NCBI GenBank assembly: GCA_017520425.1
Contig: JAFXFO010000026.1
Coordinates: 62,001-126,000 of the forward strand
Direction: 5' to 3'
Source of the DNA: Lachnospiraceae bacterium
GTDB taxonomy: Bacteria > Bacillota > Clostridia > Lachnospirales > Lachnospiraceae
Length of the DNA stretch: 64,000 nucleotides
Below, piece after piece: positions 1 through 64,000 of the stretch. The notes below the pieces were generated by a model that saw only the letters and a program-made list of their open reading frames with translations, did no database searches and was not told where the DNA came from. The number at the start of each line of letters is the position of its first letter. The first letter of the stretch is position 1. The position numbers and the translations under genes were made by a program.

Positions 1-1182
1 GTGAAATGGCACTTGTTTGAAGCTAAGAAAGAGCTGAAAAGAGGTATGGAAAAGATGAGAGAAGCGAGTGAATTAAAGTTTAACCCTATTAAATTTGATG
101 TTTATGGATTTAGTGGGTCCATGGGAACGAAGTCGCCGGATGAATTTTTGCGTTCTGCCATTGCACAGAACATCTGCTATATTGTACGAAAAGAAGCAAA
201 ATCCATTCACGAAATTGCCGATTCGTTGGGCGTATCCCCTGTATTTGTGGAGGGCGAAGTAGCATTTTTGGAGGAGTACGGATTTTTACTGCAACAAAAG
301 GATAAGTATATTGCCAATTTTGTCATTGATGAGGCCACTTCGGAGGAACTTGCATTACAGAGCGAGGTTTACAGACAGGCAGCAGAACCCTTTGCCAATG
401 ATTTGTATGATGAATTGATAAAGAGTGGTATTTTAGAGGATGAGAGGATTCGTTGTTCGAAAGAGGATAAGAATTTCCTGTTATGGTCCCTGCTGCCCTT
501 TGCAATTGCTTATTCCTCAGAAGCGGAGGAAGAGATATCCTTTGACGAGGTGGCAACCCTTCGCCCGGATGGTGGGAAAAATATTTATCAGGCAATTGTA
601 TTGCCCAAGGATAAAAAATTGACGGGATTATACGAGGCAATGAAGAATTGGTGCGGTCCCATGTGGAACGGTACAGAGGAATTGATGCTTTGGCAAATTG
701 ATACACCATGGTCAGAACGGGAAAAGCCCGATGAAAGAAATGTGCAGGAAGAGCATAGCAAAGTGCTGGCATTATATGGTTATCAACAGAATAATGTTTT
801 GTCCCGGTCTGATTATGCATGGCTTGCGGAAAGAGGATATATAAAGCTGAAACGAAATGGAAATCCGGATTTTCTGGCAGAATGGCAGATTGTGATTTTG
901 CAGGATGCGCAGATTAAGAAAGCGTTGATTACCATAGGAAAAAAGATTCAGGAGAAATATAAAGAGAGGTTTAAGCAATTGAAGGGTTCTTATGAAGAAG
1001 TCATACTTGCAGATACACCAAAGCATTTGAAGAAGATGAGACAGTATTTTGCGCAGTATACTCTCAATTGTGACGGCGCGTTTATATGGTATTGTATATG
1101 TGTTCTTTTAGAAAATGGCAAGCTGAAGCTGCCTACAGAGGAGCAACGGAAAGCTTTGACCACTGTTCTTTGTTCTTTATAA
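1..1182 (+). CDS. Winged-helix-like putative DNA-binding protein, possibly cut at its 5' end
   Basis: The frame is open from the first base (GTG) to a TAA and gives 393 residues. Because it touches the window edge, the true start may lie upstream and no ribosome binding site can be seen. Around residues 55-100 there is a pattern of the type expected for a winged helix: a helical stretch, then IHEIADSLGVSPVFVEGEV and LEEYGFLL, as in a helix-turn-helix followed by a wing. The rest is mostly alpha-helical and charged, with no membrane segment. I do not recognise the family. The helix-turn-helix suggests transcriptional regulation, but that is inference. A strong terminator follows directly, so the gene ends its transcription unit. 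Confidence 0.6.
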   Translation: MKWHLFEAKKELKRGMEKMREASELKFNPIKFDVYGFSGSMGTKSPDEFLRSAIAQNICYIVRKEAKSIHEIADSLGVSPVFVEGEVAFLEEYGFLLQQKDKYIANFVIDEATSEELALQSEVYRQAAEPFANDLYDELIKSGILEDERIRCSKEDKNFLLWSLLPFAIAYSSEAEEEISFDEVATLRPDGGKNIYQAIVLPKDKKLTGLYEAMKNWCGPMWNGTEELMLWQIDTPWSEREKPDERNVQEEHSKVLALYGYQQNNVLSRSDYAWLAERGYIKLKRNGNPDFLAEWQIVILQDAQIKKALITIGKKIQEKYKERFKQLKGSYEEVILADTPKHLKKMRQYFAQYTLNCDGAFIWYCICVLLENGKLKLPTEEQRKALTTVLCSL

Positions 1183-1187
1183 TAGTT

Positions 1188-1225
1188 AAGGGTCTGTTAT
1201 TTATATGTAACAGACCCTTTATATA
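1188..1225 (+). terminator. Intrinsic terminator after the first gene
   Basis: GGGTCTGTTA at 1190-1199 pairs perfectly with TAACAGACCC at 1208-1217 around an 8-base loop. A T-rich tract follows, and flanking A/T pairs extend the stem. It lies between two convergent genes and may serve both. Confidence 0.85.
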
Positions 1226-1247
1226 TTTGAACCTAATATTAGAGAAT

Positions 1248-1868
1248 TTACTTTACTTCCACAGTATAGCTTAAATCACCTGTAATATCAGAAATGATTA
1301 AGCCAAAGTCAATAGAACCACCTGCCGGTATTTTGGAGTTGTGGTCCTCGTTAGTAACCACCAGGGTATCTGCATTTAAACTGTATTTGCCGCGCCAACC
1401 GCTGTCGATCGCTGCATTCTCACCTACTTTAATGCGAAGAGTCCAACCATTTGTTGCAGTATCCGTGTTGTTTGTCAGCACCATATTCATACGGTAATAC
1501 TTGGGACTTTCTCCCCAGGTTTCATCAGTGTTTATATCCAAAGTAAAGGCATCCTTCGGTGCTTCCGTAATAGGAGCCTCCGGTATTTCGGTAGCAACCG
1601 GTTCCGGAGTGGGGGTAGGCGTAGGAACTTCTGTTACAGTAGGAGCCTCGGTTTCCTGTGGACCCTCTGAAGGTTGCGGTGTCAACTGTTCAGTAGGTGC
1701 CTGGGTGCTTTCAGAAGTAACAGGTTCCGGTGTGCTTGTGGTGACAGGATCACTGTTTGCGGCATTATTTTTTCCGGCGTTCAGTCCAAACATAAAAGCA
1801 AGCAGAATGAGAAGAATCACCACGACTATGGAAAGGATAATAATTATTAAATTCTTTTTGTCTTTCAT
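1248..1868 (-). CDS. Membrane-anchored extracellular protein with a CBM2-like carbohydrate-binding module
   Basis: The start at 1868 is chosen because GGAGGAAC sits just before this ATG; a longer upstream reading frame has no ribosome site. The 206-residue product has three parts. Residues 8-32 form one strongly hydrophobic segment after MKDKK, giving an N-in anchor. Residues about 35-105 are a low-complexity linker rich in Pro, Thr, Glu and Ser. The last 100 residues resemble a type 2 cellulose-binding beta-sandwich, with spaced tryptophans, a TNGWTLRIKV strand and IPAGGSIDFGLIIS near the end. I see no catalytic domain. It probably presents a sugar-binding domain at the cell surface. The exact CBM family and ligand are uncertain. 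Confidence 0.75.
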   Translation of the reverse strand: MKDKKNLIIIILSIVVVILLILLAFMFGLNAGKNNAANSDPVTTSTPEPVTSESTQAPTEQLTPQPSEGPQETEAPTVTEVPTPTPTPEPVATEIPEAPITEAPKDAFTLDINTDETWGESPKYYRMNMVLTNNTDTATNGWTLRIKVGENAAIDSGWRGKYSLNADTLVVTNEDHNSKIPAGGSIDFGLIISDITGDLSYTVEVK

Positions 1869-2080
1869 AAGTTCCTCCAAGGTAAATAGATAGGCATTAT
1901 GCCATTCCATAATAGAATAAGTCGAAAATCCTTTTTTTGCAATAACATCCTGATATTTTTTGAACAATATTTGAGTAGATATTAATACAATACGATTTGT
2001 ATGGAAAAAAGATTGGCATCGTGATAAAATAGAATTAGTGTGGTGTGGCCACAGAAAAATAACAGGATGGGGTAAGATAT

Positions 2081-3028
2081 ATGAAATTGACAAACGAACA
2101 ATTAAAAGCAATTTATTTCGGCGCATATCGTTTTCAGGAGACTGAGGATGGTTATTTAGAGGTCTATCAGTATACAGAGGCGCAGACCAAGTATTTTGAA
2201 GAGATTTCCGAATTCTGGTATGACAGATGTAAGGCAGGAAGTGCCAAGACATTGGAGTTTACTACCACAGCAACAAACTTTTCTTTTGACTATAAAATCG
2301 CATGGATGGGTTCGCCGGATTCCATCGAGCTGGCAGTGGACGGCGTGATTACGGATATCAGATATGTGATGAAAATTGACAAAGAGGGCAGAATGAGTTT
2401 TGACCTGCCGGAAGGTGAGAAGTCGGTGATTCTTTATACTCCTGCAGACGCAACCTTCTGGATTAAGAATTTTGAAATAAACGGAGAATATACACCTGCC
2501 GTAAAGGGCGAAAAGGTGCTTTGGCTGGGCGATTCCATTACCCAGGGCTTTGGACCGTTACGTTCCGGTCAGACTTATGTAAGTGTGGCAAACCGTTTGC
2601 TGAATTATGATATTGTAAATCAGGGTATCGGTGGTTATGTATATGATCCCAAGGTACTTGTAAAGATGGAGGGTTATACTCCGGATAAGATAATCGTGGC
2701 TTTGGGAACCAACCAATTCGGTACTGAGACCATGGACGATATCGAAGAATATTACGAGAAGCTGATGGGTATCTACGGTAAGACACCCGTACTTTGCATC
2801 CTTCCTTTGTGGAGAGGTGATGTGGAAGGCGGTGAGCCCACATTGATTTCTTTCTGCGGAAAGCTGAAGAAAATCGCAGAAAAGTATGACAATGTAACCA
2901 TCGTAGATGGCTTCAAGCTGGTACCCCATCTGCCGGAATATTTCCTGGATAAGCTTCATCCCAACTGCCTGGGCTGCGAGTGGTACGGCAGAAATCTGGT
3001 AGAAGAAATCCGTAAGAGCGGTTTCTAA
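2081..3028 (+). CDS. SGNH/GDSL-type esterase, carbohydrate-esterase-like
   Basis: This is a 315-residue protein with all SGNH blocks visible: GDSITQG with nucleophile Ser152, a GIGG oxyanion block, GTN at 209-211, and D290-x-x-H293 in DKLHPN for the remaining triad. The first 130 residues look like a beta-rich jelly-roll of the kind that precedes the hydrolase in some deacetylases of polysaccharides. There is no signal peptide, so it would act in the cytoplasm, probably removing acyl groups from imported sugars. GGGGTAAG precedes the ATG. It is followed after 26 bases by plsY and may share a transcript with it. The substrate is not visible from sequence. Confidence 0.85.
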   Translation: MKLTNEQLKAIYFGAYRFQETEDGYLEVYQYTEAQTKYFEEISEFWYDRCKAGSAKTLEFTTTATNFSFDYKIAWMGSPDSIELAVDGVITDIRYVMKIDKEGRMSFDLPEGEKSVILYTPADATFWIKNFEINGEYTPAVKGEKVLWLGDSITQGFGPLRSGQTYVSVANRLLNYDIVNQGIGGYVYDPKVLVKMEGYTPDKIIVALGTNQFGTETMDDIEEYYEKLMGIYGKTPVLCILPLWRGDVEGGEPTLISFCGKLKKIAEKYDNVTIVDGFKLVPHLPEYFLDKLHPNCLGCEWYGRNLVEEIRKSGF

Positions 3029-3054
3029 ATTCGTATATTACAAAGGAGAAAAGC

Positions 3055-3702
3055 ATGGAGATACTTCAAAAGATACTTCCTTATGCGGGAATCCTGCTAT
3101 TGGCATATGTGATAGGTTCTTCCAGTATGTCCTTCTACATATCGAAATTTAAGAAGATTAATCTAAAGGAAAAAGGTTCTAAAAACCTTGGTGCCTCCAA
3201 TACACTGGCTATGATAGGCAAGAAGGCTGCGGCAGCAGTATTGGTCCATGATGTACTCAAATCGTTTTTCGCCATATTGGCGGTAAGGATTATTTTTGAT
3301 ATTCCCTACAATGAAGTGTGTTGGTTGCTGGCGGCAGTCGGTGTGGCAGCAGTGTTGGGACATATTTTCCCTTTTTATCTGAAGTTTAAGGGCGGAAAGG
3401 GCTTTGCTACATACATCGGTCTGATTTTCGGCTTGGACTGGCGGCTGTTTCTGGCAGTGGTAGTACTTATTTTTGTAGTGGCGTTTATCACTGATTATAT
3501 TGTATCGGGTACCTTTAGTACGATTGTGGCTGGACCGGTTTATTATGCTTTGATACAGCCCAATCTATGGGTTGCCTTAATTGTATTGTTTGGTTCACTG
3601 GTGATTCTGTGGAAGCACCGCGAGAATATCCGGAATCTGAAAAATGGGAAAGAAATGAAGATTCGTAGTGCGTTTCAGAATAAGTATAAACAAGCAAGTT
3701 AG
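3055..3702 (+). CDS. plsY: Glycerol-3-phosphate acyltransferase PlsY
   Basis: PlsY transfers an acyl group from acyl phosphate to glycerol-3-phosphate, the first step of phosphatidic acid synthesis in Firmicutes. The 215-residue product has the multi-pass hydrophobic profile of the family. It carries its conserved cytoplasmic loops: GSKNLGASNT (a variant of GSGNxGATN), GHIFPFYLKFKGGKGFA, and KHRENIRNLKNGKE near the C terminus. AAAGGAG lies before the ATG. The length is normal. It sits between the esterase and an ABC exporter with short gaps, so the three may be cotranscribed. Confidence 0.93.
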   Translation: MEILQKILPYAGILLLAYVIGSSSMSFYISKFKKINLKEKGSKNLGASNTLAMIGKKAAAAVLVHDVLKSFFAILAVRIIFDIPYNEVCWLLAAVGVAAVLGHIFPFYLKFKGGKGFATYIGLIFGLDWRLFLAVVVLIFVVAFITDYIVSGTFSTIVAGPVYYALIQPNLWVALIVLFGSLVILWKHRENIRNLKNGKEMKIRSAFQNKYKQAS

Positions 3703-3717
3703 AAGGAGGAATTTAGC

Positions 3718-5541
3718 ATGGCACCTAGGGGCGGTCCAATGCGAGGGGGATATTTGACAGAAGAGGAAAAGGCGAACATGCCAAAGGTTACCTTGCCCTT
3801 ATTAAAACGTATTTTTTCTTATTTGGCACCTTATTGGAAGCAGATGGCAGTAGTACTAATCTGTATCGTTGTGTCTTCCGCATTCAGTTTATTGCCTTCC
3901 GTACTGACGGGAAAGATTATCGATGAGGGTCTTATCGGTCAGGATATGCGGATGCTGGTGATTTTGATTCTGACATCGCTGGGAGTAACTTTGGGAGCAA
4001 ACCTGATTCGTGTGGCAGAAAGCTATTTGAATACCTGGATTGCACAGCATATTACTTTTGATATGCGTAATAAGATGTATAAGCATCTGCAGCAGATGTC
4101 TCAGGGCTTTTTTACATCCAACAATCAGGGTGATATCATTACCCGTATGACCAGTGATATTTCCGGTGTGGAAAGAGTCATAACCAGTACCTTTACCAGT
4201 ATTTTGTCCAATGTGATTACCTTGGTGGTGGCTGTGATTATTATGTTTCAGGAGAACTGGATACTGGCATTGGTGGGTATGATAGTGATTCCTCTGTTTA
4301 CCATTCCCACCAGATGGGCAGGTAAAACCAGGTGGACTCTGACCCAGGAATCTCAGGAATGTAATGATGAAATCAATGGTATTTTAAATGAAACTCTCTC
4401 TGTCAGCGGACAGCTTTTGGTAAAGCTGTTTGGCAGAGAAACTTACGAGTATGACAGGTATGAAAAGGCAAATCACCGAATGATAAAGCTGAATATCAGA
4501 GAAAGCATGGCAGGACGATGGTTCATGGTGATTATCACCACCTTCTCCAGTGTGGGACCTATGCTTTTATATCTGGTAGGCGGCATTCTGATGATGAAGT
4601 ACAATTCAGACCTTACCGTAGGTGATATTACCGTACTGGTTGCCTTGCTTGGAAGAATGTACGGACCGGTAAATTCATTGCTTAACATGCAGGTGGAATG
4701 GATTCGTTCCATGGCGTTATTTACCCGTATTTTCGAGTATTATGACATGCCTATTGAGATTAAGAATGCAGAAGATGCTATTATTCCTACCAGCACAAAG
4801 GGTGACGTGGAATTTAAGCATGTGGAGTTTGCATACAACGAAGAACGTCAGATTTTGAAGGATATTAATTTTGAGTTAAAGAGCGGCAACAGTATCGCAA
4901 TCGTAGGTCCTTCCGGTTCCGGCAAGAGTACCATCGTAAATCTGATTCCCAGACTTTATGATGTATTGGGTGGCGAGGTGATCTTTGACGGTGTGGATGT
5001 GCGGAAGCTGGATTTGGAATATCTGAGAAATCAGATAGGTATCGTATCCCAGGAAACCTATTTGTTTAACGGTACCATTCGTGAAAACCTGCTTTATGCA
5101 AAGCCCGATGCCACAGAAGAAGAAATGATAGAGGCTTGTAAAAAGGCTAATATTTACGAATTTGTACAGAAGCAGGAGAAGGGCTTGGATGCAATGGTAG
5201 GTAACAGAGGTCTTAAGCTTTCCGGAGGTGAAAAGCAGAGACTTTCTATTGCAAGAGTACTTTTAAAGGATCCGGTATTGTTTATTTTTGATGAAGCGAC
5301 TGCATCCTTGGATTCCATATCCGAAAGTAAGATTCAGGAAGCCATCAATCCCATTATCAATTCCCGCACCAGTATTCTGATTGCCCATCGATTGTCTACC
5401 ATTTTGGCGGCGGATGAAATCCTGGTTATTAAGGATGGAGTAATTGCTGAAAGAGGTGTGCATTCAGAGCTGGTAAAGGCCGGTGGTACCTATACGGAGT
5501 TGTATGAAACACAGTTTGGAAAGGCGCTTGAGAAGCAATAG
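3718..5541 (+). CDS. ABC exporter, fused permease-ATPase (MdlB/MsbA type)
   Basis: The 607-residue half-transporter has a six-helix type I exporter domain over residues 30-340 and a C-terminal ATPase. Walker A is GPSGSGKST at 397-405, the signature LSGGE is at 501-505, and Walker B ends in FDE with D525-E526, followed by an IAHRLS switch histidine. All key residues are intact, so it should work as a homodimer or pair with a distant partner. AAGGAGGA precedes the ATG, 15 bases after plsY. The substrate is unknown; lipid, peptide and drug export are all possible for this family. A clear terminator follows. Confidence 0.9.
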   Translation: MAPRGGPMRGGYLTEEEKANMPKVTLPLLKRIFSYLAPYWKQMAVVLICIVVSSAFSLLPSVLTGKIIDEGLIGQDMRMLVILILTSLGVTLGANLIRVAESYLNTWIAQHITFDMRNKMYKHLQQMSQGFFTSNNQGDIITRMTSDISGVERVITSTFTSILSNVITLVVAVIIMFQENWILALVGMIVIPLFTIPTRWAGKTRWTLTQESQECNDEINGILNETLSVSGQLLVKLFGRETYEYDRYEKANHRMIKLNIRESMAGRWFMVIITTFSSVGPMLLYLVGGILMMKYNSDLTVGDITVLVALLGRMYGPVNSLLNMQVEWIRSMALFTRIFEYYDMPIEIKNAEDAIIPTSTKGDVEFKHVEFAYNEERQILKDINFELKSGNSIAIVGPSGSGKSTIVNLIPRLYDVLGGEVIFDGVDVRKLDLEYLRNQIGIVSQETYLFNGTIRENLLYAKPDATEEEMIEACKKANIYEFVQKQEKGLDAMVGNRGLKLSGGEKQRLSIARVLLKDPVLFIFDEATASLDSISESKIQEAINPIINSRTSILIAHRLSTILAADEILVIKDGVIAERGVHSELVKAGGTYTELYETQFGKALEKQ

Positions 5542-5621
5542 TTGCAACGTATCGTTTTATTACAGTGATTCACGACAGTAAAATAAACATAAAAGTGTTA
5601 AAACATTAAAAAAACTTGTGC

Positions 5622-5654
5622 AAAAGACCGAAATTAAGGTTTCGGTCTTTTTTT
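5622..5654 (+). terminator. Intrinsic terminator after the ABC exporter
   Basis: AAAGACCGAAA at 5623-5633 pairs with TTTCGGTCTTT at 5640-5650 around a 6-base loop and runs into a T tract. It closes the upstream unit just before the promoter of the polysaccharide locus. Confidence 0.9.
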
Positions 5655-5667
5655 GTATGTCGAAAAA

Positions 5668-5676
5668 TGTTATAAT
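5668..5676 (+). promoter_or_regulatory. Extended -10 promoter of the exopolysaccharide locus
   Basis: TGTTATAAT is a perfect extended -10 element (TGnTATAAT). The upstream -35 position falls in the T run of the preceding terminator, so recognition probably relies on the extended -10. Predicted transcription start is near 5683, about 35 bases before the first gene of the locus. Confidence 0.65.
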
Positions 5677-5718
5677 TTAATTAACAATGGGAAACTATGG
5701 GGAAAAAGGGCTGGCAAA

Positions 5719-6003
5719 ATGTCGAAAACGATTAAGGAACAGTATAAACGATATCAGTTGCGTCATGTAGCAGGACAGTTTTATTTGTTGGATATGCAGC
5801 AACCCGGTGTGCCGTATAAGCGGCCTATGGAGTTAAATGAGATTGGCGCGGAAATATGGCAAATGATGGCGGAAGGTTGTACACTTGAGCAGGTAGTGGG
5901 GAAGCTTGCCGAGGAGTATGATGCTGGAGAAGAGGATATCCGACAGGATGTGTCAGCATTTCAAAAGAGTTTGATGACATACGGAATTGAAATAGGGGAA
6001 TAA
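5719..6003 (+). CDS. PqqD-family small protein heading the Pel-like locus
   Basis: The ATG at 5719 is preferred over one at 5653, which lies inside the terminator tract and ahead of the predicted promoter. The 94-residue product matches the PqqD pattern: a short beta-rich N terminus (YQLRHVAGQFYLLD), then LNEIGAEIWQMMAEGCTLEQVV, and a C-terminal helical wing ending in GIEIGE. PqqD proteins bind leader peptides for modifying enzymes, and PqqD-like proteins also occur in some exopolysaccharide loci. The gene ends 3 bases before the SDR-PelD gene, so it is part of the polymer operon. A second PqqD-like domain is at 28462-29610. Its exact role here is unknown. Confidence 0.8.
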   Translation: MSKTIKEQYKRYQLRHVAGQFYLLDMQQPGVPYKRPMELNEIGAEIWQMMAEGCTLEQVVGKLAEEYDAGEEDIRQDVSAFQKSLMTYGIEIGE

Positions 6004-6006
6004 AAC

Positions 6007-8178
6007 ATGAATATTTTATTAATCGGTGGTTCGGGAAGCTTTATTAACAACCTGATTATTAAACTGAATAAAGAGGGTCACAGAATTTATCTTCTGACCG
6101 GCAGTAGATATAAGCAAGCACCTTATCAGAAAGTGTTTGAGAGATATGATTTTACATATGATTGTACCTGCCTGGACGAGATATTTAAGAGCATTGACCC
6201 GGATTTAACACTATTTATGGGAGCACATGATACCAATTTCAGGTGGAATGAGGAAAAAGATGCCGTACGTTTTTCAGCCAGTCTGATGAATATCTTGATG
6301 GCTTATTCCATGAATAATGTGGGAAGGTTTATTTACCTTTCTTCAGATGAAGTATACGGATTTGATTATGATAGATTTATTACAGAGGAGAGTCCTACAG
6401 CACCGTCGACCATGAGAGGAATGGTGATTGCCCAAGGAGAAGAGCTTTGCAGGAGCTTCCGTGTAAATAGAGGATTGGATATTCTTACCTTACGTATAGA
6501 TAATATTTACAGCATTCCTCAGGAACGAAAGGACGTAAATAATATTTGTGCGCGTATGTGCCTGGAAGCTTTGGAAAAAGGGACTATATCCATTACTTAC
6601 GATCATTTCATGTCCTTTATGTATGAAACAGATGCGGTAGAGTTTATCTATCGTTTTATACAGGCTGACAGCCAGAAGTATTCCATCTACAATTTGTCGG
6701 TGTCTGAAGCGATTTCGGAACAGGAACTTGCTCATATGGTGAAGGATGCCATGGGAGAAGAAATCGCTATTGTTCACAATGAAAAGCTGGGACAAAGAAG
6801 AGTTTTAGCAAATAACCGAATGTATGAAGAATTTAAGATTCCGCTAAGCTGTGATTTGGAGACCATTATTCAGCGAATGGCTGACCATATGAAGAATCAC
6901 AGGAATTTGTTTCTGACAGGCGAACAGGACAATCTACCATGGTGGAAGCGTTTGCTGAATAAGGCGGGATGGTTTATCCATGCCCTGATTCCTTTTTTGG
7001 AAAACCTGATATGCTTCATACCATTTTTTATGATTAATAATCGTACGGCGGATAGCACTTATTTTGCTAATCTGGATTTGTATCTTTTGTATGTACTCCT
7101 GTTTGCTATTGTTTACGGACAGCAGCAGGCTACGTTTTCTGCGGTGTTGGCGACTGCCGGTTATTGTTTCCGACAGATGTATGACCGTTCCGGTTTTGAG
7201 CTTATGCTGGATTCCAATACCTATATTTGGATAGCACAGTTATTTATCTTAGGTTTGACCATTGGATATATGAAGGATAAGCTGAATGTGTTGAAACGTG
7301 AAAGCGAAGAGGAACAGCAATTTTTGTCCGTTCAGTTGAGTGATATCCAAGATATTAATAATAGTAATGTGCGTGTAAAGGATGCCTTGGAAACTCAAAT
7401 CGTAAATCAGAACGACAGTATCGGAAAAATATACAGTATTACTTCTACCTTGGATCAGTATAGTGCGGAAGAAGTATTGTTCTATGCTACGGAAATGTTG
7501 GTACAGCTTTTCGGAACAAGGGATGTGGCTATTTATACCATTTCTAATTCCGAATATGCCCGTCTGTTCGCTGCTACTTCCCAGAAGGCCAGAAGTATGG
7601 GGAATTCCGTGAAATATGCAGAAATGGGTGAATTTTATGAGGTCCTGATGTCACGGAAGGTGTATATAAACAAGACACTGGATGATAAATACCCGTTGAT
7701 GGCAACGGCCATTTTCGAGAATGATAAAATACAGACCATTCTTTGCATTTGGGGAATTCCATGGGAAAGAATGACGCTGGGCCAGGCGAATCAGCTGACT
7801 GTTGTTAGTGCTCTGATTCAGAATGCGGTGCTTCGTGCAAACAGGTACCTGAAGGTGCTGGAAAATGAGCGTTATAAGGCAGGCACCAGAATCATGGAAA
7901 CAGAGGCGTTTTCGGCGCTCTCTCATGCGTTCATGACTGCAGAAGCAAAGGGGTTGACGGATAGTACACTACTTCGAGTGGTGAATAAAACCGGCAATTC
8001 TATACAGGCAGGACAGTTTTTGGATGCCCAATTAAGGGAATCGGACTATATCGGAACCTTAGAGGACGGAGAATTATACATACTATTATCCAATACCAGC
8101 AAGGAGCATTCCTTAAATGTAATCAATCGAATGGCCCAGTTGGGAATCAACATCGAGGTAGTGGAGGAAATGGAGTAA
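6007..8178 (+). CDS. pelD: SDR-PelD fusion, probable c-di-GMP receptor for Pel-type polymer synthesis
   Basis: The 723-residue protein has three regions. Residues 1-310 resemble an NAD-dependent epimerase (GGSGSF dinucleotide loop at 7-12, SSDEVYG). The catalytic Tyr-x3-Lys appears replaced by Met139 and Gln143, so it may bind but not turn over a nucleotide sugar. Residues about 320-430 hold several membrane helices. Residues about 470-610 look like a GAF domain, followed by a degenerate GGDEF-like domain. There R677-E-S-D680 has the spacing of the c-di-GMP I-site and EDGEL (686-690) replaces the GGDEF signature. PelD is the c-di-GMP receptor that switches on Pel synthesis, and this layout fits that role. 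AGGGGAA precedes the ATG. I infer inner-membrane regulation of the following synthase genes. Confidence 0.85.
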   Translation: MNILLIGGSGSFINNLIIKLNKEGHRIYLLTGSRYKQAPYQKVFERYDFTYDCTCLDEIFKSIDPDLTLFMGAHDTNFRWNEEKDAVRFSASLMNILMAYSMNNVGRFIYLSSDEVYGFDYDRFITEESPTAPSTMRGMVIAQGEELCRSFRVNRGLDILTLRIDNIYSIPQERKDVNNICARMCLEALEKGTISITYDHFMSFMYETDAVEFIYRFIQADSQKYSIYNLSVSEAISEQELAHMVKDAMGEEIAIVHNEKLGQRRVLANNRMYEEFKIPLSCDLETIIQRMADHMKNHRNLFLTGEQDNLPWWKRLLNKAGWFIHALIPFLENLICFIPFFMINNRTADSTYFANLDLYLLYVLLFAIVYGQQQATFSAVLATAGYCFRQMYDRSGFELMLDSNTYIWIAQLFILGLTIGYMKDKLNVLKRESEEEQQFLSVQLSDIQDINNSNVRVKDALETQIVNQNDSIGKIYSITSTLDQYSAEEVLFYATEMLVQLFGTRDVAIYTISNSEYARLFAATSQKARSMGNSVKYAEMGEFYEVLMSRKVYINKTLDDKYPLMATAIFENDKIQTILCIWGIPWERMTLGQANQLTVVSALIQNAVLRANRYLKVLENERYKAGTRIMETEAFSALSHAFMTAEAKGLTDSTLLRVVNKTGNSIQAGQFLDAQLRESDYIGTLEDGELYILLSNTSKEHSLNVINRMAQLGINIEVVEEME

Positions 8179-8179
8179 G

Positions 8180-9070
8180 ATGTTCTGGATACTGCTGATT
8201 ATTAATTTAATAGTTGTTATCGTGTATGCAGTATGGAATATATTGCGAAAAGAGGGTAAGCGAAGAAGTTTTATTATCCGGGCACTGGTAATGCTTTGCT
8301 GTCCTGTGATTGGTCCTTGTTTCTTTTTGTTGAGTCATGTGCTGTATTTGGTAGTGTTTTCCGGTGCCGTAGACTTGGAGGACGTTATTTTCAGTAAGGA
8401 ACGTGTAAAGACTTATATGCATGCAGATGAAGAAACAGAACGGAATGTGGTACCTTTGGAAGAAGCGATAGAGATTACGGACAAAGAGAATTTACGTTCT
8501 CTTATGTTGAATATTGTACGTTCGGATGTGAGTCAATCTCTGTCCAAAGTATCTATGGCTCTGGATGGTGAAGATACGGAAACCGCTCACTATGCAGCCT
8601 CTGTATTACAGGATACCATGAATGATTTTCGTAATAATGTTCAGAAAAAAGTTGTCAACATGGACAAAGCAGACGAACATCAGGTGGATTATGCGGCAGA
8701 TTTGATCAATTATATGGATGATTACCTAAGGCAGCATGTTTTGACGGATTTAGAGCAAAAGACTTACGTACATATTATGGACAGAGCTTGTGAAGTGATA
8801 TATGAAAAGGAACCAATACGGCTACTGAATTCACATTATGAGTCGGTGGCAATTCGACTTATGGAGATCAGGGACTTTGAGATGAGTCAGAAGTGGTGTG
8901 AACGTGCGGTATATCATCATCCGAATACGCTGTCTACCTATACGATGCAGCTGAAGTTGTACTTTACCAGTAATCAAAAAGATAAATTTTTCAGTGTGTT
9001 AGAGGAATTGAGAAAATCCAATGTTGTAATTGATAAAGAAACCTTGGAAATGATTCGAGTATTTTTATAA
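8180..9070 (+). CDS. pelE: PelE-like membrane protein with helical-repeat domain
   Basis: The 296-residue product begins one base after the stop of the PelD fusion, with GAGGAAATGGAG upstream. Two membrane helices (about residues 3-20 and 28-62) are followed by an all-helical cytoplasmic region. That region contains repeats such as DGEDTETAHYAASVLQDTM and a later TPR-like stretch around residues 220-285. Two membrane spans plus TPR-like helices directly after PelD are the hallmarks of PelE, which assembles with PelD, PelF and PelG in the synthase complex. Assignment rests on architecture and order, since sequence conservation of PelE is low. Confidence 0.75.
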   Translation: MFWILLIINLIVVIVYAVWNILRKEGKRRSFIIRALVMLCCPVIGPCFFLLSHVLYLVVFSGAVDLEDVIFSKERVKTYMHADEETERNVVPLEEAIEITDKENLRSLMLNIVRSDVSQSLSKVSMALDGEDTETAHYAASVLQDTMNDFRNNVQKKVVNMDKADEHQVDYAADLINYMDDYLRQHVLTDLEQKTYVHIMDRACEVIYEKEPIRLLNSHYESVAIRLMEIRDFEMSQKWCERAVYHHPNTLSTYTMQLKLYFTSNQKDKFFSVLEELRKSNVVIDKETLEMIRVFL

Positions 9071-9096
9071 ATTTGTGTGAAAGGAAGGTGAAGAAT

Positions 9097-11430
9097 ATGT
9101 CAATGACGGTGTTTATGATATTGCAAATGATTGGCATATTTTGCGCCTATTTTGGAGTGACTCTGATATTACCATTAGTTGTATTTCGGAGCCTTTTAAA
9201 GGGAAAAAGTATCATCAATCAGATTCTTTTCAGCTTTTTGATTGGCAATTTTTATATTATCACCATGGTGCAGATTCTGCAGTTATTAAAGATTAGTCAT
9301 ACTATAACTTTAATACTGGCTACAGTTGTGCCGGCTTATGTGGTATGGGTGAAGCTGAATAAGGTGGAAGTGGCGAAGGCAGCTACTGAAGTAGGTACGA
9401 ATGTAAAACGTGTGACAGAGAAACACATGGGTGCGAAGACTGCCGCGTATCGCTTCATAAGAAATTTACATAAAAAAAGCAAAAAAGCAGCTGGTTATAT
9501 ATGGAAACTGATAAGTAAGAATTGGCTTGAGATATTATTGCAATTGTTGGTGTTTGGTGTTTTGGCTTATTTGTATGGTCAAGGTATTATTACTACCTAT
9601 GGCTATACAGCATCGGATACACCCGTGCATAATTATTGGATCAATGCATTAAGTGATAATAATATTTTTGTGGCAGGAGTGTATCCTCATGCATATCACT
9701 GTATGCTGTATTATTTGCATGCGGTGTTTGGTTTTAAGACTTATGTATTGTTGTCTTTGTTTGCTTTTGTACAGGTAGTATGTATTCATTTTGCGCTAAT
9801 TTATTTTCTAAAGGGTTGTTGTAAGGTTTCATATATTTCATATATTTCTGTGATTTTATATACCTTGGGTGAGTTCTTTTTATATGGAACATATGCTCGT
9901 TTTGTATGTACTTTGCCGCAGGAATATGGGATGATCTTTATATTACCCTGTATTTATTATGGATTTGAGTTTTTTAGAGTACGTTATGATGAGGTAAAGC
10001 AGGAGAAAGAGAAAAAAGAATCTCTGTTTTGTTTGTTTGGGTTCGCAATGGGATTCGCAATGACTCTCTCGGCACATTTTTATAATACAATTATTGTGGG
10101 ACTTTTCTGCATTGCCATAGCAATAGGATATCTGTTTTTGTTTGTTAGAAAACAGTATTTTGGAAATGTGGTTATTACCTGTGTGATTAGTCTGGTGATA
10201 GCAATTTTACCGATGGGAATTGCTTTTGCAACCGGAACACCTTTACAAGGCTCTTTACGCTGGGCAACCGGTATTATTGCGGGTGAAGATAAGGAAGAGA
10301 GTAATAATGAATTGCCGGAAACGGAAGGAACGGAACTGAATATTCCAAGAGAAGATGTTACGAAGACAGACAAAGAAACAATTACTGACGATGGAAATCA
10401 TGTGGCAACAGATAATGCGGATATTCAGAATGTGGAATCGAGCGAAAATAAGAATAATGTTTCCATGACGGAACGCTTGGGAAAAATCAAGCAAATTCCC
10501 AAGACAATAAGCAGCGTGATGAAAAACGAATTGTGGGAAACGGATATGGCTTGGTGTAGCAATGTATTTTGGGGATTAATAATATTGCTACTGCTTGAGG
10601 GTGTTATATATTTACTGTTTCGAAAAATATGTTATGGTGCCATGCTTGTATCCGTGGCCATATATATGATAATAATGTCTTTGTTATTGGCTTCCGGACG
10701 ATTAGGAATTATCACGTTGATGGATGCTTCAAGAGCCGGTATTTATTTTGCCTATATGTGTCCCGTGTTATTGGCAATGGTATTAGATGCTTTTATTTAC
10801 GGTTTGGTAAGAGATAGCCGTTTTGAAGTATTAAGAAATGTATTCGTAATAGCATTATTAGGACTAAGTGTTTGGGGATTGGTATTAGGAGAAAAAATCA
10901 GGAAGCCCTATAGTGCAACCGGTTTGGAAACAAATGAAGCAATTACATGTGTAACCAATATTTTAAATAAAGAGCCTAATTTCACATGGACAATATGTTC
11001 AGCGAATGATGAATTGCGTATGTGCGAGGAATATGGTTATCATTATGAGATTATTACCATGCTACGTCAGATGAGGAACTGGGATAAGGATAAAACAATA
11101 ACAATACCTACACCCAAGGTTTATTTCTTAATTGAGAAGAGACCGATAAATTATACCGTTACCTATGAAGGAAGCGGTCAATTGGTTTCTATGGAAGGCG
11201 CCGGAAGAAATATTTCGAATGCAAGCGGAATCATTCCTTATCAAGGTGAAAACAGATGGATTACCATGTCTCATATGTATTATTGGGCGCAGGAATTTCA
11301 GAGGATGTACCCGAATGAGATGAAAGTGTACATGGAAACAGATGATTTTGTATGCTATGTATTGGAGCAGAATACTTACAGTCTGGTAAATTTGGCGATT
11401 GATTATGGTTACAACACCGGGGAGAAATAA
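9097..11430 (+). CDS. Large polytopic membrane protein of the Pel-like locus (GT-C-like)
   Basis: The ATG at 9097 follows AAGGAAGG with good spacing and is preferred over a TTG at 9073. The 777-residue protein has about twelve membrane helices. A polar insert around residues 400-465 is rich in Glu, Asn, Thr and Asp, and a soluble C-terminal domain of roughly 150 residues follows. After an early loop, ASDTPVHNYWINAL resembles the acidic first-loop motif of GT-C glycosyltransferases that use polyprenyl-phosphate sugars. I do not recognise the family firmly. It sits where canonical Pel operons encode other components and may polymerise, modify or add side sugars. It abuts the next gene with no gap. 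Confidence 0.65.
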   Translation: MSMTVFMILQMIGIFCAYFGVTLILPLVVFRSLLKGKSIINQILFSFLIGNFYIITMVQILQLLKISHTITLILATVVPAYVVWVKLNKVEVAKAATEVGTNVKRVTEKHMGAKTAAYRFIRNLHKKSKKAAGYIWKLISKNWLEILLQLLVFGVLAYLYGQGIITTYGYTASDTPVHNYWINALSDNNIFVAGVYPHAYHCMLYYLHAVFGFKTYVLLSLFAFVQVVCIHFALIYFLKGCCKVSYISYISVILYTLGEFFLYGTYARFVCTLPQEYGMIFILPCIYYGFEFFRVRYDEVKQEKEKKESLFCLFGFAMGFAMTLSAHFYNTIIVGLFCIAIAIGYLFLFVRKQYFGNVVITCVISLVIAILPMGIAFATGTPLQGSLRWATGIIAGEDKEESNNELPETEGTELNIPREDVTKTDKETITDDGNHVATDNADIQNVESSENKNNVSMTERLGKIKQIPKTISSVMKNELWETDMAWCSNVFWGLIILLLLEGVIYLLFRKICYGAMLVSVAIYMIIMSLLLASGRLGIITLMDASRAGIYFAYMCPVLLAMVLDAFIYGLVRDSRFEVLRNVFVIALLGLSVWGLVLGEKIRKPYSATGLETNEAITCVTNILNKEPNFTWTICSANDELRMCEEYGYHYEIITMLRQMRNWDKDKTITIPTPKVYFLIEKRPINYTVTYEGSGQLVSMEGAGRNISNASGIIPYQGENRWITMSHMYYWAQEFQRMYPNEMKVYMETDDFVCYVLEQNTYSLVNLAIDYGYNTGEK

Positions 11431-13284
11431 ATGAATAGGATGATATCACGTAGAAAATACGTAAGTATGACCATGATGATGCTGGTTTTGCTATTCATGT
11501 TTCAGTTTACGCAGGTAATCAAGGATACGGGTAATGATTATCATGTCAATGAATATGCTGAAAAAAGTATAATCAATGGTTCGGCAGAATGGAAAATGGA
11601 ACAAAAGGGTATTTCCGCATCAGGAAAAGAGTACGAATATGTAGCTTTTTTGGGAGATGTGGATAGTCCCTTGGGAAATATTGTGACACAGTGGTGCAAG
11701 TATACAAAGCGAAACATACAAGAGTATTCTTCCATGGATACTTTAAAGCAAATAGAAGAGTTTGCACCGGAAGTTCTTTTGATAGATTCTGCATATGTTG
11801 ATTGCAGTAAAGATACCGATTACTTACGTAATTGGGCAAAGCAGGGAATCTCAATGATATTTTGTAATCTTCCGGATGTCAATGTAATTGCAAAAAATGG
11901 AAAAATCCGCGAGATACTGGGTATCAGAAGTGTAGAAGCTTACCAGGTTGAATTAGACGGAATCAAGCTGTTTGGTGGTTTTTTATTGGGTGGAGATACC
12001 ATTTACACAGTAGAGGATGAAAATCAGAAAAAAAGGCAGGATTTGAATTTAGAGGTTCCCTGGTATGTGGCATTTGGTGGTACCAAGACATATATTGTGG
12101 GCATGGTGAATGAAGAACTGATTGTCGAGGAAGAACATAAAAATGAGTACATGCCGGCGATTATTTGGCGAAACAGCTATGAGAACGCTAAGGTATTTGC
12201 TGTCAATGGTGATTATATGAGTGACAGTACCGGATTGGGAATCTTAAGTGCCATGATGGCAGAGCTTCATAGCTATGAAGTATATCCGGTAATCAATGCG
12301 CAGAATATAACGGTAGCCAATTTCCCGGGATTTGCGGAAGAAAATACGGAAACCATTATGCGTTTATACAGTAGGGACCAAAGTGATTTGTTCCGTGACA
12401 TTATGTGGCCCAGTATTAATGCTACTATGAAACGGAATCAGTTGCATGAGACAGTATTCTTCATGGCACAGGCGGATTATGAAGATACCATAGAGCCAAA
12501 AGAAGATGAATATGTTTTTTATTTAAAGGAATTAAATGAGCAGAAGGCGGAAGCTGGAGTTTCCGTAAACAGCAGAGCGAAGAATATTACTTTACTGGAT
12601 AAGATGGTAAGGGATAGTGCCTTTTATGAGGAGGCAAACAACGGATATACCTTTACCGCAGCTTTTGCGGATGATACAAAGAGTGCCAAAGAATTGAAAA
12701 GGATTATTTCTAAGGCAGATGCATTACAGAATATTAAAACCGTGATACAAAGATATGATGCAAGCACACCGATTGTATCTTATTTGGATAAAGATGTGAC
12801 CTTACAGAATACTACCAGTGATGGTGTGTATTATACCTTTTCCCAGGATTTGCGGATGAAGAGCCTGCAGACGGCTTTGGCATATTCCAATACCTTGTTG
12901 GATATGTATCCTATTGCATGGCCGGAGTCGCCCAATGATGTTTGGGAAAATATGTATGATGATTATTCCCGAAATATCAATACTTTCTGGAGGAAGTTTC
13001 ATGTATTTGACAATACTACGGCTTCAGAAAGTGATGTTCGGGTGAGAAGATTTTTGAGCCTGGATTATGAAGACAAGATGAAAGAGAATGTGATTCATCT
13101 GGATGTAAAGGGAGCTGCCGGAGAAGTATGGTTTATGCTTTTAACCAACGGACAGGAAATCGAAAAAGCAGAAGGCGCCACCTATAAGAAGGTGGAAGAG
13201 GATGCGTATCTATTGAAGGTAACCGGTAATGCGGCACAGATTTATCTGCGGGATTCTAACAGAACGTATTACTATATGAAATAA
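11431..13284 (+). CDS. DUF2194-like extracytoplasmic protein of the Pel-like locus
   Basis: The ATG follows the previous stop codon directly, with GGGGAG just upstream, which implies tight translational coupling. The 617-residue product has a single N-terminal membrane or signal segment (about residues 11-28) and is otherwise soluble, so it should face outside. It looks like the DUF2194 group, with an early Rossmann-like part (EYVAFLGDVDSPLGN) and a later stretch around FAVNGDYMSDSTGLGILS that resembles a deacetylase-type core. No PelA homologue is present in this window, and this gene lies where PelA would be expected. I infer, without proof, a polymer-modifying or hydrolytic role. Confidence 0.65.
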   Translation: MNRMISRRKYVSMTMMMLVLLFMFQFTQVIKDTGNDYHVNEYAEKSIINGSAEWKMEQKGISASGKEYEYVAFLGDVDSPLGNIVTQWCKYTKRNIQEYSSMDTLKQIEEFAPEVLLIDSAYVDCSKDTDYLRNWAKQGISMIFCNLPDVNVIAKNGKIREILGIRSVEAYQVELDGIKLFGGFLLGGDTIYTVEDENQKKRQDLNLEVPWYVAFGGTKTYIVGMVNEELIVEEEHKNEYMPAIIWRNSYENAKVFAVNGDYMSDSTGLGILSAMMAELHSYEVYPVINAQNITVANFPGFAEENTETIMRLYSRDQSDLFRDIMWPSINATMKRNQLHETVFFMAQADYEDTIEPKEDEYVFYLKELNEQKAEAGVSVNSRAKNITLLDKMVRDSAFYEEANNGYTFTAAFADDTKSAKELKRIISKADALQNIKTVIQRYDASTPIVSYLDKDVTLQNTTSDGVYYTFSQDLRMKSLQTALAYSNTLLDMYPIAWPESPNDVWENMYDDYSRNINTFWRKFHVFDNTTASESDVRVRRFLSLDYEDKMKENVIHLDVKGAAGEVWFMLLTNGQEIEKAEGATYKKVEEDAYLLKVTGNAAQIYLRDSNRTYYYMK

Positions 13285-13305
13285 AAAGAAAGCGTGGTGA
13301 AACAT

Positions 13306-14766
13306 ATGAAAATCTGTATCGTGGCAGAAGGGTGCTATCCCTATGTAATGGGTGGTGTATCCAGTTGGATAGATAGTATGATAAAGTCATTTCCCAATAT
13401 AGAATTTTGTATATTAACCATTATTTCTGATAGAGAACAAAGCGGGAAATTTCTATATACCCTGCCGGAAAATGTGACAGAGGTTTATGAAGCCTATTTG
13501 AATGACTTCGATTGGAGTAAGAAGCGTAAGTACGGAAAACGTACGAAGCTGAATAAGAAAGAATATAGTGCTCTTAGAAGCGTTATTTTGAATCAACAGG
13601 TGGAATGGGACGTTCTGTTTGATATGTTCCAGAATAAAAAGATTTCTGTAGATGATTTGCTGATGGGAGCTGATTTTCTGAAAATCGTTCAGGAATGTTA
13701 TGATATGAAATATTCACAGATTGTTTTTTCTGACTTTCTGTGGACAGTACGATCCATTTATCTTCCTCTGTTTTTAGTGATGCAGACGAAATTGCCCAAA
13801 GCAGATTTCTATCATTGTGTAGCGACCGGATACGCAGGTCTTTTGGGAAGTATGGCGAAGTACATGTACGGAAGCGGATTGCTGGTATCGGAGCATGGTA
13901 TTTACACAAGAGAGCGAGAAGAAGAGATTATTAAAGCGTTCTGGGTGGCCGGAATCTATAAGAATATTTGGATCGAGCAGTTTCGTAAGATGTCACGACT
14001 GGCCTATGAGCGTGCTGATAAGGTAACCAGTCTCTATGCCCATGCTAAGGAACTGCAGATAGAGTTAGGGTGTCCGGAAGGTAGGATTATGGTGACTCCT
14101 AACGGTATCAATATGGAGCGTTTTGCGGATTTACCGGGTAAGACCACGGAAGAAAAGGATTGGATTAATATTGGAGCAGTGCTTCGTGTTACACCCATTA
14201 AAGATGTTAAGACCATGATTCGAGCTTTTGCTTATGCTAAGGAAGAGGTGCCTAATATCAAGCTGTGGATTATGGGACCTACGGAAGAGGATGAGGAATA
14301 TGCACAGGAATGCTTTGATTTAGTGGAGAGTATGCAGATTTCCGATGTGATTTTTACAGGAAGAGTGGATGTGAGACAGTATTTGGGGCGGATGGATTTC
14401 ACCATACTGACCAGTATCAGTGAAGGTATGCCTCTTACTATTTTGGAAAGCTATGCGGCGAAAAAGCCGGTTATCGCTACAGATGTGGGAAATTGTAAGG
14501 GCTTGATTTATGGTGAAAGTGATAATTTCGGCGCAGCCGGCATTCTGACCCATATTATGAATGTTTCAGAGATTACACAGGCAATTGTTAAGCTGGCCAA
14601 ATCACCGGAACTTAGGTATGAAATGGGAGAGGTTGGCTATAAAAGAGTGGAGAAGAGTTATCGAATCGAGCAAATGAAGGAAACCTATAAGGGAATTTAT
14701 CAGGAGCTTGGTTCGTTATACGGAAGTAACTGGACGGAAGAGAAGTTTGAAATAAAAAGGAGCTAG
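13306..14766 (+). CDS. pelF: PelF family glycosyltransferase (GT4)
   Basis: The ATG at 13306 is preceded by GGTGA at close spacing; two in-frame GTG codons lie just upstream. The 486-residue cytosolic enzyme opens with ICIVAEGCYPYVMGGVSSW, the conserved PelF start that forms the acceptor loop. It ends with a GT4 donor domain carrying ITSISEGMPLTILESYA-type sequence (the EX7E region). PelF polymerises amino sugars from UDP donors in the Pel system. No membrane segment is present, so it must be recruited by PelD and PelE. It ends 8 bases before PelG. Identity is strong, but the actual donor sugar here is unproven. Confidence 0.92.
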   Translation: MKICIVAEGCYPYVMGGVSSWIDSMIKSFPNIEFCILTIISDREQSGKFLYTLPENVTEVYEAYLNDFDWSKKRKYGKRTKLNKKEYSALRSVILNQQVEWDVLFDMFQNKKISVDDLLMGADFLKIVQECYDMKYSQIVFSDFLWTVRSIYLPLFLVMQTKLPKADFYHCVATGYAGLLGSMAKYMYGSGLLVSEHGIYTREREEEIIKAFWVAGIYKNIWIEQFRKMSRLAYERADKVTSLYAHAKELQIELGCPEGRIMVTPNGINMERFADLPGKTTEEKDWINIGAVLRVTPIKDVKTMIRAFAYAKEEVPNIKLWIMGPTEEDEEYAQECFDLVESMQISDVIFTGRVDVRQYLGRMDFTILTSISEGMPLTILESYAAKKPVIATDVGNCKGLIYGESDNFGAAGILTHIMNVSEITQAIVKLAKSPELRYEMGEVGYKRVEKSYRIEQMKETYKGIYQELGSLYGSNWTEEKFEIKRS

Positions 14767-14774
14767 AGTTAAGA

Positions 14775-16238
14775 ATGGCAGGTATCGGTGTCAATCTGAA
14801 AAAGATATTTTCTAAAAATACGATAACGACACATGTGTATGGTTTTGCCTATAGTATGGTTGCTACTATTGCGCCTATGTTTTTGGTAATCGGCGCCATT
14901 ATTGTGATGCAGCTTCTATTGGGCTTTTCCAAGGTTGGATATGCTACCCGTGAGCTGTATTCCTGTACTGTGCTATATATTTTTATCTTTGCACTTTTGA
15001 CCGCAGCACCTTTTAATGCAGTACTGTCCAAGTATTTGTCGGATGTTATTTATAATGAAACTTACGACGATATTATGGCTTGTTACTACTTCGGATTGGG
15101 AGTAAACATTGTCTTCAGTTTTATTTGGGGTGTTCCTTTTTGTATTTGGGAGCATGTAGTTGGTGAAGTGCCGATATATTATGTATTTACAGGCTATTGC
15201 GGTTATATGGCTTTGGTATTGGTCTTTTACACAATGCTATATCTGTCCATTTGTAAGGATTATAAGAAAATATCCTTGTTTTTTTTCATAGGAATGTCGA
15301 TAACTATAATACTATCTCTTATATTTGTATATCTGTTTTCCATGGAAGTGACTTATTCCATGTTGCTTTCGTTGACTATAGGTTTCGCCATAATAGGTTG
15401 CCTGGAATTTGCTCTTATTAAGAGTTATTTTAGAGAAAACAGTGGTAAGTATAGGGAGGTATTTCAGTATTTTAAGAAGTACTGGAAGCTGATATTAACA
15501 AATTTCCTGTATATATTGGGATTGTATACCCACAATTTTGTGTTTTGGGGTACGGATATGCGTATGGTGGTAGTGGATACCTTCGTGTGCATGCAACCCT
15601 ATGACATGGCTTCCTTTATTGCCATGTTTACCAATATTTCGGCCAGTGTTTTGTTTATCTCCAGAGTAGAAATGCATTTTCATGAAAGATATCGTGCTTA
15701 CTCGGAGGCCGTTATCGGTGGAAGAGGAATGGATATCCAGAATGCAAAGAGCCGAATGTTCAGACAGCTTTCGGAAGAATTGATGAATCTGGTACGTATT
15801 CAGTTTATTGTTTCGGTTATCATTTACTTTTTGTGTATTACTTTATTGCCTTATTTGGGATTTGGTGGCTTAGTGATGAAGATTTATCCCTGTTTAGCAG
15901 TAGGCTATTTTATCCTTTTTACCATGTATTCTGCCATTATTTTTCAGTATTATTACAATGACTTAACTGGTGCATTGATGACCTCAGCCAGTTTTTGGCT
16001 GGGTACTTTGATCGGAAGTATCTTTGCTACAAGATTACAGCCTATCTGGTATGGTATTGGTTTGGTATTTGGAGCATTAGTAGGTTGGACTGTGGCATAT
16101 TTCCGTTTGAGACATATTGAAAAAAGTGTTGATACCCATATTTTCTGTCAGGGCAGCATTATGAAAAAAGGACATGGAACGAAGCCGTCCAATGTGGTAT
16201 ATAACCGCTATGAGCTGGTGAAAAAAGAAGAAAGGTAG
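14775..16238 (+). CDS. pelG: PelG family polymer transporter
   Basis: The 487-residue protein has about twelve membrane helices from residue 20 to 450 and matches PelG, the inner-membrane transporter that works with PelF. The order PelF-PelG with an 8-base gap is typical. AAAAGGAG lies upstream at a rather long spacing of 12 bases. Features visible include an N-terminal NTITTHVYGFAYSM, a WKLILTNFLYILGLYTHNFVFW helix region, and a polar C-terminal tail ending in Lys and Glu residues. The presence of PelD, PelE, PelF and PelG in one operon makes a Pel-type secretion complex likely. Confidence 0.9.
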   Translation: MAGIGVNLKKIFSKNTITTHVYGFAYSMVATIAPMFLVIGAIIVMQLLLGFSKVGYATRELYSCTVLYIFIFALLTAAPFNAVLSKYLSDVIYNETYDDIMACYYFGLGVNIVFSFIWGVPFCIWEHVVGEVPIYYVFTGYCGYMALVLVFYTMLYLSICKDYKKISLFFFIGMSITIILSLIFVYLFSMEVTYSMLLSLTIGFAIIGCLEFALIKSYFRENSGKYREVFQYFKKYWKLILTNFLYILGLYTHNFVFWGTDMRMVVVDTFVCMQPYDMASFIAMFTNISASVLFISRVEMHFHERYRAYSEAVIGGRGMDIQNAKSRMFRQLSEELMNLVRIQFIVSVIIYFLCITLLPYLGFGGLVMKIYPCLAVGYFILFTMYSAIIFQYYYNDLTGALMTSASFWLGTLIGSIFATRLQPIWYGIGLVFGALVGWTVAYFRLRHIEKSVDTHIFCQGSIMKKGHGTKPSNVVYNRYELVKKEER

Positions 16239-16247
16239 GGATAGCTT

Positions 16248-16646
16248 ATGGAAGTGAGCGATATTTTACGTATTTCTTTTATTGTGGTGGGGATAATTCT
16301 GTTTTGCGTAACAATGACTTCCCTTGCTAAAAGGAAAATGACAGAGTCCTTTTGTATGATTTGGGGAGGAGTATCCTGTTTGCTTGTTTTAGCGGGAATA
16401 TTGTTAAGACCGGTAATTTTGAAAAACTATATTAGTACAACTGGTTTGGTTATTTTGGCCTTGGGAATTTATTGTATGATTTGTGGGGCATACATCCTTT
16501 CTACTATGATTTCAGATCTGACCAGAAAGAATAGGGAGCTTGCAATACAGGTTTCCATATTGCAACGGGAATGTGAAAAGAATAGAGAACGTTTGGACAA
16601 AATGGAAGGTGTAGGCGTAAATGAAGAAGATACTGATAACCATTAA
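16248..16646 (+). CDS. DUF2304 family small membrane protein
   Basis: The 132-residue protein has three hydrophobic segments (about residues 6-24, 36-54 and 62-85) and a C-terminal coiled-coil-like tail (NRELAIQVSILQRECEKNRERLDK). This is the DUF2304 pattern. Such proteins are usually encoded beside polyprenyl-phosphate glycosyltransferases and are thought to help recruit them or flip their products. Here the gene overlaps the next glycosyltransferase by 26 bases, and the GT2 enzyme at 17847 is the likely polyprenyl-phosphate partner. Confidence 0.85.
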   Translation: MEVSDILRISFIVVGIILFCVTMTSLAKRKMTESFCMIWGGVSCLLVLAGILLRPVILKNYISTTGLVILALGIYCMICGAYILSTMISDLTRKNRELAIQVSILQRECEKNRERLDKMEGVGVNEEDTDNH

Positions 16647-17823
16647 TACTCTGGGACTTGCCGGTGCTGAGGTTGCTATGCTGAGTCTGTTGCAACAGTT
16701 GGATCCCAAGGAATATGAGGTTTCCCTATTTGTTTTGACGGGACAGGGAGAGTTGCGCAGTCGGATACCTTCTCATGTGAAGGTTCTAAACCGTACCTAT
16801 TCAGCGTGCTCAGTGTTAAGTGCGGAAGGCAGAAAACACCTGATGAAGACGGTATTAAAAGCATTGGTATGCAAGGGAAAAGGCATCACCTTGTTCCCCT
16901 ATTTGTGTAAGCACGGCTTCAGACAGATGAAGGAAGGGAAAATCCGACTGGATAAGCTTTTGTGGAGAGTGATTTCCGATGGTGCGGAGCACTTTGAGGA
17001 AACCTATGATTTGGCAGTGGCTTACCTGGAGGGAGCATCCACCTATTATGTGACAGACCATGTAAGAGCTAAGAAGAAGGTGGCATTTTTGCATGTGGAT
17101 TACAGTGAGGCTGGTTACAGCAGGAGTCTGGATAGAGAGTGTTATTTACAATTAGACAGGGTGTTTACCGTATCGGATGAAGTGAAGGAAAGTTTTTTAA
17201 AGGTATATCCTGATTGTGCCGAAAAAACCTGTGTATTTCATAATATTCTAAATCAGGAGGACATCTGCGAAAAAGCCAAGTTGCCTGGAGGATTTTCGGA
17301 TGATTATAAAGGTTTTCGTATCCTGACGGTAGGTCGTCTTACTTCCCAAAAAGCTTATGATATTGCTATCGATGCCATGAAGCTTTTAAAGGAAAAGGGG
17401 GTCAAGGCACGCTGGTATGTTCTTGGGGAAGGAGACCAAAGGGCTGTATTGGAGGCTCAGATAAATCGTTTGGGATTGCAGGAGGATTTTGTACTACTGG
17501 GAGCTACGGACAATCCGTATCCCTATTATGCGCAGACCGATTTGTATGTGCATGCCACCCGTTTTGAAGGCAAAAGCATAGCCATACAGGAGGCACAGAC
17601 TCTGGGCTGTCCCATGGTGGTGTCAGACTGCAGTGGAAATCGGGAGCAGGTGATACCGAATGTGGATGGTGTACTTTGTGAATTGACGCCGGAAGGCATT
17701 TGTAACGGTATACTTGAACTCTATGAGGATGAAGGGAAAAGACTTCGTTATGGTCAGGAAGCCGGGAAAAAGCAACTGACCAATCCGGAGGAGATTAGCA
17801 AATTATTGGAGCTAATACAGTAA
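16621..17823 (+). CDS. Glycosyltransferase family 4 (GT-B fold)
   Basis: The 400-residue cytosolic enzyme starts with TINTLGLAGAEVAMLSLL, the glycine-rich acceptor loop of GT4 enzymes. It has a donor domain with LTVGRLTSQKAYDIAIDAM, a VLGEGDQRA strand and RFEGKSIAIQEAQ, the EX7E-type motif. It begins inside the DUF2304 gene, so the two are translationally coupled. It probably adds a sugar during assembly of a side chain or a second polymer. The donor and acceptor cannot be read from the sequence. Confidence 0.9.
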   Translation: MKKILITINTLGLAGAEVAMLSLLQQLDPKEYEVSLFVLTGQGELRSRIPSHVKVLNRTYSACSVLSAEGRKHLMKTVLKALVCKGKGITLFPYLCKHGFRQMKEGKIRLDKLLWRVISDGAEHFEETYDLAVAYLEGASTYYVTDHVRAKKKVAFLHVDYSEAGYSRSLDRECYLQLDRVFTVSDEVKESFLKVYPDCAEKTCVFHNILNQEDICEKAKLPGGFSDDYKGFRILTVGRLTSQKAYDIAIDAMKLLKEKGVKARWYVLGEGDQRAVLEAQINRLGLQEDFVLLGATDNPYPYYAQTDLYVHATRFEGKSIAIQEAQTLGCPMVVSDCSGNREQVIPNVDGVLCELTPEGICNGILELYEDEGKRLRYGQEAGKKQLTNPEEISKLLELIQ

Positions 17824-17846
17824 ATACGTAAGAGGTGGTGACAGGT

Positions 17847-18629
17847 ATGAAGAAAGAGAAAAAGAAACTGCTTATTATGATTCCTGCCTACAATGAAGAG
17901 AAGAATATCGGGGAACTGCTGGATCAACTGAAGGAGCCGGAAATAGCTACTGTGGCTGATGTCTTAATCATGGATGATGCGTCTAAGGATAACACACGTC
18001 GTATTGTGCTCGACAAGCAGTTGGAGGTAGTGACCCACGTGTTTAATCTGGGCTATGGAAGCGGTTTGCAGGTGGGATATAAATACGCTGTCAGAAATGA
18101 TTATGATTATGTAATTCAGATGGATGCGGATGGTCAGCATGATGTGTCCAATGTGATGAGAATATATGAAAAACTGACTACAGTTGATGAGAACGGTAAG
18201 TGTCCGGACATCGTAATCGGTTCACGATTTATGGAGGGAAGTGAAACATTTCCGATATCGAATGTGAAGAAGCTGGCTATCAGAATGTTCCGCTTTCTGA
18301 TTAAGCTGGGAACAGGAAAGAATGTATTGGATCCTACTTCCGGATTACAAGGTCTTAGCAGAAGAGCATTTGATTTTTATGCAGGTTACAACCATTTTGA
18401 TGACAAGTATCCGGATGCTAATATGATTATGCAAATGCTTATGTTGGGATATCGGATAGAGGAGATACCGGCTGTGATGCATGCCAGAACAGAAGGAGTG
18501 AGTATGCATTCCGGGTTAAAACCGATTCTTTATATGTTCCGTATGATGTTTTCCATCATAGCGGTATGGATACGTATCAAGATATATAAGGTTGATGTGG
18601 GGGCAGCAGATGAGGAGATGGTTTCATAA
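17847..18629 (+). CDS. Glycosyltransferase family 2, polyprenyl-phosphate sugar synthase-like
   Basis: The ATG at 17847 follows GAGGTGG; an upstream GTG at 17835 is less likely. The 260-residue enzyme has the GT-A motifs IPAYNEEKNIGELL, MDDASKDNT, MDADGQHD (metal-binding DxD) and IVIGSRFMEG. It has only a weak hydrophobic C-terminal segment, as in dolichol-phosphate-mannose-synthase-like enzymes that act on a lipid phosphate. With the nearby DUF2304 protein and the GT-C-like protein at 9097, it could supply a lipid-linked sugar to an extracytoplasmic transferase. That link is inference. Confidence 0.88.
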   Translation: MKKEKKKLLIMIPAYNEEKNIGELLDQLKEPEIATVADVLIMDDASKDNTRRIVLDKQLEVVTHVFNLGYGSGLQVGYKYAVRNDYDYVIQMDADGQHDVSNVMRIYEKLTTVDENGKCPDIVIGSRFMEGSETFPISNVKKLAIRMFRFLIKLGTGKNVLDPTSGLQGLSRRAFDFYAGYNHFDDKYPDANMIMQMLMLGYRIEEIPAVMHARTEGVSMHSGLKPILYMFRMMFSIIAVWIRIKIYKVDVGAADEEMVS

Positions 18630-19932
18630 GCTTTTGGCGGAAAAAAGTGATTGGAATTTCCAAAAAGCGGATTTGCGGGAAATAAAAGGAAAACTGGAGA
18701 ATCCATCCAGAGGCTGGTACCGGATTTATACCTTTGAGGTGGAAAAAACACCGGATTTTCAGCCTATGTTGTGGTGCGATTTAGAGGGTGATACTTTAGT
18801 GATGATCATCCTGAATATCGGTGCCTATAAAGAAAAGGCACTGGATGAACAGGGATTGGAACACATCAGGGAGATTTTGCGCTTTTTTGCGAAGAAACAG
18901 TATGAAATTATTTTACGGATTACATATGACCATGAGGGCAAGGCCTTGGAAAGGGAGCCCTTTTTCTTTTCTGTCGTAACAGGACATATGCAACAGTTGA
19001 TTCCGGTATGGAAAGAATTTTGTGAGCATATTTTCGTGTATCAGGGACTCCTCATCGGAAATTGGGGAGAAATGCATACTTCACGTTTTTTGCATCCCCT
19101 TAAGCTAAAGGAATTGTGGAGGATATTAAAGGCGGAAAGCTCGGAGGAAATCTTTTGTGCTGTTCGAAAGCCTTCCTATTGGCGTTTGTTGCATCCGAAT
19201 GGTGAAAAGGACAATATGGGGCTTTTTGATGATGCCATATTTGGCTCAGAGAATCATTTGGGTACCTTTGGAACACTGGCGAGAAGCAATGCAGCATGGG
19301 ATGTACCCTGGCGTAAGGCAGATGAGATGGAATTTGAGGATGAGCTGTGTAAAACAGTACCCAATGGGGGAGAAGCTATCTGTGGAGAACAATATTTGGC
19401 TTTGGAAAATCCTTTGAGTACGATAGAAACCTTGCGGAAAATGCATATCACGTATTTAAACAAGGAATATGATAAAAAGTTACTGAGGATATGGAAGGAT
19501 TGGAAATGGATTGGACAGGATGTATGGCAAAGCAGTAGCTTGTATGAGTATATTGAAAGCCATTTGGGATATCGTTTTTTAGTGAAGGACGTGAAGCTTA
19601 CTTCTGTGTCAAATGCTGAACAGGAAGGAATTATAACCATCGAGGTGGAAAATGTGGGCTTCGCCAACTTTTATGAAGAGGCAGAGGTATTACTGGAACA
19701 GATAGAGGATAGTGGTGATAGTAACAGATGGGTTTTAGATACCGACATACGAAGCTGGGATGTCGGGAAGGTGACAGAAGTGACAGTTAGAATTCCGAAG
19801 CGAAACAGTAAGTTGTATTTATCCGTAAGTCGAAAGCGGGATGCCAGAAGTATTTGTTTTGCCAATCAGAGGGACGTAGGAGATAGGGTATTGCTTGGAC
19901 AGGTGACATTCATAAAGAATAGTATCGGATGA
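18610..19932 (+). CDS. DUF4874/DUF4832-like protein, putative polysaccharide-processing
   Basis: The ATG at 18610 follows a GGGGG tract and overlaps the preceding glycosyltransferase by 20 bases; TTG at 18592 and ATG at 18595 are alternatives. The 440-residue protein resembles the DUF4874-DUF4832 pair. The N-terminal half is TIM-barrel-like and carries NPSRGWYRIYTF, ILRITYDHEGK and QGLLIGNWGEMHTSRFL, which look like glycoside-hydrolase barrel strands. The C-terminal half is beta-rich. There is no signal peptide, which is odd for a glycan hydrolase. The Glu in GNWGEMH is a plausible catalytic acid. The family has no established activity that I know of. Confidence 0.6.
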   Translation: MRRWFHKLLAEKSDWNFQKADLREIKGKLENPSRGWYRIYTFEVEKTPDFQPMLWCDLEGDTLVMIILNIGAYKEKALDEQGLEHIREILRFFAKKQYEIILRITYDHEGKALEREPFFFSVVTGHMQQLIPVWKEFCEHIFVYQGLLIGNWGEMHTSRFLHPLKLKELWRILKAESSEEIFCAVRKPSYWRLLHPNGEKDNMGLFDDAIFGSENHLGTFGTLARSNAAWDVPWRKADEMEFEDELCKTVPNGGEAICGEQYLALENPLSTIETLRKMHITYLNKEYDKKLLRIWKDWKWIGQDVWQSSSLYEYIESHLGYRFLVKDVKLTSVSNAEQEGIITIEVENVGFANFYEEAEVLLEQIEDSGDSNRWVLDTDIRSWDVGKVTEVTVRIPKRNSKLYLSVSRKRDARSICFANQRDVGDRVLLGQVTFIKNSIG

Positions 19933-19948
19933 AGTGAGGAATAGCAGA

Positions 19949-20953
19949 ATGATTCAGGAAGGAATTGATTTTGTCATAACATGGGTGGATGGCTCTGATA
20001 GAGAGTGGTTGAAGGAAAAAGCATTGTATGACACCACTGTTGATGTGGATAATAGTGCAGAAAGATATCGTGATTGGGAACTGTTACGGTATTGGTTTCG
20101 TGGTGTAGAGAAATTCGCTCCGTGGGTAAGAAAGATTCATTTTGTAACATGGGGACATGTGCCGGAGTGGTTGGAGATGGAGCATCCCAAGCTACATATT
20201 GTCAGACATGAGGATTATATACCAAAGGAGTATCTACCTACATTTAACAGCGCTGTAATAGAACTGTATCTGCATAAAATAGAAGGGCTCTCAAATCACT
20301 TTGTGTATTTTAATGATGATTTTTATCTTATAGATGATGTAAGACCTAATGACTATTTTAAACATGATAAGCCCTGTGATATGCTGGCCTTTCAACCGGT
20401 GGTAGCTAATCCAAATAATCCGGTGATGTCCCATATATACATGAATAATGCAGTAACTCTTTGTAAGTATTTTAACAAAAGAGAGAATGTGAAGAAGCAT
20501 CCGGGTAATTACTATAAACTTGGTTATCCACCACTGTATTTTTTTTATAATATGCTTGAAATGGCTTTTCCTTTATTTACAGGTTTTTATACGGTACATA
20601 ATCCAAGCCCGTTTTGTAAATCAACCTTTGAAGAAGTATGGAAAAGAGAAGAAGAACAGTTGAAAGAAATGTCTACCCATCGGTTTCGTAATAAAAATGA
20701 TGTATCTCCATATTTATTCCGCGAATGGCAAAAGCTGTCAAATCGATTTGTGCCTACGAATGTGTTAAAGGATTTCGAGTATTTTGAAGTGGCGCAGGAT
20801 AATCATAAGTTAATAAATTCAATAAAAAAGCAAAAGAAAAAAATGATATGTATTAATGATGCAAAGCTGGATGCAGATTTTGACAGAGTAAAAAAGGAAT
20901 TGCAGGACGCTTTTGAGGTGATTCTTCCGGAGGTATCTTCTTTTGAACATTAA
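19949..20953 (+). CDS. Stealth-family sugar-phosphate transferase
   Basis: The ATG at 19949 follows GAGGA; a GTG at 19934 is an alternative. The 334-residue product carries the Stealth conserved regions: IDFVITWVDGSD near the N terminus (CR1), then RYRDWELLRYWFRGVEKFAPW and LPTFNSAVIE leading to HFVYFNDDFYL (CR2), and later regions with HPGNYYKLG. Stealth enzymes transfer hexose-1-phosphate and build phosphodiester-linked polysaccharides, including capsules. Its presence means the polymer made here may contain phosphodiester links, which is not a feature of canonical Pel. It lacks membrane segments. Confidence 0.92.
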   Translation: MIQEGIDFVITWVDGSDREWLKEKALYDTTVDVDNSAERYRDWELLRYWFRGVEKFAPWVRKIHFVTWGHVPEWLEMEHPKLHIVRHEDYIPKEYLPTFNSAVIELYLHKIEGLSNHFVYFNDDFYLIDDVRPNDYFKHDKPCDMLAFQPVVANPNNPVMSHIYMNNAVTLCKYFNKRENVKKHPGNYYKLGYPPLYFFYNMLEMAFPLFTGFYTVHNPSPFCKSTFEEVWKREEEQLKEMSTHRFRNKNDVSPYLFREWQKLSNRFVPTNVLKDFEYFEVAQDNHKLINSIKKQKKKMICINDAKLDADFDRVKKELQDAFEVILPEVSSFEH

Positions 20954-22496
20954 TCAGATGCAGCAACTGAATAAAGTAGAAAAGAGCAGAACGGAATATT
21001 CTGCCCGCAATACATCAGTAGCCATGATTGCAAGAGTGGTAGCTATTTTGATGGGATTTTTTACCCGAGTTGTATTTACACATACCCTAAGCGAAGAGTA
21101 TGTAGGAATCAATGGCTTGTTTACAGATATTCTAAATGTACTGGCTTTGTCGGAATTAGGAATCGGAACAGCTATAACCTATGCACTATACAAGCCAATC
21201 GCGGAAAAGGATATTGAAAAACAGAAGTCTTTAATGCAGTTGTATAAGCGATTTTACCATATTGTAGCATTGGTGGTGCTGGTGGCAGGGTTAGTGATAA
21301 TTCCGTTCATGGATATCCTGATAAAAGACGGACAGTCAATAGAGCATCTGATACTGATATATCTGATGTATTTGGGGAATTCGGTGATTTCCTATTTACT
21401 GATTTATAAGCAGACGCTCATTGATGCCCATCAGCTAAACTATGTGGGGGTATTATATCATACGATTTTTTTGGTGATTCAAAATATTGCTCAAATAGTC
21501 ATTTTGTGGTTTACCGGTAATTTTATACTTTTTGTGTCAGTAATGATGCTTTGTACATTGGGTAACAATATTGCAATCTCCATCAAGGCAGGAAGATTAT
21601 ATCCCTACCTTAAGGATAGAAATGTGCAGTCGCTACCACAGGAAGAAAAACAGGGGATTTATCGTAATATCAAAGCAATGTTAATGCATAAGGTAGGCAA
21701 TGTGGTAGTAACAAATACGGACAACCTTCTGATTTCTTCTCTGGTTGGTATTGTCAGCACGGGTATATATTCTAACTACTTTCTGGTAATCGGTTCCATA
21801 CGTCAAGTGCTAAATCAGGTGTTTCAAGGCATTACAGCCAGTGTGGGAAATCTGGGGGTAACGGAAAGTAAGGAGAGAGTGAAAAAGATATTTGAGGCTT
21901 CTTTTTTTATTGGGCAATGGATTTTTGGATTTGCAACTATTTGCCTGTATGAAGTTTTGACACCTTTTGTGACGCTTTGCTTTGGGAAACAATATGTATT
22001 TGGCATGGATATTACGCTGATCTTGTGTTTAAATTTTTACTTTACGGGGATGAGGCAGGCTACACTGGTGTTTCGTGATTCTTTGGGATTGTTTTGGTAC
22101 GATAGATATAAATCATTGGCAGAGGCTATTATCAATTTAGTGGTTTCCATAGTGCTGGGATATTATATGGGAATTGTAGGTATTTTCCTTGGTACCTTGG
22201 TTAGTACGCTTACCACCTCTATGTGGGTGGAGCCATATGTTTTATATAAGAAGCATTTAAAGGTTCCGATAAAACATTATTTTTATAGGTATGCAGGATA
22301 TTTTGCAGTAACTTTGGTGGCTTGGTTTTTGACAGATAAAATATGTGCTTTCGTGTCCGGCAGTATACTTATGCAGTGTGTTATGCGTTTGCTGATTTGT
22401 GTTTTTGTACCAAATGCGTTGTATCTGTTGAGTTATTTCCGGTGTAGAGAGTTTCGGTTCTTGTGGAATAAATTATGCGGATTTAAACAGCGTTAA
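20943..22496 (+). CDS. Wzx-like polysaccharide flippase
   Basis: The TTG at 20943 is preferred because GGAGG lies 9 bases before it; the first ATG (20958) is too far from that site. The gene overlaps the Stealth gene by 11 bases. The 517-residue protein has about twelve membrane helices and an N-terminal YVGINGLFTDILNVLALSELGIGTAITY stretch typical of MOP-superfamily polysaccharide exporters. It would flip a lipid-linked oligosaccharide outward. The locus thus encodes two export routes, PelG and this flippase. Confidence 0.88.
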   Translation: MNINQMQQLNKVEKSRTEYSARNTSVAMIARVVAILMGFFTRVVFTHTLSEEYVGINGLFTDILNVLALSELGIGTAITYALYKPIAEKDIEKQKSLMQLYKRFYHIVALVVLVAGLVIIPFMDILIKDGQSIEHLILIYLMYLGNSVISYLLIYKQTLIDAHQLNYVGVLYHTIFLVIQNIAQIVILWFTGNFILFVSVMMLCTLGNNIAISIKAGRLYPYLKDRNVQSLPQEEKQGIYRNIKAMLMHKVGNVVVTNTDNLLISSLVGIVSTGIYSNYFLVIGSIRQVLNQVFQGITASVGNLGVTESKERVKKIFEASFFIGQWIFGFATICLYEVLTPFVTLCFGKQYVFGMDITLILCLNFYFTGMRQATLVFRDSLGLFWYDRYKSLAEAIINLVVSIVLGYYMGIVGIFLGTLVSTLTTSMWVEPYVLYKKHLKVPIKHYFYRYAGYFAVTLVAWFLTDKICAFVSGSILMQCVMRLLICVFVPNALYLLSYFRCREFRFLWNKLCGFKQR

Positions 22497-22532
22497 AGAG
22501 AAATTCAGGTAGTAAAATATGAGGGAAGTGGA

Positions 22533-23600
22533 ATGGAAGAGTTGGTTAGCATAGTGATACCAATATATCGCTCGGAAAAATATATAGAAGAATGTTTAGA
22601 GAGTATTTTGGAGCAGGAGTACACGGCGCTGGAGATTATTTTAATAAATGATGGCTCGCCGGATAAGTGCGACATAATATGCGAAAAATATAGTAAGGAA
22701 TATGGCCATGTTAAGGTATTACATCAAAAAAATCAGGGGCCGGGGATTGCACGTGCAACGGGTGTGAAAGAGGCAAAGGGAAAGTATATTCTGTTTGTGG
22801 ATTCGGATGACTGCATGGATGGGCCGGATGTGGTGAGAAAACTGGTTGAGTGTGCAGAACGGGAACAGGCAGATATCGTGGTAGGAAGTTTTCGGACTTT
22901 TTGCGATGAGGAACTAAGTGAAGTGAATTACCATCATTTGGATGAACTGAAAGATACAGATTCCGTAGAATTTCGTTTTAGGGGATATTTTCAGTATGGT
23001 CATCTGGGCTTTAATTGGGGAAAGCTGTATCGAAAAGAATTTTTGGAGAAGTACCGGATTGAATATCAGGAATATCCATACATAGAAGATAAAGCCTATA
23101 ATATGCGTTGTACGGCAAATAAGCCGAAGTATGCATTTGTGAAAGAGAGTGTTTATTGTTATCGGACAAGACGGCAAGAGATTCCTTTTCAGGATAAGGA
23201 TGACTTTGTCACAGTATGGACTAAGGTGGCCGAGGAATTTGATGCTTATCTACAGGAGAGAAATCTAAGAGATGCCTATGGTGATTTGGTAGGCATCCAT
23301 ATGTTTTTAGGCGTATATACACTGGCCAATAAAATCCTGCGGGATGAGCAAAGTAGAAAAGATTCCCTGAAAGATGCATTGAAGGCATATTGTACGTATG
23401 AATTTGCCGAAGAGCAGTTTCGGAGGTTGAAAAAAGAAGTTTATGTAAAAGAAGTAGATTCCTTTATATGGCGGTTTGCGATTCGTGTGACGGCATGGAG
23501 CTGTTGTATGAAGTGGTATGGTTTGTTGGCGGTAGGAATGAAGCTAATCAATCGTTTACATATTGATCAAAAGGTGATTGCAAAAAAATACAGAGAGTAA
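22533..23600 (+). CDS. Glycosyltransferase family 2
   Basis: The 355-residue enzyme begins with VSIVIPIYRSEKYIEECLESIL and carries LINDGSPDKC and FVDSDDCMDG (metal-binding DxD), the classical GT-A signature of family 2. The C-terminal 120 residues are helical with a weakly hydrophobic end and no clear membrane span. GAGGGAAGTGG precedes the ATG. It belongs to the polysaccharide operon and probably adds one residue of a repeat unit; the donor is unknown. Confidence 0.92.
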   Translation: MEELVSIVIPIYRSEKYIEECLESILEQEYTALEIILINDGSPDKCDIICEKYSKEYGHVKVLHQKNQGPGIARATGVKEAKGKYILFVDSDDCMDGPDVVRKLVECAEREQADIVVGSFRTFCDEELSEVNYHHLDELKDTDSVEFRFRGYFQYGHLGFNWGKLYRKEFLEKYRIEYQEYPYIEDKAYNMRCTANKPKYAFVKESVYCYRTRRQEIPFQDKDDFVTVWTKVAEEFDAYLQERNLRDAYGDLVGIHMFLGVYTLANKILRDEQSRKDSLKDALKAYCTYEFAEEQFRRLKKEVYVKEVDSFIWRFAIRVTAWSCCMKWYGLLAVGMKLINRLHIDQKVIAKKYRE

Positions 23601-23612
23601 GGTGCGGATTTA

Positions 23613-24797
23613 TTGAGCATGGCTTTTTCAGAAGAGGAAATTTATTTATTGGCATTATTAAATGCCGCATTAAACGGAACACAGACAGAAGGATTCGAAT
23701 ATACAAAAACAGATATTAATCGTATATTAGGAGAGGCCCAGAAACATGCGGTTCTATCTGTGTTATACGATGTATTAGAACAAATAGCATTAACGGAAGA
23801 ACAGAGGGAGCAGATAGAAAAGAATTCCCGGCAGATCGTACTACAGAATTATAGGCTATTGTTTCTAACGAAGTACCTGGTAGAGTTATTAGAGAAGAAT
23901 CAAATTCCTACAGTAGTTTTAAAGGGAGTATCCACTGCTTCATGGTATCCGGTACCAGAGCTACGAAAGTCAGGAGATGTGGATCTGTTGATTCCAAAGG
24001 ATATAAAATTAGCTAAGGTGGTACATATCTTAAAATCTATCGGTTTTGTAGAGAAAATGCAACAGCATGCCAATTATCATACGGAGTTGGTATCGCAGGA
24101 TGGTATTGCAGTAGAAATACATACCGAGTTTACGGAGAAGTTTGCAGACAAACGAATTAATATATCCATGGAACAACAAGTACAAGGAGCTTTTTCTTCT
24201 GCTGTTAAGGATAATGGTATGGGGATAAAACTTCCCGTGTTAAGTAGAGCGTATCACGCTTATGAATTGTTACTCCATATGCTACATCATTTTACTACCT
24301 CGGGATTTGGACTAAAGCTCTTGTGTGACTGGGTAGTATGTTGGAATCAGGAATGGTCGAAGGATGAAAAAGATTATTTCCACCGGTTAACAAAGGAAAG
24401 TGCTACTGAAAGGTTTGCTGAAGCAGTGACGGAGGTTTGTGCTGTGTATCTGGGCTTAAAGCGAGAAAACTACGCTTGGGATTATGTTGCTACAGAGATT
24501 CCGACACAGGAGCTTATGCGGGAGATATTGGACGCTGAGGAGTTTGGTCGAAATGATAACAATCGTATGGTGATGATGGGCGGAACTGGCCTGACAGCTT
24601 ATATCAAGGAATTTCATCATCAGATGCATCTCAATTTCCCTAGAGCCGGTAAATGTTTTTTGATTTGGCCGGTGCTGTGGGTGATAACATTGGTTCGTTT
24701 CTTGTGGAACAATAAGCGGGTAAGGAATACTTCGGCAAGAGAGATTTTGAGAGAAGCAAAACGAAGAAGTGAGTTGATGGAATGGTTGAAACTATGA
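23613..24797 (+). CDS. Uncharacterised nucleotidyltransferase-like protein (NTP_transf_5 type)
   Basis: The TTG at 23613 lies 8 bases after AAGGTG; ATG at 23619 is an alternative. The 394-residue protein matches the PF14907-like group: an N-terminal helical part, then VVLKGVSTASWYPVPELR followed by SGDVDLLIP, where the Asp-Val-Asp pair should bind metal as in DNA-polymerase-beta-fold transferases. A helical C-terminal region follows. Genes of this type recur in lasso-peptide clusters and in exosortase-linked exopolysaccharide loci, often with PqqD and HprK-like genes, both of which are present in this window. The substrate is unknown. Confidence 0.8.
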   Translation: MSMAFSEEEIYLLALLNAALNGTQTEGFEYTKTDINRILGEAQKHAVLSVLYDVLEQIALTEEQREQIEKNSRQIVLQNYRLLFLTKYLVELLEKNQIPTVVLKGVSTASWYPVPELRKSGDVDLLIPKDIKLAKVVHILKSIGFVEKMQQHANYHTELVSQDGIAVEIHTEFTEKFADKRINISMEQQVQGAFSSAVKDNGMGIKLPVLSRAYHAYELLLHMLHHFTTSGFGLKLLCDWVVCWNQEWSKDEKDYFHRLTKESATERFAEAVTEVCAVYLGLKRENYAWDYVATEIPTQELMREILDAEEFGRNDNNRMVMMGGTGLTAYIKEFHHQMHLNFPRAGKCFLIWPVLWVITLVRFLWNNKRVRNTSAREILREAKRRSELMEWLKL

Positions 24798-24805
24798 GGT
24801 AACAA

Positions 24806-25813
24806 ATGAGTATGTTGGATAGAAAAGACAGAATTGATTGGCTTGATGTTTTGAAAGGTATATTGATTGTTTTTGTGGTATTGAGTCACAGTTATCCGCC
24901 TGATATCTATCGATATTTTTTCACCCCATTCTTTTTAACCATGTTCTTTTGGGCTTCCGGCTATACATTTTCCATGAAAAAGTCGGGAAAAGAATTTCTG
25001 CTAAATAAGTGTAGAAGTTTATTGCTACCACTTTTGGTATTGGGGAGTATGCGAATTATATTGGCTCAAATATTGGAAGGTGGGAGTTGGAAAGAGCGGA
25101 TAATAGGGCTTTTGGTACAAATTAATTGTCAATATGATGAGCTTTGGTTTGTGGCGTGTTTATTTACTGCATCCATCTGTTTTTATGGGTTATTGAAGCT
25201 TTTCGGTTGTATTAAGTGGTGTAAGAACGAACTCTTTTTGGTTGGTGTTTCTGGGATTTTTTTATCCATAGCCATGGTGTTTATGTGTATATGGAAAATG
25301 CATATACCTTGGCAACTTGAGCTTGCGTTTATGATGTGCTTTTATATGGCACTTGGTTATTTTTACAGAAGGCATGAGGAGAAAATCGAGGCGTGCTGGG
25401 GCAATAAGTGGATTGTTATATTGTTAGGAATCATATATTGTATTGGTGTTTTCGGATTTCCCAATTCGGTGGATATACATAAAGAGCAGTTTGAGTATCC
25501 TATTGTCTTTTTGGTATTATCATGGATATGCATATTACCAATGATAGAAATTTCAAAATTAATAGCAAGATTTGAATGGAAGCGGATATTCGTGTTTTGG
25601 GGACAAAACACATTGTTCTATTATGCTTTTGGCGGAACCGTACGGGTTATTTTATATAAGATATTGGAGATAATAGGAGTTCAAAATAGCTATTTGGTAC
25701 CTATCTTATGCACTGTTTTGACCATGTTTGCGTTGATTCTTCCGGCATGGATAGTAAGGACATATTTCCCTTGGATGGTAGGTGTAAAATCAGTAGGAAA
25801 AAATAGACAATAG
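24806..25813 (+). CDS. Acyltransferase 3 family membrane protein
   Basis: The 335-residue protein has about ten membrane helices. It starts with RIDWLDVLKGILIVFVVLSHS, the family hallmark in which the histidine is catalytic, followed by MFFWASGY and a conserved RSLLLPLL loop. GAGGTAAC precedes the ATG, 8 bases after the previous gene. Members acetylate or otherwise acylate sugars of surface polymers on the outer face of the membrane. It is the last gene of the co-directional polysaccharide block. Confidence 0.9.
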   Translation: MSMLDRKDRIDWLDVLKGILIVFVVLSHSYPPDIYRYFFTPFFLTMFFWASGYTFSMKKSGKEFLLNKCRSLLLPLLVLGSMRIILAQILEGGSWKERIIGLLVQINCQYDELWFVACLFTASICFYGLLKLFGCIKWCKNELFLVGVSGIFLSIAMVFMCIWKMHIPWQLELAFMMCFYMALGYFYRRHEEKIEACWGNKWIVILLGIIYCIGVFGFPNSVDIHKEQFEYPIVFLVLSWICILPMIEISKLIARFEWKRIFVFWGQNTLFYYAFGGTVRVILYKILEIIGVQNSYLVPILCTVLTMFALILPAWIVRTYFPWMVGVKSVGKNRQ

Positions 25814-25822
25814 AGAAGCAAG

Positions 25823-25859
25823 TAAAAACGTTTTCACTACTATTTTCTATAAAATAGTA
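25823..25859 (+). promoter_or_regulatory. Palindromic elements upstream of the peptide gene (cre-like site and small hairpin)
   Basis: TAAAAACGTTTTCA at 25823-25836 differs from the catabolite-response (cre) consensus by one base. TACTATTTT at 25838-25846 pairs with AAAATAGTA at 25851-25859 around a 4-base loop but lacks a T tail, so it is a weak terminator or an operator. Both lie 20-60 bases upstream of the -35 box. Function is unproven. Confidence 0.35.
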
Positions 25860-25877
25860 ATGAATATGAGGAATTAG

Positions 25878-25906
25878 TTTACAAAAGTGTAAAAATATGG
25901 TATGCT
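25878..25906 (+). promoter_or_regulatory. Promoter of the precursor-like peptide gene
   Basis: TTTACA at 25878-25883 and TATGCT at 25901-25906 are separated by exactly 17 bases. The predicted transcript begins near 25913, 35 bases before the start codon. The peptide gene therefore has its own promoter separate from the polysaccharide operon. Confidence 0.7.
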
Positions 25907-25947
25907 ATCTAAGTAAAAGAGTGAATTTGCTATAGGGAGGCAATAAT

Positions 25948-26373
25948 ATGAAAAAATACGAAAGACCAGTAGTTTTGGTTAATGAAGAGTTGGCTGAAGG
26001 TGTGTATGCAGCGAGTGGAGCAGTATGTTATACTTTTACCGCTAAAATAACCCAGACGCCTGAAAATGGAAGAGGTACATATGCTATCCAAATTGATGGA
26101 AAGCATGATGCGGCAGACGGACATCATAGTACAGAGAGAACCGTACAGATTTCATTTAATCAGGCAGTAACACATAGTCAGAGTAATGCATCTTCTGTTA
26201 GTGGAAATGGTTCCAGTGTATTAATATTAGAATATACTAACGAATCAGGTAATTATCACAATAATGCTGAAGATAATATTGGACTTGGTCAGTTATATGT
26301 GATTTCAGATGCTGGTCTTGCGGTAACTGGTATTGTATGTACACAGTGTAATATGGATTGCTCACAACATTAA
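25948..26373 (+). CDS. Leader-bearing, Cys-containing precursor-like secreted protein
   Basis: The ATG follows a strong AGGGAGGC site. The 141-residue product has no hydrophobic signal. Its first 24 residues look like a charged leader ending in VNEELAEGVYAASG. The remainder is polar, rich in Ser, Thr, Asn, Gly and His, with a beta-strand pattern and four cysteines: C27 just after the leader, and C131, C134 and C138 in the CTQCNMDCSQH tail. Own promoter, immediate intrinsic terminator and adjacent ABC exporter are the arrangement seen for exported ribosomal peptides. I do not know a named family. It could be a modified peptide, an adhesin-like small protein or a structural matrix component. 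Confidence 0.75.
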   Translation: MKKYERPVVLVNEELAEGVYAASGAVCYTFTAKITQTPENGRGTYAIQIDGKHDAADGHHSTERTVQISFNQAVTHSQSNASSVSGNGSSVLILEYTNESGNYHNNAEDNIGLGQLYVISDAGLAVTGIVCTQCNMDCSQH

Positions 26374-26389
26374 TGAGATTAATATTTTT

Positions 26390-26418
26390 GAGGTTATGTT
26401 TAGACATAACCTCTTTTT
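26390..26418 (+). terminator. Intrinsic terminator between peptide gene and ABC exporter
   Basis: GAGGTTATG at 26390-26398 pairs with CATAACCTC at 26405-26413 around a 6-base loop and is followed by TTTTT. No clear promoter lies between it and the exporter gene, so partial readthrough would give much more peptide than exporter. Confidence 0.9.
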
Positions 26419-26444
26419 ATTCATAGTAAATTTTGGTGATATCG

Positions 26445-28280
26445 ATGAATAATAAAATAAAGTTTCTATATAATAGAATACGGTCCGGACGTTTGCGGGA
26501 AATGTATATACAATGCATTTGGATATATCAATATGCGAAGCATTATTGGCGCTCAATGATTTTTTATACTATATTGGGAATGATTGGAACAGCAATAGGT
26601 TTGCTTACCAGTATGATTTCAAAAGAGTTAGTGGATATTATTACCGGTCATAAATCAGGAGCAATTGTTACGATATTTTTAGTTATGATTGGGCTGAATA
26701 TTGGCACAAGTATTATGAATTTATTATCTGGATATGCGTCTACTTGGATAAGTATGAGAGTGGACGCAGAGATTAAAAGCGACATTTTTTCCAAAATACT
26801 AGTTACAGATTGGGAGTCATTAACCAATTATCACACAGGAGATTTGTTGGCAAGATGGGGAAGTGATGCTTCTAATATATCTTCCGGTGTATTAAATTTT
26901 ATTCCTAATTTGGTTATTTATGTGTTTCAATTCATTTCAGCATTTGCAGTTATTATTTATTACGACTGGACATTTGCTATTTTTGCCTTTTTAGGGATGC
27001 CTGTAACATTGATAATGTCCAGAACACTTATGCGTAGAATGATAAGTAACAATGAACGAAGCGCAACAATGAACGCTAAGATATCCGGGTTTAATCAAGA
27101 GGTTTTTTCAAATATTCAAACAATAAAAGCGTTTGATCTAATCAGGTTATATATTAATAAACTAAGAAATGTTCAGAAAGAGTTTATTAATATGAAATTG
27201 GATTTTCAAAAGATGTCTATGCTAACATCGTTGATTCTAACTACAGTAGGTTTATTAGTATCTTATTCTGCATATGGATGGGGAATCTATCGCGTATGGA
27301 GTGGCGAGATTAGTTATGGTACAATGACAATGTTTTTGAGCTTATCGGGAACATTAACAGGAACATTACATAGTTTATCATCTTTAGTACCGGCAATAAT
27401 ATCTCTCACCACCTCTGCCGGCCGTCTCATGGACATCGTAGAGATGCCCCGTGAAGACTACAGTAACGATGATTTAGTAAAAACCTTCTATGAAAATAAC
27501 AAGGACCATGGTATCAGCCTGAAAATGTCTGATGTAGAGTATTCTTACAAAACAGGTACGGAAGTCTTCGCGGGTGCTTCCTTAGAGGTGAATCCCCATG
27601 AAATTATTGCCTTAGTAGGACCTTCCGGAGAAGGAAAAACAACTATGTTGCGATTAATACTGTCTTTAATGCAGACGCAGAATGGTACGGCCTATTTATC
27701 AGGAGAAGGGAACAAGGATAGAGAAGGCAGCTTATTCCGGTCAGAAACCAAGGAATTAACCAGCGAAGAGATATTTACCCAATTCAACGCAGTACCCCTC
27801 ACTCCTTCCACCCGTAAGCTGTTTTCCTACGTACCTCAGGGGAATACCATGTTTTCCGGTACTATTGCAGAGAATATGCGTAATGTGAAGCCGGAGGCTA
27901 CGGATGAGGAAATCATAGAAGCTTTGAAGGGTGCCTGTGCATGGGAGTTTGTGGAGAAACTGCCGGACGGTATTTACAGTGAAATAAAGGAGCGAGGAGG
28001 TGGATTTTCGGAAGGGCAGGCGCAACGTCTTTCCATAGCCAGAGCTTTGCTTCGGGATGCACCAATCCTTCTTTTGGATGAGGCTACCTCTGCTTTGGAT
28101 GTAGCGACGGAGAGAAGGGTACTTCGAAACATTATGCAGGATGAGAAACCTCGTACCTGTATCGTAACCACTCACAGGCCCACCGTATTAAGCGCCTGTA
28201 CCAGAGTTTATGCCATCCGCGATAAAAAGTGTGTGGTATTAAACGAAGAAGAAATTGATGAAATGGTAAGAGGATTTTAA
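26445..28280 (+). CDS. ABC exporter (permease-ATPase) without C39 peptidase domain
   Basis: The ATG at 26445 follows GGTGA; a TTG at 26433 is an alternative. The 611-residue protein has a six-helix exporter domain (about residues 35-310) and an ATPase domain. Walker A GPSGEGKTT is at 392-400, Walker B is LLLDEATSALD, and the switch is THRP. The signature reads FSEGQ instead of LSGGQ. No N-terminal bacteriocin-processing peptidase is present, so any leader must be removed by another enzyme, for example the S26-type protein at 29763. Base composition changes inside the gene: sampled lines before 27400 are about 25-38% GC, while several after it are about 47-48%. The permease and ATPase halves may have different histories. 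Confidence 0.88.
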   Translation: MNNKIKFLYNRIRSGRLREMYIQCIWIYQYAKHYWRSMIFYTILGMIGTAIGLLTSMISKELVDIITGHKSGAIVTIFLVMIGLNIGTSIMNLLSGYASTWISMRVDAEIKSDIFSKILVTDWESLTNYHTGDLLARWGSDASNISSGVLNFIPNLVIYVFQFISAFAVIIYYDWTFAIFAFLGMPVTLIMSRTLMRRMISNNERSATMNAKISGFNQEVFSNIQTIKAFDLIRLYINKLRNVQKEFINMKLDFQKMSMLTSLILTTVGLLVSYSAYGWGIYRVWSGEISYGTMTMFLSLSGTLTGTLHSLSSLVPAIISLTTSAGRLMDIVEMPREDYSNDDLVKTFYENNKDHGISLKMSDVEYSYKTGTEVFAGASLEVNPHEIIALVGPSGEGKTTMLRLILSLMQTQNGTAYLSGEGNKDREGSLFRSETKELTSEEIFTQFNAVPLTPSTRKLFSYVPQGNTMFSGTIAENMRNVKPEATDEEIIEALKGACAWEFVEKLPDGIYSEIKERGGGFSEGQAQRLSIARALLRDAPILLLDEATSALDVATERRVLRNIMQDEKPRTCIVTTHRPTVLSACTRVYAIRDKKCVVLNEEEIDEMVRGF

Positions 28281-28466
28281 GATAAAAAGGGGAGTGATGC
28301 CCCACCATATATACCCTAATGCAGGACTGTATGAATTCGTCGGCACTTAGCGAGGTACCAAGACGAAGCTTGCTTCGTCACGAGCTTAGTGTCCGCTACG
28401 TAATTCATCCAAGCGAGAGCGTGTCCAAATAGGGTATATATGGTGGGGCATCACTTCCCTTTTATC
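28281..28466. repeat. 186-bp nested inverted-repeat element between convergent genes
   Basis: The left arm (28281-28319) and right arm (28429-28466) are near-perfect inverted copies of about 38 bases, sharing a GTGATGCCCCACCATATATA core. Inside is a second palindrome: ATGAATT near 28331 against AATTCAT near 28413, and a central perfect hairpin GACGAAGC/GCTTCGTC at 28362-28379. The whole element can fold into one long rod on either strand. It starts at the base after the ABC stop codon and its right arm covers the end of the opposing gene. No transposase is present. It may be a MITE-like insertion or an unusually large bidirectional terminator. Confidence 0.85.
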
Positions 28467-29610
28467 CATTAAGATATCTATCAATATATTCCTTCATAAC
28501 CAGTGCTGCACTGGGTTCCTTGGTGCAGTGGAGCTTGCATACTAAAATCTTGGAAACAATACTTTCTACAATATCCATATTTCGATCAAACAACTCTAAA
28601 GTCCAAGTAGGAGAAATCAATCGCTGACTTACCAGCAATTGTTTTTTGTCTTCGTTAAGTTCTTCAATTCGATCCGTAGGTGCTTGATTGAGAAGTATGA
28701 TTCCACCCAAGGGTACCGTTTGGGTAGTGCATATCCCGGAGGTGCCGCACCAGGGGATGCCATGAACCACAGCTTGTCCGTTCTCAAACGCCAATAGATT
28801 TAAGTCCCCATTGATAAGAGAAATATCATAAATCTCCTTCCACAGATTGGTATGGGTGGATTTGCCCATGCCGGAATGTCCGGAAAACAGCCAAGCCTTG
28901 TCTTTATACAGTATGGACGCAGAGTGGAGTGCCACCATGCCCATTTTCTGAGCCAAGTACAGATAGGTCAGGCGCAAAGCGTGGAAGACATCATAGTGAA
29001 AACCTTCGTTATAGGGAGGCATACAATACAGGTGTATAGTGGAGCCATCCATACTCATATGGATTTCTACAATAGACTTGGCAGCAGGAAACAGGAGGAT
29101 GTATTCATCCGTGGTTTCCATTACTACTAATTCCTCATTACGAATCAGCAGATTCCCATTTTTTCGAACCTTGGGAAAACCAGCATGAAAAGTGACTCTT
29201 TGATGTATCCTTTCACAGGAATTCACTGCAAAAGGGCAAAACTCTGTAGGAAAAGCCTCTCTGGGGCCATTAAGAAGAATCCCTAAGCCTCCGATAGAAA
29301 GAGTCATACTATTTTTATGCCGATATTTGGAGGAATCATCCAGAAGAATATCATAAGTAAGCAGTAGCCTAATAAAACAGTAGATATCATTATGAAAAGA
29401 ATCCAGATCCTCCTTTGGTATATTGTAATATTCGGCGCTCAAAGCCTGTATCTCTTCTAAGGTGTGGTCCTGTTCTAACAGCTTCCAAAGCCAAACGCCG
29501 GTTTCGTTGATTTGGATGCCGCGTTTTCTGTCTGCCTGCATTTGTCCATAGGGAAGCAGATAAGGAATATTTGCAATTTCTTTTAGCACAAAGCCGTTAT
29601 TTTGTCGCAT
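28462..29610 (-). CDS. PqqD-HprK-like fusion protein
   Basis: The start at 29610 follows GGAGAAACCC; a longer frame to 29649 lacks a site. The 382-residue protein joins two modules. Residues 1-95 are PqqD-like (INETGVWLWKLLEQDHTLEEI, then an acidic helical wing). Residues about 100-382 resemble HPr serine kinase C-terminal domains, with ALHSASI, the P-loop GHSGMGKST at 244-252, and LINGDLNLL as the likely metal-binding strand. HprK-like kinases occur in lasso-peptide clusters, where some phosphorylate the peptide, and in exosortase-linked polysaccharide loci. The PqqD domain could bring a leader peptide to the kinase. The target is not known; the precursor at 25948 is the obvious candidate. 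Confidence 0.85.
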   Translation of the reverse strand: MRQNNGFVLKEIANIPYLLPYGQMQADRKRGIQINETGVWLWKLLEQDHTLEEIQALSAEYYNIPKEDLDSFHNDIYCFIRLLLTYDILLDDSSKYRHKNSMTLSIGGLGILLNGPREAFPTEFCPFAVNSCERIHQRVTFHAGFPKVRKNGNLLIRNEELVVMETTDEYILLFPAAKSIVEIHMSMDGSTIHLYCMPPYNEGFHYDVFHALRLTYLYLAQKMGMVALHSASILYKDKAWLFSGHSGMGKSTHTNLWKEIYDISLINGDLNLLAFENGQAVVHGIPWCGTSGICTTQTVPLGGIILLNQAPTDRIEELNEDKKQLLVSQRLISPTWTLELFDRNMDIVESIVSKILVCKLHCTKEPSAALVMKEYIDRYLNG

Positions 29611-29709
29611 GGGTTTCTCCTTGTACGTTGGTCTGTAATGGTGAACCAATCATGTACAGTATAGCACTCTTTTTGGAAAAAGGCTACTGCGAGAATTGGA
29701 AAAAGCATG

Positions 29710-29737
29710 TTGTGATTGGAGGGAAAAATGTTATAAT
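29710..29737 (+). promoter_or_regulatory. Promoter of the S26 peptidase-fruK-ptsI unit
   Basis: TTGTGA at 29710-29715, a 16-base spacer and TATAAT at 29732-29737 with an extended TGT upstream. Predicted transcription start is near 29744, giving a leader of about 19 bases. It is divergent from the PqqD-HprK-like gene. Confidence 0.75.
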
Positions 29738-29762
29738 AGAAGGTATAAGTGAGGATGGTTAC

Positions 29763-30239
29763 ATGGAAAAAGAATGTCAGGATATAGAGCAGCTTTTACG
29801 AGATGGAAACAGCATACAGATTAAACCCAGAGGATACAGTATGTACCCTATATTGGTGCCGGAAAGGGATGAGGCGGTGATTGAGCCGTTGAAAGATAAG
29901 CGTTTGAAACGTGGAGATGTGGCCCTTTATCGTAGGATGGAAGGGCAGTCTCAAGGGATATTGGTACTGCACCGTGTCTGGAAAGTGACTGATGAAGGCG
30001 TATATATGGTGGGCGATAATCAAAAAGAAGTGGAGGGACCATTAGCCCCGGAACAATTCTTAGGCATTATGGTCGGAATGTATCGAAAAGGAAAATATAT
30101 ACCTTGCACCCACAGGGCGTATCGTCTGATGACAAGTGGGTGGCTTTTGTTACGACCGATGAGACCCATAATATCCGGTGCCGCAGCAGCAATAAAAAGG
30201 ATGATAAAAACATCAAAAGCGAAAAGGAATGACTCATGA
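29763..30239 (+). CDS. S24/S26-family peptidase with Ser-His dyad
   Basis: The ATG at 29763 follows GAGGATGG; the open frame upstream extends through the promoter and is ignored. The 158-residue protein has the signal-peptidase box PRGYSMYPIL with catalytic Ser26, RLKRGDVALYRR, and ILVLHRV with His70 where type I bacterial enzymes have Lys. It ends the catalytic region with VYMVGDN. A Ser-His dyad is typical of SipW and ER-type peptidases. There is no strong N-terminal anchor; one weak hydrophobic stretch lies near residues 120-150. Its stop overlaps the start of fruK. I infer it could process the leader of the peptide at 25948; the alternative is a generic processing peptidase. Confidence 0.8.
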   Translation: MEKECQDIEQLLRDGNSIQIKPRGYSMYPILVPERDEAVIEPLKDKRLKRGDVALYRRMEGQSQGILVLHRVWKVTDEGVYMVGDNQKEVEGPLAPEQFLGIMVGMYRKGKYIPCTHRAYRLMTSGWLLLRPMRPIISGAAAAIKRMIKTSKAKRNDS

Positions 30240-31165
30240 TTTATACAGTGACATTAAATCCTTCCCTGGATGCTTGTGTTTCCGTGAAGGATTTTCAAAT
30301 AGGGAAAACCAATCGAACAGAGGAAGAAAATATCATAGCCGGCGGCAAAGGAATTAATGTTTCCAAGGTTTTAAAGAACCTGGGGATGGAAAGTGTAGTG
30401 TGGGGATTTCTGGCCGGCTTTACAGGGGAAGAGATACAAAGACAGCTGGAAAAGGTCGGACTTACTACGGATTTTGTAAAGGTATCCGAGGGGATATCCC
30501 GTATCAATTGGAAGCTGACAAGCATAGAAGGTACGGAGATAAACGGACAGGGTCCTGATATTTCGCCGGAAGAAGCCGAGGCGTTTCTTCGGAAGACAGA
30601 AGTTCTGCAAAAGGGTGATGTTTTATTTTTATCCGGAAGCATACCGACTTCATTGCCCAAGGACTTTTATGAGAAGATTATGAAGCGTATAGAGGATGTG
30701 GAAGCATTGGTGATTTTGGATACGGCAGGAGAAAGCCTGATGAGGGGACTTGCCCATGCTCCGTTTCTGATTAAGCCCAATCATCACGAACTGGGCGAGC
30801 TTTTTCATGTGGAAATAGGACGATTAGAAGAAGCGGCCGGTTACGCATATAAGCTGCAGGAAAAGGGCGCTAAAAATGTATTGGTATCTTTCGGAGGTAA
30901 GGGAGCAGTACTTTTGACAGAAGACGGACAGGTGTTTTCAGCCAAGGCCCCGGAAGGAAAAGTGCTAAACACAGTAGGTGCGGGGGATGCCATGCTGGCA
31001 GGCTTTTTGACAGGCTGGATGCAAACAAAGGATTATGCGTATGCTTTTCGGATGGCGGTAGCTACCGGCAGCGCCAGTGCATTTTCAAAAGGGTTTGCCA
31101 CGAAAGAGGAAATTAATGAACTACTGCCGCAAATTATCTGTAGGAAGGAATGTACATGGTTGTAG
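30236..31165 (+). CDS. fruK: 1-phosphofructokinase (PfkB family)
   Basis: The enzyme phosphorylates fructose-1-phosphate to fructose-1,6-bisphosphate. The 309-residue sequence starts with MIYTVTLNPSLDACVSV and has IIAGGKGINVSKVLKNLG and the C-terminal anion hole NTVGAGDAMLAGFLTG, all typical of FruK/LacC-type kinases. The ATG overlaps the preceding TGA (ATGA), so translation is coupled to the S26 peptidase. Enzyme I follows. No fructose PTS transporter is present, so the substrate could be another PTS-derived sugar 1-phosphate or tagatose-6-phosphate. Confidence 0.88.
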   Translation: MIYTVTLNPSLDACVSVKDFQIGKTNRTEEENIIAGGKGINVSKVLKNLGMESVVWGFLAGFTGEEIQRQLEKVGLTTDFVKVSEGISRINWKLTSIEGTEINGQGPDISPEEAEAFLRKTEVLQKGDVLFLSGSIPTSLPKDFYEKIMKRIEDVEALVILDTAGESLMRGLAHAPFLIKPNHHELGELFHVEIGRLEEAAGYAYKLQEKGAKNVLVSFGGKGAVLLTEDGQVFSAKAPEGKVLNTVGAGDAMLAGFLTGWMQTKDYAYAFRMAVATGSASAFSKGFATKEEINELLPQIICRKECTWL

Positions 31166-31189
31166 CCAATGTACCGGAAGGAGATTAGG

Positions 31190-32782
31190 ATGCAGATTTA
31201 TCAGGGAAAACCGGTGTTTGAAGGAGTGGCCATCGGAAAAATCCGCATACATAAACAGGAAGGACAGACCATCGCATTTGTAAAAGTGGAGGACATCCAT
31301 AAGGAATTAGAACGATTCGGATATGCCAGAGTGGAAGCACTTAAGAAGCTGCGGGAATGGTATCATCACAGTCTTGATAAGATTGGTAAGGCGAATGCGA
31401 CTATTTTTGAAGCCCAGGAGATTTTTTTGTCTGATGAGAATTATGTTGGGGATATTGAGAATTTGATAAACACTTTAAGCTGCAATGCAGAATATGCTAT
31501 AGGAGCAGTGCAGGAAAAATATCGATTTCTGTTTGAACAGACGGATGATGATTATATGAAGGCCAGAATCTCGGATTTGAAGGATGTATCGGAAAGATTA
31601 CTGGAAGCCTTGCGTGGGGATGCCCTGGAAGAGGAAACATTTTTGGAGCCTGTGATCATTCTGGCAGAAGATATACTTCCCTCAGAGTTGATGCGTATGG
31701 AGCAGGAAATGGTATTGGCACTGGTGTTGACAAAGGGATCTTTCTACTCCCATACTGCTATACTGGCCAGAACTATGGGAATTCCTACGCTGATTCAGGT
31801 AAATCTGAATGTAGATGCAGATATGGACGAACAGATTGCAGTAGCGGATAGTGAAAGCGGTGTCTTTATTATACAACCGGACCAATCCGTAACAGCACAG
31901 GTGAAGCAGCGATTACAGCAGGCAAAGTGTGAAGAAAGCGCTGATGACCAGCCGGTGGGCATGCGAATCTGTGCCAATATCGGAAGTCTGAAGGATTTGG
32001 AAAGTCTGGATGGTAAACCCGTGGATGGAATTGGTCTGATGAGAAGTGAGTTTGTGTTTTTTGAGAGAGAGGACTTCCCTTCAGAGGATGAGCAGTTTGA
32101 AATATATCGCACCGTTTTACAGGCTATGCCGGAGAAAAAGGTGGTTATCAGAGTTCTTGATATAGGTGCGGATAAGCAATGTGCGTATTTGCCCATGGAA
32201 AAGGAAGAGAATCCTGCATTGGGAATGCGTGGTGTCCGTGTTTTGCTGGAGAACCAACAGATTTTGCGGACTCAATTGCGTGCTTTGTTAAGAGCCTCTG
32301 TTTATGGGGAACTGCATATTTTATATCCCATGGTAACAGGTTTGGAAGAAGTGCATAGCATTAAGGAAATTTTGATTTCTCTGGAGAAAGAATTACAGGA
32401 GCAGGGAATTGTTTACGGACATCCCAAACAGGGTGTTATGATAGAGACTCCGGCAGCGGTGATAATCAGTGATATGTTGGCTGAAGAGGTGGATTTTTTT
32501 AGTGTCGGTACCAATGATTTGACCCAATATACATTAGCCATGGACAGACAAAGTCCCTGGTTGGCAGATATCTATCAACCCAGGCATCCGGCTGTTTTGC
32601 GTATGATACGTTTGGTGGTGGAGAATGCACATAAGAAGGGCATTGAAGTGGCTATTTGCGGAGAATTGAGTGCAGATACCACATTGACTAAGGAGTTTGT
32701 ACAGATGGGAGTGGATGAACTGTCCGTAGCACCGGGATATGTTAGTAGTGTCAGAAGAAAATGTAAGGAATGCAGAAAATAG
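31190..32782 (+). CDS. ptsI: PTS enzyme I (phosphoenolpyruvate-protein phosphotransferase)
   Basis: Enzyme I takes phosphate from PEP and passes it to HPr. The ATG at 31190 follows AAGGAG; an upstream ATG at 31169 lacks a site. The 530-residue protein has the N-terminal HPr-binding helical domain, the active-site stretch KGSFYSHTAILARTMGIPT with the phospho-histidine, and a PEP-binding barrel with GLMRSEFVFF, VIRVLDIGADK and FFSVGTNDLTQYTLA. It is about 40 residues shorter than most enzymes I, mainly at the ends. No HPr or EII gene accompanies it. A strong terminator follows. Confidence 0.92.
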   Translation: MQIYQGKPVFEGVAIGKIRIHKQEGQTIAFVKVEDIHKELERFGYARVEALKKLREWYHHSLDKIGKANATIFEAQEIFLSDENYVGDIENLINTLSCNAEYAIGAVQEKYRFLFEQTDDDYMKARISDLKDVSERLLEALRGDALEEETFLEPVIILAEDILPSELMRMEQEMVLALVLTKGSFYSHTAILARTMGIPTLIQVNLNVDADMDEQIAVADSESGVFIIQPDQSVTAQVKQRLQQAKCEESADDQPVGMRICANIGSLKDLESLDGKPVDGIGLMRSEFVFFEREDFPSEDEQFEIYRTVLQAMPEKKVVIRVLDIGADKQCAYLPMEKEENPALGMRGVRVLLENQQILRTQLRALLRASVYGELHILYPMVTGLEEVHSIKEILISLEKELQEQGIVYGHPKQGVMIETPAAVIISDMLAEEVDFFSVGTNDLTQYTLAMDRQSPWLADIYQPRHPAVLRMIRLVVENAHKKGIEVAICGELSADTTLTKEFVQMGVDELSVAPGYVSSVRRKCKECRK

Positions 32783-32790
32783 AAAAGGGA

Positions 32791-32824
32791 AAGGCCATCG
32801 CAATGTTTTGCGGTGGCCTTTTAT
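32791..32824 (+). terminator. Intrinsic terminator after ptsI
   Basis: AAGGCCATCGCAA at 32791-32803 pairs with TTGCGGTGGCCTT at 32808-32820 with one G-T pair, followed by TTTA. It separates ptsI from the convergent microprotein gene. Confidence 0.85.
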
Positions 32825-32841
32825 GTGGAACAAAAAATAGA

Positions 32842-32985
32842 TTAGTCATATAATGATTTACCATGTACCAGTTTTCCTACAAATTTCTGGAAAAGGATAA
32901 CAAGCATATAGCCGATTATCACGATGGAAGTACCGACACCAAGGATAATTAAAATTCCAACTAATAAAATGTTAAAAATACTCAT
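32842..32985 (-). CDS. 47-residue single-pass membrane microprotein
   Basis: This short gene is supported by three independent signals: a strong GAGGTGAAC site 4 bases before the ATG at 32985, a near-consensus promoter at 33016-33044, and a plausible product. The protein starts MSIFNILLVGILIILGVG, continues as one long hydrophobic segment to about residue 32, and ends in a basic amphipathic tail (QKFVGKLVHGKSLYD). It resembles small transporter-associated or KdpF-like membrane peptides in size and layout, but I cannot assign it. It lies alone between ptsI and a GT-C gene, with repeated sequence motifs upstream of its promoter. Confidence 0.75.
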   Translation of the reverse strand: MSIFNILLVGILIILGVGTSIVIIGYMLVILFQKFVGKLVHGKSLYD

Positions 32986-33015
32986 GGATGTTCACCTCGA
33001 AAATTTGATGTTTGC

Positions 33016-33044
33016 ATTGTAGCAAAGCAATTTACGAGGTTCAA
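33016..33044 (-). promoter_or_regulatory. Promoter of the membrane microprotein gene
   Basis: Read on the minus strand: TTGAAC (33039-33044), a 17-base spacer, and TACAAT (33016-33021). Predicted start is near 33009, about 24 bases before the start codon. Confidence 0.8.
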
Positions 33045-33058
33045 TAGCAGTAAAAGGC

Positions 33059-33137
33059 TCTTAACTGTATCTTAACTGAAAAGGGATTTCCCTTTACTGT
33101 ATCTTTGCTCAAAGCCTGTTTCTCTTTACCGTATCTT
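33059..33137. repeat. Three phased repeats upstream of the microprotein promoter
   Basis: The core AACTGTATCTT (33063-33073) recurs as TACTGTATCTT (33095-33105) and TACCGTATCTT (33127-33137), each exactly 32 bases apart, close to three helical turns. The first copy also contains an 11-base direct repeat (CTTAACTG twice), a spacing used by OmpR/PhoB-type regulators. AAAGGGA/TCCCTTT forms a small palindrome between copies one and two. On the minus strand the array starts about 15 bases upstream of the -35 box, so it looks like an activator-binding region. Confidence 0.65.
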
Positions 33138-33151
33138 AGGTTTTAAGCAAA

Positions 33152-36100
33152 TTAAGATATGACAAATACCCAGGAGTCAAACCAGCGTAGTACCTGAGCT
33201 ACATAGTCTGAGTTTACCGGCTTTCCGGACAGTACCGGATAGAACAGCAGGAAAAGCACAAAGGCAGCAAGCGCATAACCACCTAATAAGAGATAAAAGC
33301 CTTTTTGATGCTTTTGGAAATAGTTAGTTTCTTTTAGTTGCAGGAAGGCATAACCAATCATCAGCGTTATAAATGGGACACTTGGGAAGTAATGATAAAT
33401 AAAGGTACAACGGCTTACCAGAGTCCACGGGAGGAACTGCGCCAAATAGGCAACGCATAGGAATGTGGCAGTTCCTTTTTTCTTCCGGATGGCTAAATAC
33501 AGCATATAGAGAAAGGCCGGAATACCTGCCCACCAAACCAAAGGATTGCCGAAGGAGCTGATGCCCTGACGCATATTACCCTCTAAAATCTTGGAGAAGT
33601 AGAAAATGGGTCGCTTCATAATAGGCCAGTCATACCAGGCTGAGGAGTAGGGATGAGTTGCTTCCAAAGCACTGTGATAGCTGAACATGGTTTCCTGATT
33701 CTTTAACATACGTTCAAACAGTCCCGGCCGATAGGAATCCACAAAAGGCAGGTAGGACAGCAGATAGATGATAAAAGGTATTACTACAAAGAACAGGATA
33801 CAGAATAATATGGTATTGGTAGTATGTTCCGAAAAGCTTCGGATAATGTATTTGTGAGAGATACCATTGGTACTTCCCTTAGGGGAAAGCTTGGCATAAC
33901 GATATTCGCGATATCGTAACAGCAAGTGACTGAAAAACAGGATGGCAAGTCCCGCACCCGCATAGGCACCGGTCCATTTGCTGGCGATACCAAAGCCAAA
34001 TGCAATACCGCAGGCGCCCAAAGGGATCCAGGTTTTCTTAAGTGCAGTATCATAAAAGCTTAAGGAAAGATACCGCTCCATAAAATAATACATTACGATG
34101 ATGAAGAAGGTAACAAATACATCTATGGTGGTTAAACGGGTTTGCGCAAAGTGCATAAAATCAAAGGCAAAAAGGAAGCATACAAAACCGCCTAAAAACC
34201 GGTTTTTCGTAATATTACGTCCCAATAAATACATAAACGGTAGCATTAGTACGCCGAATAAAGCACCCGCAAAGCGGAAGCCGAAGGGAGTAGTTCCTAA
34301 AATGCGTGCACTGAGAGAAATCAATACCTTTCCAAAAGGAGGATGGGTATTTTCGTAGGTGGGTAGTCCGTTTATATATTCATACGCTGTTCTGGTATAG
34401 TAGATTTCATCAAAGTAGCTGCCGCTTAAATGGTCGATGGTATCCGGAAAAGTATCCGCTTCATCATACAGGGAAGGATAGTATTCAGCATATTGTACCG
34501 GAAGAATCCGGCCGTCGGAATCGGTAATGACCAGTTCTCCAATCCGGGCGTCATCCGTAATATTGGTAATGCGGATGGCCCTGGACGGTTCGGGCAGGTT
34601 GATACTTCCCCAGCTAAATACGCTTTTCATGGTAAAATCCTGTACATAGGTCCATTCACCGGTGCTTTCTTCCAAAACCTCCAGAGAGAAATCAATATCC
34701 TGTTCGTTTAGCAGGTACCAACTAAGTGTGGCAATCTCTTCGCCGTTTTCGGAAGCTAAGTCAAAATAGGTGTAATAGGGCATGGTATACTCGGTCTTAG
34801 GTGCCGTGGTATTGCCCAGTTCATGAAAGGTAAAGCATGCATAAAACAAGGTGATGCCCAGCATAATAAGCCAGTCTGTCTTGGTGAAAGGCATGACCTC
34901 CCGGGAAGTTACAGGAGCTTGGGGAGGACAAAAAGCAGTCAGCTTAGCTCCCATATCGGAAGTACTCAGCTTTCCACGTCCATCTATGAAAATGCAAATA
35001 TAAAAGAAAATGCCGCATAGTACCATCAGGAGAGATATCAGGATAATAGGCATAGATTTGGAATTGTAATTGGAAGGATCATAATGATACAATACATGCC
35101 ATACATTCATAAAATGCACTACGGACAGCATGAGATAGCAATAAAACCATGCTTTCTTTTTGCTTATTACATAGGCCAGAAGCAGTAGAATCATCCCCGG
35201 AAACAGGTAACGCTCGTGCATTCTGACAGAGAACAAAAACATGGTAATAATCAAAAAACTGCCGGTAAGGAAATAACGCTCGGTGGATTTACTCCTTCTC
35301 AGGAATAAAACCAAGGAGAGTAAGGTCAAAAGTAGGATAACAAAGGTGCCGAAGCCGGCATAAGTGGTCCACAAAAAGGGCTTCTCCTGGGAGGACCAGT
35401 TCAGTCCGAAAAGGCTCCAGAAATTGTAGGCATTTACGGAAATATAGGGGTATGAGCCCAAGGTAGTAGAATATTGCTGAATCACCTTGTCCAAACCAAA
35501 GGGAAGGCTTAAGAAAAGCATACCGGCTATGGCAAAAAGACCGTTTCCCAGATTAAGGAAAAATTGCTCCCAGCGAAATCCCCGACGGAAGACATGCTCA
35601 TATATGCCAAAAAGCAATAAGGGAGTAAAAACCAGGGTCTGAGGCTTTAGAAGTACTCCTAATGCAAATACATAATAAGCCGGAATGGTTTTACCTTTGC
35701 TTAATAAAAGACAGATGATAACGATGGTCAGGGTGAATACGGAGTCCACCTGTCCCCACATGGATGAGTTGATAAAGACTGCCGGATTCAACAGATATAA
35801 TGCGGACAGAAAAAGTGCCGCACCTTGTGAAAAATGTTTTTTGCTGACGCGGTATACCAGATATCCGGTAGCCATGTCACAAAGAATCGCAGGCAGACGA
35901 AGCAGTAAAAGGCTGGCACCGGACAGATACGTAAAAGAAAAGGTATGACTGATGGCTCCTAAAAGATACAATATATACATATATCCGGGAGGATAATCAG
36001 AAAATACATCCGGTGAGTAGAAGTTGGCAAAGCCACCGGAATATACTCTGGATGCCCAACCGGAGAAACAGGCAGTATCACTCAAAAAGCCTCTGTAATT

Positions 36101-36181
36101 GAATGCAAAAAGGCATCGGATGACAAATGCACTGAAAAATAACAGGCAAAAATATATGGTAATCTGTTTCTTTGATTTCAT
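33152..36181 (-). CDS. Large membrane protein with two GT-C modules, C-terminal PMT (GT39) type
   Basis: The start at 36181 follows AGGAGGGTC. The 1009-residue protein seems to be a tandem. Residues 1-420 form a GT-C domain of about ten helices, with FLSDTACFSGWASRVYSGG and SDYPPGYMYILYLLG in the first loop. A soluble beta-rich region follows at about 455-600. Residues 600-1009 form a second GT-C domain like protein O-mannosyltransferases, with DEIYYTRTAYEYI, THPPFGKVLISLSARILG and an RLTTIDVFVTFF helix. Such enzymes use polyprenyl-phosphate sugars to glycosylate proteins or envelope polymers outside the membrane. A fusion of two such modules is unusual in my experience of the family. The acceptor is unknown. 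Confidence 0.85.
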   Translation of the reverse strand: MKSKKQITIYFCLLFFSAFVIRCLFAFNYRGFLSDTACFSGWASRVYSGGFANFYSPDVFSDYPPGYMYILYLLGAISHTFSFTYLSGASLLLLRLPAILCDMATGYLVYRVSKKHFSQGAALFLSALYLLNPAVFINSSMWGQVDSVFTLTIVIICLLLSKGKTIPAYYVFALGVLLKPQTLVFTPLLLFGIYEHVFRRGFRWEQFFLNLGNGLFAIAGMLFLSLPFGLDKVIQQYSTTLGSYPYISVNAYNFWSLFGLNWSSQEKPFLWTTYAGFGTFVILLLTLLSLVLFLRRSKSTERYFLTGSFLIITMFLFSVRMHERYLFPGMILLLLAYVISKKKAWFYCYLMLSVVHFMNVWHVLYHYDPSNYNSKSMPIILISLLMVLCGIFFYICIFIDGRGKLSTSDMGAKLTAFCPPQAPVTSREVMPFTKTDWLIMLGITLFYACFTFHELGNTTAPKTEYTMPYYTYFDLASENGEEIATLSWYLLNEQDIDFSLEVLEESTGEWTYVQDFTMKSVFSWGSINLPEPSRAIRITNITDDARIGELVITDSDGRILPVQYAEYYPSLYDEADTFPDTIDHLSGSYFDEIYYTRTAYEYINGLPTYENTHPPFGKVLISLSARILGTTPFGFRFAGALFGVLMLPFMYLLGRNITKNRFLGGFVCFLFAFDFMHFAQTRLTTIDVFVTFFIIVMYYFMERYLSLSFYDTALKKTWIPLGACGIAFGFGIASKWTGAYAGAGLAILFFSHLLLRYREYRYAKLSPKGSTNGISHKYIIRSFSEHTTNTILFCILFFVVIPFIIYLLSYLPFVDSYRPGLFERMLKNQETMFSYHSALEATHPYSSAWYDWPIMKRPIFYFSKILEGNMRQGISSFGNPLVWWAGIPAFLYMLYLAIRKKKGTATFLCVAYLAQFLPWTLVSRCTFIYHYFPSVPFITLMIGYAFLQLKETNYFQKHQKGFYLLLGGYALAAFVLFLLFYPVLSGKPVNSDYVAQVLRWFDSWVFVIS

Positions 36182-36209
36182 AAGACCCTCCTGATCATGC
36201 AATACTAAC

Positions 36210-36218
36210 ATTATAGCA
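36210..36218 (-). promoter_or_regulatory. Extended -10 promoter of the double GT-C gene
   Basis: On the minus strand TGCTATAAT is an extended -10 element, 29 bases before the start codon. No good -35 box is visible. Confidence 0.5.
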
Positions 36219-36252
36219 GAGAAGTGTTCATATAAAAAGTAAAAATATGTCT

Positions 36253-36311
36253 TAAGAATAAATAAATTCTTAGGAAAGAGGATTGCAACAGGAAGTGGGG
36301 AAAAATATAAT
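36253..36311 (+). promoter_or_regulatory. Promoter of the DUF2974 gene with upstream palindrome
   Basis: TTGCAA at 36283-36288, a 17-base spacer and TATAAT at 36306-36311. Ten bases upstream of the -35 box TAAGAAT (36253-36259) and ATTCTTA (36266-36272) form a perfect inverted repeat, a possible operator shared with the divergent gene. Confidence 0.7.
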
Positions 36312-36351
36312 AGAAGGCAGAGACTGCTTGCGAAATAAGGAGGTGAAGCAT

Positions 36352-37518
36352 ATGGCGGGTACCATGATAGATTATTTAAAAACCTACGGGGAAAGAAGCT
36401 TCCGGGAGGAACCTTTAAATGAAGTGGATAGTCTGATTCTGTGCCAATTTGCCTATTTGAAATTTGACGGTATGGTTCCGGGAGTGTCAGAGAATAAAAG
36501 ATCGGTTTATATGAGAGATTTGTATCAACATTCAGATTTCGAGAAGCTTTTCAAAAATACCATGTATGCAAGAAGTAACCGGAGATTGTTTGAAACCATG
36601 CTTTCCAGTCGCAGATTCTGTGAGCTAAGGATGAATTCCTATATCAATATAGTAGAGCAGGAGAGGCAGTTTCAGTTTTCCGCTATTACGTTTACCCTGG
36701 AGGACGGGACCGTATATGTGGCATATCGGGGGACGGACGAGTCCCTGATTGGCTGGAAGGAAGACCTGAATATGGCCTTTCTGGATCCCATACCCGGCCA
36801 GGAATACAGTGTGAAGTATTTAAATACTGTGGCAAAGAAAATGAACCGTCCCTTTTATGTGGGGGGACATTCCAAGGGAGGCAATCTGGCAGTATATGCC
36901 TCTATGAATTGTGCAAAATCTGTGCAGGACAGAATTATTAAAATATACAATATGGATGGTCCCAGCTTCCGACCGCAGGTGTTGGAGAAGTATCATTATG
37001 AGACCATTAAAGACAGAACAGTTAAAATCATTCCGCATTCATCCTTGGTGGGGATGCTTTTTGAGCAAAGCATGGATTACCGGGTGGTAAAGAGCAGGGC
37101 TTTGGGACTGTTGCAGCATGACCCTTACAGCTGGAAGGTCCGTTACGGACGCTTTGTGGATATAGAGCAGGTATTAGGAAGTCAGAGAATCGTAGATGAG
37201 ACATTAAATGAATGGATTCTTTCGCTAAATGAAGAACAAATCAGGGTGTTTGTGGATACCTTGTATCTGGTGTTGTGTTCTGCCAAAAAGGACAATCTGC
37301 TTGCTTTTTCCGCAGATTTTGGAAACAGTATCGGAAGCGTACTGGGCGCTATAAAAGAGGTGGATGAAGAAACCAAGCGGATGATAGGTGCTACTTTAAA
37401 GGAATTGGTGCGGCTTGCACAGTTGCGGGTAAGGGAGGAGATTACCCGCAAGCCCAAACAATTAATTGATAATATTACACAGAAGCGAGGAAGTGCTGAA
37501 AAAGAGGAATCCCTGTAA
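36352..37518 (+). CDS. DUF2974 family alpha/beta hydrolase
   Basis: The start follows a perfect AAGGAGGTG site. The 388-residue cytosolic protein belongs to the DUF2974 group of lipase-like hydrolases. Visible features are FSAITFTLEDGTVYVAYRGTD, then the nucleophile elbow GGHSKGGNLAVYA with Ser174, and a helical C-terminal part rich in Lys and Glu. The substrate is unknown. Its last 44 bases overlap the end of the convergent peptidase gene, and no terminator is seen between them. Confidence 0.85.
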   Translation: MAGTMIDYLKTYGERSFREEPLNEVDSLILCQFAYLKFDGMVPGVSENKRSVYMRDLYQHSDFEKLFKNTMYARSNRRLFETMLSSRRFCELRMNSYINIVEQERQFQFSAITFTLEDGTVYVAYRGTDESLIGWKEDLNMAFLDPIPGQEYSVKYLNTVAKKMNRPFYVGGHSKGGNLAVYASMNCAKSVQDRIIKIYNMDGPSFRPQVLEKYHYETIKDRTVKIIPHSSLVGMLFEQSMDYRVVKSRALGLLQHDPYSWKVRYGRFVDIEQVLGSQRIVDETLNEWILSLNEEQIRVFVDTLYLVLCSAKKDNLLAFSADFGNSIGSVLGAIKEVDEETKRMIGATLKELVRLAQLRVREEITRKPKQLIDNITQKRGSAEKEESL

Positions 37519-38101
37519 CACTATCCGTATGCAGGCGTTCCGGATGCCATTGTACTCCAAAGATAGGAAGAGAAGTGTGACAAAGGGCTTCAATGCAGGA
37601 GTCTTCAGGACACCACTGGACGGGGATAAGGTCTGTTGCAGGCTGAACCACTGCCTGGTGGTGTCTGCTGTTTACCGTAAAATCAGTCCCGTATATTGCA
37701 GCAAGAAAGGAGCCTTCGGTGGTAACCGTAGTATGGTATACATCCTTTAACGCATCGGTATGAAGGTGGTAAGAATCCATATGTTGGGTAAGTGTCCCAC
37801 CCAGACCGATATTGATCAGCTGCATTCCTTTGCAAATACCCAGAATAGGTAGGGAAACCTTCATTGCCTGTTCAAATGCCCGTAACTGTAAAAGGTCAAG
37901 TTCTGTGTCTATATGGCAGGAGCCCAAATTGGGTTGCCCATACAGTTCCGGATTGATATCACCTCCGCCGGGGAGGATTAGGGCATCGCAAACGGCCAAT
38001 TCACCAATGGTCAGGGAGGTGAGAAAGGGAGTCCGTAAGTGGTACAATGCATGCTCATAGTTCTTTGTGCTTTTTGGTCTGCCTACAATACCGATTTTCA
38101 T
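37475..38101 (-). CDS. Class I glutamine amidotransferase-like peptidase C26
   Basis: The start at 38101 is preceded by AAGGAAGG. The 208-residue protein resembles gamma-glutamyl-gamma-aminobutyrate hydrolases (PuuD type), with ALILPGGGDINPELYG, the nucleophile ILGICKGMQLIN with Cys90, and GVQWHPE giving His186 and Glu188. These enzymes release glutamate from gamma-glutamyl amides. It is slightly short for the family (usually about 240-250). It is not in an obvious polyamine operon. Confidence 0.88.
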   Translation of the reverse strand: MKIGIVGRPKSTKNYEHALYHLRTPFLTSLTIGELAVCDALILPGGGDINPELYGQPNLGSCHIDTELDLLQLRAFEQAMKVSLPILGICKGMQLINIGLGGTLTQHMDSYHLHTDALKDVYHTTVTTEGSFLAAIYGTDFTVNSRHHQAVVQPATDLIPVQWCPEDSCIEALCHTSLPIFGVQWHPERLHTDSVTGIPLFQHFLASV

Positions 38102-38199
38102 AAAACCTTCCTTCCGTTGCATGATGAGTAACATAAAATGTGATTTGTATAAATCCTGATTATTATATGCAGACAGGAAGAAAATTTTGACAGCAAAGA

Positions 38200-38228
38200 T
38201 TGTGAAAGATGGGAAAATATGATATGTT
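38200..38228 (+). promoter_or_regulatory. Candidate promoter of the GH95 gene
   Basis: TTGTGA at 38200-38205, a 17-base spacer and TATGTT at 38223-38228, about 50 bases before the start codon. A TTGACA at 38187-38192 has no -10 at proper spacing. Confidence 0.5.
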
Positions 38229-38277
38229 TTATAAGAGAAAATATGTCTAAAGACTGAGATGGATTTGGGAGGAAATT

Positions 38278-40686
38278 ATGAGTCAATTGTGGTATAAGGA
38301 ACCGGCTAAAATATGGGAAGAGGCCATGCCCTTAGGAAACGGCCGTTTAGGCGCCATGGTTTTTGGCAATCCCGTAAATGAGAGAATACAAGTGAATGAA
38401 GAGAGCATCTGGTACGGCGGTCCGGTGAATCGTAACAATCCGGACTTAAAGAAGTATTTACCCCAAATCAGAGAGTTGATTTGGGGCGGTGAGATTAAGA
38501 AGGCTGAGGAACTGATGGTGATGGCTATGTCCGGTTGTCCTAACGGGGTACATCCTTACCAGACCTTGGGAGATATTAATATCCGTTTTGATGCACAGGG
38601 AGAAATTAAAGAGTATCGCCGGACATTGGACCTGGAGCAGGCACTTTGCCGGATTACATATACAGCCGGTGATGTAAACTATACAAGAGAGATCTTTGTA
38701 TCCAAGCCGGCGGACGCTATGATTATGCGCATTACAGCCGACAGAAAAGGAAGCATCAGTCTGTGTGCTACCATGGGCAGAGAAAAGTATTTTGACGGAA
38801 TCGTGGCAGAAGAGGGGCATGTGTTGTATCTGTACGGTAATACCGGAAGGGGAAGCCATGAATTCGCTATGAAATTACATGCATGGAATGACGGGGGCAG
38901 TGTGAAAACCATTGGAGAGCATTTGCTGGTGGAAGATGCGGATGAGGTGATTCTTACCTTTACGGCAGATACTGCGTACCATTATACCAAAGAGGAAAAG
39001 GAAACCGCAATTGCAGAATACTTAGTGAAAAACCCTAAGTTGCCCTATTTATGTTCTACGGAAGGCCGTTCCTCCTATGAATTGGCAGAGCTTCAGATGC
39101 AGCAGGCATTACAGGATTTCCTGTCCAAAAAGATAAACGAGAGAATACTTCGTTGTAAGCAGAAGGAGTTTGAAAAGCTTTTAGAAGAGCATGCGGCAGA
39201 TTATAAGTCATTGTTTGACAGGGTGAGATTTTCCTTGAAAAAGGATGAGCACTTTGATGACATGCCTACGAATGAGCGACTTCGCAACGCCACTACCGAT
39301 ATGCAGGATATGGGGCTTATGGAAACCTATTTTGATTTCGGAAGATATCTGATGATTGCCTGTAGCAGGGAGGATGGTTTGCCGGCCACCTTGCAGGGCC
39401 TTTGGAATAAGGATATGACACCACCCTGGGACAGCAAATATACCATCAATATCAATGCCCAGATGAATTATTGGCCGGCTGAAAGCTGCAATCTGTCAGA
39501 GTGTCATATGCCTCTGTTTGGGTTAATAGAGAGACTGGCAAAGAATGGTAGGAGAACTGCCCGTGAAATGTATGGTTGCAGAGGTACGGTGGCACACCAC
39601 AATACAGATTATCAGGGAGATGCGGTAACACAGGATATGTGGATTCCGGGCTCCTATTGGGTGATGGGCATGGCATGGCTCTGTACCCACCAGTGGACCC
39701 ATTATGAATACACAAAGGATATGGCTTTCTTGAAGAAGCAGTTCCCCATTATGTGTGAAGCGGCGCTGTTTTTCCATGATTTTCTGGTAGAAAAGGATGG
39801 ATATCTGGTGACTTGTCCTTCCGTTTCCCCGGAAAACACCTATATATTGCCCAATGGGGAAATGGGTGCAAACGGCTACGGTGTTACCATGGACAACCAG
39901 ATTTTAAGGGATTTGCTTACCCAGTGCGAGAAGGCATATGAGATACTAAAAAATGCAGGGGAATTAACAGAGGATGTACTGTCAGCTTTGGAGGATGCTC
40001 AGATAGAGGATGTAAGAGCGTTTGTGGAAAAGACCAAAGAGATTTGTTCAAGATTGAAGCCCACACAGATTGGTACCAGAGGTACCATTTTAGAGTGGCA
40101 GGAGGATTATGAGGAGTGGGAGCCGGGACATCGTCATATTTCCCATTTATACGGCCTCCATCCCTCCGGACAGATTACCATGGACGGCACACCGGACCTG
40201 GCCAAGGCAGCAGGCAAGACTTTGGAGTATCGTCTGGCTCATGGCGGTGGACATACTGGCTGGAGCAGGGCATGGATCATCAACCATTATGCAAAGCTTT
40301 GGGACGGGGAAGCAGCATATCATCATATGCAGCAGCTTTTGGAGCATTCTACCTATCCCAATATGTTCGATAAACATCCGCCTTTCCAGATTGATGGCAA
40401 TTTTGGTGCTACGGCAGCTATGGCAGAGATGTTGGTACAAAGCAATGAAGAACGTATTGTATTATTGCCCGCATTGCCGAAGGCATGGGAAAGCGGCAGT
40501 ATAAAGGGAATCTGTCTGAAAGGAGATGCCACTATGGATTTGACATGGGAGGCAGGACAATTGGCAGGGTGTCGTATTCTGGCAAAGTCAGGATTAAAGA
40601 CGAACTTAAGATATGCTGATAAGATATTGGAAATTGTCATGGAAGCCGGGGAAGAGAAGTGTTTCCAAGTGGCGGATTTTAGGTAA
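38278..40686 (+). CDS. Intracellular GH95 glycoside hydrolase (alpha-L-fucosidase or alpha-L-galactosidase)
   Basis: The 802-residue enzyme starts with LWYKEPAKIWEEAMPLGNGRLGAMVFG, the GH95 opening. The catalytic set seen in the family is present: HHNTD with Asn442 and Asp444, SPENTY with Glu519, and QIDGNFG with Asp706. GH95 enzymes invert the linkage of terminal alpha-1,2-fucose or related sugars. There is no signal peptide, so it must act on imported oligosaccharides. No sugar importer lies next to it. GGGAGGAAATT precedes the ATG. Which of the two sugar specificities applies cannot be told by reading. Confidence 0.92.
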   Translation: MSQLWYKEPAKIWEEAMPLGNGRLGAMVFGNPVNERIQVNEESIWYGGPVNRNNPDLKKYLPQIRELIWGGEIKKAEELMVMAMSGCPNGVHPYQTLGDINIRFDAQGEIKEYRRTLDLEQALCRITYTAGDVNYTREIFVSKPADAMIMRITADRKGSISLCATMGREKYFDGIVAEEGHVLYLYGNTGRGSHEFAMKLHAWNDGGSVKTIGEHLLVEDADEVILTFTADTAYHYTKEEKETAIAEYLVKNPKLPYLCSTEGRSSYELAELQMQQALQDFLSKKINERILRCKQKEFEKLLEEHAADYKSLFDRVRFSLKKDEHFDDMPTNERLRNATTDMQDMGLMETYFDFGRYLMIACSREDGLPATLQGLWNKDMTPPWDSKYTININAQMNYWPAESCNLSECHMPLFGLIERLAKNGRRTAREMYGCRGTVAHHNTDYQGDAVTQDMWIPGSYWVMGMAWLCTHQWTHYEYTKDMAFLKKQFPIMCEAALFFHDFLVEKDGYLVTCPSVSPENTYILPNGEMGANGYGVTMDNQILRDLLTQCEKAYEILKNAGELTEDVLSALEDAQIEDVRAFVEKTKEICSRLKPTQIGTRGTILEWQEDYEEWEPGHRHISHLYGLHPSGQITMDGTPDLAKAAGKTLEYRLAHGGGHTGWSRAWIINHYAKLWDGEAAYHHMQQLLEHSTYPNMFDKHPPFQIDGNFGATAAMAEMLVQSNEERIVLLPALPKAWESGSIKGICLKGDATMDLTWEAGQLAGCRILAKSGLKTNLRYADKILEIVMEAGEEKCFQVADFR

Positions 40687-40710
40687 GTGTAAAGTATGAG
40701 AGGAAGCAGT

Positions 40711-43248
40711 ATGAAAATCGCTTGGAAGGGGATTAAGTTTAAAAAGATAAAATGGAACTGGACATTGTTTGCCGCATGGGGGATTCCGGCGGGAATCATG
40801 TTGGTTTTGTTTGTGGTGAGCAGCATCTATCCGTTTGGTGACAGAAGCTTTTTGTTTTCGGATATGTACCATCAGTATATGCCCTTCTTTACGGAGTTTA
40901 TGGAAAAGATAAAGGCAGGGGAGGGACTTTCTTATTCCTGGAATGTGGGAATGGGCTCAAACTTCCTGGCTTTGTATGTTTACTATCTGGCAAGTCCTTT
41001 GCATTGGCTGGCTTTTTTAGTTCCGCAAGCCTATTTGATGGAGTTTATGAGCTATCTGGTGGTGGTGAAAATCGGTTTGTGCGGACTGACTTTCAGTATC
41101 TATCTGCGGAAGCATTTTCAGACGGAAAGTATTACGACGGTGTTATTTGCTGTATTTTATGCCTTGTCAGGATATACGGCGGCCTATAACTGGAACATTA
41201 TGTGGCTGGATTGCCTGATTTTATTCCCTTTGATTATTTGGGGATTGGAACGGTTGGTCAAAGAAGGAAAGCCGGTGTTTTATTGCCTCATGTTGGCCTT
41301 GTCTATTTTCACCAATTACTACATTTCCATCATGATTTGTATTTTCCTGGTGTTGTATTTTATCACCCTTTTAGTGAATAATGAGCGCTTTATCCGTCCT
41401 ATCTGGCAGTTTACAGTATATTCCCTGTTGGCAGGTGCGTTGGCAGCTATCTTATTAATTCCGGAGGTATGTGCAATCATGGCTACGGATTTTGGGGCAA
41501 TGGAGTTTCCCAAGGAAATTCGTTCCTATTTCTCCGTGTTGGATGAGTTGGCACGTCATCAAATGTGTGTGACCACGGAAAGACAGCTGGAGCATTGGCC
41601 CAATATTTACTGCGGAGTAGCAGTGCTTTTGTTGGTGCCTTTGTTTGCTATCTGTGAGAAAATATCCGCAAAAAGAAGATTTGCCATGCTGGGGCTTTCG
41701 CTGGTTCTGCTGTTTAGCTTTTCTACCAATATATTGGACTTCATCTGGCATGGGTTGAACTATCCGGATTCTTTGCCCGCAAGACAGTCCTTTATTTATA
41801 TTTTCTTAGTACTGGTAATGAGTTACGAGGCATTTATTCATTTCCGCGAGATGGACAAGCAAAAGTTGGTTTACTGTTTCTTGGGCGCTACTGTGTTTCT
41901 GCTGTTCTGTGAGAAGTTTGCAGAGGATAAGGATATTACCATGGGGCTGGAAGTGCTGACTCTGGCGTTTATGGCAGTCTATGGTATTGTATTGTTCTAT
42001 TTCTATCATCACAGGGAGAAAGAATGGCAGCTGGTACTCTGTCTGGTGGCTTTTATCCTTGTGGTAACAGAGGCCGGTATCAATACTTACAACACCAGTA
42101 TCGGTACGGTAAGCAGAGAGGATTATCTGAACCCTATAAAGGATTATGAAGTATTATATGACTATGCCAAGGAGAATACGGACGGCTTCTTCCGTATGGA
42201 AAAGTTTGATAGAAGAACGAAGAATGACGGTACCTTGGCAGGCTATCCTACCGCTTCCTTATTTTCTTCCACCCTGAATTCTTCCGTGGCCGATTTCTAC
42301 GAGAAAGTGGGAATGCGACATAGTAAAGTATATTATGCATTTGACGGTGCAACGCCACTGATATCGGCGATGCTGAATGTGAACTATATGTATGGGGATA
42401 AAGAAAAAAGCGAACAGTGGGAACGTTCGGACAATTATGATAAGCTCTATACAGCCGTGGCAGAAAGCGGGGATGTTACCTTATATCAATGCAATTATAC
42501 GCTGCCTTTCGGTTTTGTGGTACCCATGGATTTTGGGATGTCCGATGGGAAGACGGGCAATCCCTTTTTAGTACAAAACGATATGGTAAAACGTCTGGGA
42601 ATCAAGGATAATCTGTTCGTGCGTGCGAATACAATTAAGGAATCGGATGATTTGATTTTGGTGGCCGATAAGGATGCATATTATTTTGCACTAAACGGAA
42701 GAGGAAACAGTAAGGTAGATATGGTTGGCTCTTATGGCACCAAAAGTTATAAGGACCTGAAATATAATAGTATAATGTATGTGGGTTATATGGAGCAGGC
42801 CGAGAGAATGCGCATACAAAATGCATCGGAGGAAGAAGATGCTTCTGCGGTAAATGTCAGTGCGTATCGTATGCAGATCGGGGTGCTGAAGGAGGTATTG
42901 TATCGCTTGTCCCAGCAACACATGGAGAATGTTGTTTATGACAGTACCCATATATCCGGACAGATTACCATGGCAGAAGCGGGCAAGGTCTTTTTGTCTG
43001 TACCCTATGAAAAGGGGTGGACAGTATATGTAAACGGCGAGAAAACGGATACGGAAATTTATGGGGACTGCTTTATGATGGTTCCTTTACAGCCGGGTGA
43101 ATATGAAATCGCTTTGGAATATAAGCCGGTAGGAAGGGCAGAAGGCATCGTCATCAGCATCTGTGGTGTAGTGTTATTGCTATTGCTTATCTTGATGAAA
43201 AGAACCAAAGAAGGCATTTTGCCGGAAGAAGAATTGTCGCAGGAGTGA
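40711..43248 (+). CDS. YfhO-family polytopic membrane protein, GT-C-like
   Basis: The ATG at 40711 follows GAGAGGAAG; ATG at 40696 is an alternative. The 845-residue protein has about twelve helices in residues 15-450, a long extracytoplasmic region, and one final helix near residue 825. Early residues FLFSDMYHQYMPFF and SWNVGMGSNFLALYVYY match YfhO-type proteins, which glycosylate teichoic or other envelope polymers from lipid-phosphate sugars. It follows GH95 by 24 bases and may be read from the same transcript, though functional linkage is unclear. Confidence 0.85.
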   Translation: MKIAWKGIKFKKIKWNWTLFAAWGIPAGIMLVLFVVSSIYPFGDRSFLFSDMYHQYMPFFTEFMEKIKAGEGLSYSWNVGMGSNFLALYVYYLASPLHWLAFLVPQAYLMEFMSYLVVVKIGLCGLTFSIYLRKHFQTESITTVLFAVFYALSGYTAAYNWNIMWLDCLILFPLIIWGLERLVKEGKPVFYCLMLALSIFTNYYISIMICIFLVLYFITLLVNNERFIRPIWQFTVYSLLAGALAAILLIPEVCAIMATDFGAMEFPKEIRSYFSVLDELARHQMCVTTERQLEHWPNIYCGVAVLLLVPLFAICEKISAKRRFAMLGLSLVLLFSFSTNILDFIWHGLNYPDSLPARQSFIYIFLVLVMSYEAFIHFREMDKQKLVYCFLGATVFLLFCEKFAEDKDITMGLEVLTLAFMAVYGIVLFYFYHHREKEWQLVLCLVAFILVVTEAGINTYNTSIGTVSREDYLNPIKDYEVLYDYAKENTDGFFRMEKFDRRTKNDGTLAGYPTASLFSSTLNSSVADFYEKVGMRHSKVYYAFDGATPLISAMLNVNYMYGDKEKSEQWERSDNYDKLYTAVAESGDVTLYQCNYTLPFGFVVPMDFGMSDGKTGNPFLVQNDMVKRLGIKDNLFVRANTIKESDDLILVADKDAYYFALNGRGNSKVDMVGSYGTKSYKDLKYNSIMYVGYMEQAERMRIQNASEEEDASAVNVSAYRMQIGVLKEVLYRLSQQHMENVVYDSTHISGQITMAEAGKVFLSVPYEKGWTVYVNGEKTDTEIYGDCFMMVPLQPGEYEIALEYKPVGRAEGIVISICGVVLLLLLILMKRTKEGILPEEELSQE

Positions 43249-43258
43249 TAAAAACAGG

Positions 43259-43303
43259 TTGCAAAAATAAAAACCTGTGATATAATGTAAGTGCTTACAT
43301 TAT
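43259..43303 (+). promoter_or_regulatory. Promoter and palindromic operator of the KDPG aldolase-KDG kinase operon
   Basis: TTGCAA at 43259-43264, a 16-base spacer and TATAAT at 43281-43286. A perfect inverted repeat overlaps the -10 and the predicted start: ATAATGTAAG (43282-43291) and CTTACATTAT (43294-43303) with a 2-base centre. Its TGTAAG-CTTACA core is of the kind bound by LacI- or GntR-type repressors. A second pair, ACAGGTT and AACCTGT, brackets the -35. Confidence 0.8.
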
Positions 43304-43382
43304 GAGAAAAGTGTATATTTCCGTGTTCTTTGGAAAGAATTAACAGTGAAAGATTTGGTCCAAACAGATGGAGGAATAGTGG

Positions 43383-44348
43383 ATGAATGCAGTTTTAGAG
43401 CAGATTCAGAAAATCGGTATTGTGCCGGTGGTTGTGATTAATAAGGTGGAAGATGCGGTGCCTTTGGCGAAAGCTTTATGTGCCGGAGGACTTCCCTGCG
43501 CAGAGGTGACCTTCCGTACGGAAGCGGCAGCAGGAGCCATCAAGGCTATGACAGAGCAGTTTCCGGATATGTGCGTGGGAGCGGGTACTGTCCTCAATGC
43601 ACAACAGGTGGATGCAGCTGTGGCTGCAGGAGCAAAATTTATAGTAAGTCCCGGACTAAATCCGAAAACAGTTATGTATTGTCAGGAAAAGAATGTACCC
43701 ATTACACCCGGTACTTCCAGTCCTACGGATATAGAGGCAGCCATTGAGCTGGGATTGGACGTGGTTAAGTTTTTCCCTGCAGAGCAGTCCGGCGGTCTTG
43801 CCAAGATTAAGGCTATGTCCGCACCTTATGTAAATATGAAATTTATGCCCACCGGCGGTATTAATGCTAAGAATATCAATGAGTATCTGTCATTCCCCAA
43901 GATTATCGCCTGTGGCGGTTCTTGGATGGTACCCGGTGATTTAATCAGTGCCGGTGAATGGGACAAGATAGAGCAGTTGACCAGAGAAGCAGTACAGACC
44001 ATGCTGGGCTTTGAATTAGCCCATGTGGGTGTGAATGCAGAGAGTGAAGAGGAGGCTGTAAAGGCAGCTAACCGCTTTGCATTTCTCTTTGGTATGCCCG
44101 CAAAGGTGGGAAGCAGTTCTGTATTTGCAGGCAGTGCCCTGGAAGTGATGAAGCAACCCTATTTAGGTAAGAACGGTCATATCGCCATTCGCACCAATTA
44201 TATAGACAGAGCGGTAAACTATATGGAAACCGTACTGGGTGTGAAATTTAAGGAAGAGTCAGCAAAGAGAGATGCCAAGAGTGCATTGAAGGCCATATAT
44301 CTGGATGAGGAAATTGGCGGTTTTGCAGTGCATTTGGTACAGAAATAG
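43383..44348 (+). CDS. KDPG/KHG aldolase with C-terminal VOC-like domain
   Basis: The first 205 residues are a class I aldolase of the Eda family. Glu41 sits in CAEVTFRT, Lys129 in VVKFFPAEQ is the Schiff-base lysine, and MPTGGIN binds phosphate. It splits 2-keto-3-deoxy-6-phosphogluconate into pyruvate and glyceraldehyde-3-phosphate. Residues about 215-321 form an extra domain (ELAHVGVNAESEEEAVKAA, then HIAIRTNYIDRAVNYME) that resembles a vicinal-oxygen-chelate fold. GGAGGAATAG precedes the ATG. It is followed by a matching kinase after 25 bases, so the pair forms the lower part of an Entner-Doudoroff or uronate pathway. Confidence 0.9.
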   Translation: MNAVLEQIQKIGIVPVVVINKVEDAVPLAKALCAGGLPCAEVTFRTEAAAGAIKAMTEQFPDMCVGAGTVLNAQQVDAAVAAGAKFIVSPGLNPKTVMYCQEKNVPITPGTSSPTDIEAAIELGLDVVKFFPAEQSGGLAKIKAMSAPYVNMKFMPTGGINAKNINEYLSFPKIIACGGSWMVPGDLISAGEWDKIEQLTREAVQTMLGFELAHVGVNAESEEEAVKAANRFAFLFGMPAKVGSSSVFAGSALEVMKQPYLGKNGHIAIRTNYIDRAVNYMETVLGVKFKEESAKRDAKSALKAIYLDEEIGGFAVHLVQK

Positions 44349-44373
44349 AAACTGGGAAAGGCAGGAATAAAGA

Positions 44374-45405
44374 ATGGCAAAAGTAATTACAATGGGTGAA
44401 ATTATGTTGAGATTGTCCACCCCTAATAATGAGAAGTTTATTCAGGCAGATGAATTTGATGTGTGCTACGGCGGCGGAGAAGCAAATGTGGCAGTGTCTT
44501 TGGCAAATTATGGACATACGTCAGAGTTTGTAACCGCAGTACCGGATAATGAAATCGGTGAGTGTGCTGTGGCAGCCCTGAGAAAGTATAATGTAGGTAC
44601 CAAGCATATTGCAAGATGCGGGGAAAGATTGGGTATCTATTTTCTGGAGTCCGGTTCAGCCATGAGACCCTCCAAGGTGGTATATGACAGAGCACATTCT
44701 TCCATTTCGACAGCTACCGAAGCAGATTTTGATTTCACGGCTATTTTCGAGGGTGCGGATTGGTTTCACTTCACCGGTATTACCCCCGCCGTATCCGATG
44801 CAGCAGCAGAGCTGACAGAGAAGGCTTTGATTGCCGCAAAGAAGGCCGGTGTAAAGGTATCTGTGGATTTGAACTTCCGTAAAAAATTGTGGAGCTCAGA
44901 GAAAGCACAGAAGGTTATGACCAATCTGATGCAGTATGTGGATGTATGTATCGGTAACGAAGAAGATGCAGAGCTAGTGCTGGGATTTAAGCCCGGTGAA
45001 ACCGATGTAACCAGCGGTGAGCTGGAGCTGGCAGGATACAAGTCCATCTTCGAACAGATGGTGGAGAAGTTTAACTTTGAATACTGTGTATCCTCTTTGC
45101 GTGTTAGCCGTTCGGCTTCCGACAATGGCTGGTCTGCTTGTATTTATTGCCGCGATACCAAGGAATTTTATCATTCCAAGGAATACACCATTCATCCCAT
45201 CGTAGACAGAGTGGGTGGTGGAGACTCCTTTGCCGGCGGCGTGATTTGCGGTATGTTGGATGGCAAAGATTTCAGAAGTGCATTAGAGTTCGGTGTGGCA
45301 GCTTCCGCTTTGAAGCATACTATCCCCGGAGATTTCAACCTGGTATCCAGAAAAGAAGTAGAGACGCTGGCAGGCGGAGATGCATCGGGACGCGTACAAA
45401 GATAA
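44374..45405 (+). CDS. kdgK: 2-keto-3-deoxygluconate kinase (PfkB family)
   Basis: The 343-residue sugar kinase starts with ITMGEIMLRLSTPNNEKF, has a CYGGGEANVAVSLANYG substrate loop and the GGGDSFAGGVICG anion hole. It would convert 2-keto-3-deoxygluconate to its 6-phosphate, the substrate of the aldolase encoded just upstream. AGGAATAAAG precedes the ATG. Uronate isomerases and dehydratases are not in this window, so the sugar feeding this pair comes from elsewhere. A strong terminator follows. Confidence 0.9.
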   Translation: MAKVITMGEIMLRLSTPNNEKFIQADEFDVCYGGGEANVAVSLANYGHTSEFVTAVPDNEIGECAVAALRKYNVGTKHIARCGERLGIYFLESGSAMRPSKVVYDRAHSSISTATEADFDFTAIFEGADWFHFTGITPAVSDAAAELTEKALIAAKKAGVKVSVDLNFRKKLWSSEKAQKVMTNLMQYVDVCIGNEEDAELVLGFKPGETDVTSGELELAGYKSIFEQMVEKFNFEYCVSSLRVSRSASDNGWSACIYCRDTKEFYHSKEYTIHPIVDRVGGGDSFAGGVICGMLDGKDFRSALEFGVAASALKHTIPGDFNLVSRKEVETLAGGDASGRVQR

Positions 45406-45415
45406 TACAAATAAA

Positions 45416-45446
45416 GAAGTCCGGAATTTATTTCCGGACTTCTGTT
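45416..45446. terminator. Bidirectional terminator between kdgK and the metalloregulator
   Basis: GAAGTCCGGAA at 45416-45426 pairs with TTCCGGACTTC at 45432-45442, flanked by A-rich sequence on the left and T-rich sequence on the right, so it can end transcription from both convergent genes. Confidence 0.85.
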
Positions 45447-45813
45447 ATTTTATGCTTTCCGCATGTTTTTTTATCGCTTCGAAAGATTCGCTACTCAGTA
45501 CATGTTCGATTTTGCAGGCATCCTCGGAAGCAATAGCTTCATCAACGCCCAGACTTATCAGCCATTTGGTCAGCAATTCGTGACGCTCAAAAATCATCTC
45601 CGCAATGGCCTTGCCGCTATCCGTAAGGTAGATAAAGCCTTCCTTGGTGACGGTAATATGTTCCTTTTCGCGTAAGTTTTTCATGGCTACGCTGATACTG
45701 GACTTCTTATAGCCCAGTTCTTCTGCAATATCCACAGAACGCACTACAGGGCGTACCTTGCTTAACATCAATATGGTTTCTAAATAATTCTCAGAAGATT
45801 CGTTTGTATGCAT
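45445..45813 (-). CDS. DtxR/MntR-family metal-dependent regulator
   Basis: The 122-residue protein has an N-terminal winged helix (SENYLETILMLSK, then VRSVDIAEELGYKKSSISVAMKNLREKEHI) and a dimerisation and metal-binding helix set. That set includes FERHELLTKWLISLGV and EDACKIEHVLS, whose Glu, His and Asp residues are the usual ligands. It lacks the SH3-like third domain, so it resembles MntR more than DtxR. GGAGGCACAA precedes the ATG. It probably represses manganese or iron uptake genes, none of which are in this window. Confidence 0.88.
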   Translation of the reverse strand: MHTNESSENYLETILMLSKVRPVVRSVDIAEELGYKKSSISVAMKNLREKEHITVTKEGFIYLTDSGKAIAEMIFERHELLTKWLISLGVDEAIASEDACKIEHVLSSESFEAIKKHAESIK

Positions 45814-45833
45814 TTGTGCCTCCGCTTATTTAA

Positions 45834-45851
45834 ATACGCATAATAGCGTAT
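45834..45851. promoter_or_regulatory. Palindrome in the leader of the metalloregulator gene
   Basis: ATACGC (45834-45839) and GCGTAT (45846-45851) form a perfect inverted repeat with a 6-base AT centre. It lies between the predicted transcription start and the start codon and is a candidate autoregulatory operator. Confidence 0.5.
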
Positions 45852-45879
45852 AGCTGTTGTCGGTATCTTTTATGTAATG

Positions 45880-45908
45880 AGTATAGCACATAAGGAAATG
45901 AAGGTCAA
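45880..45908 (-). promoter_or_regulatory. Promoter of the metalloregulator gene
   Basis: On the minus strand TTGACC (45903-45908), a 17-base spacer and TATACT (45880-45885). The -35 box overlaps the stop codon of azlD. Confidence 0.75.
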
Positions 45909-46219
45909 ATGATACTACCAAAAAACTCCACAATCAGTACGGTTGCACAACAGATGATGGCAACCTTGAATAAATCAAATCCAAGCCACGCCACCAATAC
46001 GCCTAATATTAATGCCAAGGCACCGGAAATAGGGATTTGGGTAGCATATAGAATGGCAGGAAAGGTCATAACGGCCAATGTCACATAGGGAACATAGTAT
46101 AAAAATGACTGAATGAATCGGTTTTTAATGGGCTTTCTGATTAGGGTCAGGGGCAGCACACGGATGGCATAGGTAACGGCTGCCATAATGGTAATATATA
46201 CATAAACATTCTCTGTCAT
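45905..46219 (-). CDS. azlD: Branched-chain amino acid exporter subunit AzlD
   Basis: The 104-residue protein has four hydrophobic helices and the AzlD-like VYITIMAAVTYAIRVLPL opening, followed by KNRFIQSFLYYVPYVTLAVMTFPA. AzlD forms the small subunit of a branched-chain amino acid efflux pair with AzlC. AGGAGGAAAA precedes the ATG, and the start overlaps the azlC stop codon. Confidence 0.93.
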   Translation of the reverse strand: MTENVYVYITIMAAVTYAIRVLPLTLIRKPIKNRFIQSFLYYVPYVTLAVMTFPAILYATQIPISGALALILGVLVAWLGFDLFKVAIICCATVLIVEFFGSII

Positions 46220-46968
46220 GTGTTTTCCTCCTGTGTTTCTTCACCGGCCGTTTCTCTGGGAAAGAGAATGGCAGCCAGAGAGGCAATCACTACGGTTAGG
46301 ATGATGGTTCGGGTACCATCGGTCATATCCTTCAGTATGGGAAGGAGAGTGGCTGCATAGCTGGTGGCAAAGCAAATAATAATCAGCCCGGCAATGATTT
46401 TGTCCTTCTTAGCCGGAGGAATAATCACTGCCAGAAACATACCGTATAAGGCTACACTAAATGCACTTACCAGACGTATGGGTAACATATTACCTGCTAT
46501 AATCCCCAGGGAAGTACCCAGAGCCCAGGGAAAAGCAGAAGTGATAAATGCACCATAGCTGTAATAGGGATTCAGGTGCCCCGGGCGTGCAATGGCAATG
46601 CCGAACAGTTCGTCCGTAATACCAAAGGCCATCAGGATTCGATGCTTTATGGAAAGCTTTGAGTCCATACGCTGACTCATGGCAGTACTCATCAATAAAT
46701 AACGGGCATTGGCAATCAGGGTGGCAATGGCGATTTCTATGTAAGCCGCACCGGCTGCAATGGACAAAAATCCCACATATTCGCCGGCGGATGCCATGCA
46801 TAAGAGGCTTACTACAAAGCCTTGGATAGGTGTAAGACCGGCACTTTTGGCTGCGATACCCAGTGAAAAGGAAACCGCTAAATAGCCAAGCCCTATGGGA
46901 ATACCGTCTTTTAGACCCTGTCGAAAAACGGTTGAATTTTCTTTTGATTGATTTGTGTTTTTCATCAT
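46216..46968 (-). CDS. azlC: Branched-chain amino acid exporter subunit AzlC
   Basis: The 250-residue permease carries LKDGIPIGLGYLAVSFSLGIAA and SAGEYVGFLSIAAGAAYIEIA, the conserved AzlC helices, and MAFGITDELFGIA. Together with AzlD it should export leucine, isoleucine or valine analogues. Two adjacent methionine codons could serve as start; AAGGA lies about 14 bases upstream. No promoter was assigned for it. Confidence 0.93.
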   Translation of the reverse strand: MMKNTNQSKENSTVFRQGLKDGIPIGLGYLAVSFSLGIAAKSAGLTPIQGFVVSLLCMASAGEYVGFLSIAAGAAYIEIAIATLIANARYLLMSTAMSQRMDSKLSIKHRILMAFGITDELFGIAIARPGHLNPYYSYGAFITSAFPWALGTSLGIIAGNMLPIRLVSAFSVALYGMFLAVIIPPAKKDKIIAGLIIICFATSYAATLLPILKDMTDGTRTIILTVVIASLAAILFPRETAGEETQEENT

Positions 46969-47064
46969 ATGTCAATGGAAATCCTTCTAAACTATTTAAA
47001 TAGGCAACGAAGGTATCATATCACCAATAGGTTTATTTTTCAATGCAAATTTATCAGAAAATAT

Positions 47065-47093
47065 TTGTGTTTCTAAAGATTTGGGAGTATACT
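47065..47093 (+). promoter_or_regulatory. Promoter of the SDR gene
   Basis: TTGTGT at 47065-47070, a 17-base spacer and TATACT at 47088-47093. Predicted start near 47100, about 33 bases ahead of the coding region. Confidence 0.6.
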
Positions 47094-47132
47094 TAAATTA
47101 TAATATTATAAAATGAATATTGGAGGTTAGTT

Positions 47133-47933
47133 ATGGGTTTTTTGACAGGTAAAACGGCGATTATCACCGGCGCAGGACGTGCGGTACTTAGTGACGGCAG
47201 ATGTGGTTCTATTGGTTATGGTATTGCCACTGCTTATGCCAAGGAAGGTGCAAACTTAGTTATCACCGGACGTAATGTAAAGAAGCTGGAGGATGCAAAA
47301 GAAGAACTGGAGCGTTTGTATGGCATCAAAGTATTGGTGGTACAGGCTGATGTTAATGCAGGAGCGGATAACGAAGCAGTAGTAAACAATGTAATTAAGC
47401 AGACCATTGATACTTTCGGAAGAATCGATGTATTGATTAACAATGCACAGGCATCTGCATCCGGTGTGACATTACATGATCACACAACAGAGCAGTTTGA
47501 TTTGGCAGTATATTCCGGATTATACGCAGCTTTCTATTATATGAAGGCTTGCTATCCTTATTTGGTAGAGTCTAAAGGAACCGTAGTAAACTTTGCTTCC
47601 GGTGCAGGTTTATTTGGTAACTTCGGACAGTGTGCATATGCAGCAGCCAAGGAAGGTATCCGCGGTTTATCCAGAGTAGCAGCTACCGAATGGGCGAAGG
47701 ATGGTATCGGCGTATTCGTAGTATGTCCTTTAGCATGGACTGCACAGCTGGAGCAGTTTGAGAAAGCATATCCCGATGCATTCAAGGCAAATGTTAAGAT
47801 GCCTCCTGCAGGTCACTTTGGTGATTCCGAACTGGAAATCGGACGTGTATGTGTACAGGTAGCAAATCCTGACTTTAAGTACATGACCGGTGAAACCCTG
47901 ACACTGGAAGGCGGTATGGGTCTGAGACCTTAA
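47133..47933 (+). CDS. Short-chain dehydrogenase/reductase
   Basis: The 266-residue oxidoreductase has a Rossmann start TGAGRAVLSDGRCGSIGYGIA. The cofactor loop is longer than in classical members and SIGYGIA recalls enoyl-ACP-reductase-like SDRs. The later motif is classical: NFASGAGLFGNFGQCAYAAAK, with the catalytic Tyr-x3-Lys. The C terminus has YMTGETLTLEGGMGLRP. GGAGGTTAG precedes the ATG. It is a single-gene unit with its own promoter and terminator. The substrate is not visible. Confidence 0.88.
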   Translation: MGFLTGKTAIITGAGRAVLSDGRCGSIGYGIATAYAKEGANLVITGRNVKKLEDAKEELERLYGIKVLVVQADVNAGADNEAVVNNVIKQTIDTFGRIDVLINNAQASASGVTLHDHTTEQFDLAVYSGLYAAFYYMKACYPYLVESKGTVVNFASGAGLFGNFGQCAYAAAKEGIRGLSRVAATEWAKDGIGVFVVCPLAWTAQLEQFEKAYPDAFKANVKMPPAGHFGDSELEIGRVCVQVANPDFKYMTGETLTLEGGMGLRP

Positions 47934-47944
47934 TCGGAAATACG

Positions 47945-47977
47945 AAAAGCTCTGAGAGTAGTCTCAGAGCTTTTTTT
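47945..47977. terminator. Terminator between the SDR gene and the alcohol dehydrogenase gene
   Basis: AAAGCTCTGAGA at 47946-47957 approximately mirrors TCTCAGAGCTTT at 47962-47973 around a 4-base loop, followed by TTTT. A-rich sequence on the other side allows use by the convergent gene. Confidence 0.88.
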
Positions 47978-48003
47978 ATGTATAAGAAATTGTTCGAGTT
48001 TTC

Positions 48004-49173
48004 CTACCAACTAAGGTCGAAGATTTCCTTGATACGTGTATAGTTTAAGGTGACAAAGCTTTCGATTTCCCTTGTTTTATGGAAGGTGGTAAGGAGAGCC
48101 AGACGCTCCGTACAATCCCGGGGTATATTAAATTCCCTGAGTCTGGTGGGCATGCCAATGGAAGCAAAAAAGGTCCGCATGCGTAGGATACCTTCCAAGG
48201 CGGCAGTCGCATCATCTGCTTCGGTTACCTCCCAGACATTTCGGGCAAAGCCGGCAAAACGAGGGAGATTGTACCTGTAAGAATATTCTGCCCAGGCAGG
48301 AAAGAGAACTGCCAAGCCTGCACCATGGGCGATATAGTCGTATTCTCCGCTCAGTGCATGCTCTAACTGATGAACAGCCAGCTTATTAATACGACCGCAG
48401 CCGGTTAAACCATTGTGAGACAGACTGGAAGCCCACATCATAGTGGCACGGGCATCATAGTCGTCCGGATGGGTCATTAGGGTAGTGCCGGCATTGATTA
48501 CAGATTTTAACAAACCTTCTGAGAGACGGTCGGTCAGGTCGGTAGGGGCACAATCCGTGAAGTAACGCTCCATGGTGTGCATCATAATATCCACCACACC
48601 GCAAGCAGTCTGGTATTTGCTTACGCTATAGGTAAGAACCGGATTGCAGATGGCAAACAGGGGGCGATTGAACTCGCTGTTAAAGCCACGCTTCATGTTT
48701 TCTTCCGTATTGGATAGAACAGCAGAGGCACTCATTTCACTTCCGGCAGCTGCCAGGGTCAGGATACAGCCGATGGGAAGGCTTTTTTTCGGACTTTGTT
48801 TTCCGGAAGAAAACTCCCAGACATCGCAAGTGTTTGCCGCACCTGCGGCAGTACATTTGCAGGAGTCAATAACACTTCCGCCGCCTACTGCCAGAATCAG
48901 CTCCACCTTCTTTTCTTTCGCCAGCTTCACAGCCTCCCGTACAAAAGAAAGCTTGGGGTTAGGCTCCACACCGCCCATTTCCACTACGTTGATATTATAC
49001 CGGGAAAGAGAGTTCATAACCTCATCATAAAGCCCGGAGGCCTTGATACTGTTCTGACCGTATTGGAGCATAATCGTGCGAAAACCGTAGTTATGGATAA
49101 TAGCCCCCACGTCCTTGTGGGTGTCCTTACCAAAATAAACCTTAGTAGGTGTATAGTATGTAAAATCAAGCAT
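48004..49173 (-). CDS. Iron-containing alcohol dehydrogenase (butanol dehydrogenase type)
   Basis: The start at 49173 follows GGAGGTCATACT; the open frame upstream runs through a tRNA and is not used. The 389-residue protein has the family features: FTYYTPTKVYFGKDTHKDVG, LILAVGGGSVIDSCK for NAD(P) binding, and histidines in VVDIMMHTMERYF, KLAVHQLEHALSGEYDYIAHG for metal binding. Such enzymes reduce aldehydes to alcohols during fermentation. Only about 28 bases separate it from the tRNA terminator, leaving little room for its own promoter. Confidence 0.9.
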   Translation of the reverse strand: MLDFTYYTPTKVYFGKDTHKDVGAIIHNYGFRTIMLQYGQNSIKASGLYDEVMNSLSRYNINVVEMGGVEPNPKLSFVREAVKLAKEKKVELILAVGGGSVIDSCKCTAAGAANTCDVWEFSSGKQSPKKSLPIGCILTLAAAGSEMSASAVLSNTEENMKRGFNSEFNRPLFAICNPVLTYSVSKYQTACGVVDIMMHTMERYFTDCAPTDLTDRLSEGLLKSVINAGTTLMTHPDDYDARATMMWASSLSHNGLTGCGRINKLAVHQLEHALSGEYDYIAHGAGLAVLFPAWAEYSYRYNLPRFAGFARNVWEVTEADDATAALEGILRMRTFFASIGMPTRLREFNIPRDCTERLALLTTFHKTREIESFVTLNYTRIKEIFDLSW

Positions 49174-49201
49174 AGTATGACCTCCGTAAAAAAGTATGAA
49201 G

Positions 49202-49233
49202 CAAAAAGACTCAGGATTTACTCCTGAGTCTTT
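49202..49233 (-). terminator. Terminator after tRNA-Leu
   Basis: AAAGACTCAGGA pairs with TCCTGAGTCTTT around a 5-base loop and, read on the minus strand, runs into TTTTTGC. It lies between the tRNA and the alcohol dehydrogenase gene. Confidence 0.88.
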
Positions 49234-49239
49234 CTTTCC

Positions 49240-49323
49240 TGCGGAAGATGGGACTTGAACCCACACGGTGTAACCACCACAAGATCCTTAGTCTTGCTCG
49301 TCTGCCAGTTCCGACACTTCCGC
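49240..49323 (-). tRNA. tRNA-Leu (anticodon AAG)
   Basis: On the minus strand the acceptor stem GCGGAAG/CTTCCGC, a D arm with GGCAGAC, an anticodon stem CAAGA/TCTTG around loop CTAAGGA (anticodon AAG), a long variable arm of the leucine type and a TTCAAGT T-loop are all present. The discriminator base is A and CCA is not encoded. A34 would be expected to be deaminated to inosine. Confidence 0.93.
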
Positions 49324-49357
49324 TTGCCAATAAACTGCTGTTTACCAAGCAAATATG

Positions 49358-49386
49358 ATAATAGCACCTTGATTACTGTTTGTCAA
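49358..49386 (-). promoter_or_regulatory. Promoter of tRNA-Leu
   Basis: On the minus strand a perfect TTGACA (49381-49386), a 17-base spacer and TATTAT (49358-49363), about 35 bases before the tRNA. Confidence 0.88.
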
Positions 49387-49503
49387 TGGTTTTTTTGTAA
49401 AAATTGTGTTTGTAATTCGCACAATTCTATATTTTACTATATTTATATTAAAATGATAGGTATTGCATTTTTGACTTGACTTATTGCTTATATGGAAAAC
49501 ATA

Positions 49504-49533
49504 TTGGAATTGATTACGGTAATGTGGTAAAAT
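49504..49533 (+). promoter_or_regulatory. Candidate promoter of the LytTR two-component genes
   Basis: TTGGAA at 49504-49509, an 18-base spacer and TAAAAT at 49528-49533, about 70 bases before the regulator start codon. Confidence 0.5.
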
Positions 49534-49607
49534 GGAGACACTGTAGAAAATTTGGTTTAGCAGAGAAGCTGAAATAATTAGGGGACATGGTATGAGGAGT
49601 CAAACAA

Positions 49608-50309
49608 ATGAAACTTAAGTTAGCCATCTGTGATGATGAAGCAAAACAAAGAGAATATGTGCTGGGGCTGGTGAATGCATGGGCGAAGCTTGGAAGGCAT
49701 CTGGTGGAGGTAAAGGAATTCCCGGATGCAGAGTCTTTTCTGTTTCACTATGATAAGGAAAAGGATTTTGATATTCTGCTGCTTGATGTGGAGATGGGGA
49801 AACTTTCCGGAATCGATCTGGCAAAAGAGGTTCGCAAGGAAAAGACATCAGTACAGATTGTCTTTATCACCGGATATTATGAGTATTTCAGCGATGGCTT
49901 TGATGTATCTGCTTTGCATTATCTGATTAAGCCGGTGGATGAGCGTAAATTGTTTCCGGTACTTGACAAGGCCGTGGGAAATTTAAGCTACAGACAACGT
50001 TCCGTGTTCCTGTCAACAACGGAAGCGGATATCAAAATTTCGCTTGCGGATATTTTGTATGTGGAGGCAGAGAAGGTATATGTGCAGGTACATACAGTAA
50101 ATGAAGTATACCGGAGCAGGATATCGCTGGCGAAATTCATGGAGCAGTTGGATGACACATTTTATCAGGTGCACCGTTCCTTTGTTGTGGGTTTGAAATA
50201 TGTGAAGAAAGTATCACGTACGGATGTGACTATGCAAAACGGTGATGTGTTGCCCATAAGAAGAGGGACTTATGATGAGGTGCATGCAGCACTGATACAT
50301 CATTTGTAG
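49608..50309 (+). CDS. LytTR-family response regulator
   Basis: The 233-residue protein has a receiver domain (LAICDDEAKQREYV, phosphoacceptor Asp60 in LLLDVEMG, switch region HYLIKPVD) and a C-terminal LytTR DNA-binding domain (DILYVEAEKVYVQVHT, FYQVHRSFVVGLKYVKKV, LPIRRGTYDEV). Such regulators, like AgrA, bind paired direct repeats upstream of exporter or peptide genes. GAGGAG precedes the ATG. It is followed after 11 bases by its kinase and then by an ABC exporter pair whose upstream region carries direct repeats. Confidence 0.92.
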   Translation: MKLKLAICDDEAKQREYVLGLVNAWAKLGRHLVEVKEFPDAESFLFHYDKEKDFDILLLDVEMGKLSGIDLAKEVRKEKTSVQIVFITGYYEYFSDGFDVSALHYLIKPVDERKLFPVLDKAVGNLSYRQRSVFLSTTEADIKISLADILYVEAEKVYVQVHTVNEVYRSRISLAKFMEQLDDTFYQVHRSFVVGLKYVKKVSRTDVTMQNGDVLPIRRGTYDEVHAALIHHL

Positions 50310-50320
50310 AGAGGGAAGAT

Positions 50321-50965
50321 ATGCTATTGGATAAACTGATTGCCCAAAAAGTGGCGGCATTTGAAAGTGAAATACTGCAGAAGCATTATGAAGAAGTGGA
50401 GAATATGTATGCCAAGATGCGTGGTTGGCGGCATGATTATCGCCATCATATTCAGACCATGAAGGTGCATGCGGCGAATGGTGAGTATGAAGAAATCAGT
50501 AAGTATCTGGATATGCTGGATGATGACCTGACGAATGTAGAGACGGTTATAAAGACCGGCAACCGTATGGCGGATGCTATACTGAACAGCAAACTGTCTG
50601 TTGCAATGAAGAACGGGATTACCGTAAAGGCAGAGGCGAAGATACCGGTGTCCTTGAGCGTATCGGAACTGGATTTGTGTATTATCATCGGAAATCTGTT
50701 GGATAATGCCATTGATGCCTGTATGGAGCTGCCGGTGGAAAAGAGGCTGATTCGAATCTATATGGAGATGAAGGGGAATTTCCTCTACCTTGCGCTGACG
50801 AATACCTCTGGCGGCAAGAAAAAGAAGAACTTCCGCAGTACAAAGGGCGAGGGGCATGGCTTTGGTATCAGCCGGATGGACGCAGTGGTGGAGAAGTATG
50901 GCGGTTACATCACCAGAGCATCGGAGGATGAGGCGTTTTCAACAGAAGTATTGCTTCCTCAATAA
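50321..50965 (+). CDS. Soluble GHKL sensor histidine kinase (SpoOB_a/HATPase_c_5 type)
   Basis: The 214-residue protein holds the AgrC-like kinase core only. It has WRHDYRHHIQTM with the phospho-histidine helix, IIIGNLLDNAIDACME as the N box, and GHGFGISRMDAVVEKYGGYI as the G box. The usual N-terminal membrane sensor of six or seven helices is absent, and the frame has a clear start with AGAGGGAAG, so this is not an annotation cut. It may sense an internal signal or rely on a partner protein. Confidence 0.9.
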   Translation: MLLDKLIAQKVAAFESEILQKHYEEVENMYAKMRGWRHDYRHHIQTMKVHAANGEYEEISKYLDMLDDDLTNVETVIKTGNRMADAILNSKLSVAMKNGITVKAEAKIPVSLSVSELDLCIIIGNLLDNAIDACMELPVEKRLIRIYMEMKGNFLYLALTNTSGGKKKKNFRSTKGEGHGFGISRMDAVVEKYGGYITRASEDEAFSTEVLLPQ

Positions 50966-51000
50966 GCTGTATTATGACAGGGACGTTGTTAAAAGTGCAT

Positions 51001-51032
51001 TTTGTATCAAATTTTCAACATTTGGTATCAAA
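51001..51032. repeat. Pair of 21-bp-period direct repeats upstream of the ABC exporter genes
   Basis: TTTGTATCAAA (51001-51011) and TTTGGTATCAAA (51021-51032) are aligned 21 bases apart, two helical turns, the spacing used by LytTR regulators. The second copy ends close to where a -35 box would stand for the TATGAT at 51053-51058. The bases differ from the published LytTR consensus. Confidence 0.6.
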
Positions 51033-51102
51033 ATACACTTTTTCTTTTTGTTTATGATATTGTTGTAATATCAGAAAAAATGATGAGGATAAGGGTGTGT
51101 TT

Positions 51103-52929
51103 ATGAAAAATGATAAGAAAGACCAAAAGAAAAAGTATTCAAAGCTCAGCAGTCTGGTATGGGCCATGAAGAAGCTGGCACGGTTAGACAAACTCTTTGT
51201 ATTTTTTATTTTTGCAACAGTGCCGGTGGCAGTCATCAGTCCGTTGGTGAAATCGCTATTTTCCAAAACGTTGATTGATGAAATCGGTGCAGGGAAAAGT
51301 TTTCAGAACCTTGTGATTACAGCGGCTTTATTTATCAGTGCTATTTTTGCACTGGAATTGTTACAGAAATACATTTACTCCCGCTGCAAAGCAAGGCGAT
51401 ACTATCCCACAACCATATATCAAAATGAGATGGGCCGATTTCAGAATTATGAGACGGATTTTGAAAATACGGAGAAACAGGACTTCAAGGAGCTTTGCGG
51501 TTATGCATGGGGCGATGCATGCCAGGGGAATTGTGCAATGGAATTTCTCTGGGAGGATCTTTCCAATACATTGATTAATCTCTTTGGTATTGTTACCTTT
51601 GCCTCTTTCCTTCTTGTATTGAATCCGATTGTTTTTGCGGTAATCGGCGTGACTTCCGTATTGGCTTATATTACTACGAGCTGGCAACCGAAATATTTCG
51701 AAAAGCACAAAAAGGAGTGGGAGAAGGAAGAACGTAAGAAAAACTATCTTCAGGGGCTTTCGGATGACTTTTACAATGCCAAGGATATAAAGCTTTATGG
51801 CATGGAGAACTGGCTTGACAAGATGATGCGTGACTATCAGGCCTACCTTCTGATGTGGAATAAGCGTTGCAGTCTACGCGGCTTCTTCGCTTCAGCACTG
51901 GCGGGGCTGATGAGCTTTATCCAGAACGGCGTTGTATATGTTGTGTTGATCGGAATGTTGCTTGAAGGAGAAATCAGTGTCGGCGATTTTGTGTTTTTCT
52001 TCGGACTTGCCGGCGGAATTGCAGGATACTTGCAGGGTATCATCACCGATGTGGCTAAGCTTGGTGTCCGTGCGGATAAGATAGCGTATTACAGGGATCT
52101 CTTCGGTTATGAAAGTCGGTTTAACCGAGGCCAAGGTTGTGCATTACCGGAAGGCCCGGTGAAGATTGAACTGAAGGATGTTTGGTATAAGTACGATGGC
52201 GCGGAAGATTATACCTTAAAGGGTGTAAATCTTACCATTGAGGGTAGTGAGAGTCTTGCGTTGGTTGGTGTCAACGGTGCCGGTAAGACCACACTGATAA
52301 AGTTAATCTGCGGTATGTATACTCCTACAAAGGGAGAAATCTTAGTGAATGGAAAGCACATTGGAGATTACAATATAGAAGCATATTATTCTATGATATC
52401 GGCGGTGTTCCAGGAAATCAGGATGGTGGCATTTACCATGTTTGAATTTGTGGCAAGCGCGGATTTAGAACGTGAGACTGCAAGAGAGGATGCTATTGCG
52501 GCCATGAAGGCAGCCGGTATCTGGGAGAAGATTGAGAACCTTCCGAACGGAATGGATACCCACCTGCAGAAGGGTATTTATGATGATGGTGTGGATCTGT
52601 CAGGTGGCGAACTGCAAAAGCTGGTATTGGCACGTGCTATTTATAAAGACGGTTCCATCCTGGTACTGGATGAGCCCACAGCAGCACTGGACCCCATTGC
52701 AGAAAATAATTTGTACCTGAAATATCGGGAATTAACCGCGGGTAAGACTTCTATCTATATATCTCACCGTTTTGCGTCCACACGTTTCTGTGATCGTATC
52801 GTATTGCTGGGGGATGGTGTAATACAGGAAAGCGGAAGTCATGAAGAGCTGATGGCACAGAACGGTCAGTATGCCTACATGTTCGGTGTACAGAGTAAGT
52901 ACTATAAGGAGGGTGAAATCAATGCGTAA
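51103..52929 (+). CDS. ABC exporter subunit 1 of a heterodimeric pair
   Basis: The ATG at 51103 follows AAGGG; GTG at 51097 is an alternative. The 608-residue half-exporter has six membrane helices after a lysine-rich start and an ATPase domain with Walker A GVNGAGKTT, signature LSGGE and Walker B LVLDEPTAALD, then ISHRF. Motifs are intact. The four-base-overlap style arrangement with the next exporter gene suggests a heterodimer. Upstream LytTR genes and direct repeats suggest it is induced by the two-component system. The cargo may be a peptide or drug; none is encoded beside it. Confidence 0.9.
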   Translation: MKNDKKDQKKKYSKLSSLVWAMKKLARLDKLFVFFIFATVPVAVISPLVKSLFSKTLIDEIGAGKSFQNLVITAALFISAIFALELLQKYIYSRCKARRYYPTTIYQNEMGRFQNYETDFENTEKQDFKELCGYAWGDACQGNCAMEFLWEDLSNTLINLFGIVTFASFLLVLNPIVFAVIGVTSVLAYITTSWQPKYFEKHKKEWEKEERKKNYLQGLSDDFYNAKDIKLYGMENWLDKMMRDYQAYLLMWNKRCSLRGFFASALAGLMSFIQNGVVYVVLIGMLLEGEISVGDFVFFFGLAGGIAGYLQGIITDVAKLGVRADKIAYYRDLFGYESRFNRGQGCALPEGPVKIELKDVWYKYDGAEDYTLKGVNLTIEGSESLALVGVNGAGKTTLIKLICGMYTPTKGEILVNGKHIGDYNIEAYYSMISAVFQEIRMVAFTMFEFVASADLERETAREDAIAAMKAAGIWEKIENLPNGMDTHLQKGIYDDGVDLSGGELQKLVLARAIYKDGSILVLDEPTAALDPIAENNLYLKYRELTAGKTSIYISHRFASTRFCDRIVLLGDGVIQESGSHEELMAQNGQYAYMFGVQSKYYKEGEINA

Positions 52930-54727
52930 ATACAGTATAACAAGAAAAGCACTGCGTGTTTACGCAGCCTATAATCCTAAATATTTTCCGCTACTGTTTT
53001 TGCAGACAGTGTTCAACAATCTTGCACCGTATTTTAACCTCTGGATGTCGGCGGAGATTGTTACAGCACTTTACGAGGCACGTAGCAAGGAAGAGATATA
53101 CCGTCTGGTGCTGATTACCCTGATTGGAAATCTTTTGATCCGTGTCATCGGTGCGGCTTTGACGCGAAGTGTGAGTACACAGCTGGAGATATTAAATAAC
53201 AATGAGGCAGCAGCCTTTAACCGGAAAACCCTGTCCCTTGATTATGAAAAACTGGAAAATCCGGATATCCGTCAGCACAGACGAAATATCAAGGAGAATG
53301 CATATATTAACTATTACGGTGTGGTACATATGCGAATGGGAGTGGGTTTCATTCTGAAGGATTTGATAAGTATCGTGTTTGCACTGGTTCTTTTTGTAGA
53401 GATGGTGAGCCTGATTGCTACCATAGGATTTGGTTGGGGAAGTATATTACTCTTGGTGCTGTTGGTAGCCTCGGTGACTATGAATATCCTATGTCAGTCC
53501 CGTCATTCCAAGAAGGTGGGCGAGGCCTGGAATGAGGTGGGTAAGTTGATGCTGGATGAGAACCGGTTGGGCCGCGGTTATGACCTTAACGGTATGGACA
53601 ACCGCATTTACCGTCAGCAATTGATGATGGATAAGGTATCAATTGCAACTTCAAAACGCCATTTGGAGACTTTTACCTTTGCAAACAACACAGATGTGAA
53701 GTATTCCATTCCGGTGATGTTCTTTCAGCGTCTGTCGGAGTTTGTATCGTATCTGATTATTTGCTTTTACTGCGTATTGGGTGCGTTCCCTGTTGGTGCT
53801 GTTATCAAGTATGTAGGTTATCTGGCGAACCTGACAGGCAGTATCGGAAACCTGTTCTATTATATGCAGGAGATGGAAGTAAACGAAAAATTCCTTCAGG
53901 TATATCTGGATTATTTCGATATCAAGAACGATATGTACCAGGGCAGTTTGGCGGTAGAAAAACGTAGCGACAGGAAGTTTGATGTAGAGTTCAAGGGAGT
54001 AAACTTTCGGTATCCGGGTGCCAAGCAGTACGCTTTGAAGAACATCAACCTGAGCCTCAATGTGGGTGAACGTCTTGCGGTGGTAGGCATGAACGGTAGT
54101 GGAAAGACCACCTTTATCAAGCTTCTTTGTCGTCTGTATGATCCCACGGAAGGCGAGATTACCATGAACGATTTTAATATCCGTAAGTATGATTATCGTC
54201 AGTATCTGGACATCTTTTCTGTGGTATTTCAGGATTATCATCTGCTGGCCATGCCTTTGGGTAATAATGTGGCATCTGCCGCAAACTGGGATACAGAGAA
54301 AGCAGAGCGGTTGTTGGAGGAAGTCGGATTTGGGGAACGTTACAGTGAGATGACCAAGAAATTGGAAACACCATTGTATAAGAATTTTGATGAGGACGGA
54401 GTGAATATATCTGGAGGAGAAGCACAGAAGATTGCACTGGCAAGGGCCCTCTATAAAGATGCACCATTCATCATCTTAGATGAACCCACGGCGGCACTGG
54501 ACCCCATTGCGGAGGCTGAAATCTATGCAAGATTCGATGAGATTGTGGGTGACAAGACTGCGATCTATATCAGTCACCGTTTGTCGTCCTGTCGCTTCTG
54601 TGATAAAATTGCAGTATTCCATGAGGGTGAGATTGTTCAGGTCGGAACCCATGAGGAACTGTTGCAGGATGAGTGCGGTAAATACTATGAACTGTGGAAT
54701 GCACAGGCACAGTATTATACAACATAA
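52922..54727 (+). CDS. ABC exporter subunit 2 of a heterodimeric pair
   Basis: The ATG at 52922 follows AAGGAGGGTG and lies inside the end of subunit 1, so the two are translationally coupled. The 601-residue protein has six membrane helices and an ATPase with Walker A GMNGSGKTT, signature ISGGE and Walker B FIILDEPTAALDPIAE, followed by ISHRLS. The signature has Ile for Leu at its first position. Both subunits share the stretch DEPTAALDPIAE, consistent with duplication. A terminator with a weak T run follows. Confidence 0.9.
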   Translation: MRKYSITRKALRVYAAYNPKYFPLLFLQTVFNNLAPYFNLWMSAEIVTALYEARSKEEIYRLVLITLIGNLLIRVIGAALTRSVSTQLEILNNNEAAAFNRKTLSLDYEKLENPDIRQHRRNIKENAYINYYGVVHMRMGVGFILKDLISIVFALVLFVEMVSLIATIGFGWGSILLLVLLVASVTMNILCQSRHSKKVGEAWNEVGKLMLDENRLGRGYDLNGMDNRIYRQQLMMDKVSIATSKRHLETFTFANNTDVKYSIPVMFFQRLSEFVSYLIICFYCVLGAFPVGAVIKYVGYLANLTGSIGNLFYYMQEMEVNEKFLQVYLDYFDIKNDMYQGSLAVEKRSDRKFDVEFKGVNFRYPGAKQYALKNINLSLNVGERLAVVGMNGSGKTTFIKLLCRLYDPTEGEITMNDFNIRKYDYRQYLDIFSVVFQDYHLLAMPLGNNVASAANWDTEKAERLLEEVGFGERYSEMTKKLETPLYKNFDEDGVNISGGEAQKIALARALYKDAPFIILDEPTAALDPIAEAEIYARFDEIVGDKTAIYISHRLSSCRFCDKIAVFHEGEIVQVGTHEELLQDECGKYYELWNAQAQYYTT

Positions 54728-54763
54728 CAAAAGATTGAACCATTAGAAGAGATTGATGAAACC

Positions 54764-54790
54764 GGACCCAGGGTAGAACCTGGGTCTGTT
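54764..54790 (+). terminator. Intrinsic terminator after the ABC exporter pair
   Basis: GACCCAGG at 54765-54772 pairs with CCTGGGTC at 54779-54786. The following tract is TGTTGTG, so the T run is weak. Confidence 0.65.
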
Positions 54791-54807
54791 GTGTCTCTAT
54801 AGATTAA

Positions 54808-55416
54808 TTACTGTATATATGACATATCACTAATCTTCTTAATAAAACGCTTCCCCTCATCATTGATGAACATGCGACTAACACCACCGGCCAGGCCGAA
54901 AATTTCGGCATTGTTCAGTGTTTCTACATCTAATCCCAGAAACATGGTATGAAACACACTAAGCAAGTCCCCATGGGAGACAAGGATGATATTCTCTGCC
55001 GGACTATCCATAATCGTCTGAAAGAAGGGGAGTAGTCGGTTCCATACATCCCTACGACTTTCTGCGTCTGAAAACATTCGGTCGTCAATGGTCTTTTCCT
55101 GACATTCAATATTGTCTCTTAACCACTGCACAGACTTGCCCACACACTTGCCTAAATTGCGTTCGCGCAGTTCGGTTGTAAGAACAGGATTTATACCCAA
55201 TTGTTCTCCGATAAGTTCTGCAGTTTGCTTTGCACGCTTTAAGTCGGATGAATACATTGTAAAGTTCCAACCGGCAAATTCCTTGGCCATTTTTTCGCCG
55301 ATACGCCGGGCTTGTTCTTTGCCTAAATCGGACAGATTCCAATCGGTCCAGGAACCAACCATGCCGTTCGTGTGGTGAATGGATTGGGTGTGTTGAATAG
55401 TTATGATGGTTTTCAT
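54808..55416 (-). CDS. Histidine phosphatase family protein with altered active-site motif
   Basis: The start at 55416 follows AAGGAGTC. The 202-residue protein has the phosphoglycerate-mutase fold pattern: LSDLGKEQARRIGEKMA, YSSDLKRAKQTAELIG, LRERNLGKCVGKS, and ILVSHGDLLSVF with the second catalytic histidine. The first motif, normally LIRHGE, reads IQHTQS. The phospho-histidine is kept, but the Arg before it is Gln and the Gly after it is Thr. Loss of that Arg should weaken phosphate binding. It may have low activity or a different role. Confidence 0.8.
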   Translation of the reverse strand: MKTIITIQHTQSIHHTNGMVGSWTDWNLSDLGKEQARRIGEKMAKEFAGWNFTMYSSDLKRAKQTAELIGEQLGINPVLTTELRERNLGKCVGKSVQWLRDNIECQEKTIDDRMFSDAESRRDVWNRLLPFFQTIMDSPAENIILVSHGDLLSVFHTMFLGLDVETLNNAEIFGLAGGVSRMFINDEGKRFIKKISDMSYIQ

Positions 55417-55524
55417 GTGAGACTCCTTTCTAAACGGTGCTTTTTAGTGGAATTATATATAAAAAATTTTATGAAAATAAGACTTGATATTATATTATTT
55501 ATGTGCTATAAAATAGGCATACGG

Positions 55525-55584
55525 AAAAAGTGGTATTTTTTGTAGTTGGTGGGTTTCGGACCTGCCATTTTTTTACACTTTTTT
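55525..55584. other. Imperfect nested hairpin in a long AT-rich spacer
   Basis: AAAAAGTG at 55525-55532 is matched by CACTTTTT starting at 55576. Inside, GGTGGGT and ACCTGCC partly pair around TTCGG. T-runs flank it on both sides. It could be a terminator or a small structured RNA. The rest of 55417-55619 is AT-rich with no gene that I can support. Confidence 0.3.
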
Positions 55585-55619
55585 ATTAATTATATTATCC
55601 CTATTTCCCCATCCTCCTA

Positions 55620-55648
55620 TTGTGCAAAATCAACAACTGTGATACAAT
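55620..55648 (+). promoter_or_regulatory. Promoter of the alpha/beta hydrolase gene
   Basis: TTGTGC at 55620-55625, a 17-base spacer and TACAAT at 55643-55648, about 48 bases before the start codon. Confidence 0.7.
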
Positions 55649-55695
55649 AAAAACTGATTTTGTAAAACGATTCACTAATTAGGAGGGTAACTTTT

Positions 55696-57291
55696 ATGGC
55701 AATGATGGAAAGACCTACCGTCAGCACTATGGCTGATGGCGGCAAGTATTGGGAACATGAGTATGAGAAGTTTTACTTAAAGACTTACATACCTGCAACA
55801 GAAATCGACGGACAGGTAAATAACTATACCTTTAGAGCACCGTTGCTTTTAGTATTTGAAGAGAACAGAAAGAGCATGGATGAAGCTATTGCATTTGCAA
55901 AGGAAAGCGGACTGGCTGATATCGCTTCCGCAGTGGATTCCAGCGTACTTTTTATTTATCCTACCTGTGAAGGCGCTTGGAAGAACGCTACAGAGGATTT
56001 GTATGCGGCAATTATCGCAGAGGTAAAGATGAATCCTTACTACAAGGATGGTATCGTGGATATTACCGATTTCTTCACCCGTGAGTTTAAGGGCAGCTTC
56101 GTAAGAGGTGCTATTTTCAGAGCAGACATCTACAGCTACGGTGAGTCAGCTGATTATGTGGCAAAGAATTTATTAAAGACTTTACATGGCGAGTATTTGT
56201 GGGGACCCGGTGAAATCACTCCCGCTATGTGTTCAATGGAGAACTTAAGTGTAACTCCCGATGTACAGCGTAAGGATATTGGTATCTTAAGTGTGGGCAA
56301 TACGGATGAAATCAACGCAGCATTTGCAGGCTGTGAGAATCTGCTTGTGAAGGATGCAGCGGATTACAAGGCTGATTTCAAGGGCTTTGTACGCAAGTTT
56401 AAGATGTGGTGCGGCAATATGGAAATCGAACCCGATTTCGAAGCTATGAATATGACCGAGGAAGCAGGCAGTGTTATGGTGAAGACCTCGCCTGACCAGA
56501 GAGGTGAGTTTAAGGGTACCGAGGAGCATCCGGTAGGTTATTTTGCATATTACAACAACGATTTATTTGATAATGGTCCCGTGCCTTTGCTTATGGGCTT
56601 CCATGGCGGCGGAGACTCTACCATGTATTTGACCTTCGTATCCGGATGGTACGAGATTGCACACAGATATAATTTCTTGTATGTGCCCATTGAAAATCAT
56701 CAGAATGTACCGGCAGCTGAGGCGATTCAGGTATTGGAGCATCTGAAGCAGAAGTATAATATTGACGAAAAGCGTATTTATGCAACCGGTTTCTCCATGG
56801 GTAGCGGAAAGACCTGGGATATGTTCCAGGAGTATCCGGAAGTGTTTGCAGGACTGGCACCTGCAAGTGCATTATTCCCGATTAAGAACAATCCTTTCGG
56901 CAAATCCTTAGAGGATGGTCTGAATACCACCGTGCCTGTGCCGATTTTCTATTCCGGCGGTGAGAAGTCTCATTTAGGCGAGCTTCCTTTCCAGTCAGAA
57001 GCCGGTTTGGACAGAATCCAGTATGCTGCTGAGGTAAATAAGCTGAAAGCAAAATTTGACGTAACCTATGAAGATAAGGAAAACTGGGAGAACAAAATCT
57101 GGGGTATCAATGGTGACCGCGTGGAAGTGGTTCATGATGATTCCAGAGGAAGCGATTTGACCATTCATTACTTTGACAGTGAGGATGGCGTATGCCGTAC
57201 TGCTTTTGCAAGTATCAGTGAGCAGGTACATGAGTGCAGACATCATACCAACGAGAATGCTTGGAAGTTTATTTCCCGTTTTACCAGATAA
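55696..57291 (+). CDS. Alpha/beta hydrolase, PHB-depolymerase-like esterase
   Basis: The 531-residue protein has a C-terminal hydrolase domain from about residue 250. [14 protein letters not shown] is the oxyanion-side strand, [15 protein letters not shown] gives nucleophile Ser367, and [12 protein letters not shown] resembles the region near the acid. It looks like the esterase/PHB depolymerase group. The first 200 residues contain a second hydrolase-like pattern ([35 protein letters not shown]) without a clear nucleophile, so the protein may be a tandem with one inactive half. No signal peptide is seen, suggesting an intracellular ester substrate. TTAGGAGGGTAAC precedes the ATG. Confidence 0.75.
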
Positions 57292-57302
57292 TAACGGAAA
57301 TA

Positions 57303-57347
57303 AAGGAGCATTGCAAAGGGTTTGAACCTTTGCAATGCTCCTTTTTG
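57303..57347 (+). terminator. Strong intrinsic terminator after the hydrolase gene
   Basis: GGAGCATTGCAAAGG pairs with CCTTTGCAATGCTCC around a short loop and is followed by TTTTT. The stem is 15 base pairs. Confidence 0.93.
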
Positions 57348-57408
57348 ATGACGATCGACTCTGTATAGACAATTTTACTAATTTTGTTAAATAAATAGAA
57401 AATTCCAC

Positions 57409-57437
57409 TTGCATCTATCCGACAACAGTGCTATATT
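57409..57437 (+). promoter_or_regulatory. Promoter of the HAD-methyltransferase fusion gene
   Basis: TTGCAT at 57409-57414, a 17-base spacer and TATATT at 57432-57437, about 30 bases before the start codon. Confidence 0.7.
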
Positions 57438-57466
57438 GGAAAGAAAATTTCACGGAGGAAGGACAA

Positions 57467-58840
57467 ATGTATCAGAAACCCAAGGCGATTATTGTAGATT
57501 TGGACGGAACATTACTTCGTTCAGATAAAAGCGTTTCCGAGCGTACACTGAAAGCAATAGAACAGTGCAAAAATGCAGGAATCCTTGTGATAGTGGCAAC
57601 TGCAAGATTTTGGTTTAAGGCTGAGAAATATCTGGAGTTAATAAAACCGGACTATGCTATATTGGCAGATGGTACACAGATTTTTCATAAGGATGAGATG
57701 ATTCGTGGATTTGCAATGAATGAGAAAGCTGTAAATGGTGTGATACATTCTTTAAGAGCACAGAATCTGTCCACTGAATTTGTTGTTGGTGTTGGAAAAG
57801 AATTATTATGTTCTGCGGCCGGTATTAATGAAAAGTGGCGTAAATCATATGCATTTGAAGGAGATATGAAGCAACCGGTATACAAGATTGCTGCAATGTT
57901 GGAATCAGTGGGCATGGCCGAGTGCTTGGCAGAAGATTACGACTGTCGCTTATATTCCTATCGTGATGAAAACTTATATGGATTCACGGATAAGGAATCC
58001 GGAAAGTATCAGGCAGTAAAGGATTTGGGAGAAATCTTGGGGATAGACTTGCAGGATATGGTTGCTTTCGGAGATGATGAGAATGACTACGAGATATTAC
58101 AAAATTGTGGTGTGGGAGTGGCTGTAGCGAATGCAATTCCGCAGATACTTAAGGTGGCTGATGAGGTTACAGATAGTAATGATGAAGACGGAGTGGCAAA
58201 TTATTTAGAACGATATTGCTTACGTGAAGAGTTGGTACCTTTTTGGGAAGAAACATATCAAAATATGGATACAATTACATTTTCAGAAAAACCCAATGCT
58301 ACGATAAAAGAGTTTGAGCATTTGTTTGATAAAGATTGGAATATTCTAGAGGTGGGATGCGGAGAAGGACAGAATGTATTGTATTTGGCAAAGCAGGGAT
58401 ATACAGAAGTAGATGCATTTGACATATCCGAGAACGGAATTAAGAAGCTTAGGAAAAAATGTGAAATTCAGGGCGTAGGACTGAATGCGTATGTAGATGA
58501 TTTGACCAAGTGCCGGTTGCAGAAAAAATTTGATTTGGTAATGTCATTCGGAACATTGCACTTTGTGGAAAAAGAGGGCTGGAAGCGGTTTCTTACACAG
58601 GCTAAGGAGAAGACCAATATCGGAGGCATTCATATTATGCAGATATTCACGGATGTAGTACCGGCATCACCGGATATTGCACCTTTTGCAGTAGGACTGG
58701 CAAAGGACGAAGAACTTAAGGATATTTATCAGGATTGGGAGATTTTGCAGTTTAAATCTTATGTATTTGAGGATGAACATCCTAATGTACCAAAGCATTT
58801 ACATGCTTCCAATAAGATAGTTGCCAGGAAACTTCGATAA
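57467..58840 (+). CDS. HAD-IIB phosphatase fused to a SAM-dependent methyltransferase
   Basis: The ATG at 57467 follows GGAGGAAGG; an ATG at 57428 overlaps the promoter. The 457-residue protein starts as a Cof-type HAD phosphatase: IIVDLDGTLLRSDK with the nucleophile Asp, VIVATAR, and VAFGDDENDYEIL near residue 205-215. From about residue 275 it becomes a class I methyltransferase with NILEVGCGEGQNVLYLAKQG (SAM loop) and a TehB-like LVMSFGTLHFVE. I do not know this domain pair as a standard family. It could be a repair or detoxification enzyme. A second HAD gene follows after 25 bases. Confidence 0.82.
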   Translation: MYQKPKAIIVDLDGTLLRSDKSVSERTLKAIEQCKNAGILVIVATARFWFKAEKYLELIKPDYAILADGTQIFHKDEMIRGFAMNEKAVNGVIHSLRAQNLSTEFVVGVGKELLCSAAGINEKWRKSYAFEGDMKQPVYKIAAMLESVGMAECLAEDYDCRLYSYRDENLYGFTDKESGKYQAVKDLGEILGIDLQDMVAFGDDENDYEILQNCGVGVAVANAIPQILKVADEVTDSNDEDGVANYLERYCLREELVPFWEETYQNMDTITFSEKPNATIKEFEHLFDKDWNILEVGCGEGQNVLYLAKQGYTEVDAFDISENGIKKLRKKCEIQGVGLNAYVDDLTKCRLQKKFDLVMSFGTLHFVEKEGWKRFLTQAKEKTNIGGIHIMQIFTDVVPASPDIAPFAVGLAKDEELKDIYQDWEILQFKSYVFEDEHPNVPKHLHASNKIVARKLR

Positions 58841-58865
58841 GTGTTTTTAACGACAGGAGGAAACG

Positions 58866-59576
58866 ATGTCATACAAATATATAATCTTCGATGTGGACGA
58901 TACTTTGCTGGATTATGGCAGTGCTTTTCATACTGCCCAAAGAGCGATAGCGGATTACTTAGAGGTAGAATATTCGAAAGAATATATCGCATTATCAGAA
59001 AAGCTGGGCTGGAAGGCATGGCAAGATGCCGGACTGAATGATACGGATTCGGTGGATGTTCAGAAGAATTATCATAGCTATTATTTTCAGTATTTGAGAC
59101 AGCATTACAGGGATTTGATAGAGGCATATCACGCGAATGTTAATGTAGAGGAATTGGTTGAACTATATATTGAGAGAGTTACTTCTAACAAGGTTTGCAT
59201 GGAGGAAAATACCTTGCAGGTATACAGGGAATTAGCAAGGAAGTACAAGTTGGTACTGGCCACGAATGGTATTGCTAGGATACAAAGGGAGAGGATAGAG
59301 GCATTCCTGCCTTATACTTGTAAGACCTATATTTCTGAAAATATGAATACCATCAAGCCGGCAAAAGCATTTTTTCAATACATAATAAATGATTTGGAAT
59401 GTGAGCCCAAGGAGTGCCTGATGGTAGGGGATTCCATATCAAATGATATAGTAGGTGCGCTGGACGCAGGGATGGATGTGTGCTATTATAATATCAAGAA
59501 CAAGAGTATTCCCGAGGGTATATCAGTAAACTATGAGATAACGAGTATTGAAGAAATACTTAATATCTTGGGATAA
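58866..59576 (+). CDS. HAD-IA phosphatase, YjjG-like
   Basis: The 236-residue protein has the HAD motifs IIFDVDDTLLDYGSAF (nucleophile Asp), LVLATNGIARIQRERI (motif II), IKPAKAFFQYI (motif III Lys) and MVGDSISNDIVGALDAG (motif IV). YjjG-type members dephosphorylate pyrimidine nucleotides including damaged ones. ACAGGAGGAAACG precedes the ATG. It is likely cotranscribed with the upstream HAD-methyltransferase fusion. Confidence 0.9.
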   Translation: MSYKYIIFDVDDTLLDYGSAFHTAQRAIADYLEVEYSKEYIALSEKLGWKAWQDAGLNDTDSVDVQKNYHSYYFQYLRQHYRDLIEAYHANVNVEELVELYIERVTSNKVCMEENTLQVYRELARKYKLVLATNGIARIQRERIEAFLPYTCKTYISENMNTIKPAKAFFQYIINDLECEPKECLMVGDSISNDIVGALDAGMDVCYYNIKNKSIPEGISVNYEITSIEEILNILG

Positions 59577-59619
59577 AATGTTTTTTCAGCGGAGGAACAA
59601 GGGTGAGGAAGCGAATTAG

Positions 59620-59700
59620 AAACTCGGTGCAGTTTTGAGAACTGGCAGCAGGTTGTACCGAGGTTAATAAAAGTGATGTTGTCAGGACTGCACCGTTTTA
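59620..59700 (+). ncRNA. Candidate structured leader with mutually exclusive stems
   Basis: CGGTGCAGT (59625-59633) is a perfect inverted match to ACTGCACCG (59687-59695), followed by TTTT, giving a terminator-like stem with a 53-base loop. CTCGGT (59623-59628) can instead pair with ACCGAG (59657-59662). The stretch at 59649-59662 matches 10 of 14 positions of the T-box core, but the leader is too short to hold a full T-box. The spacer 59577-59768 otherwise shows nothing certain. Confidence 0.4.
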
Positions 59701-59768
59701 AGATATGGGACAATATGGTATATTTTGAAAGGAGCAGTAGCACAAGTAATGTGCGAAGATAAAATAAT

Positions 59769-60524
59769 ATGAACGAATATTTAAAGAACTTAAATCGAAT
59801 CGAATTTGTAGTAACATGGGCGTGCACCGGAAGGTGTAAGCATTGTTCGGAAGGAGAGCATACAAATTGCGGGGAGCATTTAGATGCAGAGGTAGCTGCA
59901 CAGGCTGTTTATGATATTTGTAAGCTGTATCCCATACAGTCCTTAATGACCTTCGGCGGAGAACCATTGCTTTATCCCGAGACCGTTTGCCGGATTCATC
60001 AGGCAGCAAAGGAGATGGGGATACCCCAGAGAGATTTGATTACAAACGGGTATTTCAGCAAGGATGAGAAACGAATCAGGGAAGTGGTACATATGCTGGC
60101 GGTAAGCGGCGTAAAGGATATCTTGCTGTCCGTGGATGCCTTCCATCAGGAGACCATTCCTTTGGAACCGGTAAAGTGCTTTGCAGAGAGTGTAAAGGCG
60201 GAAGGAATTTCCTTACGATTAAGTCCGGCCTGGCTGGTAAGTAAGGAGGATGACAATCCCTACAATGTTCGTACCAAAGAAGTGATGGCAGAATTTGATT
60301 ATCTGAACATACCGGAGGGAAGCGGCAATGTGATATTCCCCAGCGGCAATGCAATCAAGTATCTGGGCGAGTATTTCAAGGAGGGTGAGCTTCCTGTAAA
60401 TCCTTACGAGGATGATCCAAAGGATATACGTGCCATCGGCTTTGACCCTAATGGGGATGTGCTTGGCAGCAATGTATATAGGAATTCCATAGTAGAGATT
60501 ATGGATGGCTATAAAGCTGAATAG
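59769..60524 (+). CDS. Radical SAM protein
   Basis: The 251-residue protein has the 4Fe-4S motif CTGRCKHC, an FGGEPLLYPE glycine strand and LLSVDAFHQE, all typical of radical SAM enzymes. It lacks a C-terminal SPASM cysteine cluster, so it is not a typical peptide-modifying member. The ATG lies in an ATGA overlap with a 7-codon mini-ORF that begins at 59749. The site directly before the start is weak; AAAGGAG lies 34 bases upstream. The reaction is unknown. A hairpin follows before the next gene. Confidence 0.88.
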   Translation: MNEYLKNLNRIEFVVTWACTGRCKHCSEGEHTNCGEHLDAEVAAQAVYDICKLYPIQSLMTFGGEPLLYPETVCRIHQAAKEMGIPQRDLITNGYFSKDEKRIREVVHMLAVSGVKDILLSVDAFHQETIPLEPVKCFAESVKAEGISLRLSPAWLVSKEDDNPYNVRTKEVMAEFDYLNIPEGSGNVIFPSGNAIKYLGEYFKEGELPVNPYEDDPKDIRAIGFDPNGDVLGSNVYRNSIVEIMDGYKAE

Positions 60525-60531
60525 TTGGTTT

Positions 60532-60558
60532 GGACCCGGAGGGAAACTCCGGGTCTTT
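60532..60558 (+). terminator. Hairpin terminator between the radical SAM and phosphoesterase genes
   Basis: GACCCGGAG at 60533-60541 pairs with CTCCGGGTC at 60547-60555 around a 5-base loop, followed by TTTAC. The T run is short, so readthrough is likely. Confidence 0.7.
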
Positions 60559-60579
60559 ACAAAAGAGGAGGTGTGAGAC

Positions 60580-62295
60580 ATGAATATAGCAGTTTTTTCA
60601 GACATACACGGCAATTATGCGGCTTTTCAGATCTGCGTAAATTATGCACTTCAACAGGATATTCATACCTTTTTCTTTTTAGGAGATTATGTGGCAGAGT
60701 TTCCCTATCCTCAAAGAACCATGGAAATGATCTATGATATGAAGGATAAGTATGATTGCTACTTTATCCGTGGCAATAAGGAGGACTATTGGCTGGATTG
60801 CAGATATAATCCGGATTGTATCTGGAAGGATGGTAATCACACCGTGGGAGCCATGAAATATACTTTTGCAAATCAGACGGAAAGAGATTTTGCCTTTTAT
60901 AAGACTTTGCCCATCTGCAGGGAAGTGGTGTTTGAAGGAGCGAATCCCATTCTTCTTTGTCATGGTTCCACAGAGCGTAACAATCAGAAGATGCTGCCGG
61001 AGGATGAAGAAACAAAGAGGATAATGGAGGAATGTACCTGCAAATATATTTTATGCGGTCATACTCATGGTCAGATGACCTTAGAGCATGCCGGTAAGGT
61101 ATTGTGGAATCCCGGAGCGGTGGGCGTGCCAAAGCAAAGTGGTGGCAAGACCCAGTTTATGATTTTGCATCAAAGAGGGATGGAATGGAAGCCGGAGTTT
61201 ATTAGTCTGGAATATGAAAAGGACAGGATTTTACAGGAATTGCAGGAATGCGGGCTGGAGCAAAATGCACCTTACTGGACACAAATCACCCGTCATCTGT
61301 TACAGACGGGGGAAGTGACACATGGCAGTTCCTTAAGCTATGCCATGCAGATGGACATGGAAGAGAATGGCAGCAGTATTTGGTATCAGGTACCGGATAA
61401 GTACTGGATAAAGACCATCATAGACCGTATGGCAGGAAAAGAAATTACACTGGGACAAAGCGGTGCCCATGTGTATGAGTTGGACGGGAACAGGGTACTT
61501 AAGGTGGCATTTCGGGATGAAGTACAGGAGGAACAGATTTGGGCATCTTATGAAAAGGAAGCACTTTTCTTAGAATGTGCTTCGGGAGATTTTCTGCCTA
61601 AGGTTTATGCAAATATTCATACAGAGCAGGAGATTTTCCTTATTATGGAGAAGTATCAGCCATTAAAGAGAGAGCATTTGGATATAGACCGGTTGCAACA
61701 GATTATGGATACCTTGGTGAAGATACATATACTGGAGGTGCCTGCATTCTTGCCCAAGGAAGAGCGCAAACCGACGGTTTTTGATGAGGAGGTAACGGCA
61801 GAATGCGTGAAGGGTTGGCAAAGTGTCTTGGCAGAGCATCCGGATGCATTTGATGCTAAGCCACTGAGTGTGATTGCGGAGAATATCAATACATGGAATC
61901 AGATGTACTTTGATGCAAAAGTATGCTTTAACCATGGGGATTTTCATTTTGAAAATATATTATGTGATGCTTGCAGGAATATGGTAGTGGTAGACTGGCA
62001 GAACTGCGGCATAGGCAACCGGGCCGGAGATATCTCGTTTTTACTCAGCAGACTATCTGCGGATGGTTATGCATTTGAACAGGGAAAAATCATTGAAATG
62101 TATTGCGAAAGTGCTTTAAAAGCCGGATTGGTGATATCTCCCATAGAAATTCGTAGGCAGATGTGCTTGGCGAATCTGAATGTTTCCTTCCGGTTCTGGC
62201 ATCAATATTTGCATGGCAGCAGTGAAGAGCGTGTGAGAGGTATTTACGAGAAAATGGTTGCAGATGCAATGCTGTTGGATATAAAGGAAAAATAG
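60580..62295 (+). CDS. Calcineurin-like phosphoesterase fused to an APH-type kinase
   Basis: The 571-residue protein has two enzyme halves. Residues 1-215 are a metallophosphoesterase with FSDIHGN (Asp8, His10), LGDYV (Asp36), RGNKE (Asn66), LCHGS and CGHTHGQ. Residues about 290-571 resemble aminoglycoside phosphotransferase or choline-kinase folds, with an ATP-site strand (GQSGAHVYELDGNRVLKVAF), the catalytic loop NHGDFHFENIL with His452 and Asp454, and metal-binding DWQNCG with Asp472. GAGGAGGTG precedes the ATG. A phosphatase and a kinase in one chain suggest reversible handling of one phosphorylated metabolite. The target is unknown. Confidence 0.87.
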   Translation: MNIAVFSDIHGNYAAFQICVNYALQQDIHTFFFLGDYVAEFPYPQRTMEMIYDMKDKYDCYFIRGNKEDYWLDCRYNPDCIWKDGNHTVGAMKYTFANQTERDFAFYKTLPICREVVFEGANPILLCHGSTERNNQKMLPEDEETKRIMEECTCKYILCGHTHGQMTLEHAGKVLWNPGAVGVPKQSGGKTQFMILHQRGMEWKPEFISLEYEKDRILQELQECGLEQNAPYWTQITRHLLQTGEVTHGSSLSYAMQMDMEENGSSIWYQVPDKYWIKTIIDRMAGKEITLGQSGAHVYELDGNRVLKVAFRDEVQEEQIWASYEKEALFLECASGDFLPKVYANIHTEQEIFLIMEKYQPLKREHLDIDRLQQIMDTLVKIHILEVPAFLPKEERKPTVFDEEVTAECVKGWQSVLAEHPDAFDAKPLSVIAENINTWNQMYFDAKVCFNHGDFHFENILCDACRNMVVVDWQNCGIGNRAGDISFLLSRLSADGYAFEQGKIIEMYCESALKAGLVISPIEIRRQMCLANLNVSFRFWHQYLHGSSEERVRGIYEKMVADAMLLDIKEK

Positions 62296-62335
62296 CGTAG
62301 GCGATAGTGCGATAAGTAAAGGAAGAGGTGATGAT

Positions 62336-62941
62336 ATGATAGCAATATGTCCTAAATGCGGAAGTCATAATTGGAATAAAAAAGTAGAAGGAGATGTGAT
62401 AACATGTCCGAATTGTGGAGAGAAGTGGAGATTTATTAAAAAGCCATTGTATATTCTTACCGGGTGTAGTGGCGTGGGTAAGACGACTACCGGCATGGCA
62501 CTGCAGAAGCTGACGACGGATTTCGTGGTGTTAGATGCAGATATGTTTTTTAATATTATGCCCCATGAAACGGACGAGGATTATTTTGCACAGGTGGAGC
62601 AGGTACAGAGTCTGTCAAAGAATATTATGCAAAGCGGAAAGTGCGTGGTTTGGACCATGGCCGGTAATATTGACAAATTAGTACGGACTTATCACGCCGC
62701 ATTTTTTAGTGAGATTCATGTATTGGCGCTGGTATGCAGCGAAGAAAGTCTGCGGGAACGAATGACCGTAGGAAGGGGTATTACTCACGAAGGTTGGATT
62801 AATGGTTCCGTGGATTATAATCATTATTTCAGAACCCACGAAAAGATAGGGGATGTGGCTTTTGAAACCTTGGATACGGATGGTAAATGTGTATCACAGG
62901 TAGCAGAGGAAGTGCTTCAGTGGTTGAAAAGTAAAGGATAA
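62336..62941 (+). CDS. Zinc-ribbon P-loop kinase-like protein
   Basis: The 201-residue protein starts with a zinc ribbon: CPKCG at residues 5-9 and CPNCG at 24-28. An AAA_33/shikimate-kinase-like P-loop follows, LTGCSGVGKTTTGMAL, then LDADMFF and a lid with RERMTVGRGI. GGAAGAGGTG precedes the ATG. Small kinases of this type phosphorylate nucleosides, sugars or antibiotics; the ribbon may bind nucleic acid or a partner. It is followed after 7 bases by an rRNA methyltransferase-like gene. Confidence 0.8.
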   Translation: MIAICPKCGSHNWNKKVEGDVITCPNCGEKWRFIKKPLYILTGCSGVGKTTTGMALQKLTTDFVVLDADMFFNIMPHETDEDYFAQVEQVQSLSKNIMQSGKCVVWTMAGNIDKLVRTYHAAFFSEIHVLALVCSEESLRERMTVGRGITHEGWINGSVDYNHYFRTHEKIGDVAFETLDTDGKCVSQVAEEVLQWLKSKG

Positions 62942-62948
62942 TGCACAG

Positions 62949-63647
62949 ATGGAATACTTGTATTGTAAGAATGACAATTTTGAGGATTTTGCCAGTGGGC
63001 GTGTGCTTTTTGGCGGGAAAGGAATTCCTAATTTCCCGGTTCGATTGTTGTTGGAAATTTATGGAAGAGCCGGGAAGTATGCAGAGAGAAAAAACAATTT
63101 GGTGATATATGACCCCTGTTGTGGTGGAGGATATGCCCTGACCGTGTTGGGGTTCTTTCATAATAGGGATATAGAAAAGTTGTATGGCAGTGATATTGAT
63201 GAGAATATGGTAATCCATGCAGACAAGAATCTAAGATTATTGTCAGAAGACGGTTTCTCCTGCAGGCGTGAAGAAATCAAAGCTTTGTGGAATGAATATG
63301 GAAAGACATCCCATAAGGAGGCTTTGGATAGTTGTGCAAGACTATTTGATATGTTGGAAAAACAGGTGAAAACAGAAGTTTTTCGGGCGGATTGTACCGG
63401 GGTGTTACCTCCTATTCAGCCGGATATTATTATCACGGATGTACCATACGGTAATTTGGTTGAGTGGAATGATAATGAACAGATTTCCCTAAACGATATG
63501 CTGGAAAGCTTATGGACAATCTCTCATGAGAATACGGTTCTGGCAGTTTGTATGGATAAAAAGCAGAAGGTAAATTGTGATAAGTGGAAACGTTTGGAAA
63601 AACAGAATGTGGGAAAACGTAGATTTGAAATCTTAAAAAGAGCTTGA
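62949..63647 (+). CDS. AviRa-like 23S rRNA guanine-N2 methyltransferase
   Basis: The 232-residue protein resembles AviRa, the avilamycin-resistance methyltransferase acting on 23S rRNA. Visible matches are FEDFASGRVLFGGKGIPNFPVRLLLEI, VIYDPCCGGGYALTVLGFFH (SAM loop) and LYGSDIDENMV, with IITDVPYGNLVEW as the target-base motif. AAAGGA lies about 11 bases upstream of the ATG. AviRa confers resistance to orthosomycin antibiotics in producers. In this setting a housekeeping methylation or a resistance role are both possible. Confidence 0.82.
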   Translation: MEYLYCKNDNFEDFASGRVLFGGKGIPNFPVRLLLEIYGRAGKYAERKNNLVIYDPCCGGGYALTVLGFFHNRDIEKLYGSDIDENMVIHADKNLRLLSEDGFSCRREEIKALWNEYGKTSHKEALDSCARLFDMLEKQVKTEVFRADCTGVLPPIQPDIIITDVPYGNLVEWNDNEQISLNDMLESLWTISHENTVLAVCMDKKQKVNCDKWKRLEKQNVGKRRFEILKRA

Positions 63648-63711
63648 CTCTGCCCCTGGGGGAGGCTTTATGTTGGAACATAAATAGTATTTGACATGAA
63701 GGAGGAAGATT

Positions 63712-64000
63712 ATGAAAGTATTTTTATGCGGCGGCGGTGCAGGTGAACAGACCATAGAGGCGAACAAGCGATTGAATGAGGTTATTGACCATACAAAGCC
63801 TTGTTTATATATCCCTTTAGCCATGGAAGCAGATATGTATGACAGTTGTTATAAGTGGATTACCGGAGAATTAAAGGACTTGGAGATTCCCCATATTGAT
63901 ATGGTGAGAAGTGCAGAAGAACTGGCGGAAAAGGACTTGTCCGCATACAGCGTATTGTTTATCGGTGGAGGCAATACATACAAATTATTATACGATATCA
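63712..64000 (+). CDS. Peptidase S51-like protein, truncated by the window edge
   Basis: The ATG follows GAAGGAGGAAGATT. The first 96 residues start MKVFLCGGGAGEQTIEANKR and reach VLFIGGGNTYKLLYDI, the conserved GGGNT loop of S51 peptidases such as dipeptidase E. The catalytic serine would lie beyond the window. Only the 5' part of the gene is present. Confidence 0.8.
   Translation, partial: MKVFLCGGGAGEQTIEANKRLNEVIDHTKPCLYIPLAMEADMYDSCYKWITGELKDLEIPHIDMVRSAEELAEKDLSAYSVLFIGGGNTYKLLYDI

Follow-up and report, generated by a model that had tools for sequence, protein, structure and literature searches.

The window analysed here, a stretch of 64,000 nucleotides from a Lachnospiraceae bacterium, holds the gene of a small precursor protein with a terminator and an ABC exporter behind it, followed by a gene that joins a PqqD domain to an HPr-kinase-like (HprK-like) domain and by a gene for a candidate leader peptidase (Table 1). 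A nucleotidyltransferase gene precedes the precursor, and further upstream lies a group of genes for Pel polysaccharide. The genome from which the window was taken (G000) amounts to 2.9 Mb in 42 contigs and is 90% complete.

Table 1. Features of the window, with positions counted from its first nucleotide.
Feature	Position	Strand	Remarks
Second, stand-alone PqqD gene, ahead of the Pel genes	5653..6003	+	6.2e-15
Epimerase-domain protein, probably the extended PelD of Gram-positive pel loci (label inferred)	6007..8178	+	after the available part of PMC7112168
DUF2194 protein, probably PelA-deacetylase-like (label inferred)	11431..13284	+	
PelF-type glycosyltransferase	13294..14766	+	DUF3492 + GT1
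PelG, exporter of Pel polysaccharide	14775..16238	+	PF16933, 2e-146
Nucleotidyltransferase PF14907	23613..24797	+	K104, G105, E116, R118, D122, D124 in 29/29
Promoter-like site of precursor gene, TTTACA-17-TATGCT	25878..25906	+	9/12 matches, TG before -10
Ribosome-binding site of precursor gene, AGGGAGG	25934..25940	+	
Precursor protein ORF	25948..26373	+	141 aa (24-aa leader, 117-aa core); AlphaFold model
Leader MKKYERPVVLVNEELAEGVYAASG	25948..26019	+	24 aa; low confidence (disordered) in the AlphaFold model
Core of precursor	26020..26370	+	all-beta sandwich, CBM2-like predicted fold, net charge -7
Intrinsic terminator after precursor	26390..26418	+	hairpin 26390-26413, then TTTTT
ABC exporter, 611 aa	26445..28280	+	ABC_membrane 2.1e-37, ABC_tran 6.2e-24
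PqqD (leader-binding RRE type) fused to HPr-kinase-like P-loop domain	28462..29649	-	PqqD Pfam 6e-07
S24/S26 signal-peptidase-like protein, candidate leader peptidase	29763..30239	+	

The initial annotation had described a 141-residue ORF with four cysteines (they lie at residues 27, 131, 134 and 138), a ribosome-binding site, a hairpin terminator and an ABC exporter downstream, and all of these are present; the terminator hairpin (-13.4 kcal/mol, z -6.1), which runs into a stretch of T, was equalled by none of 200 shuffles. It had also assigned to the gene a promoter of its own with 17-base spacing. Such a site exists, yet taken alone it does not rise above chance, the region 25700-28600 holding 7 promoter-like sites against 11.0 (sd 3.4) in shuffles. 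The layout of promoter and terminator around the precursor does, however, recur in relatives. For 53 of the 58 precursors collected (the five from the short loci L057 and L067-L070 were omitted), a promoter-like site of at least 9/12 stands within 160 bp upstream of 39 leader ORFs compared with 156 of 471 longer ORFs at the same loci, and a terminator-like hairpin with a stem of at least 9 stands within 90 bp downstream of 29 compared with 49 of the 471, in a comparison where control genes start at their first possible start codon, leader ORFs start where the leader profile places them, and many control genes sit within operons.

When genomes of the same family were searched with the whole precursor, the matches in several of them spanned just residues 1 to 26-38. 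The 58 distinct precursors have nearly fixed leaders and quite different remainders: the leader is the constant part and the cores are exchangeable beneath it. Y4, P7, E17 and S23 are invariant in the 56 leaders that are in register, and G24 is present in 55 of them. All 58 precursors carry YxxP, with V, I or L two residues past the proline in 56, so that the leader bears the lasso-type motif YxxPx[V/I/L]. Lasso leaders have YxxPxL at -17 to -12 in the available part of PMC10368454; if the cut follows G24, Y4 and P7 would lie at -21 and -18, slightly farther out. Ten loci hold two in-register precursors, the leaders of which share 46-92% of their residues (identity 0.79 in L025, 0.54 in L031, 0.79 in L032, 0.46 in L035, 0.75 in L105, 0.83 in L108, 0.83 in L112, 0.92 in L116, 0.71 in L121 and 0.79 in L127). 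At four of these loci (L025, L032, L116 and L127) leaders that are 79-92% alike stand in front of cores of different types. A lipoprotein was ruled out by eye: hydrophobic stretches are missing, and SG-Cys arises only where Cys happens to be the first core residue. Among 391 genomes drawn from across the class, the leader profile matched at E<=1e-4 in G000 and one genus mate (G022) only, a specificity that makes the family minable directly.

BLAST at 1e-3 divides the 58 cores into 12 groups (29, 12, 3, 3, 2, 2 and 2 members and five singletons). Their length ranges from 53 to 147 aa with a median of 110, and their net charge is zero or negative in every case (median -5.2 per 100 aa, compared with 0.0 for 420 cluster proteins). 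In the AlphaFold model of the window precursor a disordered leader (pLDDT <50) precedes a compact, all-beta core with blocks up to 94, which bears out the beta-rich core of the initial annotation. The best fold matches of this predicted core are CBM2 and chitin-binding modules, at modest closeness. By sequence, in contrast, the window core has no Pfam match to CBM_2 up to E 0.1, an hhalign probability of 0.5% and no evident aromatic binding row; the precursor as a whole matches no family up to E 0.1 in NCBIfam and Pfam scans. The core of one other family member does pass the Pfam CBM_2 cut-off (26.0 against 24), and hhalign matches two cores to a CBM2 profile (90.6% and 72.1%). PDB sequence searches with core profiles returned no match in one case and two weak matches (E 0.2 and 1.1) in another, and the model of the type B core (pLDDT 56) was too poor for a fold search. 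Core groups 2 and 4 consist of small proteins rich in Cys, so some of the cargo may not bind sugar.

The 611-aa exporter has no C39 peptidase domain among 21 Pfam families, its matches beginning at residue 38 with ABC_membrane; a C39-type double-glycine bacteriocin was ruled out on this ground, and a separate leader peptidase is therefore needed. The peptidase that recurs among the matched genes of the leader loci is the S26 protein. Its alignment has Ser26 in 54 of 55 sequences and His70 and Asp85 in all 55, which we take to be the active-site positions (Ser-His ER type); its matches to NCBIfam TIGR02228 and, weakly, to TIGR02754, the family linked with nickel superoxide dismutase maturation, both fall below cut-off. 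The PqqD part of the fusion has as its nearest PDB relative the lasso B1 protein TbiB1 (2.6e-5), followed by two more PqqD matches at 7e-4 and 1.6e-3, one of them named a lasso chaperone. A conserved leader, a variable core, an RRE protein and an exporter, the broad marks of a RiPP-type system, are found in one locus, together with the nucleotidyltransferase and the HprK-like domain as candidate core-modifying enzymes. In its HprK-like part the fusion retains the His and the Lys of the P-loop. Its motif in the leader-linked clade is H..K..NGDLN, compared with H..K..NDD in most other relatives; one Asp is thus replaced, and the full His-Lys-Asp-Asp set of lasso kinases is absent. Because that set is described as essential in the lasso kinases (PMC9266682, in the part available), ordinary kinase activity of the HprK-like part is doubtful. 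The same part of that paper reports that PsmN, annotated as a nucleotidyltransferase, is required for placing a hexose on phosphoserine in pseudomycoidin.

Across genomes, the leader is linked to the exporter, the RRE fusion, the S26 peptidase and the Pel locus. In a set of 299 genomes of the same family, nearly every one from its own genus, the leader profile matched in 19 genomes at E<=0.01 and in 17 at E<=1e-5, a recovery that is partly by construction because these genomes themselves supplied the 23 leaders behind the profile (A1). pelG (PF16933) occurs in all 17 leader genomes compared with 52 of the 299 overall (hypergeometric 1e-14), and it played no part in choosing the profile genomes. 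The cut at E<=1e-5 was chosen after seeing the data and drops G047 (2.5e-4, without pelG) and G267 (0.0082, with pelG); when both are counted, pelG is present in 18 of 19 leader genomes. Leader and pelG lie 5 to 16 kb apart on the same contig in 13 of the 17 and 28 kb apart in G135, and they are on separate contigs in G025, G146 and G240. Within the genus of the window, the same 7 of 13 genomes have both leader and PelG, and the other 6 have neither. The full-length PqqD-HprK fusion (a match from profile position <=3 to >=378, with that of G213 counted in two pieces) is found in 16 of the 17 leader genomes compared with 3 of the 282 others (G096, G049 and G023), a count that is partly by construction since 13 of the 16 supplied rows to the fusion profile (A2, which draws on 13 leader loci). 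Four leader genomes lie outside that profile (G094, G135, G146 and G240), and three of them have the fusion; the one without it, G146, is 68% complete. In G049 and G023 the P-loop region of the fusion is degenerate.

A second view of the linkage comes from the best 80 PqqD-HprK relatives, taken as named loci with flanks of up to 10 kb and split into the 36 closest and 44 more distant at L136/L137, a boundary drawn with the last occurrences of exporter and leader already known. Within the DNA covered, 27 of the 36 closest loci carry the leader ORF, 32 an exporter that is at least 45% identical, and 30 the S26 protein; the nucleotidyltransferase is present in 11 and some Pel gene in 13. The 44 more distant loci have no leader, one exporter, four S26 proteins (at least 35%) and some Pel gene in two. 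The recurrent neighbours of the leader are accordingly the exporter, the PqqD-HprK-like fusion and the S26 peptidase, and less often the PF14907 nucleotidyltransferase. The exporter lies on the strand of the leader ORF in 21 of the 34 cases with both, so the head-to-tail order of the window is common and not universal. Counts by locus and by genome are not independent, as L101 is G012, L102 is G158, L115 is G025, L123 is G135 and L122 is G689. The co-occurrence of leader and exporter in related genomes, which the initial annotation had proposed as a check, is hence borne out, and the linkage of the leader to exporter and pelG lends good genomic support to its suggestion of a new type of small protein that is exported and belongs with the matrix.

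The Pel genes of the window form a locus of the Gram-positive kind: pelF, pelG and probable genes for PelD-like and deacetylase-like proteins adjoin the precursor system. The stand-alone PqqD gene also precedes an epimerase/PelD-like gene in L030, L034, L110, L117, L123 and L135. PelF, PelG, the epimerase-extended PelD and DUF4832 are shared with the Gram-positive pelDEADAFG loci as given in the available part of PMC7112168, where the pel loci of Roseburia lie in a larger cluster and a nucleotidyltransferase appears in a figure legend. The account differs from ours in that, as far as the available text goes, it does not mention the leader protein family; the terms 'PqqD', 'ABC transporter' and 'signal peptidase' are absent from its main text.

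We favour, with a probability of roughly 0.6, a reading in which parts of a RiPP system serve the leader-guided secretion of folded matrix proteins of a sugar-binding type, attached to the Pel exopolysaccharide locus. Lachnospiraceae gut bacteria appear to use a leader and exporter in the style of peptide antibiotics for small folded, possibly sugar-binding proteins whose genes neighbour those of a biofilm polysaccharide. With its own promoter and a terminator at the rear, the precursor gene would supply more substrate than machinery. The PqqD domain of the fusion, perhaps joined by the stand-alone PqqD, would bind the YxxPxV leader, as the motif and the lasso relatives suggest; the S26 protein, with its Ser, His and Asp in place, would cleave close to where the leader ends in its fixed SG, and the neighbouring ABC exporter would then take the core outside. 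Pel in Pseudomonas is a cationic polymer of GalN and GalNAc. Outside the cell, an acidic core of the predicted CBM2-like fold may bind or cross-link Pel, and the differing core types beneath one leader could adjust the matrix from strain to strain. The cargo may also be modified, by the nucleotidyltransferase and the HprK-like domain.

The same fixed leader with variable cores would also suit a family of secreted bacteriocins or toxin-like proteins, with the leader machine sending diverse antibacterial domains to competitors and Pel sharing no more than the island. Leader, RRE and ABC exporter follow the logic of RiPP bacteriocins, and 9 of the 17 leader genomes have two or three precursors (leader profile, E<=1e-5). 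We nevertheless hold this unlikely, given that presence and absence of the system track pelG (in all 17 genomes, and in the same 7 of 13 within the genus), that the predicted folds are CBM2-like and that a recurrent immunity-type neighbour is lacking among ORFs of at least 90 aa, the size range surveyed: in the best 14 groups of unmatched ORFs within 6 kb, taken without domain annotation, one group occurs in 10 loci and the others in three at most. A modified short-peptide bacteriocin is unsupported, the core being folded, only 2 of 58 cores ending in Ser or Thr and only one of those 14 groups reaching more than three loci. The product might instead be a true RiPP with a modified core, phosphorylated by the HprK-like domain and given a sugar on Ser by the nucleotidyltransferase, as in pseudomycoidin, and possibly joined to the polysaccharide covalently. 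Kinase and nucleotidyltransferase do accompany PqqD and ABC genes in phosphorylated and glycosylated lasso clusters (PMC9266682, PMC10368454 and PMC7533575, in the parts available), K104, R118, D122 and D124 of the nucleotidyltransferase are kept in 29 of 29 sequences, and Ser23 is invariant in 56 of 56 leaders. Set against these are the replaced Asp (NGDLN in place of NDD) in the leader-linked clade, the presence of the nucleotidyltransferase in only 11 of the 36 closest loci among the best 80, within the DNA covered, and the rarity of terminal Ser or Thr (2 of 58 cores), for which lasso-like phosphorylation of a C-terminal Ser was ruled out; we find a modified core improbable.

The likeness to the lasso clusters with phosphorylation or glycosylation (paeninodin, pseudomycoidin, bsf) is extensive, taking in the YxxPx-hydrophobic leader motif, a PqqD/RRE protein nearest to lasso B1, an HprK-like protein, a nucleotidyltransferase and an ABC exporter, and it raises the question whether this is a lasso peptide cluster or what is left of one. 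In none of the 17 genomes, however, does a leader contig carry the B2 peptidase or the cyclase. PF13471 occurs in two of them, both times on other contigs, and PF00733 in 13, never on the leader contig; the window genome, 90% complete, has neither (PF00733 at E<=1e-5). A lasso peptide was ruled out on these absences, and a cluster or remnant of that type is very improbable, with cores of 53-147 aa (median 110) adding to the case. Compared with lasso clusters, the system has an S26 peptidase in place of B2 and cyclase, a cargo that is a folded domain some 110 aa long, a kinase-like domain that has lost one Asp, and a Pel locus for its setting. Judged by its gene content, it would operate like RiPP export and not as a lasso peptide. 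A bolder form of the secretion reading retains leader and RRE as the means by which whole folded proteins of a carbohydrate-binding type are picked out, cleaved and sent through the ABC exporter, and adds that the HprK-like domain and the nucleotidyltransferase link the cargo covalently, through phosphate, to Pel or a precursor sugar. This we put forward very tentatively, as rather unlikely; if true, such phosphate-linked coupling would yield exchangeable protein-polysaccharide conjugates that diversify the surface of gut biofilms, a new class of matrix secretion.

Two known systems come close to leader-guided secretion of matrix proteins from other directions. In the TapA-SipW-TasA operon of Bacillus subtilis an ER-type S26 peptidase processes the exported matrix proteins encoded alongside it, much as an S26 gene accompanies the precursor here; TasA has a hydrophobic Sec signal, whereas the precursors described here have a charged leader, a dedicated ABC exporter and an RRE. 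In the case of nickel superoxide dismutase, a small protease of the S26 type takes a short non-Sec leader off a folded protein. Its maturation is not known to involve an RRE or an exporter, and the cargo is unrelated. No earlier description of the leader system was found in the literature searched, a body of work without subscription papers and outside preprints, in which papers retrieved for the leader motif GVYAASG were unrelated, judged by their titles.

If leader-guided secretion is the function, the leader-recognition toolkit of small peptide natural products would also sort and export full-size folded proteins, and with the cores, gut Lachnospiraceae with a Pel locus would have a first set of candidate matrix proteins. 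Since cores are exchangeable beneath a fixed leader, the leader might also be tried as an export tag in laboratory strains. Carriers of leader and exporter include Eubacterium plexicaudatum ASF492, Coprococcus catus and Anaerobutyricum hallii (L110, L115 and L120), and among the best 80 relatives two carriers are labelled as lying outside the Lachnospiraceae, as Erysipelotrichaceae (L121) and Solobacterium (L132).

Further features were noted at the border of the Pel exopolysaccharide locus and elsewhere (see table). Besides its CBM_2 domain, the protein at the locus edge has a hydrophobic helix and a linker rich in Pro and Thr; it is a candidate for a further Pel-binding surface protein. A stand-alone PqqD gene preceding the epimerase/PelD-like gene is conserved in six other loci (L030, L034, L110, L117, L123 and L135), and no match to the second-type ABC exporter was found beside the PqqD gene in these six.

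Features discussed in this section
Feature	Location	Strand	Remarks
CBM_2-domain protein	window 1248-2252	-	edge of Pel locus; CBM_2 8.4e-12
Second ABC exporter	window 3718-5541	+	upstream of Pel genes
Stand-alone PqqD gene	window 5653-6003	+	upstream of Pel genes
Palindromic repeat element, 179 bases	window 28285-28463		between convergent exporter and PqqD-HprK genes
Large recurrent gene, example	L029 14448-19142		<=6 kb from leader

Ten loci, L029 among them, have the large recurrent gene near their leader; L036 and L115 both count towards this total but belong to one genome. By eye, the gene appears sensor-like, and perhaps it encodes a cyclic-di-GMP enzyme. If true, this would agree with Pel control.

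The palindromic element is a dispersed repeat, with inverted arms of 34 bases each that are 97% complementary and spaced by 111 bases. It gave 22 match rows in the genome of the window, including two self-matches (one per strand); the best non-self copies reach 97% identity (136 bases) and then 89%. Perhaps it is a miniature mobile element.

Locus L181 carries both the exporter and the PqqD-HprK fusion; neither a leader ORF nor a gene for S26, the candidate leader peptidase, was found in its 19 kb, and PelG is absent from its genome (G096). Possibly, L181 is a variant system with a different substrate. Finally, the common leader also precedes an additional kind of cargo (L057, L070 and L128), which is 53-58 residues long, contains 4-5 Cys and displays the motif CQ.CSA...GCPD.MP.
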